NCBI RefSeq assembly: GCF_011734195.1
Contig: NZ_JAANTH010000002.1
Span: forward strand, 930,001 to 994,000
Reading direction: 5' to 3'
DNA: 64,000 nucleotides
Origin: Halobacterium sp. R2-5
GTDB taxonomy: Archaea > Halobacteriota > Halobacteria > Halobacteriales > Halobacteriaceae
The notes below the pieces were generated by a model that saw only the letters and a program-made list of their open reading frames with translations, searched no databases and had not been told where the DNA came from. Below are positions 1 to 64,000 of the stretch, piece after piece. The position numbers and the translations under genes were made by a program. Each line of letters opens with the position of its first letter. Position 1 is the first letter of the stretch.

Positions 1-273
1 CCAGTAGTAGAAGTCGACCTCGTGGGCGTCGCAGAGCAGCACCTCGGCGCGTGGCTCGCCGTACACCGCGGCGGGCGTGTTCCGCGCCTCGTAGTCCTCG
101 CCGTGCACCAGGTAGCAGGCGTCGCAGGGCCGGTCCATCAGCGTCGGGAGCCGGCGCAGCCGCGCGCTCGCGTCGTCTCCCATCTCCTCGAAGCTCCGGT
201 AGTCGCCGTCCTTGTCGAACACCTCGTCCTCGTCGAAGCGCCACCCCCGGAAGCCGATGCTCACCTTGCTCAT
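1..273 (-). CDS. Conserved haloarchaeal protein, 3' end cut by window
   Basis: An ATG at 271-273 opens a frame that runs off the left edge, so 91 residues are visible and the C-terminus is missing. The protein is acidic and carries a CxxC pair (C50, C53) and a CxxH pair (C81, H84), a pattern typical of a small zinc-binding fold. A T-rich box at 297-305 lies about 25-30 bases upstream on the minus strand, as expected for a leaderless haloarchaeal gene. It is transcribed divergently from folP. I do not recognise the family and propose no function beyond possible metal binding. Confidence 0.7.
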   Translation of the reverse strand, partial: MSKVSIGFRGWRFDEDEVFDKDGDYRSFEEMGDDASARLRRLPTLMDRPCDACYLVHGEDYEARNTPAAVYGEPRAEVLLCDAHEVDFYYW

Positions 274-387
274 TGCCGGCGGCTAGGCGGCCGACCTACA
301 AAAGTCGCCTGAAGCCCGCGCTTGCCGGAGCCGGCCGTCAGTCCCGGAACCGATTGGCCTATGAGCGGCCGGTCCCGCCTTCGAGGC

Positions 388-1503
388 ATGCAGACGGTCG
401 ACGCCGCCGGCCTCCCCATCGGAGACGGCCACCCGCCCCGCATCATGGGCGTGCTGAACGTCTCGAAGGAATCGCCGTACGACCCGAGCGTCTTCGACGA
501 CCCCGACGAGGCGGCCGCGTACGTCGACAAGGCGCTCGTCGGCGAGGGCGCGGACATCGTCGACGTCGGCCTCGAGTCCGCGAACAAGAAGTTCGACGTG
601 CTCTCCGCCGAGCAGGAGTTAGCGCGCCTCGATACGGCCGTCGAGACCATCCAGCGGGTCGACGGCGACGCCGTGTTCTCCATCGAGACGCGGTACGCCG
701 AAGTCGCCGACGAGGCGCTCTCGCGGGGCTTCGACATGGTCAACGACATCTGCGGGTTCGCCGACCCCGAGATGCCCGCGGTCTGCGAGGCCCACGACGT
801 CGCCGTCGCGAAGATGGCGAGCCCGCCGGACCTCGAACGTCCGGGCGCGGTCGAGGACGTCGACGACATCTACGACGCGCTCACGCTGAACGGCTTCACG
901 GACAAGACCATCGTCGACCCCGCGTTCGGCGGGTGGAGCGAGGCCAAGACCCTCGACGACGACCGCGAGACGTTCGACCGGCTCCGTGAGTTCCGCGGGC
1001 ACGGCCACCCGATTCTGGTCTCGATCAACCGGAAGAACTTCCTCCGGGAGGTCGCCGACCGCTCCACGGCGGAAGCGCTCCCGGTCTCGCTGGCGGCGAC
1101 GTCGATGGCGGTTGAGCGCGGTGCGCACGTGATCCGGACCCACGACGTCGCGGAGACCCGGGACGCCGCCCTCGTCGGCTACGAGTTCCGCCGGGACCGC
1201 CGCGACGACGGCCGCGTCGAGGAGCTCGACGTGACGACAGTCCGGGAGGCCGAGCGCCACGTCTCGCGGCTCGACGGCGACCTCGACGCGGCGGCCGACG
1301 CGGCCGCCAGAGCGTACGAAGTACACGGGTTAGGCACCGATGAACGGGCCGCGCTAGCGGACGCGGGGGTCGCCGTCACGGGGGACGACCCGGCGTTCGT
1401 CGCGGCGCCCGTGAGCGTCCTCCGGGCGGCCGCGGCGGAACTGGAATCGCGGGACAGCGCGCTCGCCGACCTCTTCTCGGCGTGGTCGGTAAGCGACACG
1501 TAA
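388..1503 (+). CDS. folP: Dihydropteroate synthase (archaeal type)
   Basis: This 371-residue protein should condense hydroxymethyl-dihydropterin pyrophosphate with p-aminobenzoate or a related amine in the cytoplasm. The TIM-barrel landmarks of DHPS appear in order and in haloarchaeal form: 'IMGVLNVSKESPYD' near the N-terminus, 'GADIVDVG', 'VNDICGF', 'DPAFGGW', 'LVSINRKNF' and 'GAHVIRTHDV'. About 100 extra residues follow the barrel. I start at the ATG at 388, where similarity begins; ATGs further upstream in frame add only basic, non-conserved residues. MptE, the enzyme making its pterin substrate, follows on the same strand, which supports the assignment. Confidence 0.9.
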   Translation: MQTVDAAGLPIGDGHPPRIMGVLNVSKESPYDPSVFDDPDEAAAYVDKALVGEGADIVDVGLESANKKFDVLSAEQELARLDTAVETIQRVDGDAVFSIETRYAEVADEALSRGFDMVNDICGFADPEMPAVCEAHDVAVAKMASPPDLERPGAVEDVDDIYDALTLNGFTDKTIVDPAFGGWSEAKTLDDDRETFDRLREFRGHGHPILVSINRKNFLREVADRSTAEALPVSLAATSMAVERGAHVIRTHDVAETRDAALVGYEFRRDRRDDGRVEELDVTTVREAERHVSRLDGDLDAAADAAARAYEVHGLGTDERAALADAGVAVTGDDPAFVAAPVSVLRAAAAELESRDSALADLFSAWSVSDT

Positions 1504-1605
1504 CGGGAAAGCTTATACCGACGGGGACTAAATCCCGGATTGGAAGCCGGACCCCCGCTGGGTAGGGGTACTTTGCGGGGCGTCTCGGCTCGAACCAGGA
1601 ATCCT

Positions 1606-1617
1606 TTCATTTATTCA
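1606..1617 (+). promoter_or_regulatory. Putative TATA box of mptE
   Basis: A T-rich 'ttcatttattc' segment lies 20-29 bases before the mptE ATG, the expected place for a TATA box of a leaderless haloarchaeal transcript. A second AT-rich segment near 1509-1518 is an alternative that would give a leader of about 100 bases. Confidence 0.4.
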
Positions 1618-1634
1618 GGCCCGTAGCGACAGCC

Positions 1635-2324
1635 ATGGAGTTCGCCGACTGGGCGCCCGTCTACGCCGAGATTCTCGACGACTTCGGGTTCGACAGGGCC
1701 GCCGACGAGCGGGCGCGGGACGTGCTCGCCGAGTTCGCGGAGCCGTTCGACGTCTCGCGGCTCGACTGCACCGGCCGGCGGGTCGCTATCGCGGGCGGCG
1801 CCCCGTCGCTGGCGGACGAAGCGACCGTCGCGGCCGACGCGGACGTGGTGTTCGCGGCGTCGACGGCCGTGGACGTGCTCGCCGACGACGGCGTCGGCGT
1901 CGACCTGATGGTGACCGACCTCGACAAGAACCCGGAGACGGCACGCCGGCTCACCGAGTCCGGGACACCCGTCGCGGCGCACGCCCACGGCGACAACGTT
2001 CCAGCCGTCCGCGAGCACGTCCCCGAATTCGACGTCGAGCACGTCCTCGGCACGACCCAGGCCGAACCCACAGATTCGGTCTCCAACTTCGGCGGATTCA
2101 CGGACGGCGACCGCGCGGCGTTCCTCGCGGACCACCTCGGCGCCGCTGAGCTCGTGTTCCCGGGCTGGGACTTCGACGACCCCGCGGTCGATGCTCAGAA
2201 GGCGAAGAAACTGGCGTGGGCCGAACGCCTGCTGTACTGGCTGGAACACCGGCGCGGCGACCGCTTCGACGTGCTCGACGGCCGCCGAGACGCCCTCTCG
2301 CTACCGTCTGTCTCCGACTTCTAG
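1635..2324 (+). CDS. mptE: 6-hydroxymethylpterin diphosphokinase MptE
   Basis: This 229-residue protein matches the archaeal MptE/DUF115 family, which transfers pyrophosphate from ATP to 6-hydroxymethyl-7,8-dihydropterin and replaces bacterial FolK. Visible family features are the Rossmann-like 'RRVAIAGGAPSL' near residue 48, 'VDLMVTDLDKNP' near residue 90, 'AHAHGDN', and the late 'SNFGGFTDGDRA' and 'PGWDF' blocks. It lies downstream of folP on the same strand, so the pair forms a pterin module. Its TAG stop shares the palindrome CTAG with the stop codon of the convergent reductase gene. Confidence 0.88.
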   Translation: MEFADWAPVYAEILDDFGFDRAADERARDVLAEFAEPFDVSRLDCTGRRVAIAGGAPSLADEATVAADADVVFAASTAVDVLADDGVGVDLMVTDLDKNPETARRLTESGTPVAAHAHGDNVPAVREHVPEFDVEHVLGTTQAEPTDSVSNFGGFTDGDRAAFLADHLGAAELVFPGWDFDDPAVDAQKAKKLAWAERLLYWLEHRRGDRFDVLDGRRDALSLPSVSDF

Positions 2325-3292
2325 GGCTCCAGCACGACCTTCCCCGTGGTCTCGCGGTCCTCGAGCGCGCGGTGGGCCTCCGCGGCGTCCGCGAGGTCGA
2401 ACGTCTGCCCGACGATCACCTCGAGTTCGCCCTCGCGGAGCAGCCGGGAGAGTTCACCGACAGGCGCGAACACGCGCTCGGGGTCGCTGGCGGCCGCGCG
2501 GCCGAGGTGGAAGCCCTCGACGGACTTGTTCCCGAACAGCAGCGTCGCCGTGTCGACCGTGCCGGGTTCGCCGGAGGCGGCGCCGTACGCGACGATGCGG
2601 CCGAACGGCGCGAGCGCGTCGACGCTCTCGCGGAACGTCTCGCCGCCCACGCCGTCCAGCACGAGGTCGACGCCCCCGCCGTCCGTCAAATCGTCGACGG
2701 CCTCGGCGAAGTCGGTCTCCGTGTAGTTGATGGGGCGGTCGCAGCCGAGCCGTTCGGCCAGTGAGAGCTTCTCCGCGGTGCTCGCGGTGCCGAACACCTC
2801 TGCGCCGGCGTGGTCGGCGAGCTGGACCGCGGCCGTGCCGACGCCGCCCGCCGCGGCGTGCACGAGCACGCGCTCGCCGCCCTCGAGGCCGCCCCACTCG
2901 TGGAGGCAGTGGTGGGCGGTGAGGAACTGGACGGGGAAGCCGGCGGCCGCCGCAAACGGCATCGACTCCGGGACGTCGAACAGCGAGAGCGCGGGCGCGG
3001 TGACGTACTCGGCGTACGCGCCGCCGTCGACCATCGCGACGACGCGGTCGCCGACCTCGCGGTCTGCACCCTCGCCGACCGCGTCGATAGTTCCCGCGGC
3101 CTCCATCCCCGGCACGTAGCGGGGCTGTGGGCCGCCGTGGTAGTGGCCGCGGCGCTGCATCACGTCCGCGAAGTTCACGCCGACGGCTTCGACGTCGATG
3201 CGGACCTCGCCGGGGCCGGGCTCGGGCTGGTCGCGCTCGACGCGTTCGAGCGTGCTCGCGTCGCCGAATTCGGAGACCTCGATCGCTTGCAT
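2321..3292 (-). CDS. Zinc-independent MDR quinone oxidoreductase
   Basis: This 323-residue medium-chain reductase belongs to the NADPH:quinone oxidoreductase branch. The N-terminal GroES-like domain carries 'VGVNFADVMQRRGHY', the typical QOR signature, and has no catalytic zinc cysteines. The NADP-binding Rossmann segment 'VLVHAAAGGVGTAAVQLA' sits near residue 140. The likely role is reduction of quinones or enones with NADPH in the cytoplasm. I use the internal ATG ('MQAIEVSEFGD'), since upstream in-frame residues are not conserved in type. It is convergent with mptE, overlapping by 4 bases, and lies downstream of the F420-type oxidoreductase gene. Confidence 0.85.
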   Translation of the reverse strand: MQAIEVSEFGDASTLERVERDQPEPGPGEVRIDVEAVGVNFADVMQRRGHYHGGPQPRYVPGMEAAGTIDAVGEGADREVGDRVVAMVDGGAYAEYVTAPALSLFDVPESMPFAAAAGFPVQFLTAHHCLHEWGGLEGGERVLVHAAAGGVGTAAVQLADHAGAEVFGTASTAEKLSLAERLGCDRPINYTETDFAEAVDDLTDGGGVDLVLDGVGGETFRESVDALAPFGRIVAYGAASGEPGTVDTATLLFGNKSVEGFHLGRAAASDPERVFAPVGELSRLLREGELEVIVGQTFDLADAAEAHRALEDRETTGKVVLEP

Positions 3293-3361
3293 ACCTCGAC
3301 AGACGCGAGCGACGCGGAAAAGAGCCAATCAAACCCGGGACAACGCGGCCCGTGTTTCCGC

Positions 3362-4363
3362 TCACTCGGGCGCGACCGCTTCCAGCGTCTGGTCGATGAT
3401 CGCGCGGTCCGCGGCCCGCGGGAACGAGACGGCGATGGCGTCGACGCCGTCGACGGCCGCGAAGTCCGACACGCGCTCGCGGACCTCTTCTGGTGTCCCG
3501 GCGGCCCCGAGCGCGTCCAGCAGGTCGTCGGAGACGCTGGCGACGGCGCGCTCGCGCTCCTCGTCCTGCCACGCCTCGTAGATGGTCTCGGCGGCGTCCT
3601 CGTGGCCCTGCCGGGCGAGCGCGTCCCGGTAGAACGTCCCCATGCCGCCGACGTAGAACGCCAGGTGCTGGCGCACGAGGTCGCGGGCGGCGTCGCCGTC
3701 TGGGAGCGCGCAGCACGGCAGCACGAACGTCGTCCGGACGTCTTCGGGGTCGCGGTCGCCGAGTTCGGCGCCGCGCCGCAGGTCCTCGAGGCGGTCCTCG
3801 AAGCCGTCCTTCGTGAACATGAGCGCGTGCCAGCCGTCCGCGAACCGGCCCGCGAGTTCGACCGCCTTCGGGCCCATGCCGGTGACGTCGATCTCGGGCG
3901 CTGGCTCCGGCGGGCCCTGTCGCAGCCTGAACCCACCTGTCTGGACGATGTCGCCGTCGTAGTCCACGCGTTCGCCAGCGAGCACTTTCCGGACGACGTC
4001 GACGTACTCGCGGGTGCGCTTCAGGGGGTTGCCGAACTCCTGGCCGTGCCAGCCCTCCACGACCGCGGGACCGCTCGGGCCGAGGCCGAGGCGGAAGCGG
4101 CCGCCCGAGTGCTCCTGGAGCGTGGCGGCGGTCTGGCCGAGCAGCGCGGCGCTCCGCGAGTACGTGTTCACGATGCTGGTGCCGAGGCCGATGGAGTCGG
4201 TGCGGTCGGCGAGCGCGGACAGCGTCGTGACCGCGTCCCGGCCCCACGTCTCGGGAAACCACGCGCGGTCGTAGCCGAGCTCCTCGGCGTGCTCGCCGAT
4301 GCCGACGACGTCGTCGAGGGAGTCCTGCGCGGCGACGGGCAGGTGGACGGTGCGGTCGGTCAC
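3362..4363 (-). CDS. F420-type LLM flavin/F420 oxidoreductase
   Basis: This 333-residue protein has the luciferase-like TIM-barrel signatures of F420-dependent oxidoreductases: 'AWFPETWGRDAVTTL' near residue 35, 'IGLGTSIVNTYSRS', 'GRFRLGLGPSGPAVVEGWHG' and 'EIDVTGMGPKAVELAG'. It probably performs an F420H2-linked redox step; the substrate cannot be read from sequence. The start is GTG and overlaps the TGA stop of the upstream SDR (shared GTGA), implying translational coupling. The acyl-CoA ligase, SDR and this gene form a minus-strand series that may serve fatty acid or lipid-like catabolism. Confidence 0.82.
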   Translation of the reverse strand: MTDRTVHLPVAAQDSLDDVVGIGEHAEELGYDRAWFPETWGRDAVTTLSALADRTDSIGLGTSIVNTYSRSAALLGQTAATLQEHSGGRFRLGLGPSGPAVVEGWHGQEFGNPLKRTREYVDVVRKVLAGERVDYDGDIVQTGGFRLRQGPPEPAPEIDVTGMGPKAVELAGRFADGWHALMFTKDGFEDRLEDLRRGAELGDRDPEDVRTTFVLPCCALPDGDAARDLVRQHLAFYVGGMGTFYRDALARQGHEDAAETIYEAWQDEERERAVASVSDDLLDALGAAGTPEEVRERVSDFAAVDGVDAIAVSFPRAADRAIIDQTLEAVAPE

Positions 4364-5124
4364 GGCGACGGCACCTCCTCGCCCTGCGGGACGCCGCCAG
4401 CCGTCACCGTCTCGCCCACGACGAACGACGCGGCGGGGCTGGCGAGGAACCGCGCCACGTCTGCGATCTCCCCGCTGACGCCGATGCGGCGGTCCACGTC
4501 CTCACGGTCGATGTCGTCCGCGGAGACACCCATCTGGGATTCGAGGCCGGGCGTCGCGACGAACCCGGGCGCGATGCAGTTCACGCGCACGTCCTCGGGC
4601 GCCCACTCCGCGGCGAGCGTCCGCGTGAGGTTGATGACGGCGGCCTTCGCGGCGGCGTAGTGGCTCATGTAGGGAGCGCCCTCCTGCCCGGCGACGCTCG
4701 CGACGTTCACCACCGCGCCGCCGCCGTCCTTGAGGTGGTCGGCAGCGGCCTGCGTGCAGTGATAGGTGCCACCGAGGTTCACGTCGAGGATGGTGTCCCA
4801 GCCGTTCGGCGAGATGTCCTCGAAGCCCGCGACGAAGCTCGCGCCCGCGTTGTTCACGAGCACGTCGAGGCCGCCGAACTCCTCGACGGTCGCCTCGACT
4901 AAGGCGTCGACGGCGTCCCGGTCGGTGACGTCGCACTCGACGGCGAGTGCGCTGCCGCCGTCCTCGCGGATGCCCTCGGCGACGGGGTCGACGTTCGCCT
5001 GCTCGCGCGAGCACACCACGACGTCCGCGCCGTCGGCGGCGAACCGCTCCGCGATGGCGCGCCCGATGCCGCTCGACGCGCCCGTGACGACGGCCGTCCC
5101 GGACACCGAGAATCTGTCTGGCAT
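4360..5124 (-). CDS. Short-chain dehydrogenase/reductase
   Basis: This 254-residue classical SDR has the cofactor motif 'TGASSGIG' near residue 13, 'NNAGAS' near residue 85, the catalytic Ser in the 'NVASVAGQ' strand and the YxxxK pair in 'SHYAAAKAAV'. The 'PGFVATPG' and 'VVGETVTAGG' C-terminal blocks are typical of 3-oxoacyl-ACP reductase or glucose dehydrogenase-like members. The start 'MPDRFSVSG' is preferred over an upstream ATG that adds nine residues. Its stop overlaps the GTG start of the downstream F420-type gene. The substrate is unknown; the neighbouring acyl-CoA ligase makes a 3-hydroxyacyl substrate plausible. Confidence 0.85.
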   Translation of the reverse strand: MPDRFSVSGTAVVTGASSGIGRAIAERFAADGADVVVCSREQANVDPVAEGIREDGGSALAVECDVTDRDAVDALVEATVEEFGGLDVLVNNAGASFVAGFEDISPNGWDTILDVNLGGTYHCTQAAADHLKDGGGAVVNVASVAGQEGAPYMSHYAAAKAAVINLTRTLAAEWAPEDVRVNCIAPGFVATPGLESQMGVSADDIDREDVDRRIGVSGEIADVARFLASPAASFVVGETVTAGGVPQGEEVPSP

Positions 5125-5207
5125 ACCCGCCGATTCTGCGGCTCGGCGCATAAAACTGTGTCAACGGCTGACAACCCGAAGCGGGTTGCCGCCAGGGGGT
5201 CTGCCCG

Positions 5208-6764
5208 CTACCCCTCGACGAGTTCGAACTTCTGGACCTTCCCGGTGGTCGTCCGCGGGAGCTCGTCGACGAACTCGACCTCCCGGGGGTGCTTGTACTC
5301 CGCGAGGCGGTCGAGGCAGAACTGCTTGAGTTCCTCGCCGGTCACGTCGGCGTCCGGCGCCTTCACGACGAACGCCTTCACGGTCTCGCCCCGGCGGTCG
5401 TCCGGCACGCCGACGACAGCGACGTCCGCGACCGCCTCGTGCTCGAAGAGGAGCTCCTCGACTTCGCGGGGGTAGACGTTGTACCCCGCCGTGTTTATCA
5501 TGTGCTTCTTGCGGTCGACGACGTAGAAGTAGCCGTCCTCGTCGTGGTAGCCGAGGTCGCCCGTGTGGAACCAGCGCTTTCCGTCCGCTTCGGTGAACGC
5601 TTCCTCGTTGGCATCGGGCAGCCCCGAGTAGCCTTTCATCACGTTCGGCCCGGAGACGACGAGTTCGCCCGTGATGTCGTCCATGTCGGCGTCGTCCTCG
5701 TCTACCGGTCCCTCCTCGATTGGCGGCACGTCCTCGAAGTCCGGCGTGACGATGCGCGCGTCGACGCCCTCCAGGGGCTTCCCGATGGAACCGACGCGTC
5801 GCCCCCAGTTCGGGCTGTTGAAGTGCGTGACGGGGCTGGTCTCCGTGAGCCCGTAGCCCTCGTAGATTTTCACGGGGTAGAGCTCCTCGAAGCGCCGCAG
5901 CACCTCGATGGGGATGCCGGAGCCGCCGACCGTGCACTGCCGCAGCGAGGAGAGGTCGAACTCCTCGGCGTTCGGCTGATTGATGACGTCGTTGTACATC
6001 GCGGGCACGCCGTCGAACAGCGTGATGTCGGCGTCAGCGACCAGCCCCATCGCCTGCTGGGCGTCCCACTTCGGCAGCGGGTAGAACGACGCGCCCGCGA
6101 ACAGCGCGGCGTTCATCCCCACCGTCATGCCGTAGATGTGGAATAAGGGGAGGACGCCGAGCTTGCGGTCCTCGGGGTCCACGCCGTCGGGCACGATGTC
6201 GATGGACTGCCGGGTGTTCGTCGCGAGGTTGTGGTGGGTGAGCTGGACGCCCTTCGGCTTCCCGGTCGTCCCGGAGGTGTACGGCTGGACGGCGACGTCG
6301 TCGTCCCCGCGTTCGGCGACGGTGTCGTCGCCGTCGGTGAGGAACTCGCGGAACGGCGTCCCCGAGTCGGCGTCGCCCCCTACTGTGACGACGCGTTCGA
6401 CGTTCGTGTCCTCGCGTACCTCCTCGACGAACGGCACGACGTCGGCGAGCGCGACCACCGTCTCCGCCCCCGAGTCGGAGAGCAGGTGCTCGATCTCCCG
6501 GCTCTTGTACTGGGGGTTCATCGGTACGACCCTGCAGCCGGCGCGGAGCGCGCCGTGGAACGCGACGACGAACTGCGGGAGGTTCGGCAGGTAGACCCCC
6601 ACGGCGTCGCCGGCATCGACGCCCGCGTCGCGGAGCGCGGCGGCGAACTGCCCGGTCTGCGCCCAGAACTCCCCGTACGAGATCTCGGTGTCCTCGTAGA
6701 CCACTGCGGGTCGCTCGGCCTGCTCGTCGACGACTTCCTCGATGTGTCGGACTAGATTCGTCAC
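5208..6764 (-). CDS. Long-chain acyl-CoA ligase (AMP-forming)
   Basis: This 518-residue ANL-superfamily enzyme activates a carboxylic acid to the acyl-AMP and then the CoA thioester. The P-loop-like 'YTSGTTGKPKGVQLTHHN' is near residue 170, 'GYGLTETSP' in the middle, and 'WFHTGDLGYHDEDGYFYVVD' with 'RKKHMI' marks the hinge. The C-terminal 'PRTTTGKVQKFEL' includes the catalytic lysine. I start at the GTG at 6762-6764 ('MTNLVRHIEEVV'); a GTG three codons upstream is possible. It is the first gene of a minus-strand group with SDR and F420-type oxidoreductase and is divergent from a hotdog thioesterase. Confidence 0.88.
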   Translation of the reverse strand: MTNLVRHIEEVVDEQAERPAVVYEDTEISYGEFWAQTGQFAAALRDAGVDAGDAVGVYLPNLPQFVVAFHGALRAGCRVVPMNPQYKSREIEHLLSDSGAETVVALADVVPFVEEVREDTNVERVVTVGGDADSGTPFREFLTDGDDTVAERGDDDVAVQPYTSGTTGKPKGVQLTHHNLATNTRQSIDIVPDGVDPEDRKLGVLPLFHIYGMTVGMNAALFAGASFYPLPKWDAQQAMGLVADADITLFDGVPAMYNDVINQPNAEEFDLSSLRQCTVGGSGIPIEVLRRFEELYPVKIYEGYGLTETSPVTHFNSPNWGRRVGSIGKPLEGVDARIVTPDFEDVPPIEEGPVDEDDADMDDITGELVVSGPNVMKGYSGLPDANEEAFTEADGKRWFHTGDLGYHDEDGYFYVVDRKKHMINTAGYNVYPREVEELLFEHEAVADVAVVGVPDDRRGETVKAFVVKAPDADVTGEELKQFCLDRLAEYKHPREVEFVDELPRTTTGKVQKFELVEG

Positions 6765-6830
6765 GGCTACCACGCACCAAGGGAGTCTATCATCAATAAT
6801 ACTGGTGTTGGTTGAGTGGTGACTCGGTGG

Positions 6831-6838
6831 GCTTTTCC
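6831..6838 (+). promoter_or_regulatory. T-rich promoter box of the thioesterase gene
   Basis: The segment 'gcttttcc' lies 24-31 bases before the ATG at 6862. Equivalent T-rich boxes lie at 7311-7318 (photolyase), 11208-11215 (89-residue protein) and 12535-12541 (thyX), each about 25-35 bases before the start codon. This fits leaderless transcription with weak TATA boxes in this core region. Confidence 0.4.
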
Positions 6839-6861
6839 ACGCCGACCGCGCATCCCTCGAC

Positions 6862-7305
6862 ATGACCGCGTTCGACGCCGACGACGTGCAGGCGTTCATC
6901 CAGTCGTACGTCGACGACCACGGCTTCCTCTCCTTCCTCGACCTGCGCGTCGAGGAGGTCACCGACGGCGAGATGACGCTGCGCATCCCGTACGACGAGA
7001 AGCTCACGAACCACGGCGCCGGCGAGGGGAACGTCCACGGCGGCATCGCCGCCACCATCATCGACACCGCAGGCGGGCTCGCCATTCGCACGACCCTCGA
7101 CGAGCCCGTGACGGCGGGCGTCGCCACCATCGACCTGAACGTCTCCTACCTCCGCCCCGCTCGCGGCGACCTCGTCGCTGAAGCGGACGTGATTCGCGTC
7201 GGCTCCACCGTCGGCGTCGCCGAGGTCACTGTCACCTGCGAGAACGAGGACGGCGAGCGCGTGGAGGTCGCGGTCGGCCGCGGGTCGTTCCGCGTGTTCC
7301 AGTAG
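6862..7305 (+). CDS. PaaI-family hotdog thioesterase
   Basis: This 147-residue protein is a single hotdog domain of the PaaI/YbgC class that hydrolyses acyl-CoA thioesters. The signature 'GNVHGGIAATIIDTAGGLA' near residue 58 contains the HGG motif and the acidic catalytic region, and 'TIDLNVSYLRPARG' follows at about residue 93. It is divergent from the acyl-CoA ligase across a 97-base gap, which suggests linked acyl-CoA metabolism. The substrate range cannot be deduced. Confidence 0.85.
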   Translation: MTAFDADDVQAFIQSYVDDHGFLSFLDLRVEEVTDGEMTLRIPYDEKLTNHGAGEGNVHGGIAATIIDTAGGLAIRTTLDEPVTAGVATIDLNVSYLRPARGDLVAEADVIRVGSTVGVAEVTVTCENEDGERVEVAVGRGSFRVFQ

Positions 7306-7342
7306 CGGTACCTTTTCGCGGCACGCCGCCCACGAGTCGGGC

Positions 7343-8743
7343 ATGCAGCTGTTCTGGCACCGCCGGGACCTCCGCGCGGCGGACAATCTGGGGCTCGCGG
7401 CGGCCGCCGATTCGGGGGAAGTCGTGCCCGTGTTCTGCTTCGACGACGAAGTCCTCGATCACGCGAGCCCGCCGCGCGTGGCGTTCGTGCTGGACGCGCT
7501 CGCCCACCTCCGGGCGCGCTACCGCGACCTCGGCAGCGACCTCCTGATTCGCCACGGCGACCCGTCCGCGGTGCTGCTCGACCTCGCCGAGGAGTACAAC
7601 GCCGACCGCGTCGTCTGGAACCACGACTACTCGGGGCTCGCCCGCGAGCGCGACGAGGCCGTGCGTGCCGCGCTCGGTGACGCGGGCTACGCCCACGAGC
7701 AGTTCCACGACGCCGTCTTCCACGAGCCCGGCGCGATTCGCACGAACGCCGGCGACCCCTACTCCGTGTACACGTACTTCTGGAAGAAGTGGCGGGACCG
7801 CGAGAAGCCCGCGCCCGTCCCCGAGCCCGACGCCGACAGTCTCGCCGACGTCTCGGGCGACGAACTGCCCACCTCGTCGGACCTCGGGTTCGCAGAGCCC
7901 GACGCCGACCTGCCGAAAGCGGGCACGGAAGCCGCTCGCGACCGCCTCGACGCGTTCTGCGAGGAAGACGTCTTCCGCTACGAGGAGGCCCGGGACTACC
8001 CCGCCGAGGGGGCGACGTCGCGGCTCTCCCAGGACCTCAAGTTCGGGACCATCGGCGTCCGCGAGGTGTACGAGCGCACCGAGGACGCGATGGAGCGAGC
8101 GGACGGCGACGAGGAGCGAGAGAGCGTTCGGGAGTTCCGTCAGCAGCTCGCGTGGCGGGAGTTCTACGCGCAAGTGCTGTACTTCACCCCCGGGGTGGTC
8201 GCGGCGAACTACAAGGAGTACGCGAACCCCATCGAGTGGCGCGAGGACGACGACGAACTGCGGGCGTGGAAGCGCGGGGAGACCGGCTACCCCATCGTGG
8301 ACGCCGGGATGCGACAGCTCCGCGAGGAAGCCTACGTGCACAACCGCGTGCGGATGCTCGTCGCGTCGTTTCTCACGAAGGACCTCCTGCAGGACTGGCG
8401 CGAGGGGTACGACCACTTCCGGCAGCGCCTCGTCGACCACGACACCGCCAACGACAACGGCGGCTGGCAGTGGGCGGCCTCGACGGGCACGGACGCCCAG
8501 CCGTACTTCCGCGTGTTCAACCCGACGACGCAGGGCGAGCGCTACGACCCGGACGCCGAGTACATCACCGAGTACGTCCCCGAGCTACGCGGTGTGCCGG
8601 CCGAGAAGATTCACGCGTGGCCGGACCTCGACGCCGACGAGCGCGAGCGTCTCGCGCCAGACTACCCCGACCCGATAGTGGACCACGGGGAGCGCCGCGA
8701 GGCGGCTATCGCGATGTTCGAGGCGGCGCGCGGCGACGACTAG
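7343..8743 (+). CDS. phr: Deoxyribodipyrimidine photolyase
   Basis: This 466-residue flavoprotein repairs UV-induced pyrimidine dimers using light. The N-terminal photolyase alpha/beta domain begins 'MQLFWHRRDLRAADN'. The C-terminal FAD-binding helical domain carries 'SRLSQDLKFGTIGVREVYER', 'WREFYAQVLYF', 'GYPIVDAGMRQL' and 'NDNGGWQWAASTGTDAQPYF', the family signatures around FAD and the electron-transfer tryptophans. Length is normal. Its T-rich promoter box lies 25-32 bases upstream. The stop codon shares CTAG with the convergent MFS gene. A cryptochrome-like non-repair role cannot be fully excluded from sequence. Confidence 0.9.
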   Translation: MQLFWHRRDLRAADNLGLAAAADSGEVVPVFCFDDEVLDHASPPRVAFVLDALAHLRARYRDLGSDLLIRHGDPSAVLLDLAEEYNADRVVWNHDYSGLARERDEAVRAALGDAGYAHEQFHDAVFHEPGAIRTNAGDPYSVYTYFWKKWRDREKPAPVPEPDADSLADVSGDELPTSSDLGFAEPDADLPKAGTEAARDRLDAFCEEDVFRYEEARDYPAEGATSRLSQDLKFGTIGVREVYERTEDAMERADGDEERESVREFRQQLAWREFYAQVLYFTPGVVAANYKEYANPIEWREDDDELRAWKRGETGYPIVDAGMRQLREEAYVHNRVRMLVASFLTKDLLQDWREGYDHFRQRLVDHDTANDNGGWQWAASTGTDAQPYFRVFNPTTQGERYDPDAEYITEYVPELRGVPAEKIHAWPDLDADERERLAPDYPDPIVDHGERREAAIAMFEAARGDD

Positions 8744-9906
8744 GACTGCTGGGCGACCCGCGTCCAGACGACGACGGCGCCGACGGCGGTGACGGCGGCG
8801 GCGAGCGTCCACGCGACGTCGTAGCTGAAGCCGTCGACGACGAACCCGAACAGCGGCGGCGCAGTGATTCCCCCGAGATTCAGCACTGTCTGGCCGCCCG
8901 CGGTGGCGGCGCCGACCTCGTCGTCGTCGACGATGGCGGTCATCGTGGCGTAGTAGACGCCCGGGAAGCCGAGGATGAACAGGCCGAGCAGCGCGAACGC
9001 GACGGCCGACGTCCACGGCGTGTTCGCGACGGTGACGCCGAGGAAGCAGACTGCGGCGAGGACGCCCTGCGCGGTCAGCACGAGCGCGGGGCCGCGGGCC
9101 GGCGCGCCGCCCATGCGGTCCGAGAGCGCGCCGCCGACGAGCCGGCCGACGCTCCCCGTGACCTGGACGCTCGCGAGCACGGCGCCCGCGAAGCCGGCGG
9201 CGACGGCGACCGACTCGGTCATGTGGAGGACGACGTAGCCGGTCGTCGTGAACACCGCGGCGCCGAGGAAGAGGCCGGCGACGACGAGGCCGCGGTACGC
9301 GGGGTCGTCCAGCAGGCCGCGGACGTCCGGCATCGAGAGCGTGCCGGAGCCCGTCGTCCCCTCGTAGCCGACGGCGAACGCGGCGGCGACGACGACGCCG
9401 ATGCCGGCGACGACGAGGAAGCCGGCGCGCCAGCCGAACCGGGTGGCGGCGATGCCGGTGACGAGGAGCGCGCCGAGTCCGGAGCCGCCGGTGACGCCCA
9501 CCTGCTTGACGTTCATCGCGAGGTTCCGGCTGCCTTCCGGGGAGACGGCGACGATGGCGCGGTTGGTCGCGGGCATCGCGGTGGCGTACGCGAACCCGAG
9601 CACGACCAGCGACGCGAGCAGCAGCGGGAACGAGGGGGCGAACGCGACGCCGACGCAGCCGACGGCCGTACCGAGGAGGCCGGCGATCATCACGGGGCGC
9701 TCGCCGTAGCCGTCGACGGCGGCACCCGTCCCGAACAGGAGGACGGTGTACCCGAGCATGATGGCGGTGATGGTGGTGCCGGTGACCGCCCTGGAGACGC
9801 CGAAATCGTTGCGCACGAACGCCGTCGACGCGAAGATAGCGTAGAACGCCAGACTCGCCGTGAACTGCCAGCCGGTCACGAGGCCGACGCCGCGCCACGA
9901 ACCCAT
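8740..9906 (-). CDS. Major facilitator superfamily transporter
   Basis: This 388-residue protein has about twelve hydrophobic segments and MFS loop motifs, such as 'GAAVDGYGERPVMIAG' after the second helix and 'GALSDRMGGAPARGP' in the second half. It is a secondary carrier in the cytoplasmic membrane; the substrate is unknown. It is convergent with the photolyase gene, their stop codons overlapping in CTAG, and divergent from sod. Confidence 0.82.
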   Translation of the reverse strand: MGSWRGVGLVTGWQFTASLAFYAIFASTAFVRNDFGVSRAVTGTTITAIMLGYTVLLFGTGAAVDGYGERPVMIAGLLGTAVGCVGVAFAPSFPLLLASLVVLGFAYATAMPATNRAIVAVSPEGSRNLAMNVKQVGVTGGSGLGALLVTGIAATRFGWRAGFLVVAGIGVVVAAAFAVGYEGTTGSGTLSMPDVRGLLDDPAYRGLVVAGLFLGAAVFTTTGYVVLHMTESVAVAAGFAGAVLASVQVTGSVGRLVGGALSDRMGGAPARGPALVLTAQGVLAAVCFLGVTVANTPWTSAVAFALLGLFILGFPGVYYATMTAIVDDDEVGAATAGGQTVLNLGGITAPPLFGFVVDGFSYDVAWTLAAAVTAVGAVVVWTRVAQQS

Positions 9907-10050
9907 ACATCACCCCGTCGTACGTCCCGACGTATGTGCCCATCGCTGCCCGCAGACGGCGGCTATTGCCGGTTTCCGTGTTAATTGTTGCCACGGACGC
10001 CACAAACGTTTAACACGAACCGCAACGATTGTTCTCACGGTGATAGCACA

Positions 10051-10653
10051 ATGAGTGACTACGAACTCCCACCGCTGCCGTACGACTACGACGCTCTCGA
10101 ACCGCACGTCTCCGAGCAGGTGCTGACGTGGCACCACGACACCCACCACCAGGGCTACGTCAACGGCTGGAACTCCGCCGAGGAGACCCTCCAGTCCAAC
10201 CGCGAGGACGGTGACTTCGCCTCCTCGTCGGGCGCCATCCGGAACGTCACGCACAACGGCTCCGGGCACATCCTGCACTCCATCTTCTGGAACAACATGA
10301 GCCCGAACGGCGGCGGCGAGCCCGAGGGCGACCTCCGGGAGCGCATCGAGGAGGACTTCGGCTCCTACGAAGCGTGGGAGGGTGAATTCCGCGCGGCCGC
10401 CTCCGCTGCCGGGGGCTGGGCGCTGCTCGTCTACGACAGCCACTCCGAGCAGCTCCGCAACGTCGTCGTCGACAAGCACGACCAGGGCGCCCTCTGGGGA
10501 TCCCACCCGATTCTGGCCCTCGACGTCTGGGAGCACTCCTACTACTACGACTACGGCCCCGACCGCGGCGACTTCGTCGACAACTTCTTCGAGGTCGTCG
10601 ACTGGGACGACGTCGCAGAGCGCTACGACGAAGCCGTCTCGCTGTTCGAGTAA
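10051..10653 (+). CDS. sod: Superoxide dismutase (Mn/Fe)
   Basis: This 200-residue cytoplasmic enzyme dismutates superoxide to peroxide and oxygen. Metal ligands appear in order: His in 'LTWHHDTHHQGYVNGWN' (about residue 27), His in 'SGHILHSIFW' (about 77), and Asp and His in 'LALDVWEHSYYYDYG' (about 160-165). I start at the ATG at 10051 ('MSDYELPPLPYDY'), the usual N-terminus; an in-frame ATG 66 bases upstream adds a basic, non-conserved leader. An AT-rich 'cgtttaacac' segment about 40 bases upstream may be the TATA box. Confidence 0.95.
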   Translation: MSDYELPPLPYDYDALEPHVSEQVLTWHHDTHHQGYVNGWNSAEETLQSNREDGDFASSSGAIRNVTHNGSGHILHSIFWNNMSPNGGGEPEGDLRERIEEDFGSYEAWEGEFRAAASAAGGWALLVYDSHSEQLRNVVVDKHDQGALWGSHPILALDVWEHSYYYDYGPDRGDFVDNFFEVVDWDDVAERYDEAVSLFE

Positions 10654-10667
10654 CGGGGTCCACCCAC

Positions 10668-10678
10668 CGGTTTTTCTT
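10668..10678 (+). terminator. T-run after sod
   Basis: A short T-rich stretch ('ggtttttcttc') follows the sod stop codon by about 17 bases. Oligo-T tracts end many archaeal transcripts. It also lies just beyond the 3' end of the convergent downstream gene. Confidence 0.35.
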
Positions 10679-10682
10679 CGCG

Positions 10683-11138
10683 CTACGCCTCCCCGGGAGC
10701 CACGGGTGCGAACGCCGAGACGCCGTGCTCGACGCCGAGGTCCTGGACCGTGTCAGTGAGCGCGCCGAAGTCGTAGCTCCTGCCGTCCGCGTCGACGCCG
10801 ACGAGCACACCGACCCGGCGGTCGTCGCCGACGAGGAACGTCCGGAACAGCTCCCACGTGTCGAACCCGCGGTGCGTGTACCGGAACTCGGAGTAGTGGA
10901 GGCGGTCGTAGGTCTCCCGCGTGACGAAGCCGTAGCGCTCGTTGTCGAGGTGTTTCTCCACCTCGACGTCCTCGATCTGCTCGGCGACGTCCTCGCGGAG
11001 GAACAGCGGCTGCTGGGAGTGCTCGTCGAGCACCCAGACGTCCCGGAGGCGTTCCCCGAGGGCGTCCCGGAGCGCCGCCACCAGCGCCGCCTTCCCGTCG
11101 TCGATACCCGACTGCGGCTGCGTGTCGTACGTTGTCAT
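10683..11138 (-). CDS. Conserved haloarchaeal protein (DUF7522-like)
   Basis: This 151-residue acidic protein has no membrane segment. It resembles a haloarchaea-specific family I recall as DUF7522, and shares its plan with the protein at 46501-46914: an N-terminal 'L..LGE.L' helix, a central 'RYTHRGFDTWELFRTFLVGDD'-type segment, and a C-terminal 'GVLVGVDADGRSYDFGALTDTV' strand-helix pair. The function is unknown. It is convergent with sod and divergent from the 89-residue gene. Confidence 0.75.
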   Translation of the reverse strand: MTTYDTQPQSGIDDGKAALVAALRDALGERLRDVWVLDEHSQQPLFLREDVAEQIEDVEVEKHLDNERYGFVTRETYDRLHYSEFRYTHRGFDTWELFRTFLVGDDRRVGVLVGVDADGRSYDFGALTDTVQDLGVEHGVSAFAPVAPGEA

Positions 11139-11239
11139 GCGACCGCGTACCGTGGGATGTGCGAGTCGCTCGGATAAGCGTTCCCCAATCGGCGACCGGC
11201 CACCGGGGGTTTTTTCGGCGCCACGCGCGCACGTCAGGT

Positions 11240-11509
11240 ATGCCCGTTCCGAAGGACGACTTCGACGCGCTCCACCCGTGCGACTTCTACACGCCCGCGG
11301 AGCTGCTCGACGACGACCGGATGTACACCGTCTACGAGATCGCCCGGCTCCTCCAGGACCTCGACGCCGACGAGGAACTCGACCCGGAGACGGAGAACGT
11401 CCTCCTCGACTGGGCGATCCCGTGGATCATGTTCCACAGCGAGGACCTCGTCGTCGCCGAACCCCGGGACGAGGAGGAGCCCGGCTACTACGGCGTCGCC
11501 GAAGCGTAA
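11240..11509 (+). CDS. Small conserved haloarchaeal protein (DUF5827-like)
   Basis: This is an 89-residue acidic protein ('MPVPKDDFDALHPCDFYTPAELL'). The ATG at 11240 is chosen because a T-rich promoter box lies 25-32 bases upstream and upstream in-frame residues are basic. The sequence fits a small haloarchaeal family I recall as DUF5827. It has no membrane helix and no recognisable catalytic motif. It lies head-to-head with the DUF7522-like gene and abuts the stop codon of the convergent metallo-hydrolase gene without overlap. The function is unknown. Confidence 0.72.
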   Translation: MPVPKDDFDALHPCDFYTPAELLDDDRMYTVYEIARLLQDLDADEELDPETENVLLDWAIPWIMFHSEDLVVAEPRDEEEPGYYGVAEA

Positions 11510-12088
11510 CTACCGCTGCCGGGCGGCCTGCGCCGCGAACTCGATGTTCTCCACCGCGTTGCTCGTGACGCTCGGGCCGTGGCCCGTGTGCATCACGTCG
11601 AGGTCGCCGTCCACGACGTCGAGCACGCGCTCGATGCTCTCGACGAGCGTCCCGCGGTCGCCGCCTTCGAGGTCCGTGCGGCCGAAGCTCCCGTTCGCGA
11701 ACACGAGGTCCGCGGCGAACAGCACGCCCGCGTCCCGCGAGTAGAAACACAGGTGGTGTGGCTCGTGGCCGGGCGTGTGCAGTGCCTCGTACTCGTCGTC
11801 GCCGATAGTGACGGTGTCGCCGTCCGCGAGTTCGTGGTCGATGCCGTCGTGGCTCGCGTCGAACCCCCACGCGTCCACGCCGAACGCATCTTTGATGTCG
11901 TCGAGGTTCCCGACGTGGTCCGGGTGCGGGTGCGTCACCAGCACCGCGTCCAGACTGTCGACGTGCTCCCTGAGCGCGCCGACGGCGTCGAAGTTCGCGC
12001 CCGGGTCGACGAGCACGGTGCGCTCGCCGCCCACGAGGAACGCGTTGCTCGTGAACGCCTGCACGCCAGCGGCGATGTTCGTGACCAT
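11510..12088 (-). CDS. Metallo-beta-lactamase fold hydrolase (glyoxalase II-like)
   Basis: This 192-residue compact MBL protein has the metal-binding motif 'THPHPDHVG' near residue 52 (an HxHxDH variant with proline between ligands), 'HTPGHEPHH' near residue 107, Asp in 'LFAADLVF' and a final His in 'MHTGHGPSV'. It probably hydrolyses a thioester or phosphoester; hydroxyacylglutathione hydrolase-like proteins of this size are common in haloarchaea. The substrate is uncertain because haloarchaea lack glutathione. It lies downstream of the cupin gene on the same strand. Confidence 0.82.
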   Translation of the reverse strand: MVTNIAAGVQAFTSNAFLVGGERTVLVDPGANFDAVGALREHVDSLDAVLVTHPHPDHVGNLDDIKDAFGVDAWGFDASHDGIDHELADGDTVTIGDDEYEALHTPGHEPHHLCFYSRDAGVLFAADLVFANGSFGRTDLEGGDRGTLVESIERVLDVVDGDLDVMHTGHGPSVTSNAVENIEFAAQAARQR

Positions 12089-12137
12089 GCGTCGCCTACG
12101 GCAGCCCGCACTTAGGCGTTGGCGGGACGATGCGAGC

Positions 12138-12482
12138 CTACGCGTCCCGCGGCGCGCCGACGAGCACGAGCTCGGAGTAGTGGTCGCGGTTCAGAATCTG
12201 GCGGCTCTCCTGGGAGTCGATTCGAATCGCCTCGCGTTCGCCCAGGGAGACCGTCTCCCCGTCGAACGCCACGTCCACGCCGCCCTCCGCGACGTAGTAC
12301 ACCTCCTCCTGGCCGTCGCCGCCGTGGTCGTGTTCCATCCCCTCGGCGTTCGGCTCCATCGTGAACACCGTGAACGCCACCTCGTCCGTGTCGAGAGCGT
12401 CCTTCATGCGGAACATCTCGGCGCGAGCGTCGTCTGGGAGCGGCGATTCCGCGTCGGCGATCGTCCCCTTCTGGTAGGGCAT
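12138..12482 (-). CDS. Cupin-domain protein
   Basis: This 114-residue single-cupin protein begins 'MPYQKGTIADAESPLPDD'. The beta-barrel motif 'MEHDHGGDGQEEVYYVAEG' near residue 50 supplies two His and a Glu as metal ligands. The second cupin motif is weak and lacks an obvious His. It could be a small-molecule isomerase, dioxygenase or binding protein. The start ATG is at 12480-12482. It is divergent from thyX. Confidence 0.8.
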   Translation of the reverse strand: MPYQKGTIADAESPLPDDARAEMFRMKDALDTDEVAFTVFTMEPNAEGMEHDHGGDGQEEVYYVAEGGVDVAFDGETVSLGEREAIRIDSQESRQILNRDHYSELVLVGAPRDA

Positions 12483-12569
12483 ACGAGACGGTTCGGCGGA
12501 CTCGCCCTTCTGATTACTGGCCGTTCGTTCGGAGCGCTTTTGTCCGCGGCGCGAGCATCCACGGCCAAC

Positions 12570-13313
12570 ATGCGAGTACGTCTCCTCGACGCGACCGACG
12601 ACCCCGAAGAGCTCATCTGCCGGGGCGCGCGCAACGACTACATGAGCGGCTGGGTCGCCGAACAGGACTTCCGGGAAGTGATGGACGGCGTCGAGGGCGA
12701 CGACGTAGAAGCCCAGAAAGCGAACTTCCTCGCGAAGCTCCTCAAACGCGGCCACTACGGGCCCTTCGAGCACCCGAGCGCGACGTTCGCCATCGAGGGG
12801 ATGAGCCGCTCCTGTATGGCCCAGCTCACCCGCCACCGCCACGCGAGCTTCGACGTGCAGTCGATGCGCTACGTCGCCTTCGACGACGTCGACCCCGCGG
12901 ACGTCGAGGACGGAGAGATGGTCGTCACGCCGCCGTCGGCGACCGACCCGGACTGGATCGGCCGCAACCAGAAGAACGCCGACGTCGACGACGAGACGGT
13001 CGAGAAACGCGAGGAAGTCTTCCGGAAGTCGGTCCGCCAGTCCGTCGAGGACTACCAGGAACTCCTCGACCTCGGCATGCCGCCCGAGGACGCGCGCTTC
13101 GTCCTCCCCATCGGCACCGAAGTGAACGTCGTCGTCACCCTGAACCCGCGCTCGCTGATGCACATCGCGGACATGCGCGCCGCCGCCGACGCCCAGTGGG
13201 AGATCCGTGACCTCACCGAGCAGCTGCTCGACCTCGCAGCCGAGTGGTGCCCGCACACCTTCGACTACTACGAGGCCGAGATGAAACACCGGAAGAACCG
13301 CCTCGCGCCCTGA
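12570..13313 (+). CDS. thyX: Flavin-dependent thymidylate synthase ThyX
   Basis: This 247-residue enzyme makes dTMP from dUMP using methylene-tetrahydrofolate, FAD and NADPH. The hallmark 'RHRHASFDVQSMRY' near residue 88 corresponds to the ThyX motif RHRxxSxNxxSxR, with the Asn position changed to Asp. 'FEHPSATFAIEGMSRSCMAQL' precedes it and 'LPIGTEVNVVVTLNPRSLMH' lies in the C-terminal half. I start at the ATG at 12570, where the domain begins; a T-rich box lies about 30 bases upstream. It depends functionally on the folate made by the folP/mptE pathway upstream. Confidence 0.92.
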   Translation: MRVRLLDATDDPEELICRGARNDYMSGWVAEQDFREVMDGVEGDDVEAQKANFLAKLLKRGHYGPFEHPSATFAIEGMSRSCMAQLTRHRHASFDVQSMRYVAFDDVDPADVEDGEMVVTPPSATDPDWIGRNQKNADVDDETVEKREEVFRKSVRQSVEDYQELLDLGMPPEDARFVLPIGTEVNVVVTLNPRSLMHIADMRAAADAQWEIRDLTEQLLDLAAEWCPHTFDYYEAEMKHRKNRLAP

Positions 13314-13371
13314 CGCCCGCTGGTGGAACGCGGCCTCCGCTACGACGTGGCACACCGCTCCCGAGACGAAA

Positions 13372-13380
13372 CCGTTATTT
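13372..13380 (+). promoter_or_regulatory. TATA box of tRNA-Glu
   Basis: The segment 'ccgttattt' lies 30-38 bases before the first base of the tRNA and is preceded by 'gacgaaa', which resembles a BRE. This is the normal archaeal tRNA promoter layout. Confidence 0.5.
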
Positions 13381-13409
13381 GTACCCCTCGGCTACGAAAG
13401 AGTGGACGC

Positions 13410-13484
13410 GCTCCGTTGGTGTAGTCCGGCCAATCATCTTGCCCTCTCACGGCAAGGACTAGGGTTCAAATCCCTGACGGAGCA
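13410..13484 (+). tRNA. tRNA-Glu (anticodon CTC)
   Basis: The acceptor stem pairs GCTCCGT (13410-13416) with ACGGAGC (13477-13483), followed by discriminator A at 13484. The anticodon stem pairs TTGCC (13439-13443) with GGCAA (13451-13455) around the loop CTCTCAC, giving anticodon CTC at 13446-13448. The T-arm contains 'GGTTCAAATCC'. CCA is not encoded. It marks the border between the core-like left part and the mixed region to its right. Confidence 0.93.
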
Positions 13485-13665
13485 TTCCAACTTCCTGCCG
13501 TCCGGTAGTTCTCTCCCGTAGCCGAGGGTGTATTTCCCGAGCGTCTCGGCCTGTTTGCTGCCTCGTATCCGCGTGAAACTGCGGATTGGCGCCGAAGGTG
13601 TCCTCTCTGGCTCGTTACCACATCTCGACAAAACGCCAGGTCTATGCGAGTTACTTCGAGGGTAG

Positions 13666-13917
13666 TTACTCTGCGTTTTGCGGGCCGGCCGCGGAGTCAG
13701 ACTCTGATTCGGTATCTGCTGACTCACCTGGTGACGTCATCTCCTTCAGTTCGTTCTCGACTTCAGAGCGACCTTTCTGGAATTCGCCAGTTGCTTTCCC
13801 CGATGAACGTGCGAGCTCTGGCAGTTTCTGAGCGCCGAACAGGAGGATGATGACCCCGGCGATGATGGCGAGTTCGACGCCACCGAGACCGCCGAGAAAC
13901 AGCGGGAGTGTCCTCAG
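13666..13917 (-). CDS. tatA: Twin-arginine translocase TatA, no standard start codon
   Basis: The frame encodes a clear TatA/E-type protein: a short N-terminal 'LPLFLGGLGG', a single hydrophobic helix 'VELAIIAGVIILLFG', the hinge 'AQKLPELARSSGKATGEF' and an acidic tail ending 'DSAAGPQNAE'. No ATG, GTG or TTG occurs in frame near the N-terminus; the nearest is far upstream, inside the Lrp gene region. I give the CTG at 13915-13917 as a provisional start (83 residues). A GTG at 13945 opens a different frame, so a single-base frameshift is an alternative. It lies about 70 bases downstream of the Lrp-type gene. Tat substrates are predicted in this window. Confidence 0.75.
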   Translation of the reverse strand: MRTLPLFLGGLGGVELAIIAGVIILLFGAQKLPELARSSGKATGEFQKGRSEVENELKEMTSPGESADTESESDSAAGPQNAE

Positions 13918-13988
13918 GAACGTGGAAGTTGTCCGATTGAAACACGCCTCTCGGGGCAGAGCGAGGTCACGAAGCGCTCGATCAGAGG

Positions 13989-14477
13989 CTACTCGTCGAC
14001 GAGCGCGTCGACGAGCGTGTCGTACTCGAAGTCGTTGATGGGGTGGGATTCGTCTTTCACTCGGGTGATGGCGAATCGGGAACTCGTCCGCGTGATCTCG
14101 TCGATCGCCTCGTAGTCCCCGATGAGCGATTCGGCCATCTCCCGATCGACGACGTGGGTGATGACGATGAAGTCTGTATCGCCGATCGTGAAGTACACCT
14201 GATTGACGCCCTCGATGTCGGCGATCTTCTCGCCGACCGTCTCGTGGTAGTCTTCGCCGAACTCCGCGTACACCTCCGTGATGAGCGTGATCGACAGTCC
14301 CAGCTCGGCGAGATCCATGTCCGACAGGTCGTTTTTCAGAACGCCGTCCTCTCGGAGCTGGTTCAACCGATAGTGGACGGTGGACTTCGGGATGTCCGTG
14401 TGTTGCTCTATCTTCTCCGGACTGTTGGTGCCTTCCTCTGCAACCGTCGTCAGAATCTGGATGTCTTTTTCGTCCAT
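13989..14477 (-). CDS. Lrp/AsnC family transcriptional regulator
   Basis: This 162-residue protein has an N-terminal AsnC-type helix-turn-helix ('DEKDIQILTTVAEEG', 'IPKSTVHYRLNQLREDGVL') and a C-terminal RAM-like ligand domain ('GVNQVYFTIGDTDFIVITHV'). Such proteins sense amino acids and form dimers to octamers. The promoter carries 'gatatatct' at about 14533-14541 and, immediately upstream, the GAAC-N3-GTTC element also found at the aminotransferase promoter. This suggests autoregulation and control of that gene. The start is the ATG at 14475-14477. Confidence 0.88.
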   Translation of the reverse strand: MDEKDIQILTTVAEEGTNSPEKIEQHTDIPKSTVHYRLNQLREDGVLKNDLSDMDLAELGLSITLITEVYAEFGEDYHETVGEKIADIEGVNQVYFTIGDTDFIVITHVVDREMAESLIGDYEAIDEITRTSSRFAITRVKDESHPINDFEYDTLVDALVDE

Positions 14478-14551
14478 GGATTCCCTCGTGTTTCGAACTG
14501 TATCGAGTGTGAGAAACTACCAACCAATCACAGATATATCTTTACTATTTT

Positions 14552-14563
14552 CGAACTACGTTC
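14552..14563. promoter_or_regulatory. Candidate Lrp operator at its own promoter
   Basis: The sequence CGAACTACGTTC contains the dyad GAAC-TAC-GTTC. It is the exact reverse complement of 16136-16147 upstream of the class III aminotransferase. It lies just upstream of the TATA-like 'gatatatct' (minus strand), a position suited to an activator or an autoregulating Lrp protein. Confidence 0.5.
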
Positions 14564-14734
14564 AGAAAAACATCCGAATATGGGAGGGTAGTCAAACACG
14601 ACCGGCGCGGGCCCGACTGAGAGGGCGACGACTCCCCTGCGAAAACCACCCGCTCGTGGGATGGAGCAGTCCACTATGCGGACCTCTGTCTGTTGTGGAG
14701 AGGACGTTGCAGCCGACGTAAAAAGAAGCCGCGG

Positions 14735-16057
14735 TCAGCGAGTCTCCTCGTCGAGCGCGTCCTCGATCGCGGTGACGGTGCGTTCGAGTTGGTCTCGGGA
14801 AATCGAGAGCGGGGGCTGGAAGCGGAGGACGTTCGAGTAGAACCCGCCGACGCCCATCACAATCCCGTCCTCCCGGAGCTGCTCGCCGACGCGTTTTGCG
14901 AGTTTGGCGTCCGGTGCCGGCGCGACGTTCATCGGACCGTCCCCCGACGGGTCGACCAATTCGACGCCCTGCATCAGCCCGAGCCCCCGGGTGTCGCCGA
15001 CGACGTCGTAGGCGGCTTCGAGCTCGGCTAGCCGGTCGTCGAGCCAGGCGCCCTGGTCGCGCGCGTTCGCGACGAGACCGTCCTGGAGCTCGCCGATGGT
15101 CGCCTGGGCTGCTGCGCAGGAGACCGGGTTCCCGCCGAACGTCGAGAGGTGGTCGCCGGACTCGAAGGCGTCGGCGATCTCCTCGCGGGCGGTAAACGCG
15201 CCGAGCGGGAGGCCGTTCGCGATGCCTTTCGCCTGCGGCATGATGTCCGGGACGACGTCGAAGTGGTCGCTCGCCCACATCTCGCCGGTCCGCCCGTAGC
15301 CCGTCTGTACCTCGTCGACGATCAGCAAGCCACCGTGCTCGTGGGTGATCTCCTGGATTCGTTCGAGCCAGCCCTCCGGCGGCACGATAATCCCGCCCTC
15401 GCCCATCACGGGCTCGACGATGACGCCGGCGAGGTCGCCGGACGTGTGCGTATCGATGATGTGTTCGAGCTGGTTCGCGCAGTCGGCCGTACAGGACTCA
15501 CCATCACAGCGTGGACACCGGTAGCTGTACGGCGGGGCGACGTGTGCGACGTCGTTCAGCGTCGGCGCCATCTCGTCCTTGTAGGCCTTGTTTCCGGTGA
15601 GCGAGAGGGAGCCGAGGGTTCGGCCGTGGAAGGACATCTCTAAGGCGATCACTTCCTTCGAGCCGGTGTACTTCCGAGCGAGTTTCACGGCGCCTTCGAC
15701 GGCTTCTGTCCCCGAATTCGCGAAGAACGTTTTCTGCAGGTCGCCGGGCGTTACTTCGGCTAGTTTCTCGGCGAGGTCCGCAGCCGGCTGGTGCGGGTGC
15801 AGGTACGTACAGCCGTGGACGAACTCGTCGAGTTGGTCTTTGGCAGCTTCGACGACGGCTTCCTCCCGGTGTCCAGCGTTAGTCACCGAGATGCCCGAGA
15901 AGACGTCGAGGTATTCGTTGCCGTCGAAGTCCTCGACGGTACAGCCTTCGGCCCGCTTGATGGGGACGTTGAGGCTCTTCCAGATCGGCATGAGGTACTG
16001 TTCGTACTGGTTCTCGATCGCCGCGTTGCCCACCGGCGAAGATTGCTCTTGGGTCAT
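14735..16057 (-). CDS. Class III aminotransferase (GABA/acetylornithine type)
   Basis: This is a 440-residue PLP enzyme. 'FFANSGTEAVEGAVKLARKYTG' (about residue 110) binds the cofactor phosphate, 'LLIVDEVQTGYGRTG' (about 245) supplies the ring-stacking Asp, and the Schiff-base lysine is in 'PQAKGIANGLPLGAF' (about 285). The C-terminal 'NVLRFQPPLSISRDQ' is typical of 4-aminobutyrate and related aminotransferases. An unusual cysteine cluster 'CPRCDGESCTADC' sits near residue 185. The exact donor is unknown; GABA, ornithine and beta-alanine are candidates. The shared upstream palindrome links it to the neighbouring Lrp regulator. Confidence 0.85.
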   Translation of the reverse strand: MTQEQSSPVGNAAIENQYEQYLMPIWKSLNVPIKRAEGCTVEDFDGNEYLDVFSGISVTNAGHREEAVVEAAKDQLDEFVHGCTYLHPHQPAADLAEKLAEVTPGDLQKTFFANSGTEAVEGAVKLARKYTGSKEVIALEMSFHGRTLGSLSLTGNKAYKDEMAPTLNDVAHVAPPYSYRCPRCDGESCTADCANQLEHIIDTHTSGDLAGVIVEPVMGEGGIIVPPEGWLERIQEITHEHGGLLIVDEVQTGYGRTGEMWASDHFDVVPDIMPQAKGIANGLPLGAFTAREEIADAFESGDHLSTFGGNPVSCAAAQATIGELQDGLVANARDQGAWLDDRLAELEAAYDVVGDTRGLGLMQGVELVDPSGDGPMNVAPAPDAKLAKRVGEQLREDGIVMGVGGFYSNVLRFQPPLSISRDQLERTVTAIEDALDEETR

Positions 16058-16122
16058 AGGCGCCTCTACATCGATGGATTAAATCCTATGCCTTAACACT
16101 TTCTCAGACTAAATTCGGTCTA

Positions 16123-16154
16123 TCTATAATAACGTGAACGTAGTTCGAACTACG
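16123..16154 (-). promoter_or_regulatory. Promoter and palindromic operator of the aminotransferase gene
   Basis: On the minus strand a TATA-like 'ttataga' (about 16123-16131) is preceded by a perfect 16-base palindrome CGTAGTTCGAACTACG at 16139-16154. The segment 16136-16147 is the reverse complement of the element at the Lrp promoter. The layout (operator directly upstream of TATA) is the same at both genes. Confidence 0.5.
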
Positions 16155-16361
16155 CGGCTCGGGAGGTGTATTCAGATATTAAAACGGCCCAGCGCGTGCT
16201 TTCCGAAATCGGTTCGAAGACGTTCCTCGACACGTAGAACGGCTTTCCCCGCACCAAACTGATGCATACACCGTATCGCCGACGGTTCGCGAGAATTCGT
16301 TCCGGATACGCGAGGAGTTCGTGGTGGCGCCGTCAGGAATTTTTGTATAGTGGAATGTGAT
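16155..16361. other. Intergenic stretch, no gene seen
   Basis: No convincing coding frame, RNA or repeat was recognised here. It separates the aminotransferase promoter from a stretch of decayed coding sequence. Confidence 0.4.
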
Positions 16362-16640
16362 TTACAAGTTCTCTTTCAGAGGTTCCGTGACCTTATCGAC
16401 AGCATCCCGCACAGGCGGCAGGCAGAACATCGCCTCGTCGTCGCCGTCGGGCAATCTGACCCGGCCGTTCGAGAAACGAGACTACTGCGGTCTCTCCGTC
16501 GAAGCAGTTGTAGCCGGCAGTCCGTGTCTTCGCTGCTGCACCGTGTCCAGGTCGCCAGACGGGGCGTCTCGGGCCGAGTTCGCAGGTCTCCTCTCGACAG
16601 CAGTGTCCTGCCGTTGCAGAGTTAGATTCCCCCGGAATGC
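16362..16640 (-). pseudogene. Decayed coding remnant, frameshifted
   Basis: Ending at a TAA at 16362-16364, one minus-strand frame reads as a normal acidic haloarchaeal C-terminus ('DGDDEAMFCLPPVRDAVD' then 'KVTEPLKENL'). It is closed by a stop about 40 codons upstream. A neighbouring frame continues it upstream with 'GYNCFDGETAVVSF' and a cysteine-rich 'CCREETCELG'. The two pieces join if one frameshift is assumed. The family is not recognised; an inactivated transposon or regulator gene is possible. Confidence 0.3.
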
Positions 16641-16958
16641 GGAACCTCGTCGAGCGACGATCGAGTACCGCCCCCGTGGGTTGAAGGAGCAGACGTCGTC
16701 TACCAACTGAGCTTCGATGAGGTGGAGAGTCTGTCGAACGGGTAGCGGGGAAGTTCGCCTATCGGGATTGACTTGCTGAAGCCGTCGGCCGTTCAAGGGG
16801 ACTACCGTTCTCCCGGGGGCGAACGAGTTCCTCGAACGTAGTCCACACGTTCGAGAGACCGAAGAGTACGGTGAGCGACTGGGCGGAGCTGAACCCGGGG
16901 GATGACAGCAGGGCACCGTCTTCGTTTCGTGACTCGACCCGCTGCCGGAGGTGCTGTA
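16641..16958. other. Intergenic stretch, no gene seen
   Basis: Open frames here are short, basic and cysteine/serine-rich, as expected of non-coding GC-rich DNA. Nothing was recognised. Confidence 0.35.
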
Positions 16959-17069
16959 TACTGTAGCTGGATTAGGAAGGTAATCTGACTACACTATGCA
17001 AATACTCGGCCTCTAAACACCGCTGTTTGGTGCTTCTAATCGGATTAGTCTACTAACCCAGCTACAGTA
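16959..17069. repeat. Imperfect inverted repeat upstream of recombinase operon
   Basis: TACTGTAGCTGG at 16959-16970 is inverted exactly as CCAGCTACAGTA at 17058-17069. Similarity continues inward for about 36 bases with several mismatches. The centre is AT-rich and holds a small 'AAACA-N4-TGTTT' dyad. It ends about 40 bases before the small DNA-binding protein gene that precedes a tyrosine recombinase. It may be an operator, a recombination site or an old element end. Confidence 0.5.
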
Positions 17070-17110
17070 CCCCAACTGTTAACCCCCCAGTGGGAGACGC
17101 TCGTAGTACC

Positions 17111-17485
17111 ATGAGCGACGACGTGAAACTCAACGTCACCGTTCCCGAACACCAACGCGACGTCTACGACGACGAAGCCCGCGAAATGGGGTTCAGTAGT
17201 CGCTCCGCGTACGTCCGCGCGATGGTCAACGCTGGACGCCGGGATTTCGGCCTCAACCCCCAGGGGTCGGACGGCGAAAACACCACTCTAGCCGATTTCA
17301 TCGAAGACCGCATCGTCACCACCATCGAGAACGAGGACGGCGTCGGCCGTGACGAGGTCGTCGACGAAGTCGCTGGCGACGTCGAAGCCACCGTCACTGA
17401 CTGCCTCGGCCGGCTCGACGAGACCGGACGGATCGACTACGACATCAAGCGCGACGGTCTCGTCGTCCGCGAAGACGGTGACTGA
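17111..17485 (+). CDS. Small DNA-binding-type protein (DUF5805-like)
   Basis: This is a 124-residue protein. The N-terminal part ('DVKLNVTVPEHQRDVYDD', 'SRSAYVRAMVNAGRRDF') looks like a ribbon-helix-helix domain, and the C-terminal half ('RDEVVDEVAGDVEATVTDCL') like a winged helix, as in the haloarchaeal DUF5805 family. It precedes the tyrosine recombinase by 2 bases, so the two are co-transcribed. A role as accessory factor or repressor for the recombinase is likely. The ATG at 17111 is preferred over an in-frame ATG 21 bases upstream. Confidence 0.75.
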   Translation: MSDDVKLNVTVPEHQRDVYDDEAREMGFSSRSAYVRAMVNAGRRDFGLNPQGSDGENTTLADFIEDRIVTTIENEDGVGRDEVVDEVAGDVEATVTDCLGRLDETGRIDYDIKRDGLVVREDGD

Positions 17486-17487
17486 CT

Positions 17488-18522
17488 GTGGGGCAGTCCA
17501 CCACCGCCGCCAGCGACGATCCGATCGCGACGTTCATCGACGAAATCGAGCTGTACGGCCGGTCGGCGACCACCATCAGTGACTACGAGACGACCCTCGG
17601 ACAGTTCCGCCGACACCTCGAAGACCGGGGCGTCACCGTCGCGGAGGCCACCAGACAGGACTGCCTGCGGTGGATCCAGTCCCTGCGCGATTCCGGATAC
17701 GCGGACGGGTCGATTCGCACGAAAGCCGTCCACGTGAACCGGTTCTACGGGTACATGGTCCAGGCCGGCGCGTTCGACGAGAACCCGATGATGGTCGTGA
17801 TGGAGGAGATGAGCGAACGCGGCGACTCGGCACCGACGCGCCGGCGAGTCAGCGTTCCCGAGATGCAGGCGTTCATCGACGACATCCGCAACCCCCTCCA
17901 CCGGGCGATCGTGTTGACGCTGGCGAAAACGGGGATTCGCGTCGGCGAGCTCTGCAACCTCGACCTGCGAGACGTCCACCTCGACCATCCCGCGAGCACC
18001 GAGTACTACGGCGTCCAGCCGCGGGCCGCGGTGCGGGACCGTTCCAATACGCTGTTCGTCGCTAGCGACATCGACGTCGGCGACGTGGTGAACGGCGGGG
18101 AGCGAACGGAAGGGAACAAACGCCACCGGGACACGCGGATTCCCGTCGACGAGGAGTTACAGCGAGCACTCGTGGAGTGGTTGGCCGTCCGTCCGGACGT
18201 TCCCGGGGACGGCGAGCCGCTGTTCGTGAACATCTCCACCGCGTACGGGGAGCGACTGACGAGTGGCATGGTGCGGTCGTACGTCACCGCGTTGGCGAGA
18301 GAACGCGGCTGGTACACGACCGGCGCGGGCGTCGAGGAGAACGTCACCCCCCACTACTTCCGGCACTTCTTCACGACGCAGATGCGGCGTCGCACTGGCG
18401 AGGGGTACCTCGTGAAGTACCTCCGCGGGGACGTCGGTGACGTGATGGACCGGTACACGCACAACTGGGAAGAGCTGGTTCGAGAGCCGTACCTCGAACA
18501 CTCCTTCCGGTTGTCCGAGTGA
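17488..18522 (+). CDS. Tyrosine recombinase/integrase (XerC/D-like)
   Basis: This 344-residue recombinase has an N-terminal SAM-like core-binding domain ('TTISDYETTLGQFRRHLEDRG') and a C-terminal catalytic domain. Catalytic residues are visible: Arg in 'TGIRVGEL' (about residue 154), His and Arg in 'TPHYFRHFFTT' (about 288-291) and Tyr in 'MDRYTHNWEE' (about 325). It cuts and rejoins DNA through a tyrosyl intermediate. The start is GTG, 2 bases after the upstream gene. It may be a resident chromosomal recombinase or an island integrase; no att duplication of tRNA-Glu was found. Confidence 0.87.
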   Translation: MGQSTTAASDDPIATFIDEIELYGRSATTISDYETTLGQFRRHLEDRGVTVAEATRQDCLRWIQSLRDSGYADGSIRTKAVHVNRFYGYMVQAGAFDENPMMVVMEEMSERGDSAPTRRRVSVPEMQAFIDDIRNPLHRAIVLTLAKTGIRVGELCNLDLRDVHLDHPASTEYYGVQPRAAVRDRSNTLFVASDIDVGDVVNGGERTEGNKRHRDTRIPVDEELQRALVEWLAVRPDVPGDGEPLFVNISTAYGERLTSGMVRSYVTALARERGWYTTGAGVEENVTPHYFRHFFTTQMRRRTGEGYLVKYLRGDVGDVMDRYTHNWEELVREPYLEHSFRLSE

Positions 18523-18699
18523 TTCGATACTGCTCGGTGCGAAATTTGTAAACTCTATTCTAGGATATAGACTGCGTCCATCGCGTTTCGACCTCCGGAC
18601 GAACGGTGGTCCTCGTCGCGTTCTACGTGTACCGCTCGAGAACACGATTCCAGAATCTGGATTTCAGCACGTCAGTCGACGATCTTCGTCGCTACTCGG

Positions 18700-19692
18700 T
18701 CACTCGCTCGGGTCGTCGGTGACCCGGAGCGAGCGCTCGTAGTAGGTGTCTTCGTACTGTATCATCTCCGGCTCGTTCGCCTGGACGCCGGCGTCTTTCC
18801 GGACGTTCCCGTCGATGAAGGGGCGCCTGTCGAGCGCGCGAAGCAGTTCCTCGTAGGCGTCCGAGAACGGGTGGGTTTCACTGTAGCCGTCGGCTCTGGC
18901 TTCGGTGAGTATCCGCCGGGCGTCGGTCGAGAGGTCCGCCTGTGAGACTCGCGCGCCGACGAACGTGGCTCTGAGAATCGCCTCCATTCGGCCGGGGTCT
19001 CCGGCGACTGGTTCGGCCGTCGGGCGGTAGACGGCCTCGTGGAACTGCTCGTGAGTGAGTTCGACCTCGTAGGTGGTGTCCCGGTAGGTGACGTAGTCGG
19101 GGCCGTCTTCGGCGAGCAGTTCGCTCTCCTCGCGGGCCGCATCGCTTCGATAGACGTACCCGCCGCGCTGGACCAGCCCCACCGGGTAGCCGCCCTCGTT
19201 GCCCCGGGCCCGCGCAGCGAAGTGGGCGACACGGACCGCTCGCTGGTCGCCGTCGGGCAGGGCTCCGTCTTCGCTCCCGTCGACGGGTGTCGCGGTCGAA
19301 CCTTCGGCCTCGAACAGTCGGAGCACCGGATGGGTTTCGGTGACCTCGTCGACGACGACCGAGCCCAGTTGGTAGTAGGTCTCCTCGTGGAGGACGTAGG
19401 CGGGGTCGTCGGGACTCGCGAAGAAGGGTCTGCGGTGCTGGGTCGTGTACCGCTCGTCGTTCAGCGCGGCGTCGAGCGCCTGGTCGTCCCAGGTGTCGTC
19501 GGGGTCGTCGCGCTCGTGGACGTACCTGTTCCGGAGCGGGCCGTCGATTCGCGCGAGCGACAGTGTGAGCTCTATCCCAGTGTCCTCACTCGCGGTGTCG
19601 TCGCTGAATCCGAGACAGCCCGCGGACGCCGTGATTCCGGCGGCCAGTCCGCTCGCGAGGAGGGCCCGGCGAGAGAGCGAGAAGTCGCGCAT
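18700..19692 (-). CDS. Tat-exported lipoprotein
   Basis: This 330-residue protein starts 'MRDFSLSRRALLASGLAAG' with a Tat motif (SRRALL) and a lipobox 'SAGC' at about residues 23-26. It should be folded in the cytoplasm, exported by Tat and anchored by a lipidated cysteine. The mature part is acidic and includes repeated 'YY..' segments such as 'HEETYYQLGSVVV' and 'YEDTYYERSLRV', suggesting two related beta units. It has no enzymatic motif I recognise. It stands alone between the recombinase and the MOSC gene. Confidence 0.8.
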   Translation of the reverse strand: MRDFSLSRRALLASGLAAGITASAGCLGFSDDTASEDTGIELTLSLARIDGPLRNRYVHERDDPDDTWDDQALDAALNDERYTTQHRRPFFASPDDPAYVLHEETYYQLGSVVVDEVTETHPVLRLFEAEGSTATPVDGSEDGALPDGDQRAVRVAHFAARARGNEGGYPVGLVQRGGYVYRSDAAREESELLAEDGPDYVTYRDTTYEVELTHEQFHEAVYRPTAEPVAGDPGRMEAILRATFVGARVSQADLSTDARRILTEARADGYSETHPFSDAYEELLRALDRRPFIDGNVRKDAGVQANEPEMIQYEDTYYERSLRVTDDPSE

Positions 19693-19790
19693 ATCGTGTC
19701 CTCGGCACAGTCACGCAAAGTAGTTCTCCAGACTCAAGTCGCCGTTTGAGCAACCGTTCGCGGACGCTCGTTCGTACGACGTCGAGACTC

Positions 19791-20279
19791 CTACTCGAGC
19801 GGTTCTATCTTGTCGGACGGCCGGATAACTCCGCCTTCGAGGATGTCCGCGCGAAGCCCGCCGCGGTGAGCCAGTGGCTCCAAGACGTCCTTCTCGGTGA
19901 CGCGCTGCAGGTACCCGCAGGGCTCACACAGCCGGTCGCCGCGACAGACGACCTCGCCGACGCGGAAGCGCTCGCCGACGAGGTGGTTCAGCGCGGCGTC
20001 CCGGGTGACGATGTTCCGGCGGTGCTCCCCGGGCGCGAGTTCGATACCCGCCTCGCGCTCGATCCCCTCGATGGCTTCCCGCTCGATGAGCGTCAGATCG
20101 TAGCCACCGGGGCGCTGCTCGTCCGGCCCCCACTCGACGAACGTTCCGGTCTCGATCTCGTGGAAGTACCGGTCCCCACGGAGGCCGCCAGGGACGGCCT
20201 CGACGTCGCTCCGTTCGACCATCTCGGCTTCGGCCGCCGGAGCAGTGAAGATACGCTCGACAGTTCCCGCGCCGTTCAT
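19791..20279 (-). CDS. MOSC-domain protein
   Basis: This 162-residue protein consists of one MOSC domain, the beta-barrel found in molybdenum cofactor sulfurase C-termini and YiiM-type proteins. Visible blocks are 'PGGLRGDRYF' near residue 31, 'RRNIVTRDAALNHLVGERF' and the conserved cysteine region 'LCEPCGYLQ' near residue 118. Such proteins bind sulfur or Moco; the exact role is unknown. The ATG at 20277-20279 is chosen over one five codons upstream. It lies downstream of the phzF-like gene on the same strand. Confidence 0.85.
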   Translation of the reverse strand: MNGAGTVERIFTAPAAEAEMVERSDVEAVPGGLRGDRYFHEIETGTFVEWGPDEQRPGGYDLTLIEREAIEGIEREAGIELAPGEHRRNIVTRDAALNHLVGERFRVGEVVCRGDRLCEPCGYLQRVTEKDVLEPLAHRGGLRADILEGGVIRPSDKIEPLE

Positions 20280-20344
20280 ACTACAGCGTCTCACTACGTC
20301 GGCAAATCTCTTGCGTGAGGCGCTATCGGAGCGCCGCTACGTGT

Positions 20345-21229
20345 TCACTCGAGCCGGCCGTCTAAGACCGGACTCACGCGTCCGCCGACTTCGACGTCGA
20401 TTCCGTCTGGCGAGCTTGCCGCTCGAAGGTGGAGGAGCGAAGGACGGTCCATCTCGTAGCCCTGTTCGACAGTGACCGCGATCTCGTCCGTGTCGAGGTA
20501 GTCGTGCTCGACGAGGTAGGCGGCGAGACAACCGTTCGAGGAGCCCGTCGCGGGGTCTTCTGGGACCCCGGAACAGTCGGCGAACACACGGACGTGCAGG
20601 TCGTTGTCCTCGACCGTCTCGGGAGCGAACACGAGCACGTTGAGGTTGCCGTAGTCGTCGATGAGTCGGTCGTAGTACGGCTCCGGTTGCGTCTCGGCTC
20701 GCTGGACGGCGTCAAGGGAGGTCAAGGGGACGACGACCGTGGGGAGACCCGTCGAGACGAGCCTGATCGGGTGGGAGTCGTCGATATCCGCCGTGTCGAG
20801 GCCGAGGATGTCCGCGAACAGCTCCGGGGAGAACTCGTCGTCGAAGGTCGGCTGAATCTGGCGCATCCAGTAGGTCTCCTCGCCGTCGTGGTCTTCGACC
20901 CAGACGGGAATCTGGCCGACGCCGAGGTCGAGCACCACTTCCTCCGGGCGGTCGTCTCGGAGGTACTCTCGAATGACGAACGCCGTCCCGAGTGTCGGAT
21001 GGCCGGCGAACGGAATCTCCTCGGCGGGGTCGAAGATCCGGACGTCGTAGCCCCCGACTGTCGCGTCGGCTGATTCGACGAACGTCGCTTCGGAGAAGTT
21101 CGTCTCGCGGGTGAACGCGAGCATCTCGTCGGTAGCGAGGTTCGACGCGTCACGGACGACTGCCAGCTGGTTTCCCGTGTACTTCCCCTGCGCGAACACG
21201 TCCACGAAGTGAACTCGATTTGTCGACAT
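20345..21229 (-). CDS. PhzF-family isomerase-like protein
   Basis: This 294-residue protein has the diaminopimelate epimerase-like PhzF fold. The catalytic Glu lies in 'TNFSEATFV' (about residue 45), and the signatures 'EIPFAGHPTLGTAFV' (about 71) and 'EDPATGSSNGCLAAYL' (about 215) are clear. Members isomerise phenazine precursors or have unknown substrates; no other phenazine gene is nearby, so phenazine synthesis is not implied. Confidence 0.88.
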   Translation of the reverse strand: MSTNRVHFVDVFAQGKYTGNQLAVVRDASNLATDEMLAFTRETNFSEATFVESADATVGGYDVRIFDPAEEIPFAGHPTLGTAFVIREYLRDDRPEEVVLDLGVGQIPVWVEDHDGEETYWMRQIQPTFDDEFSPELFADILGLDTADIDDSHPIRLVSTGLPTVVVPLTSLDAVQRAETQPEPYYDRLIDDYGNLNVLVFAPETVEDNDLHVRVFADCSGVPEDPATGSSNGCLAAYLVEHDYLDTDEIAVTVEQGYEMDRPSLLHLRAASSPDGIDVEVGGRVSPVLDGRLE

Positions 21230-21327
21230 TTGCGCCTACCAACTCGCGGCCGGCGAATATTTGTAGCGGTTCTGACGGGGACGAGTCGTAGTGGCTCCGG
21301 GAATCGTTTCTCGGACTCGGTGCAGCC

Positions 21328-21465
21328 TCAGCTTCGACAGGACGCACAACAGACCGTCTCGTCGTCGAGCCGGAGCGGGTTCTCCCCCGACAGCCTCGAC
21401 CCGCAGCGCTCACAGGCCAGTGATTCGACGGGGTCGTACTCCTCGAGGAGGTCGAGGTAGATCGC
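21328..21465 (-). other. In-frame coding tail beyond the methylase stop (zinc-finger-like)
   Basis: Directly after the TAG stop of the DNA methylase gene, the same frame stays open for 45 codons to a TGA at 21328-21330. The tail reads as normal haloarchaeal protein: 'AIYLDLLEEYDPVESLA' then two cysteine pairs in 'CERCGSRLSGENP' and 'VCCASC'. It contains no start codon of its own. I infer that it was once part of the methylase, or is reached by readthrough. Confidence 0.5.
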
Positions 21466-23751
21466 CTATTCGCCGCGGGTGTTGTCCTGAATGATGCCGT
21501 AGATCTCCTGGACGACCTCCTTCGCGGTCATCGGCTCCTCGCCGCGGCGGACCTCGCCGTGGTGTTTGGAGTACTCCTGGAAGCACTCCCCCATCTCGAT
21601 GACGCCGATGTCGCCGTCTTTCAGTTCGCGGTTCTCCTCGAGGACTTCCCGGGTCTCCTCGGCGGTGCGGACGATGCGGCGCCGCAGGGCGTTCCAGGAG
21701 ATCGGCTGCCGGTCGTCGGTGGGTCTGGCGACGATGACGGTGTCGAAGGAGACGGCTTCCCGTGCCTCTTGGAACTTGTTCAGGTCGGAGTTTATCGGGT
21801 ACGTGGCGGTGACCTCGAACCCGGTCTCGCAGAGCGACTCCAGTAGCTCGCCCCACGACTCCTCGTCGCTGTGGTGGTACGTGAACGCCAGCACGCCGTC
21901 GTCGACGAGCGCCGTGTGGATCGTGTCGAACGCCTCGCCGATCTCGCGCTCGAAGTCCTCGACCGTCTTGTTCTGGGCGGGGTTAGTGACGATGCTCCCG
22001 TCGCGGGGCGTCGCGTCGTCGTCGAACGCATCGTAGGTGTCCGACAGCAGGAGCCGGAGCCAGACGTAGAAGTAGTCCGCCAGCTCCGAGTACATCACGT
22101 TGTTGTAGTACGGCGGGTCGGTGATCACCGCGTCGTACTCGTCCTCGTCGGTGATCGACCGCATGTCGCCCCGGCTGATCGACGCGTTCTCCCCGATGGG
22201 TTGGGCGAACGGCGCCGACTCCCGGGAGTGGCCGTCCTCGTCCACGTAGCGCTCGGTCGGGCTGTTGGCGTACTCGACTCCGGACAAGACCATGTCGACG
22301 CTGTTCTCGAACGTGCCGCGTCCCGCTCGCGTCCCCCAGACGTTGTTCTCGACGATCTCGGTCTGGGGGACGAACGCGTTCAGCCGGAAGATGCCCTCGA
22401 TCTTGTTCGCCGGCATGTTGTAGATCGAGAACGTGTTCTGGAACATCAGCGCGTCCGAGAACGCGAGCAGCAGGTACTCCCGGGCGTCCTCGTCGTCCAC
22501 GTCGTCGATGGCCCGCAGGAGCGCGCTCAGGCACCGCAACTGACGGGGGTTGTAGAGGTCGGTCCAGCGCTCGTAGCCGTGCTCGAAGATGTCGTGTGCG
22601 CCCGGCGCCGAGCCGCTGAACTGGGTCGAGGCCGTGTACCACCCGGCGGGAATCTCCCTGTCGGGCACGTACTCCCGGAGGTCCTCGGACGCCTCCCACG
22701 CCCGCTCGGCGGCGTCGATCCGCTCGCGGTCGGCCGGGCTGATCGACTTGTACCCCTTGTACACGTTCCTGTCGCGGCCCTCGTCGTCGCAGTGGTGGCA
22801 GTAGTACTCGATGGCGTACGGCCGGAGGTCGAAGTCAGACCGCTCCTCGATGGCGTCGGCGACGCCGTACTTCTGCCCGCAGTCCGGGCAGGTGTACTTG
22901 CCCCGCGAGACGTTCCCGTTCTCGGGCACGTACTCGTGGCCGCAGTCCGCACACTCGGTCTCGGTGTGCCAGTCCTCGGTCAGCGAGACGGTGCCGCAGT
23001 CCGGACAGCAGACGTTGTACTTGTCGCTGTTCCCGTACCGGCCCTTCGCGACGCGGTAGTCCTTGAACAGCGAGACGGTGTGCCCGCAGGAGACGCAGTC
23101 GAGTTCCTTCACCCAGAAGGTGTACATCACGTCCGCCTCGTGGTCCCCGTGGGGACAGGGCGTCCGGTAGTACTCCTGGATCTCCTCGGCGACGGCTTCC
23201 CGCACCTGTTCGAAGGCCGTCGCTACGTCCTCGGCGTCGGTCCGGCCGGCGTCGAGTTCCTTCTTCGTGACGAACCACGCCACCGGATTGAGGTCCATCC
23301 CCACCGTCTCCGCGCCGAAGCGGGAGGCCTCGACGAGGGAGGTGCCGCCGCCCATGAACGGGTCCAGAACTTTCTTGTCGTCGATGCGGACGTCCTTCGG
23401 GTAGAACTCCCAGAGCGACTCGGGATCACCTGAGTCCACTTCGGAGACCGCCTTCAGGCGGTCCGCTTCGTCGACGCCGTTCGCACCGGGGGGCTGGTTC
23501 TGCCCGGGTTCGTACACAGAGACGTCCGACGCGTCGGTGTCCTCGTCGAGCAGCGAGTACAGCGAGATCGCGCGGAACAGACACCCCGGCCGCCGCGCCC
23601 ACCACTTGTGCATCGTGTAGACGGGGCGGTAGTGCTGCTTGGCCCGGCTCTCCTTTTCCGCGATATCGTTCACGTGCTCGATCGGGAATCCGTTCTCGAT
23701 GGGGAGTTCGGGGCGGTCGCCCGACTGGTCGCCCCGTGGATTCCGAGACAT
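21466..23751 (-). CDS. DUF1156-type (COG1743) DNA methylase with zinc ribbons
   Basis: This is a 761-residue putative adenine-type DNA methyltransferase. The N-terminal DUF1156-like block 'KQHYRPVYTMHKWWARRPGC' precedes SAM motif I 'DPFMGGGTSLVEA' (130-142). Five cysteine pairs (C219/222, C249/252, C267/270, C288/291, C318/321) form zinc-ribbon-like insertions, and catalytic motif IV 'DPPYYN' lies at 545-550. Relatives occur in predicted defence loci beside DUF499 ATPases and helicases, but no such partner is present here. It ends at a TAG followed in frame by a zinc-finger-like tail, so it may be truncated. Confidence 0.85.
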   Translation of the reverse strand: MSRNPRGDQSGDRPELPIENGFPIEHVNDIAEKESRAKQHYRPVYTMHKWWARRPGCLFRAISLYSLLDEDTDASDVSVYEPGQNQPPGANGVDEADRLKAVSEVDSGDPESLWEFYPKDVRIDDKKVLDPFMGGGTSLVEASRFGAETVGMDLNPVAWFVTKKELDAGRTDAEDVATAFEQVREAVAEEIQEYYRTPCPHGDHEADVMYTFWVKELDCVSCGHTVSLFKDYRVAKGRYGNSDKYNVCCPDCGTVSLTEDWHTETECADCGHEYVPENGNVSRGKYTCPDCGQKYGVADAIEERSDFDLRPYAIEYYCHHCDDEGRDRNVYKGYKSISPADRERIDAAERAWEASEDLREYVPDREIPAGWYTASTQFSGSAPGAHDIFEHGYERWTDLYNPRQLRCLSALLRAIDDVDDEDAREYLLLAFSDALMFQNTFSIYNMPANKIEGIFRLNAFVPQTEIVENNVWGTRAGRGTFENSVDMVLSGVEYANSPTERYVDEDGHSRESAPFAQPIGENASISRGDMRSITDEDEYDAVITDPPYYNNVMYSELADYFYVWLRLLLSDTYDAFDDDATPRDGSIVTNPAQNKTVEDFEREIGEAFDTIHTALVDDGVLAFTYHHSDEESWGELLESLCETGFEVTATYPINSDLNKFQEAREAVSFDTVIVARPTDDRQPISWNALRRRIVRTAEETREVLEENRELKDGDIGVIEMGECFQEYSKHHGEVRRGEEPMTAKEVVQEIYGIIQDNTRGE

Positions 23752-24013
23752 CTACTACCCGCAGAGTGTCCGCTCTCTGTGAAAAGCCGTCCGGTTCGGC
23801 CGGGTGAGAGCGTGCGCTGGAAGAACCCGATTCGCGCGAGAGCCTGGACAGAGCACTTCCACCGGGGAAGTACGCAGCCCGCGAACTCTCGCACGCTGCG
23901 AGCGCTCGGGACACCCCCTCGTACAGAGACACCCACACCGATCCTCCCTTCGGTCGAACCTACCAGCGTCTGCCACTCCCTCCCACTGGCCGTCCCCTTC
24001 TGGAGGGGTTTCG
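23752..24013. other. Intergenic stretch, no gene seen
   Basis: This contains the methylase promoter region (minus strand). No further gene, RNA or repeat was recognised. Confidence 0.35.
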
Positions 24014-24184
24014 CTATTCGCGGCGCTGCCGGTGCTGTTCCCGCAGCTCTCGCTTCCGGTCGTCGATCGCGTACCGGATGCACTGTTTCGTCTGGCCGGT
24101 CGCCTCGCTGAGCGCGGCTTCGAGTTTACGGAGCGTGTCGTCGCCCTCGTAGACCGCGGCGAAGTCGGAAGAACGGCCGGTCAC
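24014..24184 (-). CDS. Small acidic/charged protein, unknown
   Basis: A GTG at 24182-24184 opens a 56-residue frame whose composition is protein-like, unlike the surrounding frames: 'FAAVYEGDDTLRKLEAAL' then 'SEATGQTKQCIRYAIDD', ending in charged helix 'RKRELREQHRQRRE'. A degenerate relative ('GVYETDETLRKPEAALGDL') lies at about 51915-52000, which supports a real gene family. The family is not recognised; the helical, charged C-terminus would suit a small DNA- or RNA-binding protein. The start is uncertain. Confidence 0.5.
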   Translation of the reverse strand: MTGRSSDFAAVYEGDDTLRKLEAALSEATGQTKQCIRYAIDDRKRELREQHRQRRE

Positions 24185-24696
24185 ACGAACGGAAGGCGTC
24201 CACGAGGGGTAAGGACTGCGCTTGTCGTGAACGGTGGCTCTCGCCCTCGACGGTTAGCGCTCGGAATCACCCACGGTAGCGCCGGCGAGGTCCCGTAGCT
24301 GTGTGGCCGAGTGCGGGCCGACATTGACTCTCTTCCGTCGGGGACACGGGTGCGCTGGGACGGGCAATCGACCGCAAACGCTGGAACGGGAGCGCTCTCT
24401 CGTCGCGACGAGCGCCAGAACGCGGACCGTCCGGATGAGCCCTCCGCGAGCGTACCGGGAGCGTAGCGTCGACAGTGCGGTGTCCGTGTGCGTTCGCTAG
24501 TAGCCGGTGCAGCCCGCGTGCGTAGCCGACGACGAGAAGATGCTTAGTAGGACGAGGGGCCACCAGCCCCATCCATCCCGCCGTCCATTCCACGGGAGTG
24601 ACCGCCGCCGTACTGCGCGGAACCGACCCCGGAAAATGCGGTCGACAGGACGGAGTCCGCGGTACTACGAACGACGGTGGTCGTGAACTCGGAGGT
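24185..24696. other. Gene-poor stretch between small ORF and trxB
   Basis: No convincing gene was seen. On the minus strand, in the same frame as trxB and after its TGA, 49 codons remain open and end in a glycine-rich 'GGGHSRGMDGGMDGAGG' tail before a TAA near 24546. There is no start codon upstream, so I treat it as a remnant or chance frame. Confidence 0.3.
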
Positions 24697-25743
24697 TCAC
24701 GGGGCAGATTGTTCCTGTGTACCCGTCGCTGGAGCGGCCGATTCGCCCGACTCCTGGAGCGTTTCGAGGAACTCCTCGGCGTCGAGCGCGGCCATGCTGC
24801 CGGTGCCGGCGGACGTGACGGCCTGCCGGTAGCGGGGGTCAGCGACGTCGCCAGCAGCGAACACCCCGTCGACTGCCGTCCGGGCCGTGGGCCGACCAGC
24901 GTCGTCGGTCTGCGTGAAGATGTAGCCGCTCTCGTCCCGTTCGACGCCAGTGCCGTTGAGGAACCGCGTGTTCGGCGTGTGGCCCACGGCGTAGAACACG
25001 CCGCCGACGTCGACGGTCTCCCGTTCGACGTCGATCCCGGCCTCGGCCTTCTCCCGGGGATACCCCTCGGGATGAGCGACGAGCGTGGCACCGGTAACGC
25101 CCTCCGCTTGCGAGCCGTGGATGGCTTCGAGTTCCGTGTTCCAGCGGAACTGGACGTCGTCGTGTTCGCGGGCGCGGTCGGCCATGATCTCGGACGCACG
25201 CAGCTCCTCGCGGCGGTGGACGACCGTCACGGAGTCGGCGAACTTCGCGAGGAACAACGCTTCCTCCATCGCGCTGTCGCCGCCGCCGACGACGAGGACG
25301 TCGTCGCCGCGGTGGAACGCGCCGTCACAGGTCGCACACGTCGACAGCCCGTGACCCATCAGTTCGTCTTCGTTCTCGGCGCCGACCCAGCGTGCGCTGG
25401 CGCCGGTCGCGACGATAAGCGACCGCGTGTAGATCGTATCGCCGGACGATAGCGACAGCTCCATGGGCTGTCCATCCACAACCGCGTCCTCGATACGACC
25501 GTGTTGGAACTCCGCGCCGAACTGTTCGGCCTGCTCCTTCCCGCGCTGGACGAGGTCCATGCCGCCGACGCCGTCGGGGAAGCCGAGGTAGTTCTCGACG
25601 TCGGTCGTCAGCGTGAGCTGGCCGCCCGGCTCGTCGCCCTCGAGCACGAGGGGGTCGAGGTCGGCACGCGCGGCGTAGACCGCCGCCGAGAGGCCGGCGA
25701 CGCCCGAACCAGCGACGACGAGGTCGTGGATGTCCTCGGTCAT
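24697..25743 (-). CDS. trxB: Thioredoxin-disulfide reductase
   Basis: This 348-residue low-molecular-weight flavoprotein passes electrons from NAD(P)H to thioredoxin. The FAD motif 'GSGVAGLSAA' is at 12-21, the redox-active 'CATC' at 136-139 and the nucleotide motif 'VVGGGDSAMEEA' at 151-162; 'GVFAAGDV' lies near the C-terminus. The start ATG abuts the stop codon of trxA with no gap, so the two are co-transcribed as trxA-trxB from the promoter bearing the AGTATTGT element. A 25-residue Ala/Ser/Glu-rich tail follows the catalytic core. Confidence 0.93.
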   Translation of the reverse strand: MTEDIHDLVVAGSGVAGLSAAVYAARADLDPLVLEGDEPGGQLTLTTDVENYLGFPDGVGGMDLVQRGKEQAEQFGAEFQHGRIEDAVVDGQPMELSLSSGDTIYTRSLIVATGASARWVGAENEDELMGHGLSTCATCDGAFHRGDDVLVVGGGDSAMEEALFLAKFADSVTVVHRREELRASEIMADRAREHDDVQFRWNTELEAIHGSQAEGVTGATLVAHPEGYPREKAEAGIDVERETVDVGGVFYAVGHTPNTRFLNGTGVERDESGYIFTQTDDAGRPTARTAVDGVFAAGDVADPRYRQAVTSAGTGSMAALDAEEFLETLQESGESAAPATGTQEQSAP

Positions 25744-26103
25744 CTATTCGGTGTAGGTCTCGATGAGCGTTCGGAGTCCGTCTTCTCCCTTGAGACCGAC
25801 GACTTCCTCGACCTGTTCACCGTCGGCGAACAGGATCAGCGTGGGGACGCCCTGGACGCCGTAGGCAGCGGCGAGCTGCTGGTTGGCGTCGACGTCGACT
25901 TTGGCCACGGTCGCGTCGGTCTCGGCAGCCAGCGTCTCGACGGTGGGTTCGAGCATCTGGCAGGGGCCACACCAGTCGGCGTAGAAGTCCGTGAGGACGA
26001 CGTCGTGTTCTGCGACGACGTCGTCGAGCTGGGACTGCCCGTCGACGTGGAGCGGTTCGTTCGTGGACGCGGTGCCAGCGTCGGATGCAGTATCAGTTGC
26101 CAT
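25744..26103 (-). CDS. trxA: Thioredoxin (WCGPC)
   Basis: This 119-residue thioredoxin has the classical active site 'WCGPC' near residue 46, cis-Pro in 'GVPTLILF' and an acidic 20-residue N-terminal extension. It receives electrons from TrxB, encoded directly downstream, and reduces protein disulfides, probably including persulfidated or oxidised proteins of this island. I start at ATG 26101-26103; a GTG lies directly before it. The TATA-like 'ttaatta' about 25 bases upstream fits a leaderless mRNA. The AGTATTGT element lies 56 bases upstream of the start. Confidence 0.93.
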   Translation of the reverse strand: MATDTASDAGTASTNEPLHVDGQSQLDDVVAEHDVVLTDFYADWCGPCQMLEPTVETLAAETDATVAKVDVDANQQLAAAYGVQGVPTLILFADGEQVEEVVGLKGEDGLRTLIETYTE

Positions 26104-26125
26104 CACCAGTACGTATGCGCCAGCG

Positions 26126-26159
26126 CTAATTAAGGGTTTTGGAGAATATGTACAATACT
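26126..26159 (-). promoter_or_regulatory. trxA-trxB promoter with AGTATTGT element
   Basis: On the minus strand AGTATTGT (26152-26159) is followed by 'ccaaaa' and, 26 bases after the element starts, the TATA-like 'ttaatta'. The same arrangement with identical spacing occurs at 28003-28034. The element is 56 bases before the trxA ATG. Confidence 0.6.
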
Positions 26160-26263
26160 ACCCAATACAGGGTGCCGGCGGGAAAGAGTGGTCCCAGCGC
26201 TGTAGCACGCGAGAATCTGCTTCCCGAGGAGTGTCAGAACCCGAGAGAGAGAAGAGAGAAACG

Positions 26264-26668
26264 TTAGCTTTCGGCGGCCGAGGGCGCAGTCTCGGACTGT
26301 TCGTACTTGGTCTCGAACTCCTGAATGAGCTGGCCCATCTTCGCGTACCAGTCGTTGAGCAGGCGCTGCATGTCGTCGGCGATCTTCGAGGGATCCGTCG
26401 GCGAGTAGACGTGGTAGTAGCCGCCCTGGTCGTAGTTGATCTGGTCCTTCTCGATGAAACCGGTCTGCAGCAGCCGCTGGACGGCGCGGTAGGCGGTCGA
26501 GCGTTCGCGGTCTACTGCGTCGGCGATTTCGTCGACAGTCAGCGGTTCTTCGGCCTCGACGAGCGCCTGGAAGCACTCCTTGTCGAGCTCTTTGAGGCCG
26601 TGGAAGCACTCCAGCAGCCCCTCGCACTCCATGTCCCGGCGGAGTTGTTCAGACATCGAATCTGGCAT
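26264..26668 (-). CDS. Winged-helix thiol regulator, paralogue 1 (OxsR/TrmB-like)
   Basis: This 134-residue protein has a central winged helix-turn-helix ('LTVDEIADAVDRERSTAYRAV', 'LLQTGFIEK'), a 'GGYYHVYSPTDP' wing or linker and a C-terminal helix 'MQRLLNDWYAKMGQLIQEF'. Before the HTH lie C15 and C21 in 'MECEGLLECFHGL' and a third cysteine C32. The C-x5-C pair is conserved in the paralogue at 47418-47837. It resembles TrmB-family thiol sensors such as the OxsR regulator I recall from Haloferax. The promoter has a TTATAA box and an ATTGT element, suggesting autoregulation. The start could be the GTG nine bases upstream. Confidence 0.82.
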   Translation of the reverse strand: MPDSMSEQLRRDMECEGLLECFHGLKELDKECFQALVEAEEPLTVDEIADAVDRERSTAYRAVQRLLQTGFIEKDQINYDQGGYYHVYSPTDPSKIADDMQRLLNDWYAKMGQLIQEFETKYEQSETAPSAAES

Positions 26669-26698
26669 TAGTATCACTGGATCGTAGGGGCTGTGCGG

Positions 26699-26730
26699 TT
26701 ATAAGATTTTTGTATGGATTGCACAATTTC
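26699..26730 (-). promoter_or_regulatory. Promoter of regulator 1 with ATTGT element
   Basis: GAAATTGT (26723-26730, minus strand) is followed exactly 26 bases from its first base by the TATA box TTATAA (26699-26704). The element extends to a near-perfect dyad ATTG-TG-CAAT. Position and spacing equal those at the thioredoxin and DUF7512-TauE promoters. Confidence 0.55.
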
Positions 26731-26780
26731 GTGCTATGGCGGGCTGAGAGCCGATGACGTGATCTCCCCGCGGCAGAGAG

Positions 26781-27773
26781 TTACGTCGCCGACAGGCGGC
26801 ACCAGAAGCCAGTGTTGTCGTCGCGAAGCTGGCACACCGCGGCCAACAGGATCGCACCACTCACGACGACGGTCGCGCCGAAGATGAGCGCGATACTCAC
26901 GGTGTTGAGTACGCCGATGTCGTAGGCGGTGCCGACGCGTTTGGCGGCGACGGCGACGCTACCGGCGAGTAGCATCGTCGCGAAGTACCCCTTGATGTCG
27001 TCCTCGTCGACGATGTTCGAGACGCCCGCGCCGATGCGCGCGCCGAGGGCACTCCCGGCGAGCAACGTCGCCACCACCGGAATCGCGACGAACCCGTCGC
27101 GGGCGTAGACGAAGGCGCCGAAAGCACCCGAAATCGTGATTTGGAGGATGTCCGTCCCGACGGCGATGGCGGCCGGCACGCCCAGACCGTACATCATTGC
27201 GGGCATCAGCAGGAAGCCGCCGCCGACGCCGAGGAGGCCGGAGAGGACGCCGACGACCAGACCGATGCCGAAGATGATACTCGCGGACACTCGGACGTCA
27301 CCGCGGAGCGTCACCATCGGTGGGATTTCCAGTGCTTGTACGCGCTCGGAGAGGTCGACACTCGTTGTGGTGTCAGTACTGCGGGCGTCGCGTAGCGTGA
27401 ACAACCCGACCGTTGCCAGCAGGCCGACGTACGCGACGCTGATGACGAGATCGGCGTTCCCTGCCGCGTGGAGGGCGTCGACGGCGCGCTTGCCGGCTTC
27501 GATGCCGAGCGTCATCGCGACGGTCATGATGACTGCGAGTTTGTAGTCGACGTGGCCGTGGTCGCGGTGGCGGAGCGCGCCGATGACGCTCGTCCCGAAC
27601 ACGAACGCGAGCCCGCTACCGACGGCGACCCGCGACGGGTAGCCCATCACGAGAAGGGCGGGCGTGACGAGGAACGACCCGCCCATCCCGAAGAAGCCGA
27701 ACAGGATACCGATGAGCAGCCCGAATCCGACGAAGAAACCGACGAGCAGCAGACTCATCCCGAGCAGTTCCAC
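26781..27773 (-). CDS. TauE/SafE-type anion (sulfite) exporter
   Basis: This 330-residue membrane protein has two homologous halves of about four helices each. The repeat motif 'GILFGFFGMGGSFLVTPALL' near residue 23 recurs as 'GVLSGLLGVGGGFLLMPAMM' near residue 175, the TauE/SafE signature. The family exports sulfite, sulfoacetate or related anions across the cytoplasmic membrane. The start is GTG, three bases after the stop of a 49-residue membrane-peptide gene. Its place in a sulfur island supports export of sulfite formed by persulfide oxidation. Confidence 0.85.
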   Translation of the reverse strand: MELLGMSLLLVGFFVGFGLLIGILFGFFGMGGSFLVTPALLVMGYPSRVAVGSGLAFVFGTSVIGALRHRDHGHVDYKLAVIMTVAMTLGIEAGKRAVDALHAAGNADLVISVAYVGLLATVGLFTLRDARSTDTTTSVDLSERVQALEIPPMVTLRGDVRVSASIIFGIGLVVGVLSGLLGVGGGFLLMPAMMYGLGVPAAIAVGTDILQITISGAFGAFVYARDGFVAIPVVATLLAGSALGARIGAGVSNIVDEDDIKGYFATMLLAGSVAVAAKRVGTAYDIGVLNTVSIALIFGATVVVSGAILLAAVCQLRDDNTGFWCRLSAT

Positions 27774-27776
27774 AGC

Positions 27777-27926
27777 TTACTCACCTCCGAGCGCTCGCTT
27801 CACGTTCGGACCGAGCGCCTTCGTGACGACGCCGTAGCCGACGTGGAGGACCATCGCTTCGAGCAACACGGCGCCGATCAGTCCGGCTGCTTGTACGGTC
27901 GGCGGGAGCGACAGCGTGTCGATCAT
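27777..27926 (-). CDS. 49-residue single-helix protein (DUF7512-like) upstream of TauE
   Basis: The ATG at 27924-27926 starts a 49-residue peptide with one hydrophobic segment ('VQAAGLIGAVLLEAMVLHVG') and a basic-to-neutral C-terminus. It ends 3 bases before the TauE GTG, so the genes are co-transcribed. Similar short proteins (recalled as DUF7512) accompany TauE genes in haloarchaea, suggesting a small accessory subunit. The promoter with the AGTATTGT element lies about 80-110 bases upstream. Confidence 0.7.
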   Translation of the reverse strand: MIDTLSLPPTVQAAGLIGAVLLEAMVLHVGYGVVTKALGPNVKRALGGE

Positions 27927-28002
27927 CTCCGCGCTCCACCTACTCGATACGGGTTTGTGCGAATCATACTTTTCTGCACGTGCACTCGTAGCCGACAGCG
28001 TG

Positions 28003-28034
28003 TATTAACGCTTTTGGGACGACTACACAATACT
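28003..28034 (-). promoter_or_regulatory. DUF7512-TauE promoter with AGTATTGT element
   Basis: On the minus strand AGTATTGT (28027-28034) is followed by 'cccaaaa' and, 26 bases from its first base, 'ttaataca' as TATA box. Spacing and the intervening A-tract match the trxA promoter. The leader to the ATG would be about 50 bases. Confidence 0.6.
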
Positions 28035-28148
28035 ATTTCCGACAGTGTTCCATAACTTATCGATGAAACACGAGTAAGTAAACAGCGAAGTGAGGGGGCG
28101 GAGGAAATCGTAGATACCGTCGAAAGCGGGGGCCTTCGACAGTTCAGT

Positions 28149-29414
28149 TCAATCGGAGGCCGCAGGCGCGGGCGGCTCGTGAGTGCCGAAGTCGGGGTGG
28201 GTTTCCTCCATCCAGAGATACACCACAGCGCCGGAGACGAACATCAGGCCGGCGGTCACGTAGAACGCGGCTGCCGCGTTCACGAACTCCATCGAGAGTC
28301 CGATCAGGATCGCGCCGACGGCGTAGCCGGAGTCACGCCACATCCGGTAGACGCCCATCCCAGCCGACCGCCACGTCGGGTGGGCGGCGTCGCTCGGAAC
28401 CGTCATCAGGTTCGGGTACAGCAGCGCCATGCCGAGCCCGGAGGTGCCAGCCAAGACGGCCCACGGGAGGTAGCTATCGACGAGCACCATCCCGAGGACG
28501 CCCGCGCCGGCGAGGAACATCCCGGCGATGACGGGCGGACGGCGACCGATGCGGTCCGCGAGCCCGCCGGTCGCGATCTGGAGGAAGTACATCGCGCTGT
28601 GGACGCCGACGACGACCCCGACCGCCGCGATGCCGAGGCCCTGACTCGTCAGGTACAGCGGGACGGCGATCCAGAACAGCGTGTCGACGAAGTTCTCGAT
28701 GTGGCCGGCCTGCGCCGCCGCGAACAGCGTCCGGTCGCCGTACGTCGCGCGCTTCAGCACCGCCTCGAACGGCAGATTCGCGTCGTGGTGGTCGTCGTCA
28801 CCTTCGGCCTGCGCGTACTGGACGGTCTCCTTGATCAGGAAGATCGAGATGAGGAACGCCAGCACGACGACCACGGCGAGGAAGTAGAACGGCTCCGGCC
28901 GCAGATTCCACTGGCCGGCGATGACGCCCGTGATCCAGGCGCCGACGGCGACGCCAGTGTAGCCGAACGCCTCGTCGATGCCGACCGCGAGGCCCCGCTG
29001 GTCGGGGCCCGCGAGGTCGATCTTCGCGTTGATCGCCATACTCCAGGTCAGCGCCTGGTTGATTCCCAGCAGGACGTTCCCGACGGTGATCCAGCCCCAG
29101 CTGGGAGCGAAGATCAGGATGATCGGCAGCGGGAGCGCCGTCGCCCACCCGGCGACGAGGACAGGCTTGCGGCCGTACTCCTCGCCCCACTTGCCGGCGT
29201 AGAGGTTGAGGATCGACTTCACGATGCCGAACGAGACGACGAACGAGCCGATCACGAGGAACGACTCGACGCCGAGGACGTCCTCCCCTAGCACGGGGAC
29301 GACGGTGCGCTCGGAGCCGATGGTCAGGCCGGTCGCGAAGACGAGCAGGACGTGCAGCGAGAACTGGCCGAGGTGTTCGCGGATGCCCTGTTTGAGGTCA
29401 GTCGTCGTACTCAT
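28149..29414 (-). CDS. MFS transporter in sulfur island
   Basis: This 421-residue twelve-helix MFS carrier has the loop motif 'GKWGEEYGRKPVLVAG' after helix 2 and 'GGLADRIGRRPPVIAG' after helix 8, both the classical MFS signature. The start ATG lies 4 bases after the stop of the rhodanese-MBL gene, so the two form an operon. A sulfur compound or sulfite/thiosulfate substrate is inferred only from context. Confidence 0.83.
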   Translation of the reverse strand: MSTTTDLKQGIREHLGQFSLHVLLVFATGLTIGSERTVVPVLGEDVLGVESFLVIGSFVVSFGIVKSILNLYAGKWGEEYGRKPVLVAGWATALPLPIILIFAPSWGWITVGNVLLGINQALTWSMAINAKIDLAGPDQRGLAVGIDEAFGYTGVAVGAWITGVIAGQWNLRPEPFYFLAVVVVLAFLISIFLIKETVQYAQAEGDDDHHDANLPFEAVLKRATYGDRTLFAAAQAGHIENFVDTLFWIAVPLYLTSQGLGIAAVGVVVGVHSAMYFLQIATGGLADRIGRRPPVIAGMFLAGAGVLGMVLVDSYLPWAVLAGTSGLGMALLYPNLMTVPSDAAHPTWRSAGMGVYRMWRDSGYAVGAILIGLSMEFVNAAAAFYVTAGLMFVSGAVVYLWMEETHPDFGTHEPPAPAASD

Positions 29415-29418
29415 CGAT

Positions 29419-30531
29419 TCACTCCGCCGCGCAGTTGTTCGGACCCAGTTCCAGTTCGGCCAGTTCGTCCTCGGGGACAGATTCCTGCCCGACGTTCGTC
29501 TGCTTGACGCGCTCGAAGTTCGGCGGGTGGTCCGGGATGTCGGACGCGAGGTCCTCGACGAACTCGTCGCGGTCGCGCCCGAGGTCGGTGTTCCGTTCTC
29601 TGACCTCCGCGAGAGTGGCGGTCACCGGGGGTTCGGGCGAGCCGGGGTCGTGTGCTGGGAGGACTAACGCGTCGTCCGGCCGGTCAAGTAGGCGCTGGAG
29701 GCTCTCGTAGAGCGTCGCGGCGTTCTGCTCGACGTCGGAGTCCTCGATGCCGGCTTCGACGCCGAGTTCGACGCGGCCGACGCTGTCGTGGAAAAGCGTA
29801 TCGCCGGTGAGCAGCGCCGCGCCCTCGACGTCGAAGGAGACGCTCCCCTCGCTGTGGCCGGGCGTGTGGACGACCTCGATATCGAGACTGCCGACGGTCA
29901 CGGTCTGTCCGTCTTCGATCGGCGTCGCGTCGATAGCGAGCGCGTCCTTCTGGTGGAGGTAGTAGGGAACGTCGTGGCGGTCGGCGAGGTCCGCGGCACC
30001 CGAGACGTGGTCGGCGTGGGCGTGCGTGTCGAAGACGCCGACGAGGTCGGCGTCGTACTCGTCGAGAATCGTCTCGTACTCGTCGAGATAGTGTGACGGG
30101 TCGAAGACGGCGGCCTCGCCGTCCGAGACGAGGACGTGCGAGAGACAGCCTTTCCCCGGACGCGCGACCTGGACGAGCGTGCCGTCGACGTCGACGGGGA
30201 CCTCGGCGTGGCGGTGGACGCGGCTCCAGCCGTTCATTCCGTCCGTCAGCGTCACCGCGTCGTAGTCCAGTTCTCGGAGTACTTCCGTCGCAGTCTGTGA
30301 GACGACGCCCGCCGCACAGACGGTGACGATCTGTTCGCCGTCGGGGAGGTCGGAGAGCGGTTCTATGGCCTGTTCCGGGTCGTCGGTCAATTCGTCGTAG
30401 ACGTCGACGCTACGGCTGCCCGGAATGTGCCACTCCTCGAAGTCTTCCTCGTGGCGAATGTCCAGGACGAGTGGGTCCTCGTCGTCGTCCTGTAACTGTT
30501 CGCCGAGCTCCTCTGGCGAGAGTTCCTGCAT
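29419..30531 (-). CDS. Rhodanese-metallo-beta-lactamase fusion (persulfide dioxygenase-like) 1
   Basis: This 370-residue protein has an N-terminal rhodanese domain with active-site Cys72 in 'IVTVCAAGVVSQ' and a C-terminal MBL domain with 'THAHADHVSG' (169-178), 'HTPGHSEGSV' and 'LTGDTLF'. Such fusions (ETHE1/CstB-like) transfer sulfane sulfur and oxidise persulfide to sulfite. The C-terminus ends in 'LGPNNCAAE', a cysteine-bearing tail also present in the second fusion. It is the first gene of an operon with an MFS carrier and divergent from a Cys-rich HTH_10 regulator. No AGTATTGT element is seen; a separate palindrome lies in the divergent promoter. Confidence 0.85.
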   Translation of the reverse strand: MQELSPEELGEQLQDDDEDPLVLDIRHEEDFEEWHIPGSRSVDVYDELTDDPEQAIEPLSDLPDGEQIVTVCAAGVVSQTATEVLRELDYDAVTLTDGMNGWSRVHRHAEVPVDVDGTLVQVARPGKGCLSHVLVSDGEAAVFDPSHYLDEYETILDEYDADLVGVFDTHAHADHVSGAADLADRHDVPYYLHQKDALAIDATPIEDGQTVTVGSLDIEVVHTPGHSEGSVSFDVEGAALLTGDTLFHDSVGRVELGVEAGIEDSDVEQNAATLYESLQRLLDRPDDALVLPAHDPGSPEPPVTATLAEVRERNTDLGRDRDEFVEDLASDIPDHPPNFERVKQTNVGQESVPEDELAELELGPNNCAAE

Positions 30532-30558
30532 CGGTGTTCCCGAATAGCACCGGTGTCT

Positions 30559-30596
30559 CCATATGGGTACTGCCGGACATGACCGGCACTGCTAAC
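30559..30596. promoter_or_regulatory. Divergent promoter with GCCGG-N6-CCGGC palindrome
   Basis: The palindrome GCCGGACATGACCGGC (30572-30587) lies midway between a TATA-like 'ccatatgg' for the minus gene (about 28-35 bases before its ATG) and 'gctaact' for the plus gene (about 25-31 bases before its ATG). It is well placed to be the operator of the HTH_10 regulator encoded to the right. Confidence 0.5.
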
Positions 30597-30620
30597 TGCG
30601 TCGAGTCCGAAACTACCCGT

Positions 30621-31355
30621 ATGGGACTGTACGAGGCGTCGATTCGCGTCAAACACGAGTGCCCGTACCGGAAGCTCTCGGAGCGATACCCGGACCTGAC
30701 GATACGCGAGTGGCCGCTGAGCGACTGCCAGGTGCTCGAGATCACGACGGAGACGACGCCGACCGACGAACTACTCGACGAGATCGACGAGATCGGCACT
30801 GTACTGTACGAGTCGGCGGACGACGGCGGGTACCACGTCGTCACCCAGTCCTGTCTCTGTTCGCTCGAAGAGTCCGTCATCGACCGCTTCGAGGAGCACA
30901 ACTGCCTGTACCAGTCGCCGACGATCTACCGCCAGGGCTGGGAGCACTACACGGTCGTCGCGTTCGACGGCGAGGACGTGCGCGAACTGCTCGAAGAGCT
31001 CCGTTCCGACAGGGAGATCGAACTCCTCTCGAAGACGTCGATCTCGGAGACACAGATTCCACACAGTATGCTGGCGCCGGCGAACCAGCTGTTCGAAGAC
31101 ATCACTGACCGGCAGCTAGCCGCACTCCAGTTCGCCCTCGAAAGCGGCTACTACGAACAACCCCGGAAGACGTCGCTCCGCGACCTCGCCGAACAAACCG
31201 CCGTCGCTCGCTCGACGTACGAAGAACACCTCCGGAAGGCGGAGAACAAACTCCTCACGAACGCGGGCCAGTTCCTCCGGCTGGTCACCGCGACCTCGAC
31301 GGCCGACCCACTGGGCGTCGAGGGCGGTCGGCGTACCGAACAGGCCGCCGACTAA
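30621..31355 (+). CDS. HTH_10 (Bat-type) regulator with cysteine-rich sensor domain
   Basis: This 244-residue protein starts 'MGLYEASIRVKHECPYRKLS' at the ATG at 30621. The C-terminal HTH_10 domain is clear: 'LTDRQLAALQFALESGYYEQP'-type block (starting 'ITDRQLAALQFALE') and 'SLRDLAEQTAVARSTYEEHLRKAE'. The N-terminal domain holds several cysteines ('HEC', 'SDC', 'SCLCS', 'HNC') near aromatic residues, which could bind heme or a metal or react with sulfane sulfur. It is divergent from the rhodanese-MBL/MFS operon and probably controls it through the palindrome between them. Confidence 0.82.
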   Translation: MGLYEASIRVKHECPYRKLSERYPDLTIREWPLSDCQVLEITTETTPTDELLDEIDEIGTVLYESADDGGYHVVTQSCLCSLEESVIDRFEEHNCLYQSPTIYRQGWEHYTVVAFDGEDVRELLEELRSDREIELLSKTSISETQIPHSMLAPANQLFEDITDRQLAALQFALESGYYEQPRKTSLRDLAEQTAVARSTYEEHLRKAENKLLTNAGQFLRLVTATSTADPLGVEGGRRTEQAAD

Positions 31356-31371
31356 CGACTGCCGGCAGCGG

Positions 31372-32547
31372 CTACAACAGCAGAGCGCCGGCGGCGTACG
31401 CGAGGGCGAACGAGAGGAGGAACGACCCCGCCCACGCCCCCACTGTCACGAGAATCTTTCTGGCGTCCACCGCCTCCCGGCCGCCGACAGCGGCGCCGCT
31501 CCCGATGATGGCGCTGACGACGATCTCGTTGAACGAGACCGGGACGCCCAGCAGGACTGCCAGCTGTGCGATCAGGAACGACGGCACGAGCGCCGAGATG
31601 GAGCGCCGCGGCCCGAGCGACGAGTAGTCCTGCGCCAGCGACTTGATCATCCGCGGCGCACCCGTCCACGAGCCGACGAGCATTCCGAGGCCACCACCGA
31701 CGAGCACGGCGAACGTCGACACCATCCCCACCTCGTCGAGCAGCGGCAGCAGCGGCCCGACGGCGAGCCCGACCTGACTCCCGCCCGCGGAGAACGCCAC
31801 GAGCGACCCGAGCGCCAGCAGTACCCGACGCAAGCCGCCGCGTTCGTCGCGTCTGACGTCCCACCAGACGACGACCGCGACGGCCAGCGCCGCGAGGCCG
31901 GTAACCCCGACCGCCGACGCGAGTCCGTCGACGCCCAGCGTCTGCTGTCCGAGACCGCGGACGGTTCCCGCTGCGTTCCCCTCACCCAGGAAGTTGAACT
32001 GGACGTTCACGAGGACGGCGCCGACGAGGCCGGTGAGAACGGAGATACTGTACCGTTCGGGGACGTCGGGACGCGGGAGGAGGCTCGCGATGGTGAACGC
32101 GATGCCACCGCCGACGAACGGCGTCAGTACCCAGACGGCGGCGATCTGCCGGTACTTCGGCCAGACCGGTGTTCCGCCGAGGGCGAGGCCGACGCCGATG
32201 ACGGCGCCGGTCACGGTGAACGCAGTCGCGATCGGGTAGCCGGTCGTGATGCCGACCGCCATCAGCCCCGCGCCCAACACGAGCACGAGGATGACGCCGG
32301 CGACGGGCAGGCTGATGCCCCCGACGAGGCCGCTGCCGATGGCTTCCGAGACGTTGCCGCCCTGGGTGACGGCGCCAGCGAAGCCGAAAATGCCGACGAG
32401 GAGGGCGGCGCGCATCGTCGTGATGGCGTTCGCGCCGACGGCAGGGGCGTACGGCGTGGCGCCGCTCGAGCCGGCACCGATGACCCACGCCATGAACAGG
32501 CTCGCGAGTGCGGCACCGACGAAGAGGGCGACGAGAGCGGGGTCCAT
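31372..32547 (-). CDS. PiT/CysP-type inorganic anion permease
   Basis: This 391-residue, roughly ten-helix protein carries the duplicated PiT signature: 'ANAITTMRAALLVGIFGFAG' with a following 'GGNVSEAIGSG' in the N-terminal half, and 'VPVSFNEIVVSAIIGSGAAV' in the C-terminal half. PiT-family proteins move phosphate with H+ or Na+, but a branch (CysP) moves sulfate. As the last gene of an operon with rhodanese-MBL and two YeeE subunits, a sulfur oxyanion is the more likely cargo here. It starts 9 bases after the YeeE stop. Confidence 0.82.
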   Translation of the reverse strand: MDPALVALFVGAALASLFMAWVIGAGSSGATPYAPAVGANAITTMRAALLVGIFGFAGAVTQGGNVSEAIGSGLVGGISLPVAGVILVLVLGAGLMAVGITTGYPIATAFTVTGAVIGVGLALGGTPVWPKYRQIAAVWVLTPFVGGGIAFTIASLLPRPDVPERYSISVLTGLVGAVLVNVQFNFLGEGNAAGTVRGLGQQTLGVDGLASAVGVTGLAALAVAVVVWWDVRRDERGGLRRVLLALGSLVAFSAGGSQVGLAVGPLLPLLDEVGMVSTFAVLVGGGLGMLVGSWTGAPRMIKSLAQDYSSLGPRRSISALVPSFLIAQLAVLLGVPVSFNEIVVSAIIGSGAAVGGREAVDARKILVTVGAWAGSFLLSFALAYAAGALLL

Positions 32548-32556
32548 AGAAGTGAG

Positions 32557-33015
32557 TTAGTCTGCGCGCGTCGCGGCGGTGTCACGCGCCTGGCTGCGGC
32601 TCCGCCAGTAGCCCTGCGCGTACGCGCCGAGGAACATCCCGGCGAGCGCCCAGAGGATGGTGACGTTGCCGATGCCGAGGCTCGCGTACGCCGCGCCCGG
32701 GCAGATGCCGGAGAGCCCCCAGCCGACGCCGAAGATGGCGCCGCCGACGAGGACGTTCCGGTCGAAGGACTTCAAGCGGCGCTCGAAGCTGTCGCCGGTC
32801 AGCGGCGCGCGGCCCAACAGCCGCGGCGCGACGAAGAACGTCAGCCCCGTCACCGCGGCGCCGCCGAACATCACGAACACCAGCCCGAAGTCCTCGAACT
32901 GGAGGAAGTTCAGGACGACCTCGGGCCGGGCCATCTGGCTGTACGCGAGCCCGAAGCCGAAGACGAGCCCGCCGACGAGGATCAACGGCATGAACGCGGG
33001 ATGCCGGTCACTCAT
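32557..33015 (-). CDS. YeeE/YedE-family half-transporter, C-terminal-type subunit
   Basis: This is a 152-residue protein with four hydrophobic segments. The family motif 'WGLSGICPGAAYASLGIG' (about residue 108) contains the conserved cysteine used for sulfur handling in the thiosulfate importer TsuA. It overlaps the stop of the upstream YeeE gene by one base (TGATG), so the two halves are translated together and probably form one channel. The start ATG is at 33013-33015. The C-terminus is basic. Confidence 0.85.
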   Translation of the reverse strand: MSDRHPAFMPLILVGGLVFGFGLAYSQMARPEVVLNFLQFEDFGLVFVMFGGAAVTGLTFFVAPRLLGRAPLTGDSFERRLKSFDRNVLVGGAIFGVGWGLSGICPGAAYASLGIGNVTILWALAGMFLGAYAQGYWRSRSQARDTAATRAD

Positions 33016-33506
33016 CAGGGGCTCACCCCCAGTGCGGCGACTACCTGTGCGGTCACGATGGCGACGGTGAGGAACGTGAGGACGCCCACGATGGACGTCT
33101 TCGACGCCGAGCCGACGCCACAGACGCCGTGACCCGACGTACACCCCTTCCCGACGCGCGTGCCGATACCGACGAAGACGCCGCCGACGAGCAGCCGCCA
33201 CGGCTGGACGTCGGTCGTCCACGCGCCGCCCTGGTAGACGACTGCGTACACGGCTGCGCCGAGGACGATGCCGAGCGTGAACACGAGCCGCCAGTCCCGC
33301 GAGGCGACGTACTGCTGGAAGCAGGACCGGTCGGAGACGTACGACAGCGTCGACTCCAGGAACGTGCTCGCGCCGGCGCTGATGCCGGTCCCGAGGTAGA
33401 TGACGGTGACACCGAGGCCGACGAGCAGCCCGCCGACGGCGTACCGGCTGATTCCGTTCGGGAACAGCTCGGCGCCAACCTGTAGCGGGAGTGCCTCAAT
33501 CACCAT
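33015..33506 (-). CDS. YeeE/YedE-family half-transporter, N-terminal-type subunit
   Basis: This 163-residue, four- to five-helix protein has the conserved 'GKGCTSGHGVCGVGSAS' motif (about residue 118), in which cysteines are thought to relay thiosulfate or sulfane sulfur in TsuA/YeeE. 'GTGISAGASTFLES' is a second family landmark. It forms a bipartite transporter with the next gene. The start is 8 bases after the stop of the rhodanese-MBL gene, within the operon rhodanese-MBL, YeeE, YeeE, PiT. Confidence 0.87.
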   Translation of the reverse strand: MVIEALPLQVGAELFPNGISRYAVGGLLVGLGVTVIYLGTGISAGASTFLESTLSYVSDRSCFQQYVASRDWRLVFTLGIVLGAAVYAVVYQGGAWTTDVQPWRLLVGGVFVGIGTRVGKGCTSGHGVCGVGSASKTSIVGVLTFLTVAIVTAQVVAALGVSP

Positions 33507-33514
33507 TGGCGTCG

Positions 33515-34708
33515 TTAGTCACCCGCGAGCGAGTCCTGGCTGGCGGCGCAGTTGTTCGGCCCGAGTTCCAGGGTGAACGCCTCCTCGTCGTCGACGGCGT
33601 TCTGGCCGAGGTTCGTCGCGATGATGTCCTCGTAGTTGGCCGGCCGCGGCGGCATGTCCGAGAGGATCAGGTCGACGAACGCCTGTTCGTCCATCGTGAG
33701 CGCGTCCATCTCGTCGACGAGCTCGCCGATCGGTGCGGTGTAGGTGCCGTCGGCGGCGGGCTCGGCGGCGTCGCTGAAGTGCGCGCCACCGACGAGCGTG
33801 TCGTCGGGCAGCGTGAGGACGCGCTCCTGCAGGGACTCGTAGAGCATGCGCGCGGCGTCGGGCGCACCGTCGTCGCCCTCTTCGAGGTCGGGGCGGGCGA
33901 CGCTCTCGACGAACAGCCCGTCGCCGGTCGCGAGCAGGCTGTCGTCGACGAGGTACGAGGTCATCCCGGTCGTGTGGCCGGGCGTGTAGACGGCCTCGAT
34001 GGTGGCGTCACCGACGTCGAAGGTGTCGCCGTCGGTAGCGGTCGTCAGTTCGTCCGCGTAGGTGACGCCGCGGTCGACTGCGGCCTCGGGGATGACGCCC
34101 TCGACGCCGTCGTCGTCGAGCTCGCGCACGCCCGAGATGTGGTCGGCGTGGACGTGGGTGTCCAGCGCGTACTGCAGCTCGACACCGAGGTCGTCTGCGT
34201 CCTCGAGGTAGCGGTCGGTGAACGCGCGCAGCGGGTCGATGATCGCGGCTTCGCCGTCGTCGTAGAGGAGGTAGCCGAGGCAGCCCGAAGAGGGGCGCTG
34301 GTACTGGAGGAGCGTGCCGGCGCCGTCGTAGCGCTCGACCTCGACGGCCTCGTAGATGCTCGCCCAGCCGTTCATGCCGTCTTCGAGGTGGTCGACGTCG
34401 TAGCCGCGCTCCGCGAGCGTGCCCGCGACGTACTCGCTGGCGCCGCCCTTCGCGCACAGGACGGTCACCTCGCGGTCGTCGGGGATCTGGTCGAGGACGT
34501 CGTCGTCGATGTCGTCCTCGAGGAATTCGAAGTACGGGACGTTGATCGACGTGACGTTCTCTCCGTCGATACGCCACTCGTCGTAGTCTGATTGCATGCG
34601 CGCGTCGAGGAGCGTGACGTCCTCGCCGGCGTCGATGCGGTCTTTGAGCGACTCCGGGTCGACGGATTCCACGTCGACGTCCGGAGTCGGGAAGTCGTCG
34701 GCGTTCAT
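33515..34708 (-). CDS. Rhodanese-metallo-beta-lactamase fusion (persulfide dioxygenase-like) 2
   Basis: This is a 397-residue protein. The N-terminal rhodanese domain has Cys85 in 'VTVLCAKGGASEYV'; the MBL domain has 'THVHADHISG' (184-193), 'YTPGHTTGMTS' and 'LATGDGLF'. It should take persulfide sulfur and oxidise it to sulfite, or act on thiosulfate. It ends with 'LELGPNNCAASQDSLAGD', sharing the NNCAA tail with the other fusion. It is the first gene of an operon with the YeeE pair and PiT permease, whose promoter carries AGTATTGT 70 bases before the ATG at 34706-34708. Confidence 0.86.
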   Translation of the reverse strand: MNADDFPTPDVDVESVDPESLKDRIDAGEDVTLLDARMQSDYDEWRIDGENVTSINVPYFEFLEDDIDDDVLDQIPDDREVTVLCAKGGASEYVAGTLAERGYDVDHLEDGMNGWASIYEAVEVERYDGAGTLLQYQRPSSGCLGYLLYDDGEAAIIDPLRAFTDRYLEDADDLGVELQYALDTHVHADHISGVRELDDDGVEGVIPEAAVDRGVTYADELTTATDGDTFDVGDATIEAVYTPGHTTGMTSYLVDDSLLATGDGLFVESVARPDLEEGDDGAPDAARMLYESLQERVLTLPDDTLVGGAHFSDAAEPAADGTYTAPIGELVDEMDALTMDEQAFVDLILSDMPPRPANYEDIIATNLGQNAVDDEEAFTLELGPNNCAASQDSLAGD

Positions 34709-34743
34709 GTGTGCAGTCCCTTCTACTGGGTGGACGCACAAAA

Positions 34744-34778
34744 GCATTTGCATAGTAGTTCCCTGTACGAACAATACT
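34744..34778 (-). promoter_or_regulatory. Promoter of rhodanese-MBL/YeeE/PiT operon with AGTATTGT element
   Basis: AGTATTGT (34771-34778, minus strand) is followed 26 bases from its first base by 'tgcaaatgc', a weak TATA-like stretch. The leader to the ATG is about 20 bases longer than at the leaderless genes. Confidence 0.5.
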
Positions 34779-34909
34779 GTGGCGGCCGTTTCCCGTATCG
34801 GACCAACTAGACCGGGTTTGAGGGCTCTGAAACGACTTCAGAGTCTAATTCCGGTCCAACAGTAGTTAGTGGTCTCCACAAGAATCGACAATCTTTTACT
34901 TGGGCAGGG

Positions 34910-34936
34910 GGTATTGTGCGATAGCTCCAATACAGA
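34910..34936 (+). promoter_or_regulatory. Promoter of tusA-dsrE-HalOD1 operon with GGTATTGT element
   Basis: GGTATTGT (34910-34917) is followed by 'ccaatacaga' at about 34927-34936, which lies 20-29 bases before the ATG at 34956 and can act as TATA box for a leaderless mRNA. The second half 'gcgatag' partly mirrors the element. Confidence 0.5.
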
Positions 34937-34955
34937 CTCACGGAGCAGATAACCA

Positions 34956-35201
34956 ATGAGTGCTGAATTCGACATTACAGAGACGCTCGACGTGAAAGGC
35001 GCATCGTGTCCCATGCCAGTGGTGAAGACGAAGACGGCTATCGACGACCTCTCCGAGGGTGAAATCCTCGAAGTGCTGGCGACCGACTCCGGAAGCATGA
35101 GCGACATCGACGGCTGGGCCGACGGCACCGAGGGCGTCGAACTCGTCGAACAGGAGGAAGGCGACGGCGTGTACAAACACTACGTTCGCAAGACGGAGTA
35201 A
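34956..35201 (+). CDS. tusA: TusA/SirA-family sulfur carrier 1
   Basis: This is an 81-residue TusA-fold protein. The sulfur-carrying cysteine is in 'GASCPMPVVKTKTAI' (C18), the family CPxP motif. It accepts persulfide sulfur and passes it on to DsrE-type partners or tRNA/cofactor pathways. A DsrE-type gene follows after 2 bases, and a HalOD1 gene after that, in one operon. The C-terminus matches the usual TusA end. Confidence 0.9.
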   Translation: MSAEFDITETLDVKGASCPMPVVKTKTAIDDLSEGEILEVLATDSGSMSDIDGWADGTEGVELVEQEEGDGVYKHYVRKTE

Positions 35202-35203
35202 CG

Positions 35204-35776
35204 ATGAGCACGGACACACCCGACGCGTCGGCCGACGACGCGCCCTCGCGTGCGGATCTGGCCGCGCGCGTCGACGAACTCGAGGACGCGCTCGCCGAAG
35301 CCACCAGTGAGGACGACGGCAAGAAGATGAGCATCATCGCGACGAAGGGCACGCTCGACATGGCGTACCCGCCGCTCATCCTCGCCAGCACCGCCGCTGC
35401 GTTCGGCTACGAGGTGACCGTCTTCCACACGTTCTGGGGGCTGGAAATCCTCCACGAGGAGCGCTCGAAGAACCTCAAACTCAGCTCCGTCGGCAACCCC
35501 AACATGCCCGTCCCGAACGCCGTCGCCGCGCTCCCGGGCATGGACCGCGTGACGACGAAGATGATGGAGAAGAAGATCTCGGACAACGACACCGCCACCA
35601 TCGAGGAGCTCATCGAGACGAGCCTCGACATGGGTGTGGAGTTCCAGGCCTGTCAGATGACCATCGACCTCATGGACTACGACGAGGACGACTTCTACGA
35701 CGGTGTCACCACGGGCGTCGGCGCGGCGACCGCCCTCCAGGACATGGCCGACGCCGACATCCAGCTCCTCGTCTGA
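35204..35776 (+). CDS. DsrE/DsrF-like sulfur-transfer protein (DsrE2 type)
   Basis: This 190-residue protein has a coiled-coil-prone acidic N-terminus (about residues 1-40) followed by a DsrE2-type domain: 'KMSIIATKGTLDMAYPPLIL', 'EVTVFHTFWGLEIL' and the conserved cysteine in 'VEFQACQMTIDLMDYD' (about residue 148). DsrE2 proteins take sulfane sulfur from TusA and are membrane-associated or soluble carriers. It lies between tusA and a HalOD1 gene, nearly without gaps. Confidence 0.87.
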   Translation: MSTDTPDASADDAPSRADLAARVDELEDALAEATSEDDGKKMSIIATKGTLDMAYPPLILASTAAAFGYEVTVFHTFWGLEILHEERSKNLKLSSVGNPNMPVPNAVAALPGMDRVTTKMMEKKISDNDTATIEELIETSLDMGVEFQACQMTIDLMDYDEDDFYDGVTTGVGAATALQDMADADIQLLV

Positions 35777-35782
35777 TCCCCC

Positions 35783-36004
35783 ATGAACGAACTCGAGGAC
35801 CCCATCTCCAAGGTCGTCGATGCTGTCGCGGAGGCAGAGGGCGTCGAGCCAGTCACACTCGACCCGCCGCTAGCCGGGGTCGTCGATCCGGACGCAGTAG
35901 AAACGCTGATCGAGGACCCGACAGCGTCTGACCTCGAGATTCGGTTCGCGTATCGCGGTCACGACGTCGTCGTCGACGAGAGCGGTCGCGTACAGGTCGA
36001 CTAA
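35783..36004 (+). CDS. HalOD1-domain protein
   Basis: This is a 73-residue protein that matches the haloarchaeal output domain HalOD1: 'ISKVVDAVAEAEGVEPVTLD', 'PPLAGVVDPDAVETLI' and a final beta pair 'EIRFAYRGHDVVVDESGRVQ'. HalOD1 proteins are small, stand-alone output modules of unknown mechanism. It is the third gene of the tusA-dsrE operon, 6 bases after the dsrE stop, suggesting a regulatory link to sulfur transfer. Confidence 0.85.
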   Translation: MNELEDPISKVVDAVAEAEGVEPVTLDPPLAGVVDPDAVETLIEDPTASDLEIRFAYRGHDVVVDESGRVQVD

Positions 36005-36129
36005 AACAGCCCGGTATCTCTCCCGGACGCAGTATCCCACCGACGGCTACTCCAGCAGCGCCGTCCGATTTCAACGAGTAGACTCTGAGAGACTGTCGTC
36101 GCGGGGTGCGGCGGAGAACGGTGGTCGCG

Positions 36130-37248
36130 TCAGGCCCACTCCGGTTCGAGGGCGTCCAGCAGCCGCTCGACCTCAGCGTGAGTGTTGACCGCGTGGACCG
36201 ACGCGCGGACGGCGTCCGGCGTCGGCAAAGCGCGGACGACGATTCCCTCCGACGCGAGTCGGTCGACCGTCGCTTCGGGGTCGCCCACGTCGATCGTCAC
36301 GAGTCCCGACTCCGGTTCGATCGGACTGAGAAGCCGGTCGTCGGGGACGCCATCGGCCAGCCGGCCGGCCAACTCCTGGATACGGTCAGCGATACGGTCG
36401 ACTCCGACCTCGTCGATCGCATCGACGGCCTCCGCCAGAGCGACGTGCGGAGCGGGATTGGACGACCCCACCTCGAACCGTCGGGCGCCAGCCGCGAACT
36501 CGTAGGGGTCTGCAGTCGGCGTTTCGACGCTTCGGTAGCCGACTGTGGCGGGCGCGAGCGTTTCGGCGGCGTCGCGGTCGACGTAGAGAAAGCCGCCGCC
36601 CCACAGCCCTAGCAGCCACTTGTGGCCGGCCGCCGCGACGGCGTCCGCACCCCACTCGTCGACGTCCATCGGGAGCTGTCCCGGCACCTGCACGGCGTCG
36701 ACGAGCGCGAACGCGCCGGCCTCGTGGGCGATGTCGACGAGGTCGCCGACGGGTAACCGGGTGCCGTGCGTCCACGTCACCGCACTGAAACACGCCAACT
36801 GCGCGCCGTCGACGGCCTCGGCGAAGGCGTCGAGGTCGACGCGGCCGTCCTCGGTCTCGACGACGCGGACGTCGACGCCCTTCTGTTCCAGGCGTTGCCA
36901 CGGGAGCGTCCCGGCCGGGTGTTCGAGGTCGGTTCGAACGACGGTGTCGCCGGGCTCCCAGTCGATGGCGTTCGCGACGGCGTTGATGCCCGCCGTCGTG
37001 CTCTCCGTGAGCGCGATCTCGTCGCCGTCCGCACCGACGAAGGCGGCGACGCGCTCGCGAACACGGTCGTACGCGTCGAACGCCACCTCGTAGGGGTCGT
37101 TTCGAGTACTCGTCTCGTACTCGTGTGACCGCACGAACTCGTCTGCGGCTTCGACGACGTACCGCGGGCTCGGCCCGTGAGCGCCGAAGTTCAGGTAGAC
37201 GTCCTCGTGCAGGGCGGGCGTGTCGGCGCGAAGTTCTCTGGGGTTCAT
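36130..37248 (-). CDS. Class V aminotransferase (cysteine desulfurase-like)
   Basis: This is a 372-residue PLP enzyme of fold type I. 'TESTTAGINAVANAI' (about residue 80) binds the cofactor phosphate, 'ALVDAVQVPGQLPMDV' carries the Asp/Gln pair and the Schiff-base lysine is in 'AAAGHKWLLGLWGGGFLYV' (about residue 208). No catalytic cysteine loop typical of SufS (RxGxHCA) is evident, so a desulfurase role is not proven; isopenicillin N epimerase-like lyases share this architecture. It is co-transcribed 15 bases after the WCDTC thioredoxin. Confidence 0.8.
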   Translation of the reverse strand: MNPRELRADTPALHEDVYLNFGAHGPSPRYVVEAADEFVRSHEYETSTRNDPYEVAFDAYDRVRERVAAFVGADGDEIALTESTTAGINAVANAIDWEPGDTVVRTDLEHPAGTLPWQRLEQKGVDVRVVETEDGRVDLDAFAEAVDGAQLACFSAVTWTHGTRLPVGDLVDIAHEAGAFALVDAVQVPGQLPMDVDEWGADAVAAAGHKWLLGLWGGGFLYVDRDAAETLAPATVGYRSVETPTADPYEFAAGARRFEVGSSNPAPHVALAEAVDAIDEVGVDRIADRIQELAGRLADGVPDDRLLSPIEPESGLVTIDVGDPEATVDRLASEGIVVRALPTPDAVRASVHAVNTHAEVERLLDALEPEWA

Positions 37249-37263
37249 CTCGTTCTCGGTGGA

Positions 37264-37602
37264 TTAGTCGCGATACCGGGCGATCAGGTCGCGGAGTGCC
37301 TGTTCGTTCTGGCCGCCGCGAAGCTGTTTCACCGGTTGACCGTCGGCGAACAGGACGAACGTGGGCGTGCTCTGGGCACCGAACTCGACAGCCGTTTCGA
37401 GATTCGATTCGATGTCGATCGTCAGGACTGTCGCCTCGGTGTCTGCCGCGAGCGCTTCGAGAGTCGGCTCCATTCGTTTGCAGGTGTCACACCACTCCGT
37501 GTAGAACTCCACGAGCGCGACGTGGCTGTCTCCGACGACCGTTTCGAGGTCGTCGTCACCCAGCGAAACCACGCTGTCCGTCTTCGCCGTCTGTATTGCC
37601 AT
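37264..37602 (-). CDS. Thioredoxin-like protein with WCDTC active site
   Basis: This is a 112-residue thioredoxin fold with active site 'WCDTC' (residues about 37-41) replacing the usual WCGPC, which should shift its redox potential. The cis-Pro strand 'STPTFVLFADGQPVK' is present. It lies upstream of, and in one operon with, a class V aminotransferase. The AGTATTGT-like TGTATTGC element lies 54 bases upstream of the ATG at 37600-37602, and 'ttaaac' 23-28 bases upstream. Confidence 0.88.
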   Translation of the reverse strand: MAIQTAKTDSVVSLGDDDLETVVGDSHVALVEFYTEWCDTCKRMEPTLEALAADTEATVLTIDIESNLETAVEFGAQSTPTFVLFADGQPVKQLRGGQNEQALRDLIARYRD

Positions 37603-37624
37603 TACCAGGCCCTACGCACTGGGC

Positions 37625-37656
37625 GTTTAATAGTCTTGGTCTAACTATGCAATACA
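37625..37656 (-). promoter_or_regulatory. Promoter of WCDTC thioredoxin with TGTATTGC element
   Basis: On the minus strand TGTATTGC (37649-37656) is followed by 'gaccaaga' and, 26 bases from its first base, the TATA-like 'ttaaac' (37625-37630). Spacing and the CCAA tract match the trxA and TauE promoters. A plus-strand TGTATTGC at 37592-37599 overlaps the start of the gene. Confidence 0.55.
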
Positions 37657-37720
37657 CCTCGATGCGGTCGGTCCACCGTCGACATCGAGTCGGAGAGTGA
37701 AACGAACCGGAGGTCGCCCG

Positions 37721-38347
37721 CTAGCGTGATTCGCCGGTGGTCTGCTCATGGCCGACCGCGCCTGCGAGCGCCAGCAGGTAGCCCAGCCCGTACTGTACGT
37801 CCGGATCACGCAGTCCGCGGAGCAGGCCGACGGCCCCGACCTGCTCGGGCGGTTCCCGCTCCGCTTCACCGACCCCCTCCAGCAGCGTCTCGATGCCGTC
37901 ACGAGTGTCGTCGTCGGACGCCGTCTGCGCGATCTCGCCGAGCGCGGCGCCGGTGCCGGCCAGCGACGTGACCATCTCGTCGTCGAGCGCCGCGGTCGCC
38001 AGCGACCCGACCTCCGCGAGTTCGGCCAGTTCGTCGAGCGTGCCGCTCCGCTGGAGCGCGAGCACCGTGTCGAGTGCCTCCCGCAGGTCGTCGCCGTTCT
38101 CCCCGACCGTCTCGGCCAGCGCCACGGTCTCGTCGGTCGCCAGCCCGTCCGCAGACTCCGCCAGCGTCGACCCCGTGGCCGAGAGCTCGCGGACCATCTC
38201 GTCGTCGAGCGCGCTCTCGCCCAGCGAGAGCACGTCCAGTAGCTCGTTGACGGCGTCGAGGTGCTCCACGAACTCGGCGACCGCCTCGGGGTTCTGCTCG
38301 ATCGCCGCTTCGAGGTCGGTCGGCGCGGTAGCCTGGTTCTCGGACAT
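37721..38347 (-). CDS. DUF1641 protein (SQR partner)
   Basis: This 208-residue acidic, helical protein lacks membrane segments. The 'PPEQVGAVGLLRGLRDPDVQ' and 'YGLGYLLALAGAVG' region near the C-terminus is the DUF1641 core. The N-terminal part holds two similar helical repeats ('ALDDEMVRELSATGSTLAES' and 'ALDDEMVTSLAGTGAALGEI'). DUF1641 genes typically accompany sulfide:quinone oxidoreductase; here it follows SQR after 2 bases. The biochemical role is unknown, probably assembly or membrane tethering of SQR. Confidence 0.85.
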   Translation of the reverse strand: MSENQATAPTDLEAAIEQNPEAVAEFVEHLDAVNELLDVLSLGESALDDEMVRELSATGSTLAESADGLATDETVALAETVGENGDDLREALDTVLALQRSGTLDELAELAEVGSLATAALDDEMVTSLAGTGAALGEIAQTASDDDTRDGIETLLEGVGEAEREPPEQVGAVGLLRGLRDPDVQYGLGYLLALAGAVGHEQTTGESR

Positions 38348-38349
38348 GG

Positions 38350-39495
38350 TCAGAGCAGTCCCCGCGCGGTGAGCCAGTAGGACTCGTTGTACGCCAGCTT
38401 CGACCAGTGGAGCTTCTCCGAGGGCAGCGCCGGCGACGGCGGGTTCTCGTAGTCGAACTCGACGAACGACGCCGCGTCCATCCCCGTCTCGATGAAGCAC
38501 AGCGTCTTCCCGTCGTAGGTCGCGGTCGCCGGGCGGCCGCGAATCTCGCTGGCGAGGCGCTGCCCGACGACGCCGGCCTGGTAGTGGGCGACGCTGCCCG
38601 CGTTCGGGACGCCGGTGTCGGCGGTGTCGCCGAGCGCGTAGACGTCCTCGGCGGCCTCGGCTTCCAGCGTGTGCTTGTCGACGTCGACCCAGCCGCCGTC
38701 GCCGAGCCCCGCCTCCTCGATCAGGTCGACGCCGCCGTGGGGCGGAATCGTCACGAGGAGGTCGTAGTCGAGTTCGGTCCCCTCCATCGACGTGACGGTC
38801 TCCGCCTCGGGGTCGACCGACTCGGCGTTGAAGAACGTCTCCACCTGGATGTCCCGTTCCTCCATGATGGGGCGGGCCCACTCGGCGATGTGGGGGTTGC
38901 CGTGGACGCGCTGAATCGGGTACGTGTAGGTGATGTCGACGTCCTCCCGTAGGCCGCGCTCGCGGAGCCAGTCGTCGGCCATGAAGACGAACTCCAGCGG
39001 CGCCGCCGGACACATGTGCGGGGTCCCGATGACGCTCAATACGAGGTCGCCCTCGGTGAACTCCAGGAGTTCGTCGCGCAGGTCGGTCGCGCCCGACTCG
39101 CTGTAGTAGTTGTGACCGCCCTCCGTGAGGCCGGGGATTCGGTCGGGCTCCAGCGTCGACCCGGTCGCCAGGACGAGATAGTCGTAGCCGACTGACGGGG
39201 CGCTACCGTGGAACTGGAGCCGCTGGGACTCGGTGTCGATGTCGGACACGCGGTCGATCCGGAGGTCGACGGCGTCGTCGACGAGGTCGTCGAGCGGGCG
39301 GCGTCCGTCGTCCGGCTCGCGTTGGCCGAACGGCACGTACAGCCAGACCGGTTTGTAGACGTGGTCGGAGTCGTCGTTGACCAGCGTGACGCGGACGTCG
39401 CCGGCGTCGAGTTCGGGTTCGAGTCGGTCGGCGAGGTCGTTCGCGAGGACGGTGCCGCCGGTCCCGCCACCGACGATGACGACGTGCTCAGTCAT
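38350..39495 (-). CDS. sqr: Sulfide:quinone oxidoreductase
   Basis: This 381-residue peripheral membrane flavoprotein oxidises sulfide to sulfane sulfur with quinone as acceptor. The FAD motif 'VVIVGGGTGGTVLAND' opens the protein, and 'DVYALGDTAD' (about 284-293) is the second FAD contact. Two cysteines are visible, C162 in 'GTPHMCPAAP' and C333 in 'KTLCFIETG', matching the redox pair of SQR; the third cysteine of some SQR types is absent. The ATG overlaps the TusA stop (ATGA). It forms an operon tusA-sqr-DUF1641. Confidence 0.88.
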   Translation of the reverse strand: MTEHVVIVGGGTGGTVLANDLADRLEPELDAGDVRVTLVNDDSDHVYKPVWLYVPFGQREPDDGRRPLDDLVDDAVDLRIDRVSDIDTESQRLQFHGSAPSVGYDYLVLATGSTLEPDRIPGLTEGGHNYYSESGATDLRDELLEFTEGDLVLSVIGTPHMCPAAPLEFVFMADDWLRERGLREDVDITYTYPIQRVHGNPHIAEWARPIMEERDIQVETFFNAESVDPEAETVTSMEGTELDYDLLVTIPPHGGVDLIEEAGLGDGGWVDVDKHTLEAEAAEDVYALGDTADTGVPNAGSVAHYQAGVVGQRLASEIRGRPATATYDGKTLCFIETGMDAASFVEFDYENPPSPALPSEKLHWSKLAYNESYWLTARGLL

Positions 39496-39728
39496 GCTTT
39501 CTCCACGTAGAACGCGTTGTGGTCGTCGCGTTCCTCGACCGCGAGTAGTTCGTTGCCGGCTTCCTCGGCCCACTCGGGGACGTCGGTGAGCGACTGGTTG
39601 TTGTCGCTCAGCAGGCGGATCACGTCCCCCGACTCGGCGCCTCGAATCCTCCCGATGAGGTCCATCAGCGGACCGGGGCACGCTGCGCCTCTGGCGTCGA
39701 CGGTATCGTCGGGCTCGATGTCAGTCAT
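39492..39728 (-). CDS. TusA/SirA-family sulfur carrier 2
   Basis: This 78-residue TusA-fold protein has the sulfur-binding 'GAACPGPLMDLIGRI' motif (C17). It precedes SQR with a 4-base ATGA overlap, so it is a likely acceptor for sulfane sulfur released by SQR. It differs from the first TusA by CPGP rather than CPMP and a shorter C-terminus. The promoter region contains AGTATTGT, but in the opposite orientation to that of the other regulon genes. Confidence 0.88.
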   Translation of the reverse strand: MTDIEPDDTVDARGAACPGPLMDLIGRIRGAESGDVIRLLSDNNQSLTDVPEWAEEAGNELLAVEERDDHNAFYVEKA

Positions 39729-39760
39729 AGATAGCTCACAGGCGGCAGTTGGAACCCTTC

Positions 39761-39774
39761 CGTATTAGTATTGT
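39761..39774. promoter_or_regulatory. Reversed AGTATTGT element at tusA-sqr promoter
   Basis: AGTATTGT (39767-39774) lies on the plus strand while the operon is on the minus strand, about 40 bases upstream of its ATG, overlapping a possible TATA ('ctaatacg'). Orientation and position differ from the other sites, so it might repress rather than activate. Confidence 0.35.
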
Positions 39775-39855
39775 GTGCGAGTTCCAAGATTCTGAAAACC
39801 TATAGGCTGGGATAGGCCACCGGGAAGTAAGCTCGGAATCGAAGACTGGGAGCGC

Positions 39856-40449
39856 TTACCGCTCGAATACGACCGCGTAGTGGTACGGCGGTAGCTCGAC
39901 CCGCCGGTCGACCTCGAACGCTGCGACCGGCAGCACGGCGTCTTCGGTTTCCTTCGGCGTCATCCGAAGCTCCGTCGGAGGCCCCCGCGGTTCAGCTCCG
40001 ACAGTCGTCGTCTCACGCGGGCGCTCGTGCCAGTTGACGACGATCAGGCTCCCGCCAGGTTCGATCGCGCGGAACGCCTGTTCGACTAACCCGGACTGGT
40101 CGTCGACGCCGTGGAACGTGTTCGCCACTACGAGCGTGGTGACCGGTTCGGGGAGGACGTCAGTCAGGTTCCGTGCGTCACCGTGAATCGGGACGACGTT
40201 CTCGATGTCCTGCTGTTCGGCGAGGTCGTCGAGTTCATCGAGCAGTGACGCGTCCAGGTCGATCGCGTACACTGGCTCGGGTTCGACGATACGGGCGGCT
40301 GGAAGCGCGAAGTAGCCGCTCCCACAGCCGACCTCGGCGACCGACTCGCCGGATTCGAGGCCGAGTTCCCGGAGCGTCGCACCGGGTGTCGGCCAGAGTC
40401 TGCTCCACCAGTCCCAGTCGGGCTGGCCGGTGTTCTGGAATCGGTCCAT
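39856..40449 (-). CDS. Class I SAM-dependent methyltransferase
   Basis: This is a 197-residue Rossmann methyltransferase. SAM motif I is 'VAEVGCGSGYFALPAARI' (about residue 38), the acidic ribose contact 'VYAIDLDASLLDEL' follows, and 'VPIHGDARNLTDVL' is motif III-like. The substrate is unknown. It starts 2 bases after the DUF2892 gene, so both are in one operon; a role in thiol, sulfide or metalloid methylation is speculative. Confidence 0.82.
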   Translation of the reverse strand: MDRFQNTGQPDWDWWSRLWPTPGATLRELGLESGESVAEVGCGSGYFALPAARIVEPEPVYAIDLDASLLDELDDLAEQQDIENVVPIHGDARNLTDVLPEPVTTLVVANTFHGVDDQSGLVEQAFRAIEPGGSLIVVNWHERPRETTTVGAEPRGPPTELRMTPKETEDAVLPVAAFEVDRRVELPPYHYAVVFER

Positions 40450-40451
40450 CC

Positions 40452-40670
40452 CTACCGGGACCCCGACGTGTCCACGCCCAGCAGGCGGTACAGGAGACAG
40501 ACCCGGACGAGTCCAGTCCCGACGAGAACGAGGCCCAGCGAGGTCAGAACTGCGCCGGCCACCGTCCCGAGTCCGAGCAGACCAGCGAGTGAGGTCGAGC
40601 CGACGACCGCCAAGGCCAGCCCGATACCGATGCGGGTTCGTCTGTCCGCCGCACCAATATTGCTCTCCAT
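40452..40670 (-). CDS. DUF2892 (YgaP-type) inner membrane protein
   Basis: This 72-residue protein with two hydrophobic helices begins 'MESNIGAADRRTRIGIGLAL', which is the DUF2892 pattern (N-G-x-x-D-R-x-x-R). In other organisms this domain is fused to rhodanese in YgaP and occurs in sulfur loci. The ATG at 40668-40670 is used, as the preceding in-frame stretch is basic and not protein-like. It is the first gene before a methyltransferase. Confidence 0.82.
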   Translation of the reverse strand: MESNIGAADRRTRIGIGLALAVVGSTSLAGLLGLGTVAGAVLTSLGLVLVGTGLVRVCLLYRLLGVDTSGSR

Positions 40671-40763
40671 ACCCACGAATACACTATACTGGCACCTAAG
40701 CCTTTCCGACGACTCCCCTACCCGCCGAGCGACCCGGCGCAAACGTCAGCCTAAAGGCCGCTA

Positions 40764-42011
40764 CTAGTCGATCTGGGACTGCCACCTCGCCGGGAGCTGA
40801 GCGTAGACGACGGCGTTGTCGACGAGCACGTCGACCGGGACGTACTCGTCCGGCGCGTGGACCGTGTCGGTTCCGAGCGCGAACTCGACGGTCGGGACGC
40901 CCGCATTCCGGAGTTTCTTGGCGTCACCGCCACCCGTCGCGCTCCGTCTGAAGACGCGCTCGCCCGTGACGTCCGCCGCTGTCGACGCGACGGCTTCGAC
41001 GAGGGGGCTGCCGGGGGCTTCCGCGGTACCGACGCTCCAGGAGACGTCGGCGATCGTGATCCCTTCGCAGTCGGCGACGCACTCCCGGATTCCCGCGAGC
41101 ACGTCGGGCGTGTGGACGCCCGCCGTCAGTCGTACGTCGACTTCGGCGCGCGCAGACTGCGGGACGGTGTTGATCGCGTCGCCGCCCTCGAGGACGCCGA
41201 GATTGATCGAGGGGTACCAGAACAGGTCTCGCGCGGTGGCTTCGCCCATCGAGGGAGCGTAGTACTCGACGGACTCCTCGACGATCGGTGCCACGTCAGC
41301 GTCGATCTCGAGTCGCCTGGTGCCGAACCGTTCGCGCATGGTTTCGACGGCGTCGTAGAGCCGGTCGATGGCGTTGACGCCGAGCACCGGTCGGGAGCCG
41401 TGGGCCCCTTCGCCGCTAGCTTCGAGCGTCAGCCAGATGCTGCCCCGGTCCGCGACTGTGACTGAGTGGCGGCCTTCCTCGCACGTCGGCTCCCCGATGA
41501 CGCAAGCGTCGGCGTCGAGGCGTCCGGCCTCGAGCAGCGCGGACAGGCCGGCGTCACCGCCGACCTCCTCGTCGCTCACGAACGCGAACTGGAGGTCGAC
41601 GGGCGGAACAGTGTCGGTGGCCGCGAAGGCCCGAATTGCGAACAGCATCGACGCCACGGCGCCCTTCATATCGGTCGCGCCGCGGCCGTAGACGCGCTCG
41701 CCGACGCGCTCGCCGAGCGGGTCGCGAGCCCACGCGTCGGTGTCGAACGGGACGGTGTCGAGGTGGCCGTTGTAGAGCAGCGTCCCGTCCGACGCTCCGG
41801 GGACTCGAACGAGGAGGTTCGGCTTCGCCGGGTCGACCGCGAAGCGCTCGACGTCCACCGGGAGCGGCTCGAGGAACCGCTCGACCGCCGCGGCGATTTC
41901 GCGCGTGTCGCCGGGCGGGTTCGACGTGTCGATGCCAAGCAGGTCGAGGGCGAGCTCGACTAGTTCCACGCGGTGCGCGCGAACGTACTCGGCCGGCGTC
42001 TCGTCGCTCAT
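40764..42011 (-). CDS. M20-family amidohydrolase (ArgE/DapE type)
   Basis: This is a 415-residue metallo-amidohydrolase. Metal ligands are in 'LYNGHLDTVPFD' (about residue 80), 'GRGATDMKGAVASML' (about 113) and 'VSDEEVGGDAG' (about 150); His in 'RSATGGGDAKKL' is replaced by a GGGD variant. It deacylates N-acyl amino acids or dipeptides. The ATG overlaps the stop of a 48-residue upstream frame (ATGA). Its promoter carries the AGTATTGT element, so it probably belongs to the sulfur regulon; N-acyl-cysteine or a gamma-glutamylcysteine product is a speculative substrate. Confidence 0.85.
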   Translation of the reverse strand: MSDETPAEYVRAHRVELVELALDLLGIDTSNPPGDTREIAAAVERFLEPLPVDVERFAVDPAKPNLLVRVPGASDGTLLYNGHLDTVPFDTDAWARDPLGERVGERVYGRGATDMKGAVASMLFAIRAFAATDTVPPVDLQFAFVSDEEVGGDAGLSALLEAGRLDADACVIGEPTCEEGRHSVTVADRGSIWLTLEASGEGAHGSRPVLGVNAIDRLYDAVETMRERFGTRRLEIDADVAPIVEESVEYYAPSMGEATARDLFWYPSINLGVLEGGDAINTVPQSARAEVDVRLTAGVHTPDVLAGIRECVADCEGITIADVSWSVGTAEAPGSPLVEAVASTAADVTGERVFRRSATGGGDAKKLRNAGVPTVEFALGTDTVHAPDEYVPVDVLVDNAVVYAQLPARWQSQID

Positions 42012-42154
42012 GCGTGGTCGGGGGTGCCGTCGAGGACGTTCGCCCCCTTGAGAGCCGGATCCCGGGCGGGGCTGAACGGCGGTGAGTCGGATCCTCGCGC
42101 TCGGTCGTGCTCGCGGCGTTCGTCACCGCCGACGACCACGGACGTGTCGCTCAT
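42008..42154 (-). CDS. 48-residue peptide overlapping the M20 gene
   Basis: An ATG at 42152-42154 opens a 48-codon frame ('MSDTSVVVGGDERREHDRAR' at its start, 'KGANVLDGTPDHA' at its end) that stops in the ATGA shared with the M20 start codon. The AGTATTGT element lies 53 bases upstream of this ATG, the same distance as at other leaderless regulon genes, which supports this start as the true 5' gene. The family is unknown; it may be a leader peptide or a small partner protein. Confidence 0.5.
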   Translation of the reverse strand: MSDTSVVVGGDERREHDRARGSDSPPFSPARDPALKGANVLDGTPDHA

Positions 42155-42177
42155 ATCTCGCCGTTGGAGCGGTAGAA

Positions 42178-42207
42178 TCAAAAGTATTTCGTAGAATACA
42201 CAATACT
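42178..42207 (-). promoter_or_regulatory. Promoter of 48-residue peptide/M20 operon with AGTATTGT element
   Basis: AGTATTGT (42200-42207, minus strand) lies 53 bases before the ATG at 42154. A T/A-rich 'aaatactttt' stretch ending about 27 bases before the ATG can serve as TATA box. Confidence 0.55.
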
Positions 42208-42234
42208 GTTGCCCCCTCGTGGCTCAGAACGACC

Positions 42235-43476
42235 TCACTCGGAGAGCGATTCTGCGGCTGGGCCAGTCACGGGAGCCCGCGACGTCAGTGCCGTCCAGAG
42301 GTCGACAACGAGGAACGCCCAGGCGACGGCGATCAGCAGGTAGCCGACGAGCGTCAGCGAGGCCGCGAGCCCCTCGAGTGGCGGCATCGCCGTGCCCCAG
42401 AGTGCGAGCATTCCGAGGTTGACGCTCGCAATCTGGATCCAGGACGGCCGGCCGACGGTCTCGACGCCCACATCCAGCAGGGAGACGACGTCCTGCGTCT
42501 CGCTCCCGAGGGAAACCGCGACGGCGGGCAGGAACGCCATCGCCAACTGGAGCATCCAGCCGAACACGAGGCCGTCGATCGCCGCTAGCTCGATCGCCGC
42601 CCCGGGAACCGTTTCGGGGAACAGCAACACGAGCGGGGCCCACGGGACCGGAAACGCCAGCCAGAGATACGCTCCGAGAACGAGAGCGAGCCGCCGAGTG
42701 CGAGTCCGGTCACCGGCGCGGTACGTCCCGACGACGTTCGCCAGCAGCGCCCCCGTTCCGACGACATACACAGCCAGTCCGCCCATCGTGAGCTCGTGGC
42801 GCGCGAGCCACGGGCCGGCGACGAGTCCCGCCGCTCCGGAAGTGATTCCCCAGTAGGTGACGCTGCGGAGGCGCGGGTACCGGAGGTCGGCTCCGAACAG
42901 GTGCGGGATCGACACGAGGAGTGCGCCGGCCGCGACGAGCGCGAGGAACCCCCAGACGTTGGCGTGCACGTGTGCCTCGATCGACCCGAAGTACCCGCCG
43001 GGCCCGTGACGGTTCAACAGCATCCCGAACGCGGCGAGGACGCCGACGACCAGGAACCACGGCGCGGTCCTGAAGAATCGGGTTCTGTGGTCGCCGGCCG
43101 CGCTCGCCCGGAAGACCGTCACCAGCAGCCCGCCGAGCGCCACGAGGACGAGCGTCGCACCGACAACGGCGGTCGTCGTGTCGCCGGTCGCCATCCCGAT
43201 CAGGACGAGCGGATACCCCGCGTTCAGGGAGGCCCACTGGAACCACCGATTCCGGGTAGCCGCCGTCGCGGACGCAGAACTCACGAGCGCGGGAAGCGCG
43301 CCGAACAGCGCCTGCGTCAGCCCTCCGATCGTGACGAAGTGGATCGTCAACCATCGGAGCCGCGGCAACGCGTCGATCGCGCCGAATTCGACGCCGAGCT
43401 TTCCGACGACGGCCAGCAAGCCGACTGAGAGATACAGGCCGGCCACGAGGAGAAACGGGTCGGTTCGTGTTTGCAT
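42235..43476 (-). CDS. Multi-pass membrane protein (NnrS/heme-copper oxidase subunit-like)
   Basis: This 413-residue protein has about twelve hydrophobic helices. Conserved-looking histidines sit inside helices: 'LTIHFVTIGGLTQALFG', 'AHVHANVWGFLAL' and 'WLARHELTMGG'. This resembles NnrS or the core of heme-copper oxidase subunit I. It may bind heme or copper or handle nitric oxide or a sulfur gas; no proof from sequence. The ATG at 43474-43476 is chosen over an upstream one lying in the tandem repeat region. It is divergent from an HTH_10 regulator across a repeat array. Confidence 0.7.
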   Translation of the reverse strand: MQTRTDPFLLVAGLYLSVGLLAVVGKLGVEFGAIDALPRLRWLTIHFVTIGGLTQALFGALPALVSSASATAATRNRWFQWASLNAGYPLVLIGMATGDTTTAVVGATLVLVALGGLLVTVFRASAAGDHRTRFFRTAPWFLVVGVLAAFGMLLNRHGPGGYFGSIEAHVHANVWGFLALVAAGALLVSIPHLFGADLRYPRLRSVTYWGITSGAAGLVAGPWLARHELTMGGLAVYVVGTGALLANVVGTYRAGDRTRTRRLALVLGAYLWLAFPVPWAPLVLLFPETVPGAAIELAAIDGLVFGWMLQLAMAFLPAVAVSLGSETQDVVSLLDVGVETVGRPSWIQIASVNLGMLALWGTAMPPLEGLAASLTLVGYLLIAVAWAFLVVDLWTALTSRAPVTGPAAESLSE

Positions 43477-43528
43477 CGTCGTGAACACCTGCCCGAGAGT
43501 CGTCGTTCGTCCCGGGTACCAGTTCGTC

Positions 43529-43690
43529 CGAACTTGTCGGGCGTGTTCGAACATGTTGGCCTCACGCGAACTTGTCGGGCGTGTTCGAACATGTTGGCCT
43601 CACGCGAACTTGTCGGGCGTGTTCGAACATGTTGGCCTCACGCGAACTTGTCGGGCGTGTTCGAACATGTTGGCCTCACGCGAACTTGTC
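43529..43690. repeat. 38-bp tandem repeat array with palindromes (4.3 copies)
   Basis: Four identical direct copies of 38 bp occupy 43529-43566, 43567-43604, 43605-43642 and 43643-43680, followed by the first 10 bases of a fifth copy. Each unit contains the perfect palindrome TGTTCGAACA and the overlapping AACATGTT. The array fills most of the intergenic region between the NnrS-like gene and the HTH_10 gene. No spacers or cas genes are present. A multi-site operator is the likeliest role. Confidence 0.85.
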
Positions 43691-43729
43691 AGGGCATAGT
43701 TCAAGGCGTCCCGGCGGCGACGTTCCGGT

Positions 43730-44374
43730 GTGCCTCGAGCCCGACTCTCCATCTCGCTTCCTCCGGACGTCTGGATGCGCGAACTATCGACGACTCACGA
43801 CGCCACGGCGTTCGAAGTCGTGACAGCGCTTGCGGGCGAGAACGCCGGAATCGCACTCCTCCGGATCGAGAGCGACGACCTCCTCGACATCCTCGCAGAC
43901 GTTCGGAGCCGACCGGACGTCGGCGACGTCGACTTGCTCTGGAAGCGCGAGCTGACCGCGCTCGTCCAGGTCGAGACCACGAGCCCGCCGCTCCTCTTCC
44001 CCCTGTGGCAGGCGGGCGTCCCCGTCAAGATGCCGTTCACCGTGCTCGACGGGAGCGCGACGTGGGAACTGACAACGTCGTCGGACCGGCTGTCCGAACT
44101 CCGCGAGCACCTCGACGAGGCGGGCATCGAATACGACCTCGAGTCCGTCGTCGAGATCGGCTCCTCGGAGGCCGACCGACTGCTGACGCCTCGACAGCGC
44201 GAGGTACTGGCCGTCGCTATCGACGCGGGATACTACGCCGTTCCGCGCGAAGCGACGCTCACCGACGTTGCAGAGACGCTGGGCGTCTCGAAGTCGACGT
44301 GCAGCGACATCCTCCACCGCTGTGAGAGCAGCATCGTCACCTGGTTCGCCGAAGAACAGTTCACGCAGCCCTGA
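43730..44374 (+). CDS. HTH_10 (Bat-type) transcriptional regulator
   Basis: This 214-residue protein has an N-terminal sensor-like domain and a C-terminal HTH_10 domain: 'LTPRQREVLAVAIDAGYYAV' and 'TLTDVAETLGVSKSTCSDIL'. The start is GTG at 43730; 'gcatagttcaa' 26-36 bases upstream is a plausible TATA box, so the mRNA would be leaderless. The tandem palindromic array ends just upstream of that box. It probably autoregulates and controls the divergent NnrS-like gene. The ligand is unknown. Confidence 0.83.
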   Translation: MPRARLSISLPPDVWMRELSTTHDATAFEVVTALAGENAGIALLRIESDDLLDILADVRSRPDVGDVDLLWKRELTALVQVETTSPPLLFPLWQAGVPVKMPFTVLDGSATWELTTSSDRLSELREHLDEAGIEYDLESVVEIGSSEADRLLTPRQREVLAVAIDAGYYAVPREATLTDVAETLGVSKSTCSDILHRCESSIVTWFAEEQFTQP

Positions 44375-44393
44375 CGAGTGCCGCCGGACTGCG

Positions 44394-44657
44394 TCAGGAT
44401 TCGCTGCCGTCCGGCGCGCCGCACCCACAGCCCGAGCGGAACCGGTAGACGACACCGACCACACCCACCGTCAGCACGGTCACGAGGACTCTGACGAGCC
44501 CGCCACCGAGTGCGGCCGCCGTTCCCCCGGCAGCGGCGGCGCCGGCCGTCGGCGCAGCGAAGAGACAGCAGAGACTCAACGCGCCGCCAACACCGAGTAA
44601 CCGCCATGGCGGTGTCGACGCGTCCGCGGCACTCGCGTCCTCGTCCGAATCAGTCAT
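44394..44657 (-). CDS. Small membrane protein with C-terminal CGCG
   Basis: This is an 87-residue protein with an acidic N-terminus, two hydrophobic helices ('LLGVGGALSLCCLFAAPTAG' and 'LVRVLVTVLTVGVVGVVYRF') and a C-terminal 'SGCGCGAPDGSES'. A vicinal CC pair lies in the first helix. This pattern recalls mercury/thiol shuttle proteins of the MerT/MerC type, without firm homology. It is 67 bases downstream of the DsbA-linked membrane protein genes and may be part of that operon. Confidence 0.65.
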   Translation of the reverse strand: MTDSDEDASAADASTPPWRLLGVGGALSLCCLFAAPTAGAAAAGGTAAALGGGLVRVLVTVLTVGVVGVVYRFRSGCGCGAPDGSES

Positions 44658-44724
44658 CGGTTCGTGTTTCGTCTACTCGACTGACGCAAGTGTGTTTGGG
44701 CCGTCGAAGCTGTCGGTCGCACGG

Positions 44725-45138
44725 TCAGCACACCTCGCAACGCCGGCGCTGGTAGACCAGGAGACCGGCGGAGAACACCACGCTCGCGACGCCGAGTACC
44801 GGTCGGAGCGGGTCGAAGTACGTCATGAGCGCCGACGAGCTGAACAGCGCGAGCAGCACGGCGTTACAGATCGGGCAGCCGAACGCCAGGAACCCGCCGA
44901 CGATTCCGCCGGCGGCGAACCGGTCGCCGATCGGCTCTTCGGCCAGCGAGCGCTGGTAGACGAACGCGCCGGCGAAGACGGCTGTGGCGACGAGAAACAG
45001 GTAGTCCGCCGGGGTCCGGTCGATCATCCGGACGTAGACCGGGTTCGGCAGCAGGCCGGTCACCGCCCCGAACAGGACGAACACCCCGACGCTCACGCCG
45101 ACACTCCGGAGCAGACGAGGGCGTGGCAGCGACGTCAC
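44725..45138 (-). CDS. Four-helix membrane protein with CPIC motif
   Basis: This is a 137-residue protein with about four hydrophobic helices. A 'GGFLAFGCPICNAVLLAL' segment puts a CPIC pair inside a helix (about residue 89), and the protein ends 'RRRCEVC' with another vicinal pair. The start is a GTG overlapping the upstream stop (GTGA), indicating translational coupling. Together with its neighbours it suggests a membrane thiol relay for the DsbA-like protein, comparable in logic to DsbB/VKOR or CcdA but not recognisably homologous. Confidence 0.68.
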   Translation of the reverse strand: MTSLPRPRLLRSVGVSVGVFVLFGAVTGLLPNPVYVRMIDRTPADYLFLVATAVFAGAFVYQRSLAEEPIGDRFAAGGIVGGFLAFGCPICNAVLLALFSSSALMTYFDPLRPVLGVASVVFSAGLLVYQRRRCEVC

Positions 45139-45689
45139 GCACGCACACCTCCGTCGACCGAACACGTCCGTGGGTCGCCGGCGCGACCGAGGAAGAAGAG
45201 GAGCAGCCCGATCCCACCGATTCGCAGGAGGTTGCCGTCGAACGGCAGCGCCGCCATCGCGCCGACGAAGCCCAGCGCTCCGAGCACGCCCGCGCCACAG
45301 CTCGCACAGCCGGCGGCGAGCAGTCCGGGGAGCACGCCGACGATCGTCGACGCACCCCGTCGACGCGCACGGCGGACCTGCGCGAGCGCGTTCGCCACCG
45401 CGACGCCAGTCAGTACCGCGTACGCGGCGACCAGCGCGAGTCCGAGGTAGCCGGTAGTCAGGTACACTTCACGCGTGAGGGCGGTGACCGCGTAGCCGAC
45501 CTCGGTCGGGTCGTTCGCGAGCACCTGGAACGAGAACTGGGGGAACGAGCTCAACACCAGGACGACGTACGTGCCGACCGTCACGACGGCGGCCGACAGC
45601 AACCGCACGTCCGACGTGAGCGGGAAGGCGAGTGCGTCCCGGAGGTCGCGAGCCCAGTCGCGACTCGCGGCGGCGCGGTCCCCGGTCAC
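45135..45689 (-). CDS. Multi-pass membrane protein with GCASCG motif
   Basis: This is a 184-residue protein with about five hydrophobic helices. 'LPGLLAAGCASCGAGVLGAL' (about residue 130) places a CxxC pair in a membrane segment. It starts at GTG overlapping the DsbA stop (GTGA) and its own stop overlaps the next GTG, so three genes form a tightly coupled operon. I recall similar proteins beside thioredoxin-like genes in haloarchaea but no assigned function. Confidence 0.7.
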   Translation of the reverse strand: MTGDRAAASRDWARDLRDALAFPLTSDVRLLSAAVVTVGTYVVLVLSSFPQFSFQVLANDPTEVGYAVTALTREVYLTTGYLGLALVAAYAVLTGVAVANALAQVRRARRRGASTIVGVLPGLLAAGCASCGAGVLGALGFVGAMAALPFDGNLLRIGGIGLLLFFLGRAGDPRTCSVDGGVRA

Positions 45690-46423
45690 GCCTGCATCAC
45701 CTGGTCGATTCTGTCGGCGAAGTTCTCGTAGGGGTGGGCGCCGACGAGTTTCCCGGCCGCCCCGGAGTCGCGGTTGTAGAGTACGAACCCCGGCGTCCCC
45801 CGGATTCTCGCCTCCCGGGCGACGTCGACGTTCGGCTCCATGCTCTCGCGAATCGACGCGCCGCGTTCCTCGCGGCAGGCCTCGACCGCGGACAGGTCCA
45901 CGCCGTCCGTCTGTTCGGTGACCGACGCGAACGCCTCGTCGTCGGCCCAGTCCGTGCCGGAGTCGGGTTGTTCGGCGAAGGCCGCCGCGTGCCAGTTCCA
46001 GAAGGCGTCCGGATTGCTGTCGGCGACCTGCGACCACACGCAGCGGCCCCAGACCGCCGCTGGCGCAGAGTATGCCCCGATGTTCGGGTAGGGCAGGACG
46101 GCCAGACGAGCGTCGCCGGTGTCGAGGTACGTGCGACCGAGCTCCGGCAGCGTCTCCGTCTCGAACTGCTTGCAGAACGGGCACAGGTAGTCAGTCCAGT
46201 AGTAGATGTCCACCGCCGCGTCGCGTTCGCCGGCGATGGGGCGCCCGGTGAGGTCGACGCCGAACCCGGTCGTCTCGGTACCGGCGTGTGTGGTGTTCGG
46301 GACGTAGTGCTGCCCGCTCGCTCCGGACTGTGACCCGATGTAGGCGACACCACCGCCGAACGCGAGAACCGCGCCGCCGGCGACGAGTGCTCTCCGGCGA
46401 GTGATATTGCCCTCTTCGTCCAT
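45686..46423 (-). CDS. DsbA-like thiol oxidoreductase, Tat-exported
   Basis: This 245-residue protein starts with a Tat signal ('ITRRRALVAGGAVLAFGGGV') and has a DsbA-type thioredoxin fold. The active site is 'CPFC' in 'YYWTDYLCPFCKQFETETLP' (about residue 80), the inserted helical domain carries 'WNWHAAAFAEQ', and the cis-Pro strand is 'RGTPGFVLYN'. It should form or isomerise disulfides outside the membrane. Two membrane proteins with CxxC motifs follow in overlapping frames. A 10-base inverted repeat flanks its start codon. Confidence 0.85.
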   Translation of the reverse strand: MDEEGNITRRRALVAGGAVLAFGGGVAYIGSQSGASGQHYVPNTTHAGTETTGFGVDLTGRPIAGERDAAVDIYYWTDYLCPFCKQFETETLPELGRTYLDTGDARLAVLPYPNIGAYSAPAAVWGRCVWSQVADSNPDAFWNWHAAAFAEQPDSGTDWADDEAFASVTEQTDGVDLSAVEACREERGASIRESMEPNVDVAREARIRGTPGFVLYNRDSGAAGKLVGAHPYENFADRIDQVMQA

Positions 46424-46439
46424 CTTTGTGCAATATCAC
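46401..46439. promoter_or_regulatory. Perfect 10-base inverted repeat around the DsbA start codon
   Basis: GTGATATTGC (46401-46410) and its exact complement GCAATATCAC (46430-46439) flank the DsbA ATG (46421-46423) with a 19-base loop. In the mRNA this could form a hairpin with the start codon in the loop; on DNA it could be an operator between TATA ('tgatagac', about 46451-46458) and the gene. The ATATTGC half resembles the regulon element. Confidence 0.5.
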
Positions 46440-46500
46440 CGCCCATTCGCTGATAGACGTTGTGGTCCCAGTGAGACCCACGGCCGTCCTCCCTGGACAC

Positions 46501-46914
46501 CTACACCGCGTTTTCGACTGTCCCGACTATCGAATACGGGTCGTGTGAGCCATCATTCCGCACCACGACGACGAACCCGGTCGTCTCCTCGACTGGCACC
46601 ACGACGGTGGCCAGCGTATCGTACACGCGAACGGTCGCACGCAGCGGCTCTCCGTGATAATCCTCGTAGACCGAGGTGCCAATCGCCTCCAGCTGAATGT
46701 GCTCCAGGATCGCCCGGATGTCCGACGCAGTGTACTGTGCGGACGCCGCCTCGTCCCGGTAGACGACGTCGTACTCGCCGTCCTCGTAAGAAGCGAGGCC
46801 GACCAGCGTCTCACCGAGGTCGTTCTTCAGTGACGATTCGAGGGGGCCAGCGACAGCCGCGAGTGAGCGGTCGTTCGAGTGGCGTCCATCCGCGTCAGCA
46901 GACCCACCAGTCAT
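46501..46914 (-). CDS. Conserved haloarchaeal protein (DUF7522-like), thioredoxin partner
   Basis: This is a 137-residue acidic protein without membrane segments. Its layout ('LGETLVGLASYEDGEYDVVY', 'ILEHIQLEAIGTSVYEDY', 'TVVVPVEETTGFVVVV') parallels the protein at 10683-11138 and a family I recall as DUF7522. It starts 7 bases after the stop of the thioredoxin gene at 46922-47335, so both share the AGTATTGT promoter. The function is unknown. Confidence 0.72.
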   Translation of the reverse strand: MTGGSADADGRHSNDRSLAAVAGPLESSLKNDLGETLVGLASYEDGEYDVVYRDEAASAQYTASDIRAILEHIQLEAIGTSVYEDYHGEPLRATVRVYDTLATVVVPVEETTGFVVVVRNDGSHDPYSIVGTVENAV

Positions 46915-46921
46915 CGTCGGC

Positions 46922-47335
46922 TCACGCGTGTGTTTCGATCACGGAGCGAAGCTGAGCTTCGTCCTGCATTCCGACGAGTCGTTCCGCCGGCTGTCCGTCA
47001 GCGAACAGGACGAGCGTCGGAACCCCACGGACACCGTACTCGGCGGCGAGTTGCTGGTTCGCGTCGATATCGATCTTCGCCACGGTCGCACCGGTATCGG
47101 CCGCGATCGTTTCGACGATCGGCTCGAGCATCTGGCAGGGGCCACACCAGTCGGCGTAGAAGTCGGCCAGCACGAGGTCGTACTCGGCGACAGTCTCGGA
47201 TAGCTCGGCGTCGCCGTTGACGTGGATCGGCTCGGACGGACTCTCCGGGGCTGCCTCCTCAGCACCGCCCGTTTCGGCCCGGTTTCGAAGCTCCGCCAGT
47301 TTCTGTCGTCGGATCTCCTCGATGTCTTCGGCCAT
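46922..47335 (-). CDS. Thioredoxin with charged N-terminal extension
   Basis: This 137-residue protein has active site 'WCGPC' (about residue 65) and cis-Pro 'GVPTLVLF'. About 40 extra residues precede the fold and start with a charged helix 'EDIEEIRRQKLAELRNRAET', followed by an acidic linker; the extension may bind DNA or a partner protein. It is co-transcribed with a DUF7522-like gene. The AGTATTGT element lies 55 bases upstream of the ATG. Confidence 0.9.
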   Translation of the reverse strand: MAEDIEEIRRQKLAELRNRAETGGAEEAAPESPSEPIHVNGDAELSETVAEYDLVLADFYADWCGPCQMLEPIVETIAADTGATVAKIDIDANQQLAAEYGVRGVPTLVLFADGQPAERLVGMQDEAQLRSVIETHA

Positions 47336-47360
47336 TAGTTACCCGTTCGAACCGCACCGA

Positions 47361-47390
47361 CTTATGTATTTGCATAAAGTGCACAATACT
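47361..47390 (-). promoter_or_regulatory. Promoter of third thioredoxin with AGTATTGT element
   Basis: AGTATTGT (47383-47390, minus strand) is followed by 'aaatacataag' (47361-47371), an AT-rich TATA candidate 26-36 bases before the ATG. The element starts 55 bases before the ATG. Confidence 0.55.
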
Positions 47391-47417
47391 GGGTGGGAGA
47401 ATCCGAGCTAACAGGGT

Positions 47418-47837
47418 TCAGGAACGGGGCCGAATCGGCTGCTGCTCTCGGTCGCCCGAGCCTCGGCCGTACCGGTCTTCGAACCCCCGGATGAGCTGTC
47501 CGATGGCCGCATACCAGTCGTTGAGCAACCGCTGCATTTCGTGCGCGACTTCCTCGGGCGTCCGCGGACGATACACGTAGTAGTACCCGCCGTGGTCGTA
47601 GTTCACTTGCCGCTGTTCGACGACGCCGGCCTCGAGGAGCCGGGAGATCGAGCGATACGCCGTCGACCGCTCACAGTCCAGTCGGTCGGCCACGTCGTCG
47701 ACGGCGAGTCCCTCTTCTGCCCGCTGTAGCACCTGAAAGACCAGCTGATCCCGCTCGTTGAGCCCGTGAATGCAACCAAGAAGGTCGAGACACTCCATGT
47801 CGCGCTCGAGGTCCTCACGCACCGAAGTGGTCACCAT
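47418..47837 (-). CDS. Winged-helix thiol regulator, paralogue 2 (OxsR/TrmB-like)
   Basis: This 139-residue protein is closely related to regulator 1 (26264-26668): 'MECLDLLGCIHGLNERDQ', HTH 'LAVDDVADRLDCERSTAYRS', 'GGYYYVYRPRTP' and C-terminal helix 'MQRLLNDWYAAIGQLIRGFE'. C16 and C22 repeat the C-x5-C pair; C55 lies in the recognition region before 'ERSTAYRS'. I start at the ATG at 47835-47837, which a 'tttaat' box 26-31 bases upstream supports. The GGTATTGT element is 55 bases upstream. It marks the right edge of the sulfur island. Confidence 0.82.
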   Translation of the reverse strand: MVTTSVREDLERDMECLDLLGCIHGLNERDQLVFQVLQRAEEGLAVDDVADRLDCERSTAYRSISRLLEAGVVEQRQVNYDHGGYYYVYRPRTPEEVAHEMQRLLNDWYAAIGQLIRGFEDRYGRGSGDREQQPIRPRS

Positions 47838-47862
47838 ATCGGAGAATAGGGTGGTAGAGGCG

Positions 47863-47892
47863 ATTAAAGTTGTTCCCGAACACCACAATACC
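47863..47892 (-). promoter_or_regulatory. Promoter of regulator 2 with GGTATTGT element
   Basis: GGTATTGT (47885-47892, minus strand) is followed by 'tttaat' (47863-47868) 24 bases from its first base and lies 55 bases before the ATG at 47837. This suggests autoregulation or cross-regulation by the paralogue. Confidence 0.55.
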
Positions 47893-47996
47893 GACCCGGC
47901 CGAGAAGGGGCCGGGCCGATTCTACCACCAGATACTGCGCTCTCTCTATCGGATACCCGAAGAGATTTTGTCCCGAAGGCCCAAGATAGTGCACGA

Positions 47997-48437
47997 ATGA
48001 CGCTCCCGATCGACCCGAGCCAGATCGACCCTGCAGACATCGGCGAAGAACAGGCGACCCTCGAGATGAGCCACGAAGACGCCATCGAACACGTCCGCGA
48101 CGTGTTCACCGACGCCGGGTTCGGCGTCCCCGTCGAGTTCTCCCCCTCCGAGATGCTCAACGAGAAGGTCGACGCGGGCCGCGACCCCTACTACGTGCTC
48201 GGCGCGTGCAACCCCGAGGTCGCCGACCGCGCGCTCGACGCGACCGACAACAAACTCGGTGCTCTGATGGCCTGTAACGTCGTCATCTGGGAGGAGGAGC
48301 CCGGCAAGCAGGTCGTCTATCACGTCTCCATCATGCGCATCGCCCGCCTGGTCGGGATGGCGCCCGACGACGAAGAGATGGCAGACATCGTCGCCCAGAC
48401 CGGCGAACTCGTCGACGAGGCGTTCGCGAACCTCTGA
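47997..48437 (+). CDS. DUF302 protein
   Basis: This 146-residue protein has the DUF302 fold: 'MSHEDAIEHVRDVFTDAGFG', 'DPYYVLGACNPEVADRAL' with the conserved N-P-x-x-A, and 'LGALMACNVVIWEEEPGKQV'. Function is unknown; DUF302 genes often lie near sulfur, metal or redox genes. A methyltransferase follows with a 1-base gap, so the two are co-transcribed. No AGTATTGT element is at the right distance on this strand. Confidence 0.87.
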   Translation: MTLPIDPSQIDPADIGEEQATLEMSHEDAIEHVRDVFTDAGFGVPVEFSPSEMLNEKVDAGRDPYYVLGACNPEVADRALDATDNKLGALMACNVVIWEEEPGKQVVYHVSIMRIARLVGMAPDDEEMADIVAQTGELVDEAFANL

Positions 48438-48438
48438 C

Positions 48439-48999
48439 ATGGGGCATCACACCTTCGACGCCGACCGCGCCGACAAACTCGAAGAGGCACAGCGGCGGTA
48501 CCGGTTCCTCTCCGCGGAGGAACTGCTCTGGGCGCTGTCACCAGACGGCGACGAAACAGTGGCGGACCTCGGGAGCGGGACCGGGTTCTACACCGACGAC
48601 GTCGCACCGGCCGTCGACCACGTGTACGCCGTCGACATCCAGGAGGCGATGCACGACTACTACCGGGAGAAAGGCGTCCCCGAGAACGTCGACCTCGTGA
48701 CGAGTGGCGTCGACGACCTCCCACTCGATACTGGCAGTCTCGACGCTGCGTTCTCGACGATGACCTACCACGAGTTCGCGAGCGATTCCGCGTTGAGCGA
48801 ACTCAGTCGCGTGCTCGCGTCACAGGGAACGCTCGTCATCGTCGACTGGGCAGCCTCCGGAAGTGGGGACCACGGTCCACCCGTCGACGAACGGTTCTCC
48901 GTCACCGAGACGGTGAGCGCACTCCGTCAGCACGGGTTCACAGTCGAATTCGAAGCGGTGCGGCCAGAAACGTTTCTGGTGACGGCAACCGCCCAATAA
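48439..48999 (+). CDS. Class I SAM-dependent methyltransferase
   Basis: This is a 186-residue protein. SAM motif I 'VADLGSGTGFYTDDVAP' is at about residue 34, the ribose-binding acid in 'VYAVDIQEAMHDYY', and 'FSTMTYHEFAS' is a motif IV-like strand. It resembles small methyltransferases that methylate thiols, arsenic or quinones; the substrate is not determined. It is translated directly after the DUF302 gene. Confidence 0.83.
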   Translation: MGHHTFDADRADKLEEAQRRYRFLSAEELLWALSPDGDETVADLGSGTGFYTDDVAPAVDHVYAVDIQEAMHDYYREKGVPENVDLVTSGVDDLPLDTGSLDAAFSTMTYHEFASDSALSELSRVLASQGTLVIVDWAASGSGDHGPPVDERFSVTETVSALRQHGFTVEFEAVRPETFLVTATAQ

Positions 49000-49131
49000 C
49001 TAGTGTCCGTACGGCAGACAGAGAGACACTCGAGTCCGGGACGTTCGCCGCACTGACGTCCGAACCGCTCGCGCAGCGCCGGGTACACTGGTACGTAGCA
49101 CTCAAGATTCTCGCTCTCGTAGGGGAGCGCA

Positions 49132-49788
49132 GTGAGCCAGGACGTCGTTGCGGTTCTCTTCGGCGACCCGTTCGCGGTGATGAATACGATCGGGCTCGTT
49201 GCGTTCGCGCTCGTCGGGTCGTCGAAGGCTATCCGTGAGGAGTTCGACGTGTTCGGCATCGCCATCGTCGGGCTAGCGATGGCGTTCGTCGGCGGTGCCA
49301 CCCGCGATCTGCTCGTCACTCGCGTGCCGTTAGTACTCCAGTCCCCGATCGAGATCGCGCTGGGGTTACTCGGCGTCGGATTAGCAATCGCACTGAGCGT
49401 CGTGTTGGAATCGCCCGACACACACCCAGTCACGCTCGTCGCGGACGCGATCGGCCTCGCCGCCTTCGCGACGACCGGCGCGATCGTCGCCACCGAAGCG
49501 GGCGTCTCGGCGTTCGGTGTCGTTGCAGTTGCGACGATCAACGCCGTCGGCGGCGGCGCGTTCGCGGACATCCTCCTCGACAGAGCGCCGTTCATCCTCT
49601 TCGAGGATTTCTACGCGAGCTGCGCCGTCCTCGGCGGAGCCGTATACTGGGTAGCGGGAACGGTCGGTGCGAGTGGCAGCACCGCTGCCGCGGGATGTGC
49701 GGTCGTGACTGTCGGCACACGGTTAGTCGCCGTAACCTACGACTGGCACCTCCCGACCGTCCAGAAATTAGCACTGCGCCGAGAGTAG
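49132..49788 (+). CDS. TRIC-type cation channel (UPF0126) protein
   Basis: This 218-residue membrane protein has about seven helices in two repeats of the UPF0126/TRIC fold. 'IGLVAFALVGSSKAIREEFD' opens repeat one and 'IGLAAFATTGAIVATEAGVS' repeat two, with 'GGATRDLL' and 'GGGAFADILLDRAPFIL' after them. Such proteins form trimeric cation channels; some bacterial relatives handle glycine. The start is GTG at 49132. It stands alone between the methyltransferase and gdh. Confidence 0.83.
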   Translation: MSQDVVAVLFGDPFAVMNTIGLVAFALVGSSKAIREEFDVFGIAIVGLAMAFVGGATRDLLVTRVPLVLQSPIEIALGLLGVGLAIALSVVLESPDTHPVTLVADAIGLAAFATTGAIVATEAGVSAFGVVAVATINAVGGGAFADILLDRAPFILFEDFYASCAVLGGAVYWVAGTVGASGSTAAAGCAVVTVGTRLVAVTYDWHLPTVQKLALRRE

Positions 49789-49802
49789 CCGGGACTGCGG
49801 AG

Positions 49803-51095
49803 TTAGGGCCAGAGCCCACGGGTATCGTGGGCTTCCGCGATCCGTGAGAGCGCCACGATGTACGCCGCGTCGCGCCACGTCACGTCGCGTGTCTCGAATT
49901 CAGCTTGGACGTCCTGCCAGGCCGCCAGCATCTCCGTTTCCAGCTCGTTGTTGACGCGTTCGAGCGACCACGCGCGACGATTGATGTCCTGGAGCCACTC
50001 GAAGTAACTCACCGTCACGCCGCCAGCGTTGGCCAGAATGTCCGGAATTACCGGGACGCCTCGTTCGGCGAAAGTCGCGCTCGCCGCGCTCGTCGTCGGT
50101 CCGTTGGCGCCCTCGATGACGATATCGGCAGCGACGTCGTCCGCGTTAGCTTCCGTGAGAACGTTTCCGATCGCCGCCGGAATCACCACATCGACGTCGA
50201 GCTCCAGTAACTCGTCGTTGGTCACCGTCTCCGGCGCCTCGTGAGTCATCACTGCCTCCGGTTCCTCGTGGTGAGAGGGGATCGCGTGCGTATCGAGGCC
50301 GTTCGGGTCGTAGATGCCGCCGTTGACGTCACTCACGGCGACGACGTTCGCGCCCCAGTCGTCGAGTAGTTTCGCCGCGTTCGAGCCGACGCTCCCGAAG
50401 CCCTGCACCGCAACCGAGGTCTCTCTGATGTCCTTGTCGTAGTAGTCGATCGCTTCGCGGGCGATGATCGCGACGCTCCGGCCCGGGGCCGCGTCCCGGC
50501 CTTTGCTGCCGCCGACGATGGGTGGCTTCCCGGTGACGACTCCGGGAACCGTTTCGCCTTCCTGCATCGAGTAGGCGTCCATCAGCCACGCCATCGTCTG
50601 CGGGTCCGTCCCCATGTCGGGAGCCGGAATATCCGTCGTCGGTCCGATGACGGACCGGATTTCGTCGGCGAACCGTCGCGTCAACTGTTCTTTCTCGTCC
50701 TCGGTGAGGTCCTTGGGGTTGACGGCGATGCCGCCTTTCGCGCCGCCGAAGGGGATGTCCATCACGGCGCACTTCCACGTCATCCACATCCCGAGGCCGA
50801 CGCACTCCTCACGCGTTACATCGGGATGGTACCGGAGCCCGCCTTTGAACGGGCCGCGGACGCTGTCGTGTTGGGCGCGATACCCGGTGTAGACCTCGAC
50901 GTCCCCGTTCTCGCGTTCGATCGGAACGGTGACTTCGTGGACTTTCTTGGGGTGTTTGAGTCGCTCGACGATGTTCGGGTCGATATCGAGGTGGTCGGCA
51001 GCGTGCTGGAGCTGTCGACGCGCGGTCTGCAGCGCGGACTCCGGCTCGCTCGATTCTTCGGGCGGGTCGTCGTGGGAAGTCGATGTCGAGGCCAT
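49803..51095 (-). CDS. gdh: Glutamate dehydrogenase (Glu/Leu/Phe/Val family)
   Basis: This is a 430-residue NAD(P)-dependent dehydrogenase that interconverts glutamate and 2-oxoglutarate plus ammonia. '[13 protein letters not shown]' and '[14 protein letters not shown]' (catalytic Lys, about residue 120) form the substrate site; '[17 protein letters not shown]' is the nucleotide motif. The start ATG at 51093-51095 follows the zinc-ribbon gene by 2 bases, so they are co-transcribed. An acidic N-terminal extension of about 20 residues precedes the catalytic core. Confidence 0.9.
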
Positions 51096-51097
51096 TA

Positions 51098-51241
51098 TCA
51101 CTCGATCGGTGTACGTCGGTTTCGCATGTCCCCACCGCAGTCCGGGCACTGACCCGGGTTGTCCTCCGCGAGCACGACGTTCCCGCACTCGAAGCACTCG
51201 TACGGCGATTCCTCGGTCGAATTCTGGTTGACGTCCCTCAT
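51098..51241 (-). CDS. 47-residue rubredoxin/zinc-ribbon-type protein
   Basis: The ATG at 51239-51241 opens a 47-residue protein with two CxxC pairs, '[10 protein letters not shown]' (C16, C19) and '[10 protein letters not shown]' (C32, C35). This matches small 'rubrerythrin-like domain' zinc ribbons common in haloarchaea. It ends 2 bases before the gdh start. It may bind zinc or iron and act as a regulator or redox partner. A 'ttatat' box near 51298-51305 is a possible promoter. Confidence 0.78.
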
Positions 51242-51536
51242 GTATTAGCGAGCGGCCCGACAGCGCTCTGCGGGGTACTCTACACAGGCATAATGAGGAT
51301 ATAAGGGAATATTCGGTAGTTGAGTACCGAACCACGAGACGCTGAGGGTGGTTTACTATTCAGGCATTACAGGGACCCGTCCTCTGAGGAGTCTCAATCG
51401 CCGCTAGCGCGAGTCCTCATTCGGGGGGAGGCTGGGACTCGAACGACCGTCGGCGCGTCGAGATTCGAGTCGATCGAGGCCTCGTCCAAATCGAGTGTGA
51501 AGACGCTGCCGCCGTCTGTAGCACGACCGAGCGTGG
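51242..51536. other. Intergenic stretch with possible kinase-tail remnant
   Basis: It contains the promoter region of the zinc-ribbon/gdh operon near 51288-51306. Around 51395-51530 one minus-strand frame reads 'DGGSVFTLDLDEASIDSN', which resembles the last strand of a histidine kinase ATPase domain. It lacks any upstream kinase sequence, so it may be a remnant or chance. Confidence 0.3.
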
Positions 51537-51805
51537 TCACGTGACCTGGACGAACTTCGCCGCTCCGCTCTGCTCGACGGTGATGCGGTAGCCGGCGTAC
51601 GTGAACTCGACTCCTATCTGGGCCTCTGGTGCTGGCGGATCCGAGTACAGCTCCGCGAGCATCCCGTCGATGCACATATCGTCGGCAACTCGTCGGCGTC
51701 CCGGTTCTCGATGTCCGCCACGGCTTCGGCGACCGCGACGCCGGGGTTCTCCCTGTCGGTGTCTAGTTCCCGGTGGATAATCGTGTTCTCGTGCGTCTCA
51801 ACCAT
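51537..51805 (-). pseudogene. Frameshifted HalOD1-domain gene
   Basis: From the ATG at 51803-51805 the frame encodes a HalOD1 start ('NPGVAVAEAVADIENRDADE', 'LPTI'). At about 51675 the coding continues only in another frame: 'CIDGMLAELYSDPP' then 'IGVEFTYAGYRITVEQSG', the HalOD1 C-terminal strands, ending at a TGA at 51537-51539. One lost or gained base explains the break. It is either a recent pseudogene or a sequencing error. Confidence 0.65.
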
Positions 51806-51914
51806 ATCGGTGTGCTACGCTCGGGAGTTGGTTAACTCTGGCCGCTGGATACCGACCCGAGAGTGGCGAACAAATTATATTATCGTCTCAGAGTCGGCTG
51901 TAGCCAACGCTGAC

Positions 51915-52000
51915 GCCCCAAACGCACTCTTTGGCCGGTCAGGTCACCGAGTGCCGCTTCCGGCTTGCGGAGTGTCTCGTCAGTTTCGTAGACTCCGGAC
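51915..52000 (-). pseudogene. Fragment related to the small protein at 24014-24184
   Basis: The minus strand encodes 'SGVYETDETLRKPEAALGDL' followed by 'TGQRVRLGR', which parallels 'AAVYEGDDTLRKLEAALSEA' and 'TGQTKQCIRYA' of the 56-residue protein at 24014-24184. Neither a start nor the C-terminal charged helix is present in frame. It is best read as a decayed copy. Confidence 0.45.
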
Positions 52001-52099
52001 AAGGAGCGGGACGAGGGTTCACACGAACCCGGGAGTAGAGAAACCGGACTGGCGACTACTGGTACGGACGAACACCTGCTAACGCACTTCGAGCGAGAG

Positions 52100-54973
52100 T
52101 CAGTCCGCCCGTCGAGTGACCACCGGCACGTGGTCGTCGATCAGCGCCGCGAATAGCTTCCGTTGGACGGTTCGGATGTGCTGGTAGAACGCCTGTGGTG
52201 AGATGTCCAGCGACTCCGCGACGGCTTCACCGGTCACCGTCCGCGGCGACTCGAAGAACCCACTGTAGTACGCCGTCTCCAGGACCTCGAGTTGTCTGTC
52301 GGTCAGGCTATCGAGCACTGACGCGTAGAATCCGTGTTCGGACGCCTGTTCGCGCGTCTGCTTCGACGCCAGCTCGACGTCGTCGAAGCGCTGGGTGACG
52401 AACTGCGTGACGCTCCGCGCCTCGCCTCCCCCGGGGACATCGATGACGAGTTCCGTTTCCACCGGCGATGCCGTCGCACTCTGGAGGACGGCGCCGTGGT
52501 CGGCCAGTTCCGTCGCGAGAAACGGCTCAGTCAACTGGAGCCGCAGCACACCGCCGGTGTCACCACCTCGGATTCGCTGGACGTTCTCGACCACACGGAG
52601 GTCAGCCGCCGTCTCGACGACCGCGTCGAGCGGTGCGCCCTCGACGGTGACGAACACGTAGTTCCCGCTGGCAGTCTGCTGGACGCCGCCCTCGTAGGTG
52701 ACCGTGCAGTCGGCGGCGTGAGCCAGTTGCGCGAGCACGAACGACGGGTCAGTGACCGTGTACTCGACGCGGGTCATCGACGTCGTGAGCAGCGCGCGCT
52801 TGCGCTCGCTGGCGCTAATGGCGGAGGCGATGGTCTCACCGAGCTCCGCGAGCACTGTCTGGATCGTTTCGTCGAAGGCGTCCGGCGTCTCCGCGTACAC
52901 CGTCAGGACGCCGTACGAGAGGTCGTTGTACACGAGCGGGATGCTCAACACGGACAGCAGGTCGCGCGAAATCGCGTCCTTGCGCCACGAGGCCGCCCGG
53001 AGGTCGGCTGCGACGTTCGAGACGAGCGTCACCTCGCCCGACGCCGCAGTTCGCCCTGCCGGTTCGACACCCTCGGCGGCGACCGGGAAGGATTGCGTAT
53101 CGAGGTAGCCGTGGTCCGTCCCCGCCCACGCCTGCGGGAGGAGTGTCTCCGTCGTGCTATCGGGAGTGCCGATCCAGGCGAACTGGAAGCGCCCGTCGGC
53201 AGTCAGCCGTTCGCAGACCGTGTGGTCGATCTCTTCGCGAGTCTCCGACTGGACGATCGCCTGGTCGATCTCGCGGATGGTCTCGTTGATCTGGTTGAGC
53301 GTGGTGAGCTGGTCGTTCTGTCGCTGGAGTTCGCGGTCCTGCTCGCGGAGCTGGGACTCCCGGTCGACGCGGTCCAGCGCCGCCTCCGCCGTCGCCGCGA
53401 GGAGGTCAGCGAGCTCCCGCGTCACCTCGTCGAAGGCGTCGACGTCGGTCGACCCCGCAACGAAGACGCCGTGGTTCCCGAGTGGAATGTACGCGGCACT
53501 CCGGAGGCCGGTCGCCGGATTGGTGAGCCGGTCAGCGTCGTGGACGTCCTCGAAGAATAGCGGTTCGTTTTCCACGAAGCTGTGACTGGTGAGGTCGCGG
53601 CCGTCCGCGTGGACATCCGGAAGGGGGCCGTGGGCGTCCCGCATCACCTGTGAGTAGGCGGCCGGCTGGAGGTGGTTGTCGTCGGCATCGAAGAGGTAGA
53701 CGGCACTCGCGTCGAGGTCGAGAACGTCGGGAGCGTCGTCGACGACGTGCTGGGCAATCTCCCGGTGAGTCTCAGCGTACAGGAAGTCCCGAGCGGTCTC
53801 CTGCAGCGTCGCGAGTGCCCGTTCGCGCTGCTTGCGCTTCGTGATGTCACGACAGCTGTACAGCAGCGTCCCGTCCTGAATCGAGACTTCGCGCACGTTC
53901 ACCAGCAGCGTGTGTTCCCGGCCGGCTTTGTCCGTGGCCGTGGTCTCGATGTTCTTCAGGACGCCGTCTTCGGCGAGGTCCTCGCGGTCGAAGAGGTCGT
54001 CGCCGAGCAGGGCCTCGATCGTCCCGAGCTCCCTGATCTCCTCGGCGGTGTACCCGAAGATGAAGTGGACGTTCGGGCAGACGTACGTGTACTCGCCGTC
54101 CTCGTCGGTCATGAGGACGGTGTCGGTCATGTTGTTGAGCGTGACGCGGTGGAGTTCCTCGGACTGCCGGAGCTCCCGTTCGAGGTCGACACGGTCGGTG
54201 ATATCGACGCTGTCGACGATAATCGAGACGAGGTCGCCGCGTTCGTCAGCGACCGGCTGTACCGAGAGTTCCAGCACTCGCTCCCCAGCCACGGCACCCC
54301 GCGTGACGACGGCGCGTCCGAACTCGCCGCGGCTCGCCGTTTCGACGAGGCGACGGATGTCAGCGCTCGTCTGGTTCTCGTCGGGCCACCAGGGAAGCGT
54401 CCAGAAGGGGTCGCCGACGACGACGTCGGCATCCACGTCGATCATGTCGCGGGCGGTCTGGTTCACGCGTTTGAGCGCGCCGTCAGGGTCGAGCACCCAG
54501 GTTGCGGATCGAGTGTCGTGGAACGTGGCGTCGAACTGTCGTGCGCGTTCGCGCTGTGTCATCGACCGTTGGGCGTCTCGTAGTGCCTGCTCGGTTCGCT
54601 GCAGGGCGTCGGTGACGGTGTCGTCTAACGGGTCAGTAACGGCGATGTAGTCGGTAACGCCGGCTTCGATAGCTGTACTAGCGATCGTCTCGCTTCCGTC
54701 GGCCGTCCCCAGAATAACCGGGAGCGTTTCGGTCGTGGCTCGAACGTCGCGAACGAGAGCGACCCCCGTCGTCTCGGGGAGGGTGTGATCGGTAACGACG
54801 CAATCGATAGCTGTCTGTCCGAGCGTCTCTCGGGCCGTCGCTGCTGTCGAGACGCGATGAACGGTCGCGTCGGACTGTTCTCGGAGCGCGTCGGCGTACG
54901 CGGTTATCCACGCTGTGTCGCCGACAGCGACGATCGCGGACGAGTCGAGGACACAGTTCGAGTGAGGATTCAT
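52100..54973 (-). CDS. Large REC-PAS-PAS-GAF-GAF-HTH_10 (Bat-like) regulator
   Basis: This is a 957-residue cytoplasmic sensor-regulator. In order: a receiver-like domain ('CVVTDHTLPETTGVALVRDV' around residue 60, a phosphoacceptor-like Asp), two PAS domains ('WVLDPDGALKRVNQTARDMI' and 'VLMTDEDGEYTYVCPNVHFI'), two GAF domains (around residues 385-540 and 565-735), a Bat-type N-terminal effector region and the HTH_10 ('LTDRQLEVLETAYYSGFFES'). It resembles Bat/bacterio-opsin activators that respond to oxygen or light. The ATG at 54971-54973 is preferred to a GTG 18 bases upstream. Targets are unknown. Confidence 0.88.
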   Translation of the reverse strand: MNPHSNCVLDSSAIVAVGDTAWITAYADALREQSDATVHRVSTAATARETLGQTAIDCVVTDHTLPETTGVALVRDVRATTETLPVILGTADGSETIASTAIEAGVTDYIAVTDPLDDTVTDALQRTEQALRDAQRSMTQRERARQFDATFHDTRSATWVLDPDGALKRVNQTARDMIDVDADVVVGDPFWTLPWWPDENQTSADIRRLVETASRGEFGRAVVTRGAVAGERVLELSVQPVADERGDLVSIIVDSVDITDRVDLERELRQSEELHRVTLNNMTDTVLMTDEDGEYTYVCPNVHFIFGYTAEEIRELGTIEALLGDDLFDREDLAEDGVLKNIETTATDKAGREHTLLVNVREVSIQDGTLLYSCRDITKRKQRERALATLQETARDFLYAETHREIAQHVVDDAPDVLDLDASAVYLFDADDNHLQPAAYSQVMRDAHGPLPDVHADGRDLTSHSFVENEPLFFEDVHDADRLTNPATGLRSAAYIPLGNHGVFVAGSTDVDAFDEVTRELADLLAATAEAALDRVDRESQLREQDRELQRQNDQLTTLNQINETIREIDQAIVQSETREEIDHTVCERLTADGRFQFAWIGTPDSTTETLLPQAWAGTDHGYLDTQSFPVAAEGVEPAGRTAASGEVTLVSNVAADLRAASWRKDAISRDLLSVLSIPLVYNDLSYGVLTVYAETPDAFDETIQTVLAELGETIASAISASERKRALLTTSMTRVEYTVTDPSFVLAQLAHAADCTVTYEGGVQQTASGNYVFVTVEGAPLDAVVETAADLRVVENVQRIRGGDTGGVLRLQLTEPFLATELADHGAVLQSATASPVETELVIDVPGGGEARSVTQFVTQRFDDVELASKQTREQASEHGFYASVLDSLTDRQLEVLETAYYSGFFESPRTVTGEAVAESLDISPQAFYQHIRTVQRKLFAALIDDHVPVVTRRAD

Positions 54974-55093
54974 GGGTGGAGTGGCCAGCACTGGTCACAG
55001 AACACGAAACGGCACGCGTGGGGCGTTGATACATCAACTACTTACTACACACGCAAAACGTCCCCCATTTACTATTCAACCACTCCGAGGGGC
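54974..55093. other. Intergenic stretch with regulator promoter
   Basis: This holds the minus-strand promoter region of the large regulator and, near its right end, 'tttactattc' that could serve a plus-strand gene at 55094. No other feature was recognised. Confidence 0.3.
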
Positions 55094-55273
55094 GTGTCCG
55101 AATCCGGGACTGGTTCGTCTCCTCAAAGCGTGCGCTGTCCGACCGGCTGTTCCGTGTGTCGCGCTGATGGATGTGCGGACTGTCCTTCGACCCCCTCTCA
55201 GAAGGGATCGACTCGTTCGACTCTCTCGGGTCTCGCTACCGCCCATCAGATTACAGTAGTTTGGCGTGATTGA
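55094..55273 (+). CDS. Candidate 59-residue cysteine-rich peptide
   Basis: A GTG at 55094 opens a 59-codon frame with a compact cysteine cluster 'CPTGCSVCRADGCADC' (five Cys), Ser/Thr-rich otherwise. 'tttactattc' lies 17-26 bases upstream. Small CPxCG-type zinc-finger proteins are numerous in haloarchaea, and the gene lies upstream of a metal-related permease. The frame could still be chance; the composition is not strongly acidic. Confidence 0.3.
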   Translation: MSESGTGSSPQSVRCPTGCSVCRADGCADCPSTPSQKGSTRSTLSGLATAHQITVVWRD

Positions 55274-55454
55274 ATGCGATTTCCCTTACGAATCGGAACG
55301 GTGGCTCACGGAGCGTGTGGCGGTTTGCTGGATTCCTCGCTCGTTCTACTAGCCCTCTCCCGGTGGCGAGCTTAGAATCCCGAATTACTGCCGTCCCGAT
55401 AGTGGGCATCTTCTAGGGGGAACTGCAATAGACGACCCCTGCAATGATACAACT
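55274..55454. other. Intergenic stretch before permease
   Basis: No gene recognised. 'ctgcaatagac' about 20-31 bases before the permease ATG is a weak TATA candidate. Confidence 0.3.
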
Positions 55455-56840
55455 ATGCAGGTGGCGATACTCGACGGCGTTCTCGAATCCCTCCGCATCG
55501 GGTTCGGGTTCCTCTGGACGGCGGCGTGGGCGATCATCATGGGACTCACGGTCACGAGTCTCGTCCAGGTCTACGTCTCGAAGGAGCGGATGGCACAGGT
55601 GCTGGGCGACGGCGACCTGAACGGACTCGTCAAGGCGACCGCGTTCGGCGCGGCGAGCAGCGGCTGTAGTTTCGGGGCCGTCGCCATCGCGAAGGGGTTG
55701 TTCAAGAAGGGCGCACACGCGGTGAACTTCCTCGCGTTCATGTTCGCGTCGACGAATCTCATCGTCGAACTCGGGCTGATGATCCTGATCCTGCTGGGCT
55801 GGGAGTTCCTCGTCGCCGAGTTACTCGGCGGCCTCGTCCTCATCGCCGTGATGGCGGTCATCGTCCACCTGACGCTCCCCGAGACCCTCTTCGACGAGGT
55901 CCGGGAGGCCATGAACGAGCGCGACCGCGAGTCGGGTGTCAGCGAGGATCCGACCTGCGGGATGGAGGGGAAAGACGAGTACACGCTCACGACCGACGGC
56001 GGCGAGACGCTGAAATTCTGCTCGGAGGGCTGTATGGAGACCTACCGCCAGGAGACGTCGAGTAGCGGCGGGTGGCGCGAGGAGTTGCTGTCGTGGGGCG
56101 GCTGGTACAAGGTCGGGAACCAGTACCGCAAGGAGTGGTCGATGATCTGGACGGACGTCGTCGCGGGCTTCCTGATCTCGGGGTTCGTCATCGTCTTCGT
56201 CCCGCAGTGGGTCTGGAACACGCTGTTCGTCCAGGGGGACGGCTTGCTCGTGACCGCAGAGAACGCGGTCATGGGCGTCGCTATCGCCGTCCTCAGTTTC
56301 GTCGGGAGCATGGGCAACGTCCCGTTCGCCGTCGCGCTCTGGGGCGGCGGCATCAGCTTCGCGGGCGTCATCGCGTTCGTCTACGCCGACCTCATCACGA
56401 TTCCCGTGTTGAACGTCTACCGGAAGTACTACGGCTGGAAGATCATGCTGTACATCCTCGGCGTCTTCTTCGTGACGATGGCGTTCACCGGCTTCCTCAT
56501 GGAGCTGCTGTTCGACGCGCTCGGCATCGTCCCGGACCTGGCCGGCGGCGAGACGGCGACCGAGCAGACGTACTTCGAGCTCAACTACACGTTCTACCTC
56601 AATATTATCGCCTTCGCGGTCTCCGGGTTCCTCCTGTACGTGTACCGCCGCGGCCTCGGCGCGCCCGGCCAGTACCGCGACCCCGTCTGTGGCATGCGGA
56701 CCGACGACAGCGAGCCGGCGGCGACACACGACGGCGAGACGTACTACTTCTGCTCGCAGACCTGCAAGGAGACCTTCGAGGAAGACCCCGACGAGTACGC
56801 CACCGGACACCCGATGGTGATGGACGACCACGACCACTGA
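55455..56840 (+). CDS. DUF318/ArsP-type permease with two YHS domains
   Basis: This is a 461-residue membrane protein. The permease fold has about ten helices in two halves ('SSGCSFGAVAIAKGLFKKG' in the first, 'VGSMGNVPFAVALWGGGISF' in the second). Between the halves and at the C-terminus lie YHS/TRASH-like metal-binding domains: 'DPTCGM' with 'KFCSEGCMETY', and 'DPVCGM' with 'YFCSQTCKETFEEDPDEY'. It may export a metal or metalloid; copper is plausible because YHS domains bind it. The histidine-rich end 'DDHDH' also suggests metal. Confidence 0.85.
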   Translation: MQVAILDGVLESLRIGFGFLWTAAWAIIMGLTVTSLVQVYVSKERMAQVLGDGDLNGLVKATAFGAASSGCSFGAVAIAKGLFKKGAHAVNFLAFMFASTNLIVELGLMILILLGWEFLVAELLGGLVLIAVMAVIVHLTLPETLFDEVREAMNERDRESGVSEDPTCGMEGKDEYTLTTDGGETLKFCSEGCMETYRQETSSSGGWREELLSWGGWYKVGNQYRKEWSMIWTDVVAGFLISGFVIVFVPQWVWNTLFVQGDGLLVTAENAVMGVAIAVLSFVGSMGNVPFAVALWGGGISFAGVIAFVYADLITIPVLNVYRKYYGWKIMLYILGVFFVTMAFTGFLMELLFDALGIVPDLAGGETATEQTYFELNYTFYLNIIAFAVSGFLLYVYRRGLGAPGQYRDPVCGMRTDDSEPAATHDGETYYFCSQTCKETFEEDPDEYATGHPMVMDDHDH

Positions 56841-56934
56841 GCGGCAGTCGCTCCACGTGCACCGCACGGCGGACGCCGTCGTTCACTCGGTGGCCGTGAT
56901 CCGCCTGCATCCTGCCCGGTGGTAATCAGAGGGC

Positions 56935-56943
56935 GGTTTTATT
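56935..56943 (+). promoter_or_regulatory. TATA box of usp gene
   Basis: 'gttttattg' lies 27-35 bases before the ATG at 56970, a good archaeal TATA position for a nearly leaderless transcript. Confidence 0.45.
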
Positions 56944-56969
56944 GGGGAGGGCTCGCGACGTCAAGTCGA

Positions 56970-57419
56970 ATGTACGACAAGATTCTGCTCTCGACCGACG
57001 GCACAGTCGCGTCCGAACAGGCCGAATCGCACGCCATCGACCTCGCGAACGCCCACGGCGCTGTCCTGCACGTCCTCTACGTCGTCGACGAGGACGTCGT
57101 GACCGCGTACAGCGGCGACGAGTACGTCGACGAAGCCGAGGGGCCCGAGCACGGCCTCGAAGAACACGGCGAGGAGACGCTCGCGGAACTCCGCGAGCGC
57201 GCGTCGGAACAGGGCATCGACGTCGAGACGGCGATACAGCACGGTCAGCCCGCGGAGGCGATCGTCGAAGTCGCCGACGAGCAGGACGCGGACCTGCTCG
57301 TACTCGGCACCAAGCGGCGGCCGGACGAGTACCGGGCGCTCCTCGGGAGCGTCACCGACCGCGTCCTCCGGCTGACGACCCGGCCGGCGACTGTCGTGAA
57401 AACGGAAGTCAGCGAGTAG
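56970..57419 (+). CDS. Universal stress protein (single domain)
   Basis: This 149-residue UspA-fold protein begins 'MYDKILLSTDGTVASEQAES'. The ATP-binding loop region 'DLLVLGTKRRPDEYRALLGS' is altered from the usual GxxGxxG pattern (GTKRRP), so ATP binding is uncertain. The C-terminal 'VTDRVLRLTTRPATVVK' strand is typical. The ATG at 56970 is supported by the TATA box. It is the first of five Usp genes in this cluster. Confidence 0.88.
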   Translation: MYDKILLSTDGTVASEQAESHAIDLANAHGAVLHVLYVVDEDVVTAYSGDEYVDEAEGPEHGLEEHGEETLAELRERASEQGIDVETAIQHGQPAEAIVEVADEQDADLLVLGTKRRPDEYRALLGSVTDRVLRLTTRPATVVKTEVSE

Positions 57420-57429
57420 CGAAGCGGGG

Positions 57430-57822
57430 TCAGCGGCTCTCGTCGTCCGCGAGCCGCGAGCGCCGGCGTTCGAACTCTTCGTCGTCGACCTCGCCGCGGG
57501 CGTACTGCTCCCGGAGGACGGCGAGTGCGCCGTCCTCGCTACGGCTCCCGCCAGCAGAGCGCGTCGCCAGCCGGTAGACGAGATAGGCAGGAATCGCGAG
57601 GAGAACAGTCATCCAGAGGAGCCCGAAGAACAGCATCCCCCAGCCTGGTAGGCCCCACCCGGACATGTGGCCGTCGGTCCACGTACCGCCGGCGTGCCAC
57701 ATCCCCCTTCCCGGCATCGCCCCGTGCGTCAGGGCGACGCCGGCGACGGTCGCGAGCGCGAGCGCTCCGACGGCAACGAGGACGAGGGGGCCGAGACCGC
57801 GTGTACGAAGTAGGTTAGTCAT
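57430..57822 (-). CDS. SHOCT-domain membrane protein
   Basis: This is a 130-residue protein with two hydrophobic helices (about residues 10-32 and 58-85), a Gly/Trp/His-rich loop between them ('GRGMWHAGGTWTDGHMSGWG') and a C-terminal SHOCT domain ('ALAVLREQYARGEVDDEEFE'). SHOCT is a short oligomerisation domain. The His/Met-rich loop could bind metal. It lies downstream of doxX on the same strand and convergent with usp. Confidence 0.83.
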   Translation of the reverse strand: MTNLLRTRGLGPLVLVAVGALALATVAGVALTHGAMPGRGMWHAGGTWTDGHMSGWGLPGWGMLFFGLLWMTVLLAIPAYLVYRLATRSAGGSRSEDGALAVLREQYARGEVDDEEFERRRSRLADDESR

Positions 57823-57852
57823 GGGTATGCGGGAGGGGCGGTGCCTCGGCGT

Positions 57853-58413
57853 TCAGCCGAGGACGTATTCGAGGACGGGGTAGCGCTCGACGAGCGCTTC
57901 GCCGCCGACCTCGTACTGTTCGATGTACTGGTCGAGCCCGAGGATGCGGCCCGCGGCGAACGCGGCGACCGCGAGGAACACGAGCATGTACGCGAAGTCC
58001 CCGTTGATGAACCCGTGACTCACGTCCCAGTTCCCGAAGTAGAACATGAGCATCATGAGCGCGCCGAAGAACGCCGCGAGGCGGACGAGCGCGCCGACGA
58101 GCAGGCCCAGACCGATGAACAGCTCGCCCCACGGCACGGCGACGTTCGCGAACTCGACGAACCACGGCGTCGACCCCATCCACGCGAACACGCCCGCGAG
58201 CGGGTTGCCGTTCGTCGCCGCGACGTTCGAGAGGTAGCCGCCGGCGCCGAACTCGCCGGTGATCTTCGTGAACCCGGAGTACGCGAACGCGTACCCCATC
58301 ATGAGACGGAGCGCGAGCACGAACCACGCGCTGAGGCTGTGGACTTTCCCGCCGACGGTCAGTCCGCCGACTCTGCTCTCGAGCTGGTTCATGCCTGAAT
58401 CGAGTGTGGACAT
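57853..58413 (-). CDS. DoxX-family membrane protein
   Basis: This 186-residue four-helix protein of the DoxX/DoxD family begins 'MSTLDSGMNQLESRVGGLTV'; 'RLMMGYAFAYSGFTKITGEF' and 'VPWGELFIGLGLLVGALVRL' are the family signatures. DoxD is the small subunit of thiosulfate:quinone oxidoreductase in Acidianus, but DoxX proteins of haloarchaea have no proven function. It precedes the SHOCT gene on the same strand, about 30 bases apart. Confidence 0.86.
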   Translation of the reverse strand: MSTLDSGMNQLESRVGGLTVGGKVHSLSAWFVLALRLMMGYAFAYSGFTKITGEFGAGGYLSNVAATNGNPLAGVFAWMGSTPWFVEFANVAVPWGELFIGLGLLVGALVRLAAFFGALMMLMFYFGNWDVSHGFINGDFAYMLVFLAVAAFAAGRILGLDQYIEQYEVGGEALVERYPVLEYVLG

Positions 58414-58492
58414 AGTTATTGCACCTTCAACTAACAGTAGGCGGGTAGCGACGATATAGTAGTGAGTCGCTGTTCTGGGTGGGAAAACCGGG

Positions 58493-58503
58493 GGGCTATA
58501 TTA
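58493..58503 (+). promoter_or_regulatory. TATA box of winged-helix/DUF7521 operon
   Basis: 'ggctatattac' lies 25-35 bases before the GTG at 58528, consistent with a leaderless mRNA beginning at that GTG. Confidence 0.5.
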
Positions 58504-58527
58504 CCCCGCCTGCGCGAGTACTGGCGT

Positions 58528-58878
58528 GTGACCGAGGAGTCCGACCCGTCGGAGATCTTCGCCACCCTCGACGACGAGTACGCCCGCGACATCCTCGTGG
58601 CGACGAAGACCGACCGACTGTCCGCGAAGGAACTCAGCGAGGAATGTGACATGTCACGCCCGACCGTCTCGCGCCGTGTCACCCGCCTCGTCGAGCAGGG
58701 GTTCCTCGAGGAGTACACGCACGTCGATCCCGGCGGACGGCATTACAGCGAGTACGAGGCGTGCCTCGAACGCGTCGAAGTCCGCCTCGAGGCAGGGGGC
58801 TTCGACGTCCAGATCGACGTCCGGGCGGACCCCGCCGACCGGATCACGACTATCTTCGAGGAGATGCGGGGGGACTGA
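58528..58878 (+). CDS. Winged-helix (ArsR-like) transcriptional regulator
   Basis: This is a 116-residue protein with winged helix motif 'DEYARDILVATKTDRLSAKE' and 'CDMSRPTVSRRVTRLVEQGF', followed by a 'HVDPGGRHYSEYEACLERVE' segment. It probably represses or activates its own operon with the small membrane protein that follows after 3 bases. The start is a GTG positioned 25 bases after a clear TATA box. The two-gene arrangement is frequent in haloarchaea. Confidence 0.84.
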   Translation: MTEESDPSEIFATLDDEYARDILVATKTDRLSAKELSEECDMSRPTVSRRVTRLVEQGFLEEYTHVDPGGRHYSEYEACLERVEVRLEAGGFDVQIDVRADPADRITTIFEEMRGD

Positions 58879-58881
58879 CTC

Positions 58882-59157
58882 ATGGAACACACGCTATTCG
58901 TCATCGGCAAACTGTTCACGACCGCGCTGGCACTGGTCGTCGCCTATCAGGCCTACCGCGGATACCGACGACACCACACCCAGTTACTGCTGTACGTCGC
59001 GGTCGGCTTCGCATTAGTCGGGCTCGGCGGCCTCCTCGAGGGCGTGCTCTTCGAGGTCCTCCAGGTGTCGATATTCCAGGCGGGGTTCGTCGCGGCGCTC
59101 GTCACCGCAGCAGGGATGCTGTCCATCTTGTACGCCCTCTACGCCCCCAACCCCTGA
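58882..59157 (+). CDS. Small membrane protein (DUF7521-like)
   Basis: This is a 91-residue protein with three hydrophobic helices ('VIGKLFTTALALVVAYQAYR', 'LLLYVAVGFALVGLGGLLEG', 'AALVTAAGMLSILYALYA'). It follows the winged-helix gene by 3 bases, the usual context of the family I recall as DUF7521. It may serve as the membrane sensor for that regulator; no direct evidence. Confidence 0.8.
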   Translation: MEHTLFVIGKLFTTALALVVAYQAYRGYRRHHTQLLLYVAVGFALVGLGGLLEGVLFEVLQVSIFQAGFVAALVTAAGMLSILYALYAPNP

Positions 59158-59215
59158 GTCTCCGGCCCGAGTGCGCTACGGAACCAGGCCGCCCGTAACT
59201 CGGTCGCGACCGACG

Positions 59216-59671
59216 CTACTCGTCACCGCTCGCCTGCGGGCTGCCACCAGTCTGCGCTCCTTCGGCGTCACCCCAGCCGCCCGCGTCGACGACTCCGAAC
59301 AGCTTCTCCCAGCTCTCGTCCGCGGGGAGTTGGTCGCGGAGCTGGCGGAAGTCCGACGCCGGCACCTGGGTCTCGACGAAGTCGACGACGACCTGCGCGT
59401 GGTAGGCGGCGTCGGTACGGTCGGCTCCCTCGATGTCGCTGACCCGGGTGACGAACTCCTGCCAGTCGAAGCGCTGACCGTGCTCGTCGACGGGACCGGT
59501 GAGATACCACTTGATCTCCATCGGCAGCGAGCCCGCGAGGTCGGCGGCGTTCCCCTCGGGGATGCGCTGGCCGAGCGTCGATAGCGTCGCGCGAATCGCG
59601 CGCACGGTCTCGCCGGTGTCGGAGAACTCGAGGCGATGCTGGAGTTCGCCGGTGAATTCGTCGAAGTTCAT
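59216..59671 (-). CDS. DUF2267 protein
   Basis: This is a 151-residue acidic helical protein of the DUF2267 family: 'MNFDEFTGELQHRLEFSDTG', 'AIRATLSTLGQRIPEGNAAD', 'LAGSLPMEIKWYLTGP' and 'EFVTRVSDIEGADRTDA'. It folds as two similar helical halves; the function is unknown. It is often found in stress clusters with Usp proteins, as here. The C-terminal 25 residues are Gly/Ser-rich and probably disordered. Confidence 0.85.
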   Translation of the reverse strand: MNFDEFTGELQHRLEFSDTGETVRAIRATLSTLGQRIPEGNAADLAGSLPMEIKWYLTGPVDEHGQRFDWQEFVTRVSDIEGADRTDAAYHAQVVVDFVETQVPASDFRQLRDQLPADESWEKLFGVVDAGGWGDAEGAQTGGSPQASGDE

Positions 59672-59767
59672 ACCAGAAACTACTACCTGACCGTGTATAG
59701 TTATAGGGGCGTAGCGCGACGCCGAACGCGGCCCGAGGGGCGACGCCGGTTCAATAGGCGAGAACGA

Positions 59768-60628
59768 TCACTCGTCGTGAGTGACCGTTATCACGGGGAC
59801 TGGCGCCGTACGCACCGTCTGCTCGGCGACGCTGCCGAGGAGAATCCGCCCGACCCCCTGGCGGCCAGTCGTTCCCATCACGACGACGTCCGTATCGAGG
59901 TCGTCGATGGCCGACGCGATGGTGTCCGCAGGCGCGCCGTGTTCGACGTGCGTGTGGACGGCGGGGACGTCGTAGCTCTCGGCCACTCCGGCGACGTCGG
60001 CGATGGCGTCGCGCGCAGGCTGTTCGAGTTCCGCCGTCGACAGCACGGACCGGATATCGGGCCCCAGTGACCTGTCGTCGACGACCGAGAGGACGTGAAC
60101 GGCCGCGTCGAGCGAGGCCGCGAGCTCTAGCGCGTGTCTGGCGGCGTGCAGCGCCGCGTCGCTCCCGTCCGTTGGCACGAGGACGCGCTCGTAGGGGAAC
60201 GTGAGCCGGTCGGTGGCTCGCAGCCGCGCCGTGAGCACGGGCACGCTGGACAGCCGCACGACTTTCTCCGTGACGCTCCCCAGAAGGTACCGTGAGAGGC
60301 CGCTGCGAGCGTGCGTCGGCAACACGATCAGCTCGTAGTCGTTCCGTTCGGCGTACTCCACGATGGTTTCGGCCGGACTCCCCCGAACGACGTCGGTCCC
60401 GTAGTCGACACCCCGCGACGCGAACGTGCTCGCGACGTCGTCGACGATACCCTCCCCCTCTCGTTCCAGCGCACCGACGACGTCCGCGGTGGTACTCTTG
60501 CGGGTCGTGTCCGCGACGAACAACACCTGTACGGTGGCTCCGGTCTCCTGCGCGAGCGCGGCCGCGTGCCTGTGGATTTCGGTCACCGATTCGCTGTCGT
60601 CGATTGGGAGCAGAATCCGGTCGTACAT
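59768..60628 (-). CDS. Universal stress protein (tandem domains)
   Basis: This 286-residue protein has two UspA domains. Domain one starts 'MYDRILLPIDDSESVTEIHR' and has the nucleotide-loop variant 'PTHARSGLSRYLLGSVTEKV'; domain two starts 'YERVLVPTDGSDAALHAARH' and has 'GTTGRQGVGRILLGSVAEQT', a good GxxGxGxxxxG(S) ATP-binding pattern. It probably binds ATP in domain two and forms part of the stress response. The ATG at 60626-60628 is chosen as the canonical Usp start. Confidence 0.88.
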   Translation of the reverse strand: MYDRILLPIDDSESVTEIHRHAAALAQETGATVQVLFVADTTRKSTTADVVGALEREGEGIVDDVASTFASRGVDYGTDVVRGSPAETIVEYAERNDYELIVLPTHARSGLSRYLLGSVTEKVVRLSSVPVLTARLRATDRLTFPYERVLVPTDGSDAALHAARHALELAASLDAAVHVLSVVDDRSLGPDIRSVLSTAELEQPARDAIADVAGVAESYDVPAVHTHVEHGAPADTIASAIDDLDTDVVVMGTTGRQGVGRILLGSVAEQTVRTAPVPVITVTHDE

Positions 60629-60787
60629 CCTCGTGGATCGAACTTCGGTAGACGACAGCATAGTAGTTTACACGACGTACCGCCAGACGCACACACACCA
60701 CGTCGACCGGAGCGCCTTCGTGTGGCGCTCGAAGCGAGCCACAGCGAAGGCGTACAGTCACCGGACCTACTGGTTCCGGCGGGAGAG

Positions 60788-61156
60788 CTACGCGCCCGTG
60801 GCTGCCGCCTCACTACGGACGAATAGATAGATTCCGAGCGCGACGAACCCCACCGCGACGATCCCGGTGCGAACACCGACGAGAAAGTAGTCCATCCCCG
60901 AAAGCGACCAGAGGACACCCAGGTACACAGCGAGGCTAGCGCCTAACAGGTAGAGAATGGGGCGCCAGTACGACGTCCAGTAGAGCAGCGGACCGACGAG
61001 GAGAGCGAGCGCGATTACGGTGAACTGGATGGCGCGCCCGCCCGGGGTGAACGGGGCGAATACACCCAGATAGAGGTGGATGCCTGCGAGGGTGAGACTC
61101 AGTACGAGAAACACGAGCCGTGACGGATCTAGCGACTCCCGGGAGCTATCCGTCAT
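60788..61156 (-). CDS. Small four-helix membrane protein
   Basis: This 122-residue protein has four hydrophobic segments and a short charged N-terminus ('MTDSSRESLDPSRLVFLVLS'). The family is not recognised; similar proteins are common in haloarchaea. It is located between two minus-strand usp genes. Confidence 0.7.
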   Translation of the reverse strand: MTDSSRESLDPSRLVFLVLSLTLAGIHLYLGVFAPFTPGGRAIQFTVIALALLVGPLLYWTSYWRPILYLLGASLAVYLGVLWSLSGMDYFLVGVRTGIVAVGFVALGIYLFVRSEAAATGA

Positions 61157-61316
61157 GGCTTACCTCGGCAGATTCCGTTGGGCACCGCATTGTGAGGATG
61201 ACTCATGTCGTGTTAGTGAAACGGGGTCTCCCCGGCAGGCCCAAGCCATTCAATTCGTCTCCTGTATTCGGCGATTCTTTCATGACTCTGCGTGTCGGAC
61301 CGCTGGATTGCTAAAC

Positions 61317-62171
61317 TCACTCTGATTGGCGAACCGTCATCACGGGTACTGGTGACGTACGCACCGTTTTCTCCGTAACACTCCCGAGGAGGTATCTCTC
61401 GATGCCACTGCGGCCGTGCGTCCCCATCGTGACGAGATCGATACCGTGTTCGTCTACGTACGAGTGGATCGCCCGGTATGGATTCCCGTGTTCGACCGCG
61501 GTTTCGACTCCGGCGATGGATGCTCTGGCAGCCTGCTCTTCGACGGTTTCCACGGCGTCCCGGGCTGCTTCTTCGAGTGATTCGAGGACCGTCTCGGAAC
61601 GCACGTCGACGCCCAGCGACGCCGTCTCGACGACGGAGAGCGCGTGTATACGGGAACCGTATTTACTGGCGACGTCGACGGCGGGCCCGATAGCAGCCGC
61701 AGCCCCCTCGCTCCCGTCCGTCGGGACTAGGATGTCCGTGTAGGGGTACGTGACTGCGTCATTTGCCGCGCTCACCGTCAACACTGGCACGTCCGAGAGC
61801 CGGACGACTTTCTCGGTGACGCTCCCGAGGAGGTACCGTTCGACACCGGTCCGGCCGTGCGTTCCCATCACGACGAGGTCGATGTCCTGTTCGGTTACGT
61901 ACTGTAGAATCGCCTTGTGAGGGACGTCGGTGAGGACGACCGGCTTCGCCGATAGACCACCAGAAGAGAGTTCCGCAGACGTGTTCTCCGCGACTTCCGT
62001 GTGTTCTCTCTTCACGTCGTCGTAGTGCGGGCCGTGCTCTATCGTCCGTGGATCGACCACGCACAACGCGTGTACAGTGGCGCCGTAGCGCGCCCCCAGG
62101 TCTTCGGCGTAGCCGACGGCCGTTTCGGCACAGTCGCTGCCGTCGGTCGGAACGAGGATGTTGTCGAACAT
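61317..62171 (-). CDS. Universal stress protein (tandem domains)
   Basis: This is a 284-residue protein with two UspA domains. 'MFDNILVPTDGSDCAETAVG' starts domain one with 'GTHGRTGVERYLLGSVTEKV' as ATP loop; 'YTDILVPTDGSEGAAAAIGP' starts domain two with 'GTHGRSGIERYLLGSVTEKT'. Both loops match the ATP-binding consensus, so two nucleotides may bind. The two halves are clearly related, showing internal duplication. Confidence 0.9.
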   Translation of the reverse strand: MFDNILVPTDGSDCAETAVGYAEDLGARYGATVHALCVVDPRTIEHGPHYDDVKREHTEVAENTSAELSSGGLSAKPVVLTDVPHKAILQYVTEQDIDLVVMGTHGRTGVERYLLGSVTEKVVRLSDVPVLTVSAANDAVTYPYTDILVPTDGSEGAAAAIGPAVDVASKYGSRIHALSVVETASLGVDVRSETVLESLEEAARDAVETVEEQAARASIAGVETAVEHGNPYRAIHSYVDEHGIDLVTMGTHGRSGIERYLLGSVTEKTVRTSPVPVMTVRQSE

Positions 62172-62375
62172 CGCAGCTGGCCTACAATTCGGCCGCGACC
62201 CACATCAAGGGGTGGTACGCATCCCCCTCCAACTGAGCGTGTGGCAACTGTATCGAACGTTCGAATCACGCCTCGAAGCCGAAACCGGAACAGCCCACCC
62301 TACAGCCACCAGAACGTCGCGCCGACCGGAGCGTCCCGGAAAACGTGAAGAGAGTGGGCGTCGAATCTCGAGAGC

Positions 62376-63272
62376 ATGTACGACCGGATCGTGGTCCCCG
62401 TCGATGGAAGTGACGAGGCCAGGCACGCAGCGAGGCGTGGTCTCGAACTCGCCCGAGTCTTCGACGCGACTGTCCACGTGCTTCACGTGGTCGAACGGAA
62501 AGCGCTGCGGCTGACAGAAACCGCCAGTGAGAAAACACGACTCGGAGAGCGGGGCGAGGAGCTCCTGAGCGAAATCGCGGACCTCGCAGCGGAGTTCGAC
62601 CGCCCCGTGACCACGCATCTGACTGACGGCAAGCCCGGGGTCGAAATTAGTGAGTTTGCGGACGAACAGAACGCCGACCTGATCGTCGTTGGGCGACAGG
62701 GCTTGACCGGACTCGGGAAGCGACTCCTGGGTGGCGTCACCGAACACGTCCTCCACCGGAGTGACGTCCCCGTGTTCGTCGTCCCCCGTGAGAACCACGA
62801 GTCCGAGAAGCGCGCGGGCTACTCCCGGGTACTCGTCCCGACGGATGGAAGTGAGAGCGCCGAGGCGGCTACCCCGCACGGCGTGGCGATCGCACGTCAC
62901 TTCGACTCGACGATTCACGTCCTCAACGTCATAGACCTACAGGCTGCGGGAGGCGCGTTTAACGCGGGCGGCCTAGACAAAGCGTTCATCGAACGGCTGG
63001 AGACGAGGGGGCGAGACGCTGTCGGCAGGGTCGCCGACGAGATCAGCAGAACTGCCACGGACGTCGAGGTACAGACCGCCGTCGAACGGACCACGTCGTA
63101 CAAGGGCGCCGCTGCGGGCGTTCAGGACTACGTGAAGAACGACGAGATCGACGTCGTCGTGATGAGTTCCCACGGCCGGTCCAACCTCGAACGCCAGCTC
63201 ATCGGAAGCGTCGCTTCGACCGTTCTTCGGACAGTCGATGTCCCGGTGTTGGTCGTCAAGCGGCCTTCGTGA
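62376..63272 (+). CDS. Universal stress protein (tandem domains)
   Basis: This is a 298-residue protein with two UspA domains. Domain one, 'MYDRIVVPVDGSDEARHAAR' with 'GRQGLTGLGKRLLGGVTEHV'; domain two, 'YSRVLVPTDGSESAEAATPH' with 'SSHGRSNLERQLIGSVASTV'. The second domain has an insertion with 'LQAAGGAFNAGGLDKAFIER'. Divergent from the preceding usp gene across 204 bases. Confidence 0.9.
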   Translation: MYDRIVVPVDGSDEARHAARRGLELARVFDATVHVLHVVERKALRLTETASEKTRLGERGEELLSEIADLAAEFDRPVTTHLTDGKPGVEISEFADEQNADLIVVGRQGLTGLGKRLLGGVTEHVLHRSDVPVFVVPRENHESEKRAGYSRVLVPTDGSESAEAATPHGVAIARHFDSTIHVLNVIDLQAAGGAFNAGGLDKAFIERLETRGRDAVGRVADEISRTATDVEVQTAVERTTSYKGAAAGVQDYVKNDEIDVVVMSSHGRSNLERQLIGSVASTVLRTVDVPVLVVKRPS

Positions 63273-63344
63273 CGTTGGCAATCCGGCCGTGGAACCGATC
63301 GTGTACCCTCCGGAGTCTTTGCTCTGGCCCCTGTAGTGACCGCT

Positions 63345-63776
63345 ATGTACGACCACATCCTCGTTGCGACCGACGGAAGCGCCACTGCACAGCGAGCGTC
63401 GGCCCACGCGGTCGAGTTAGCCGGGCAAGCCGGAGCGGACCTCCACGCCGTGTACGTCATCGAGACGAGAACGGGCTACGACAACGCGATCGTCGATCCC
63501 GAAGTCGTCCGTCAAAACTTCCAAGAGGAAGGCGAAGCGGCTCTGGCCGCTATCGAAGACCAGGCCGGTCCGGCCCTCGCCGTGACGACCGCGATTCGAG
63601 AAGGCGTCCCCCACGAGGAGGTCCTCGCGCACGTCGACGAGAACGACGTCGGGCTCGTGGTCGTGGGGTCGAAAGGGCGTTCGGCATTCAAGACCCGGTT
63701 GCTCGGCAGCACGGCGGAAGCGGTCTTACACTCGGCCCGTGTGCCGGTCTTAGTGGTCAACGACAACGTCCCCTAG
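63345..63776 (+). CDS. Universal stress protein (single domain)
   Basis: This is a 143-residue UspA protein: 'MYDHILVATDGSATAQRASA' at the start, 'GLVVVGSKGRSAFKTRLLGS' as the nucleotide loop and 'VLHSARVPVLVVNDN' at the end. The ATG at 63345 is the usual Usp start; a GTG nine bases upstream is the only alternative. It follows the tandem usp gene by 72 bases on the same strand. Confidence 0.9.
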   Translation: MYDHILVATDGSATAQRASAHAVELAGQAGADLHAVYVIETRTGYDNAIVDPEVVRQNFQEEGEAALAAIEDQAGPALAVTTAIREGVPHEEVLAHVDENDVGLVVVGSKGRSAFKTRLLGSTAEAVLHSARVPVLVVNDNVP

Positions 63777-63797
63777 ACGCTCCGCGACCGGCCGACC

Positions 63798-64000
63798 TCA
63801 CTCCGTCCATCGGACCTCGTACTCGAGTTCGTAGCGTTGCTCACCGGTCTCCGAATCCGTGAGCCGCTCGAGTTCGACCTCGAACTGGGGTTCCTCCGGG
63901 ACAGTAACGGTTTGCTCTCCGGTGTCACTCACTAACTCGACAGGCCCCGATTCGATTTGATCCGCGGCGTCGCGTAACGCCTCGGCGATCCCCGTTCTCG
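63798..64000 (-). CDS. Amphi-Trp domain protein, 5' end cut by window
   Basis: The frame enters from the right edge and stops at a TGA at 63798-63800; 66 residues are visible. It reads 'GIAEALRDAADQIESGPVEL' and ends 'GEQRYELEYEVRWTE', which matches the C-terminal half of haloarchaeal amphi-Trp domain proteins, including the terminal aromatic-acidic strand. The N-terminus lies outside the window. Function unknown. Confidence 0.72.
   Translation of the reverse strand, partial: RTGIAEALRDAADQIESGPVELVSDTGEQTVTVPEEPQFEVELERLTDSETGEQRYELEYEVRWTE

Follow-up and report, generated by a model that had tools for sequence, protein, structure and literature searches.

A nine-box repeat array between divergent HTH_10 and CcoN-like genes as a probable expanded operator in a haloarchaeal genome

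Tandem repeats in bacterial promoters tune expression through their copy number. For haloarchaea, the closest described element is the motif CGAACATGTTCG/CGAAYATDKTYG of the Haloferax mediterranei nir, nor and nos promoters (nirK/nor/nosZ), where each promoter carries one site 66-79 bp upstream and where changing the first base lowers nos and nor promoter activity, which supports a positive role there; the motif is present in 83 promoter regions, and its binding protein was left open (PMC10062603). Inspection of the open-licence literature returned this one relevant paper for CGAACATGTTCG and nothing relevant on archaeal promoter repeat arrays. Regulators of the HTH_10 family, of the NarO and DmsR type, control anaerobic respiration in haloarchaea, according to work cited in PMC11218638. 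Here we describe a repeat array that lies between an HTH_10 gene and a divergent membrane-protein gene and whose boxes resemble this motif.

Architecture of the array and its flanking genes

The window, that is, the whole 64-kb stretch of DNA analyzed (contig C2:930001-994000), comes from a genome assembled in 5 contigs. Its intergenic region at 43477-43729 spans 253 bp, of which the array occupies 164 bp (Table 1). The 38-bp unit CGAACTTGTCGGGCGTGTTCGAACATGTTGGCCTCACG is present in four perfect copies, followed by a partial fifth copy whose recognizable part is a 12-bp terminal box. The four identical 38-bp repeats placed between divergent genes by the initial annotation are thereby confirmed: TRF reports 38 bp x 4.4 copies at a 99% match (43529-43695), and TGTTCGAACATGTT occurs 4 times in the window versus 0.15 expected, where none of 100 shuffles reaches four. 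The full 38-mer is unique to the array in a search of the whole 2.98-Mb genome. TRF reports a period of 19 as well, and each 38-mer is composed of two diverged 19-bp modules, CGAACTTGTCGG+7 and CGAACATGTTGG+7. That is to say, the 38-bp copies are real, but their internal period had been missed and the unit is a dimer of 19-bp modules, so that the array holds nine related boxes and not merely four units. The start-to-start distance of these 12-bp boxes is exactly 19 bp throughout; the left half, CGAAC, is intact in all nine, and the right half is degenerate. A coding repeat is ruled out because 38 is not a multiple of 3, and the lack of spacers rules out a CRISPR.

Table 1 Coordinates of the array, its boxes and the flanking genes in the window
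Feature	Position	Strand	Remarks
Divergent gene, 413-aa membrane protein, CcoN/COX1-like	42235-43476	-	Start at 43476 conserved in relatives
Inverted half-site GTTCG	43522-43526	-	2 bp before first box (GTTCG-TC-CGAAC); kept in several orthologues
Predicted operator array	43529-43692	.	Nine 12-bp boxes at 19-bp pitch (4 x 38-bp units 43529-43680 + terminal box)
38-bp unit 1	43529-43566	+	Box A CGAACTTGTCGG 43529-43540; box B CGAACATGTTGG 43548-43559
38-bp unit 2	43567-43604	+	Boxes at 43567 and 43586
38-bp unit 3	43605-43642	+	Boxes at 43605 and 43624
38-bp unit 4	43643-43680	+	Boxes at 43643 and 43662
Terminal box CGAACTTGTCAG	43681-43692	+	At -49 from HTH_10 start
TAGTTCAAGG	43697-43706	+	Largely conserved between terminal box and HTH_10 start; no clear TATA box
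HTH_10 (bacterio-opsin-activator-type) regulator, 214 aa	43730-44374	+	Pfam HTH_10; GTG start

The array lies at promoter distance from both genes, where the first box sits at about -53 from the start of the divergent gene and the terminal box precedes the HTH_10 GTG. It had been described as ending at the TATA region of the HTH_10 gene. It does end near the start of that gene, but the sequence GGGCATAGTTCAAGG that follows it is no convincing TATA box; TAGTTCAAGG is a possible weak core promoter.

The 214-aa protein scores 66.7 bits versus the Pfam HTH_10 model (cut-off 23.1), which places it in the family, and its GTG start is backed by the starts of orthologues. It has 18 matches at E<=0.001 in the genome. 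NarO reportedly carries an N-terminal cysteine motif, CXnCXCX7C (2016 abstract). Since the 214-aa protein lacks this motif and has cysteines only at 191 and 198, both in the C-terminal HTH region, its identification as NarO is ruled out. A special sensor role for these two cysteines was considered and dropped, since C191 is shared widely across the family and only the closest orthologues have C198.

The minus-strand gene had been taken for NnrS-like, an identity that we reject because no Pfam or NCBIfam NnrS model matches it; the 413-aa protein has no match in Pfam even at E<=10. Its closest counterpart appears to be CcoN/COX1 (haem-copper oxidase subunit I). A HMMER profile of six homologues matches CcoN1 (cbb3 oxidase) at E=0.0011, homologues reach 27-29 bits versus Pfam COX1, below the cut-off of 34.8, and a homologue on a Halorussus limi plasmid is annotated as cbb3 oxidase subunit I. 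We therefore describe the protein as resembling CcoN/COX1. Relatives share the start codon of its gene as well as the adjoining intergenic sequence.

Box number and spacing in relatives

The divergent pair of HTH_10 and CcoN-like genes is conserved among relatives. Orthologues of the pair at 69-88% identity occur in six other genomes, one per species, each with three boxes at 19-bp spacing: G343 (HTH_10 identity 88%), G188 (Halorussus litoreus), G313 (85%), G428 (79%), and G339 and G118 (69%). These loci hold one 38-bp unit and a terminal box, versus four units and a terminal box in the window. Repeat number, which the initial annotation had suggested comparing in related strains, thus differs between species. 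The terminal box lies at -49 in the five genomes other than Halorussus litoreus; it lies at -49 or -50 in most orthologues of 55-88% identity and at -45 to -58 overall. Two further genomes at ~56% identity, G127 and G310, have three spaced boxes too, and distant orthologues (50-54%) have two boxes exactly 19 bp apart, a pattern matched by none of 5000 shuffles. When boxes are scored by offset from the terminal box at seven less redundant loci, -19 and -38 score highest of all, again with 0/5000 shuffles matching. Over long times, the predicted 19-bp-spaced box set is conserved, and its copy number is not.

Comparison with Halorussus litoreus HD8-51 presents the difference most directly. A syntenic segment of this genome (L063) is 84-87% identical to window positions ~40714-48985. 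Once the window array is reduced to one unit, the two intergenic regions align colinearly; that of Halorussus litoreus has the boxes CGAACCTGCCGG, CGAACATGTGAA and CGAACATGTCAG at 19-bp pitch. The HTH_10 and CcoN-like genes are separated by 139 bp in G343 and in Halorussus litoreus versus 253 bp in the window, a difference of 114 bp, or 3 x 38. Given three boxes in the relatives and a window region longer by exactly this length, the sequence comparison shows a predicted three-box ancestral operator that grew to nine boxes in the window lineage. A protein tree places the window sequence among the three-box relatives, where the window and its three nearest relatives group with 82/81 support and the fork adding G428 has 99/98 support; the nine-box state is therefore derived. 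The copies had been proposed to be either recent or maintained by selection. Their recency is borne out, since the orthologous loci hold one unit and the window genome four, and selection is not needed to explain their identity because recent duplication does so.

No second expanded array emerged from family-wide searches around three close orthologues, which added one genome (G428). When 391 haloarchaeal genomes were scanned for pairs of boxes without a fixed spacing, no clean spacing preference resulted, because many matches have the appearance of conserved coding repeats (spacings of 22 and 21 bp); among the matches listed, no other genome has a comparable 19-bp box array.

Several features of the neighborhood vary. 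The HTH_10 protein has its nearest orthologues in genomes of other families, and same-genus genomes reach 52% at best; together with the high identity to Halorussus litoreus, this makes it likely that the region around the array was acquired by horizontal transfer. In Halorussus litoreus, an extra pyridine-nucleotide-disulfide-oxidoreductase-like gene (L063, 3177-4556), missing from the window, sits between a peptidase-like gene and the CcoN-like gene. At several HTH_10 orthologues of ~50-54% identity, an MMPL-type transporter replaces the CcoN-like gene: at loci L052, L053, L054 and L056 the divergent gene encodes a large transporter and the two-box operator is kept, where the transporter at L053 belongs to the MMPL family by Pfam and the other three are similar by sequence. 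Locus L114 (G231) has a second 19-bp-spaced pair, CGAATATATCCG and CTAATATATTCG, roughly 190 and 171 bp upstream of the HTH_10 start, which possibly serves the divergent gene. Within the window itself, positions 24697-39495 hold a sulfur/thiol gene cluster with thioredoxin reductase-like, TauE, DsrE-like and sulfide-quinone-reductase-like genes and rhodanese-metallo-beta-lactamase fusions. The array may serve a sulfur-related rather than a nitrogen-related circuit.

Relation to the denitrification motif and the HTH_10 family

The boxes resemble a degenerate form of CGAACATGTTCG, where box B (CGAACATGTTGG) matches at 11 of 12 positions and box A (CGAACTTGTCGG) and the terminal box at 9 of 12 each. 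We scored 23 loci of HTH_10 paralogues, all non-orthologues of the window gene; some are close relatives, and the effective number is smaller. At 16 of these 23 loci, a match to CGAACATGTTCG of at least 10/12 lies within 150 bp upstream, compared with 1/23 among control stretches; when 59 palindromic permutations of CGAACATGTTCG were scored on the same loci, none exceeded 1/23. The source genome also has a NirK-like multicopper oxidase cluster (L050, 9951-14874; G000 C2:789950-794873) that contains an HTH_10 paralogue, a CcoN-like gene and CGAAC-N2-GTTCG sites, and is a parallel circuit in the same genome. Six sites of at least 11/12 occur within 8.9 kb around these genes, a density with a Poisson probability of ~1e-9 for a region chosen after seeing the matches. 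Presence of the motif both at HTH_10 paralogue loci and in the nirK-like cluster indicates that it belongs to HTH_10 regulators as a group.

A candidate expanded operator and its alternatives

On these sequence comparisons, we consider it probable that the array is an expanded operator of an HTH_10-family regulator, most likely the adjacent one, which would control both divergent genes. The initial annotation had proposed a stack of operator sites for the HTH_10 protein. Such a stack of operator-like sites is well supported by the conserved 19-bp box set in orthologous promoters, and the binding protein is most likely encoded by the adjacent gene. Conserved adjacency suggests this protein as the binder, as does an association of its recognition-helix lysine with G versus T at box position 2 (Fisher p=0.0016, a test that phylogeny confounds and kinship inflates).

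The ancestral operator would have comprised three degenerate CGAAC-N2-GTTCG boxes 19 bp apart, with outer boxes ~50 bp upstream of each start codon, shared by two divergent promoters and autoregulated by the HTH_10 protein. Its 38-bp, two-box segment would then have been duplicated up to four copies; the first and last boxes are nearly identical, and slippage or unequal recombination between them is the probable mechanism. Growth by complete 38-bp units in the middle of the array leaves each promoter at its old distance from the nearest box and holds all boxes on the 19-bp pitch, such that more regulator dimers could align along it. Since mutating the Haloferax motif lowers promoter activity, we infer by analogy that occupancy probably activates. 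Under autoregulation, expansion should in that case give higher or more sharply controlled expression of both the regulator and the oxidase-like membrane protein, with stronger or more switch-like activation as its likely effect. The affinity of individual boxes may be modest since their right halves are degenerate (9-11 of 12 matches). At ~1.8 helical turns, a pitch of 19 bp falls short of an integral number, so dimers would spiral round the DNA and would not be expected to stack simply on one face. The MMPL-type transporter that takes the place of the CcoN-like gene at several orthologues of ~50-54% identity also weighs against this model. We regard as unlikely an extended form of this model, in which the box number of the 19-bp array evolves by slippage and strains differ in unit number; HTH_10 protein would assemble cooperatively from the array into a filament on DNA, and the array would serve a divergent, autoregulated respiratory/NO-related circuit as an evolvable tuning knob or as a regulator sink.

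Whether the extra copies matter is where an expanded operator and neutral slippage part. Under neutral slippage, which is compatible with the operator reading and differs from it only on the role of the extra copies, the three ancestral boxes are functional and the additional units merely lengthen the spacer. Identical copies are expected of recent duplication, three boxes suffice in the relatives, and function could be unchanged, given that neither gene has shifted relative to its outer box; we hold this to be a serious, if tentative, possibility. All copies are intact boxes in register, which speaks against neutrality, but only weakly because a recent event leaves no time for decay. The identity of the bound protein raises a separate and somewhat more doubtful alternative, where another regulator of the same family, such as the nirK-cluster paralogue or a NarO-type global anaerobic regulator, binds the array and the adjacent HTH_10 gene is only one target. 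With 18 matches to the regulator in the genome, such a protein could bind instead: recognition helices are similar among the paralogues, the palindrome also lies upstream of many of them and in the nirK-like cluster, and the Haloferax motif extends to the 83 promoter regions noted above. In contrast, the 19-bp-spaced box set stays beside this particular orthologue across families, and the base at box position 2 tends to covary with the recognition helix of its neighbor protein. An assembly artefact or an element of another kind (coding repeat, CRISPR, replication iterons or terminator hairpins) appears very improbable. Identical tandem copies would suit an artefact and iteron-like direct repeats would look similar, but an array of ~160 bp is short relative to usual reads in a genome of so few contigs, the period argues against a coding repeat and the lack of spacers against a CRISPR, the array sits at a conserved promoter flanked by two conserved genes, and its unit is unique in the genome while its modules are conserved in orthologous promoters.

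An expanded operator of the HTH_10 family would thus present a natural case of a regulatory switch enlarged by repeat expansion. It links a haloarchaeal promoter motif of tested function with the HTH_10 regulators and provides a probable operator geometry for them, a 12-bp box at a 19-bp pitch. With three boxes in relatives and nine here, there is a natural series in which the dependence of an archaeal promoter on operator number can be tested directly.

Relative to Halorussus litoreus HD8-51 and the five other genomes, the gene pair, the box positions and the 19-bp pitch are alike, and the unit count differs. Like bacterial promoter repeats, the locus has short, perfectly matching tandem copies within a promoter, in numbers that vary among relatives; here, in contrast, the unit is a conserved pair of predicted regulator boxes, and the host is an archaeon. 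The regulator is akin to the NarO and DmsR type as a small HTH_10 protein without PAS or GAF domains, linked to a motif common to denitrification promoters, and differs from NarO by lacking the N-terminal cysteine motif. As in Haloferax mediterranei, the element is a 12-bp semi-palindrome with a CGAAC left half, tens of bp upstream of start codons. Where a Haloferax promoter has a single site, the window has nine copies in direct orientation between the divergent genes, spaced at 19 bp and degenerate in their right halves.
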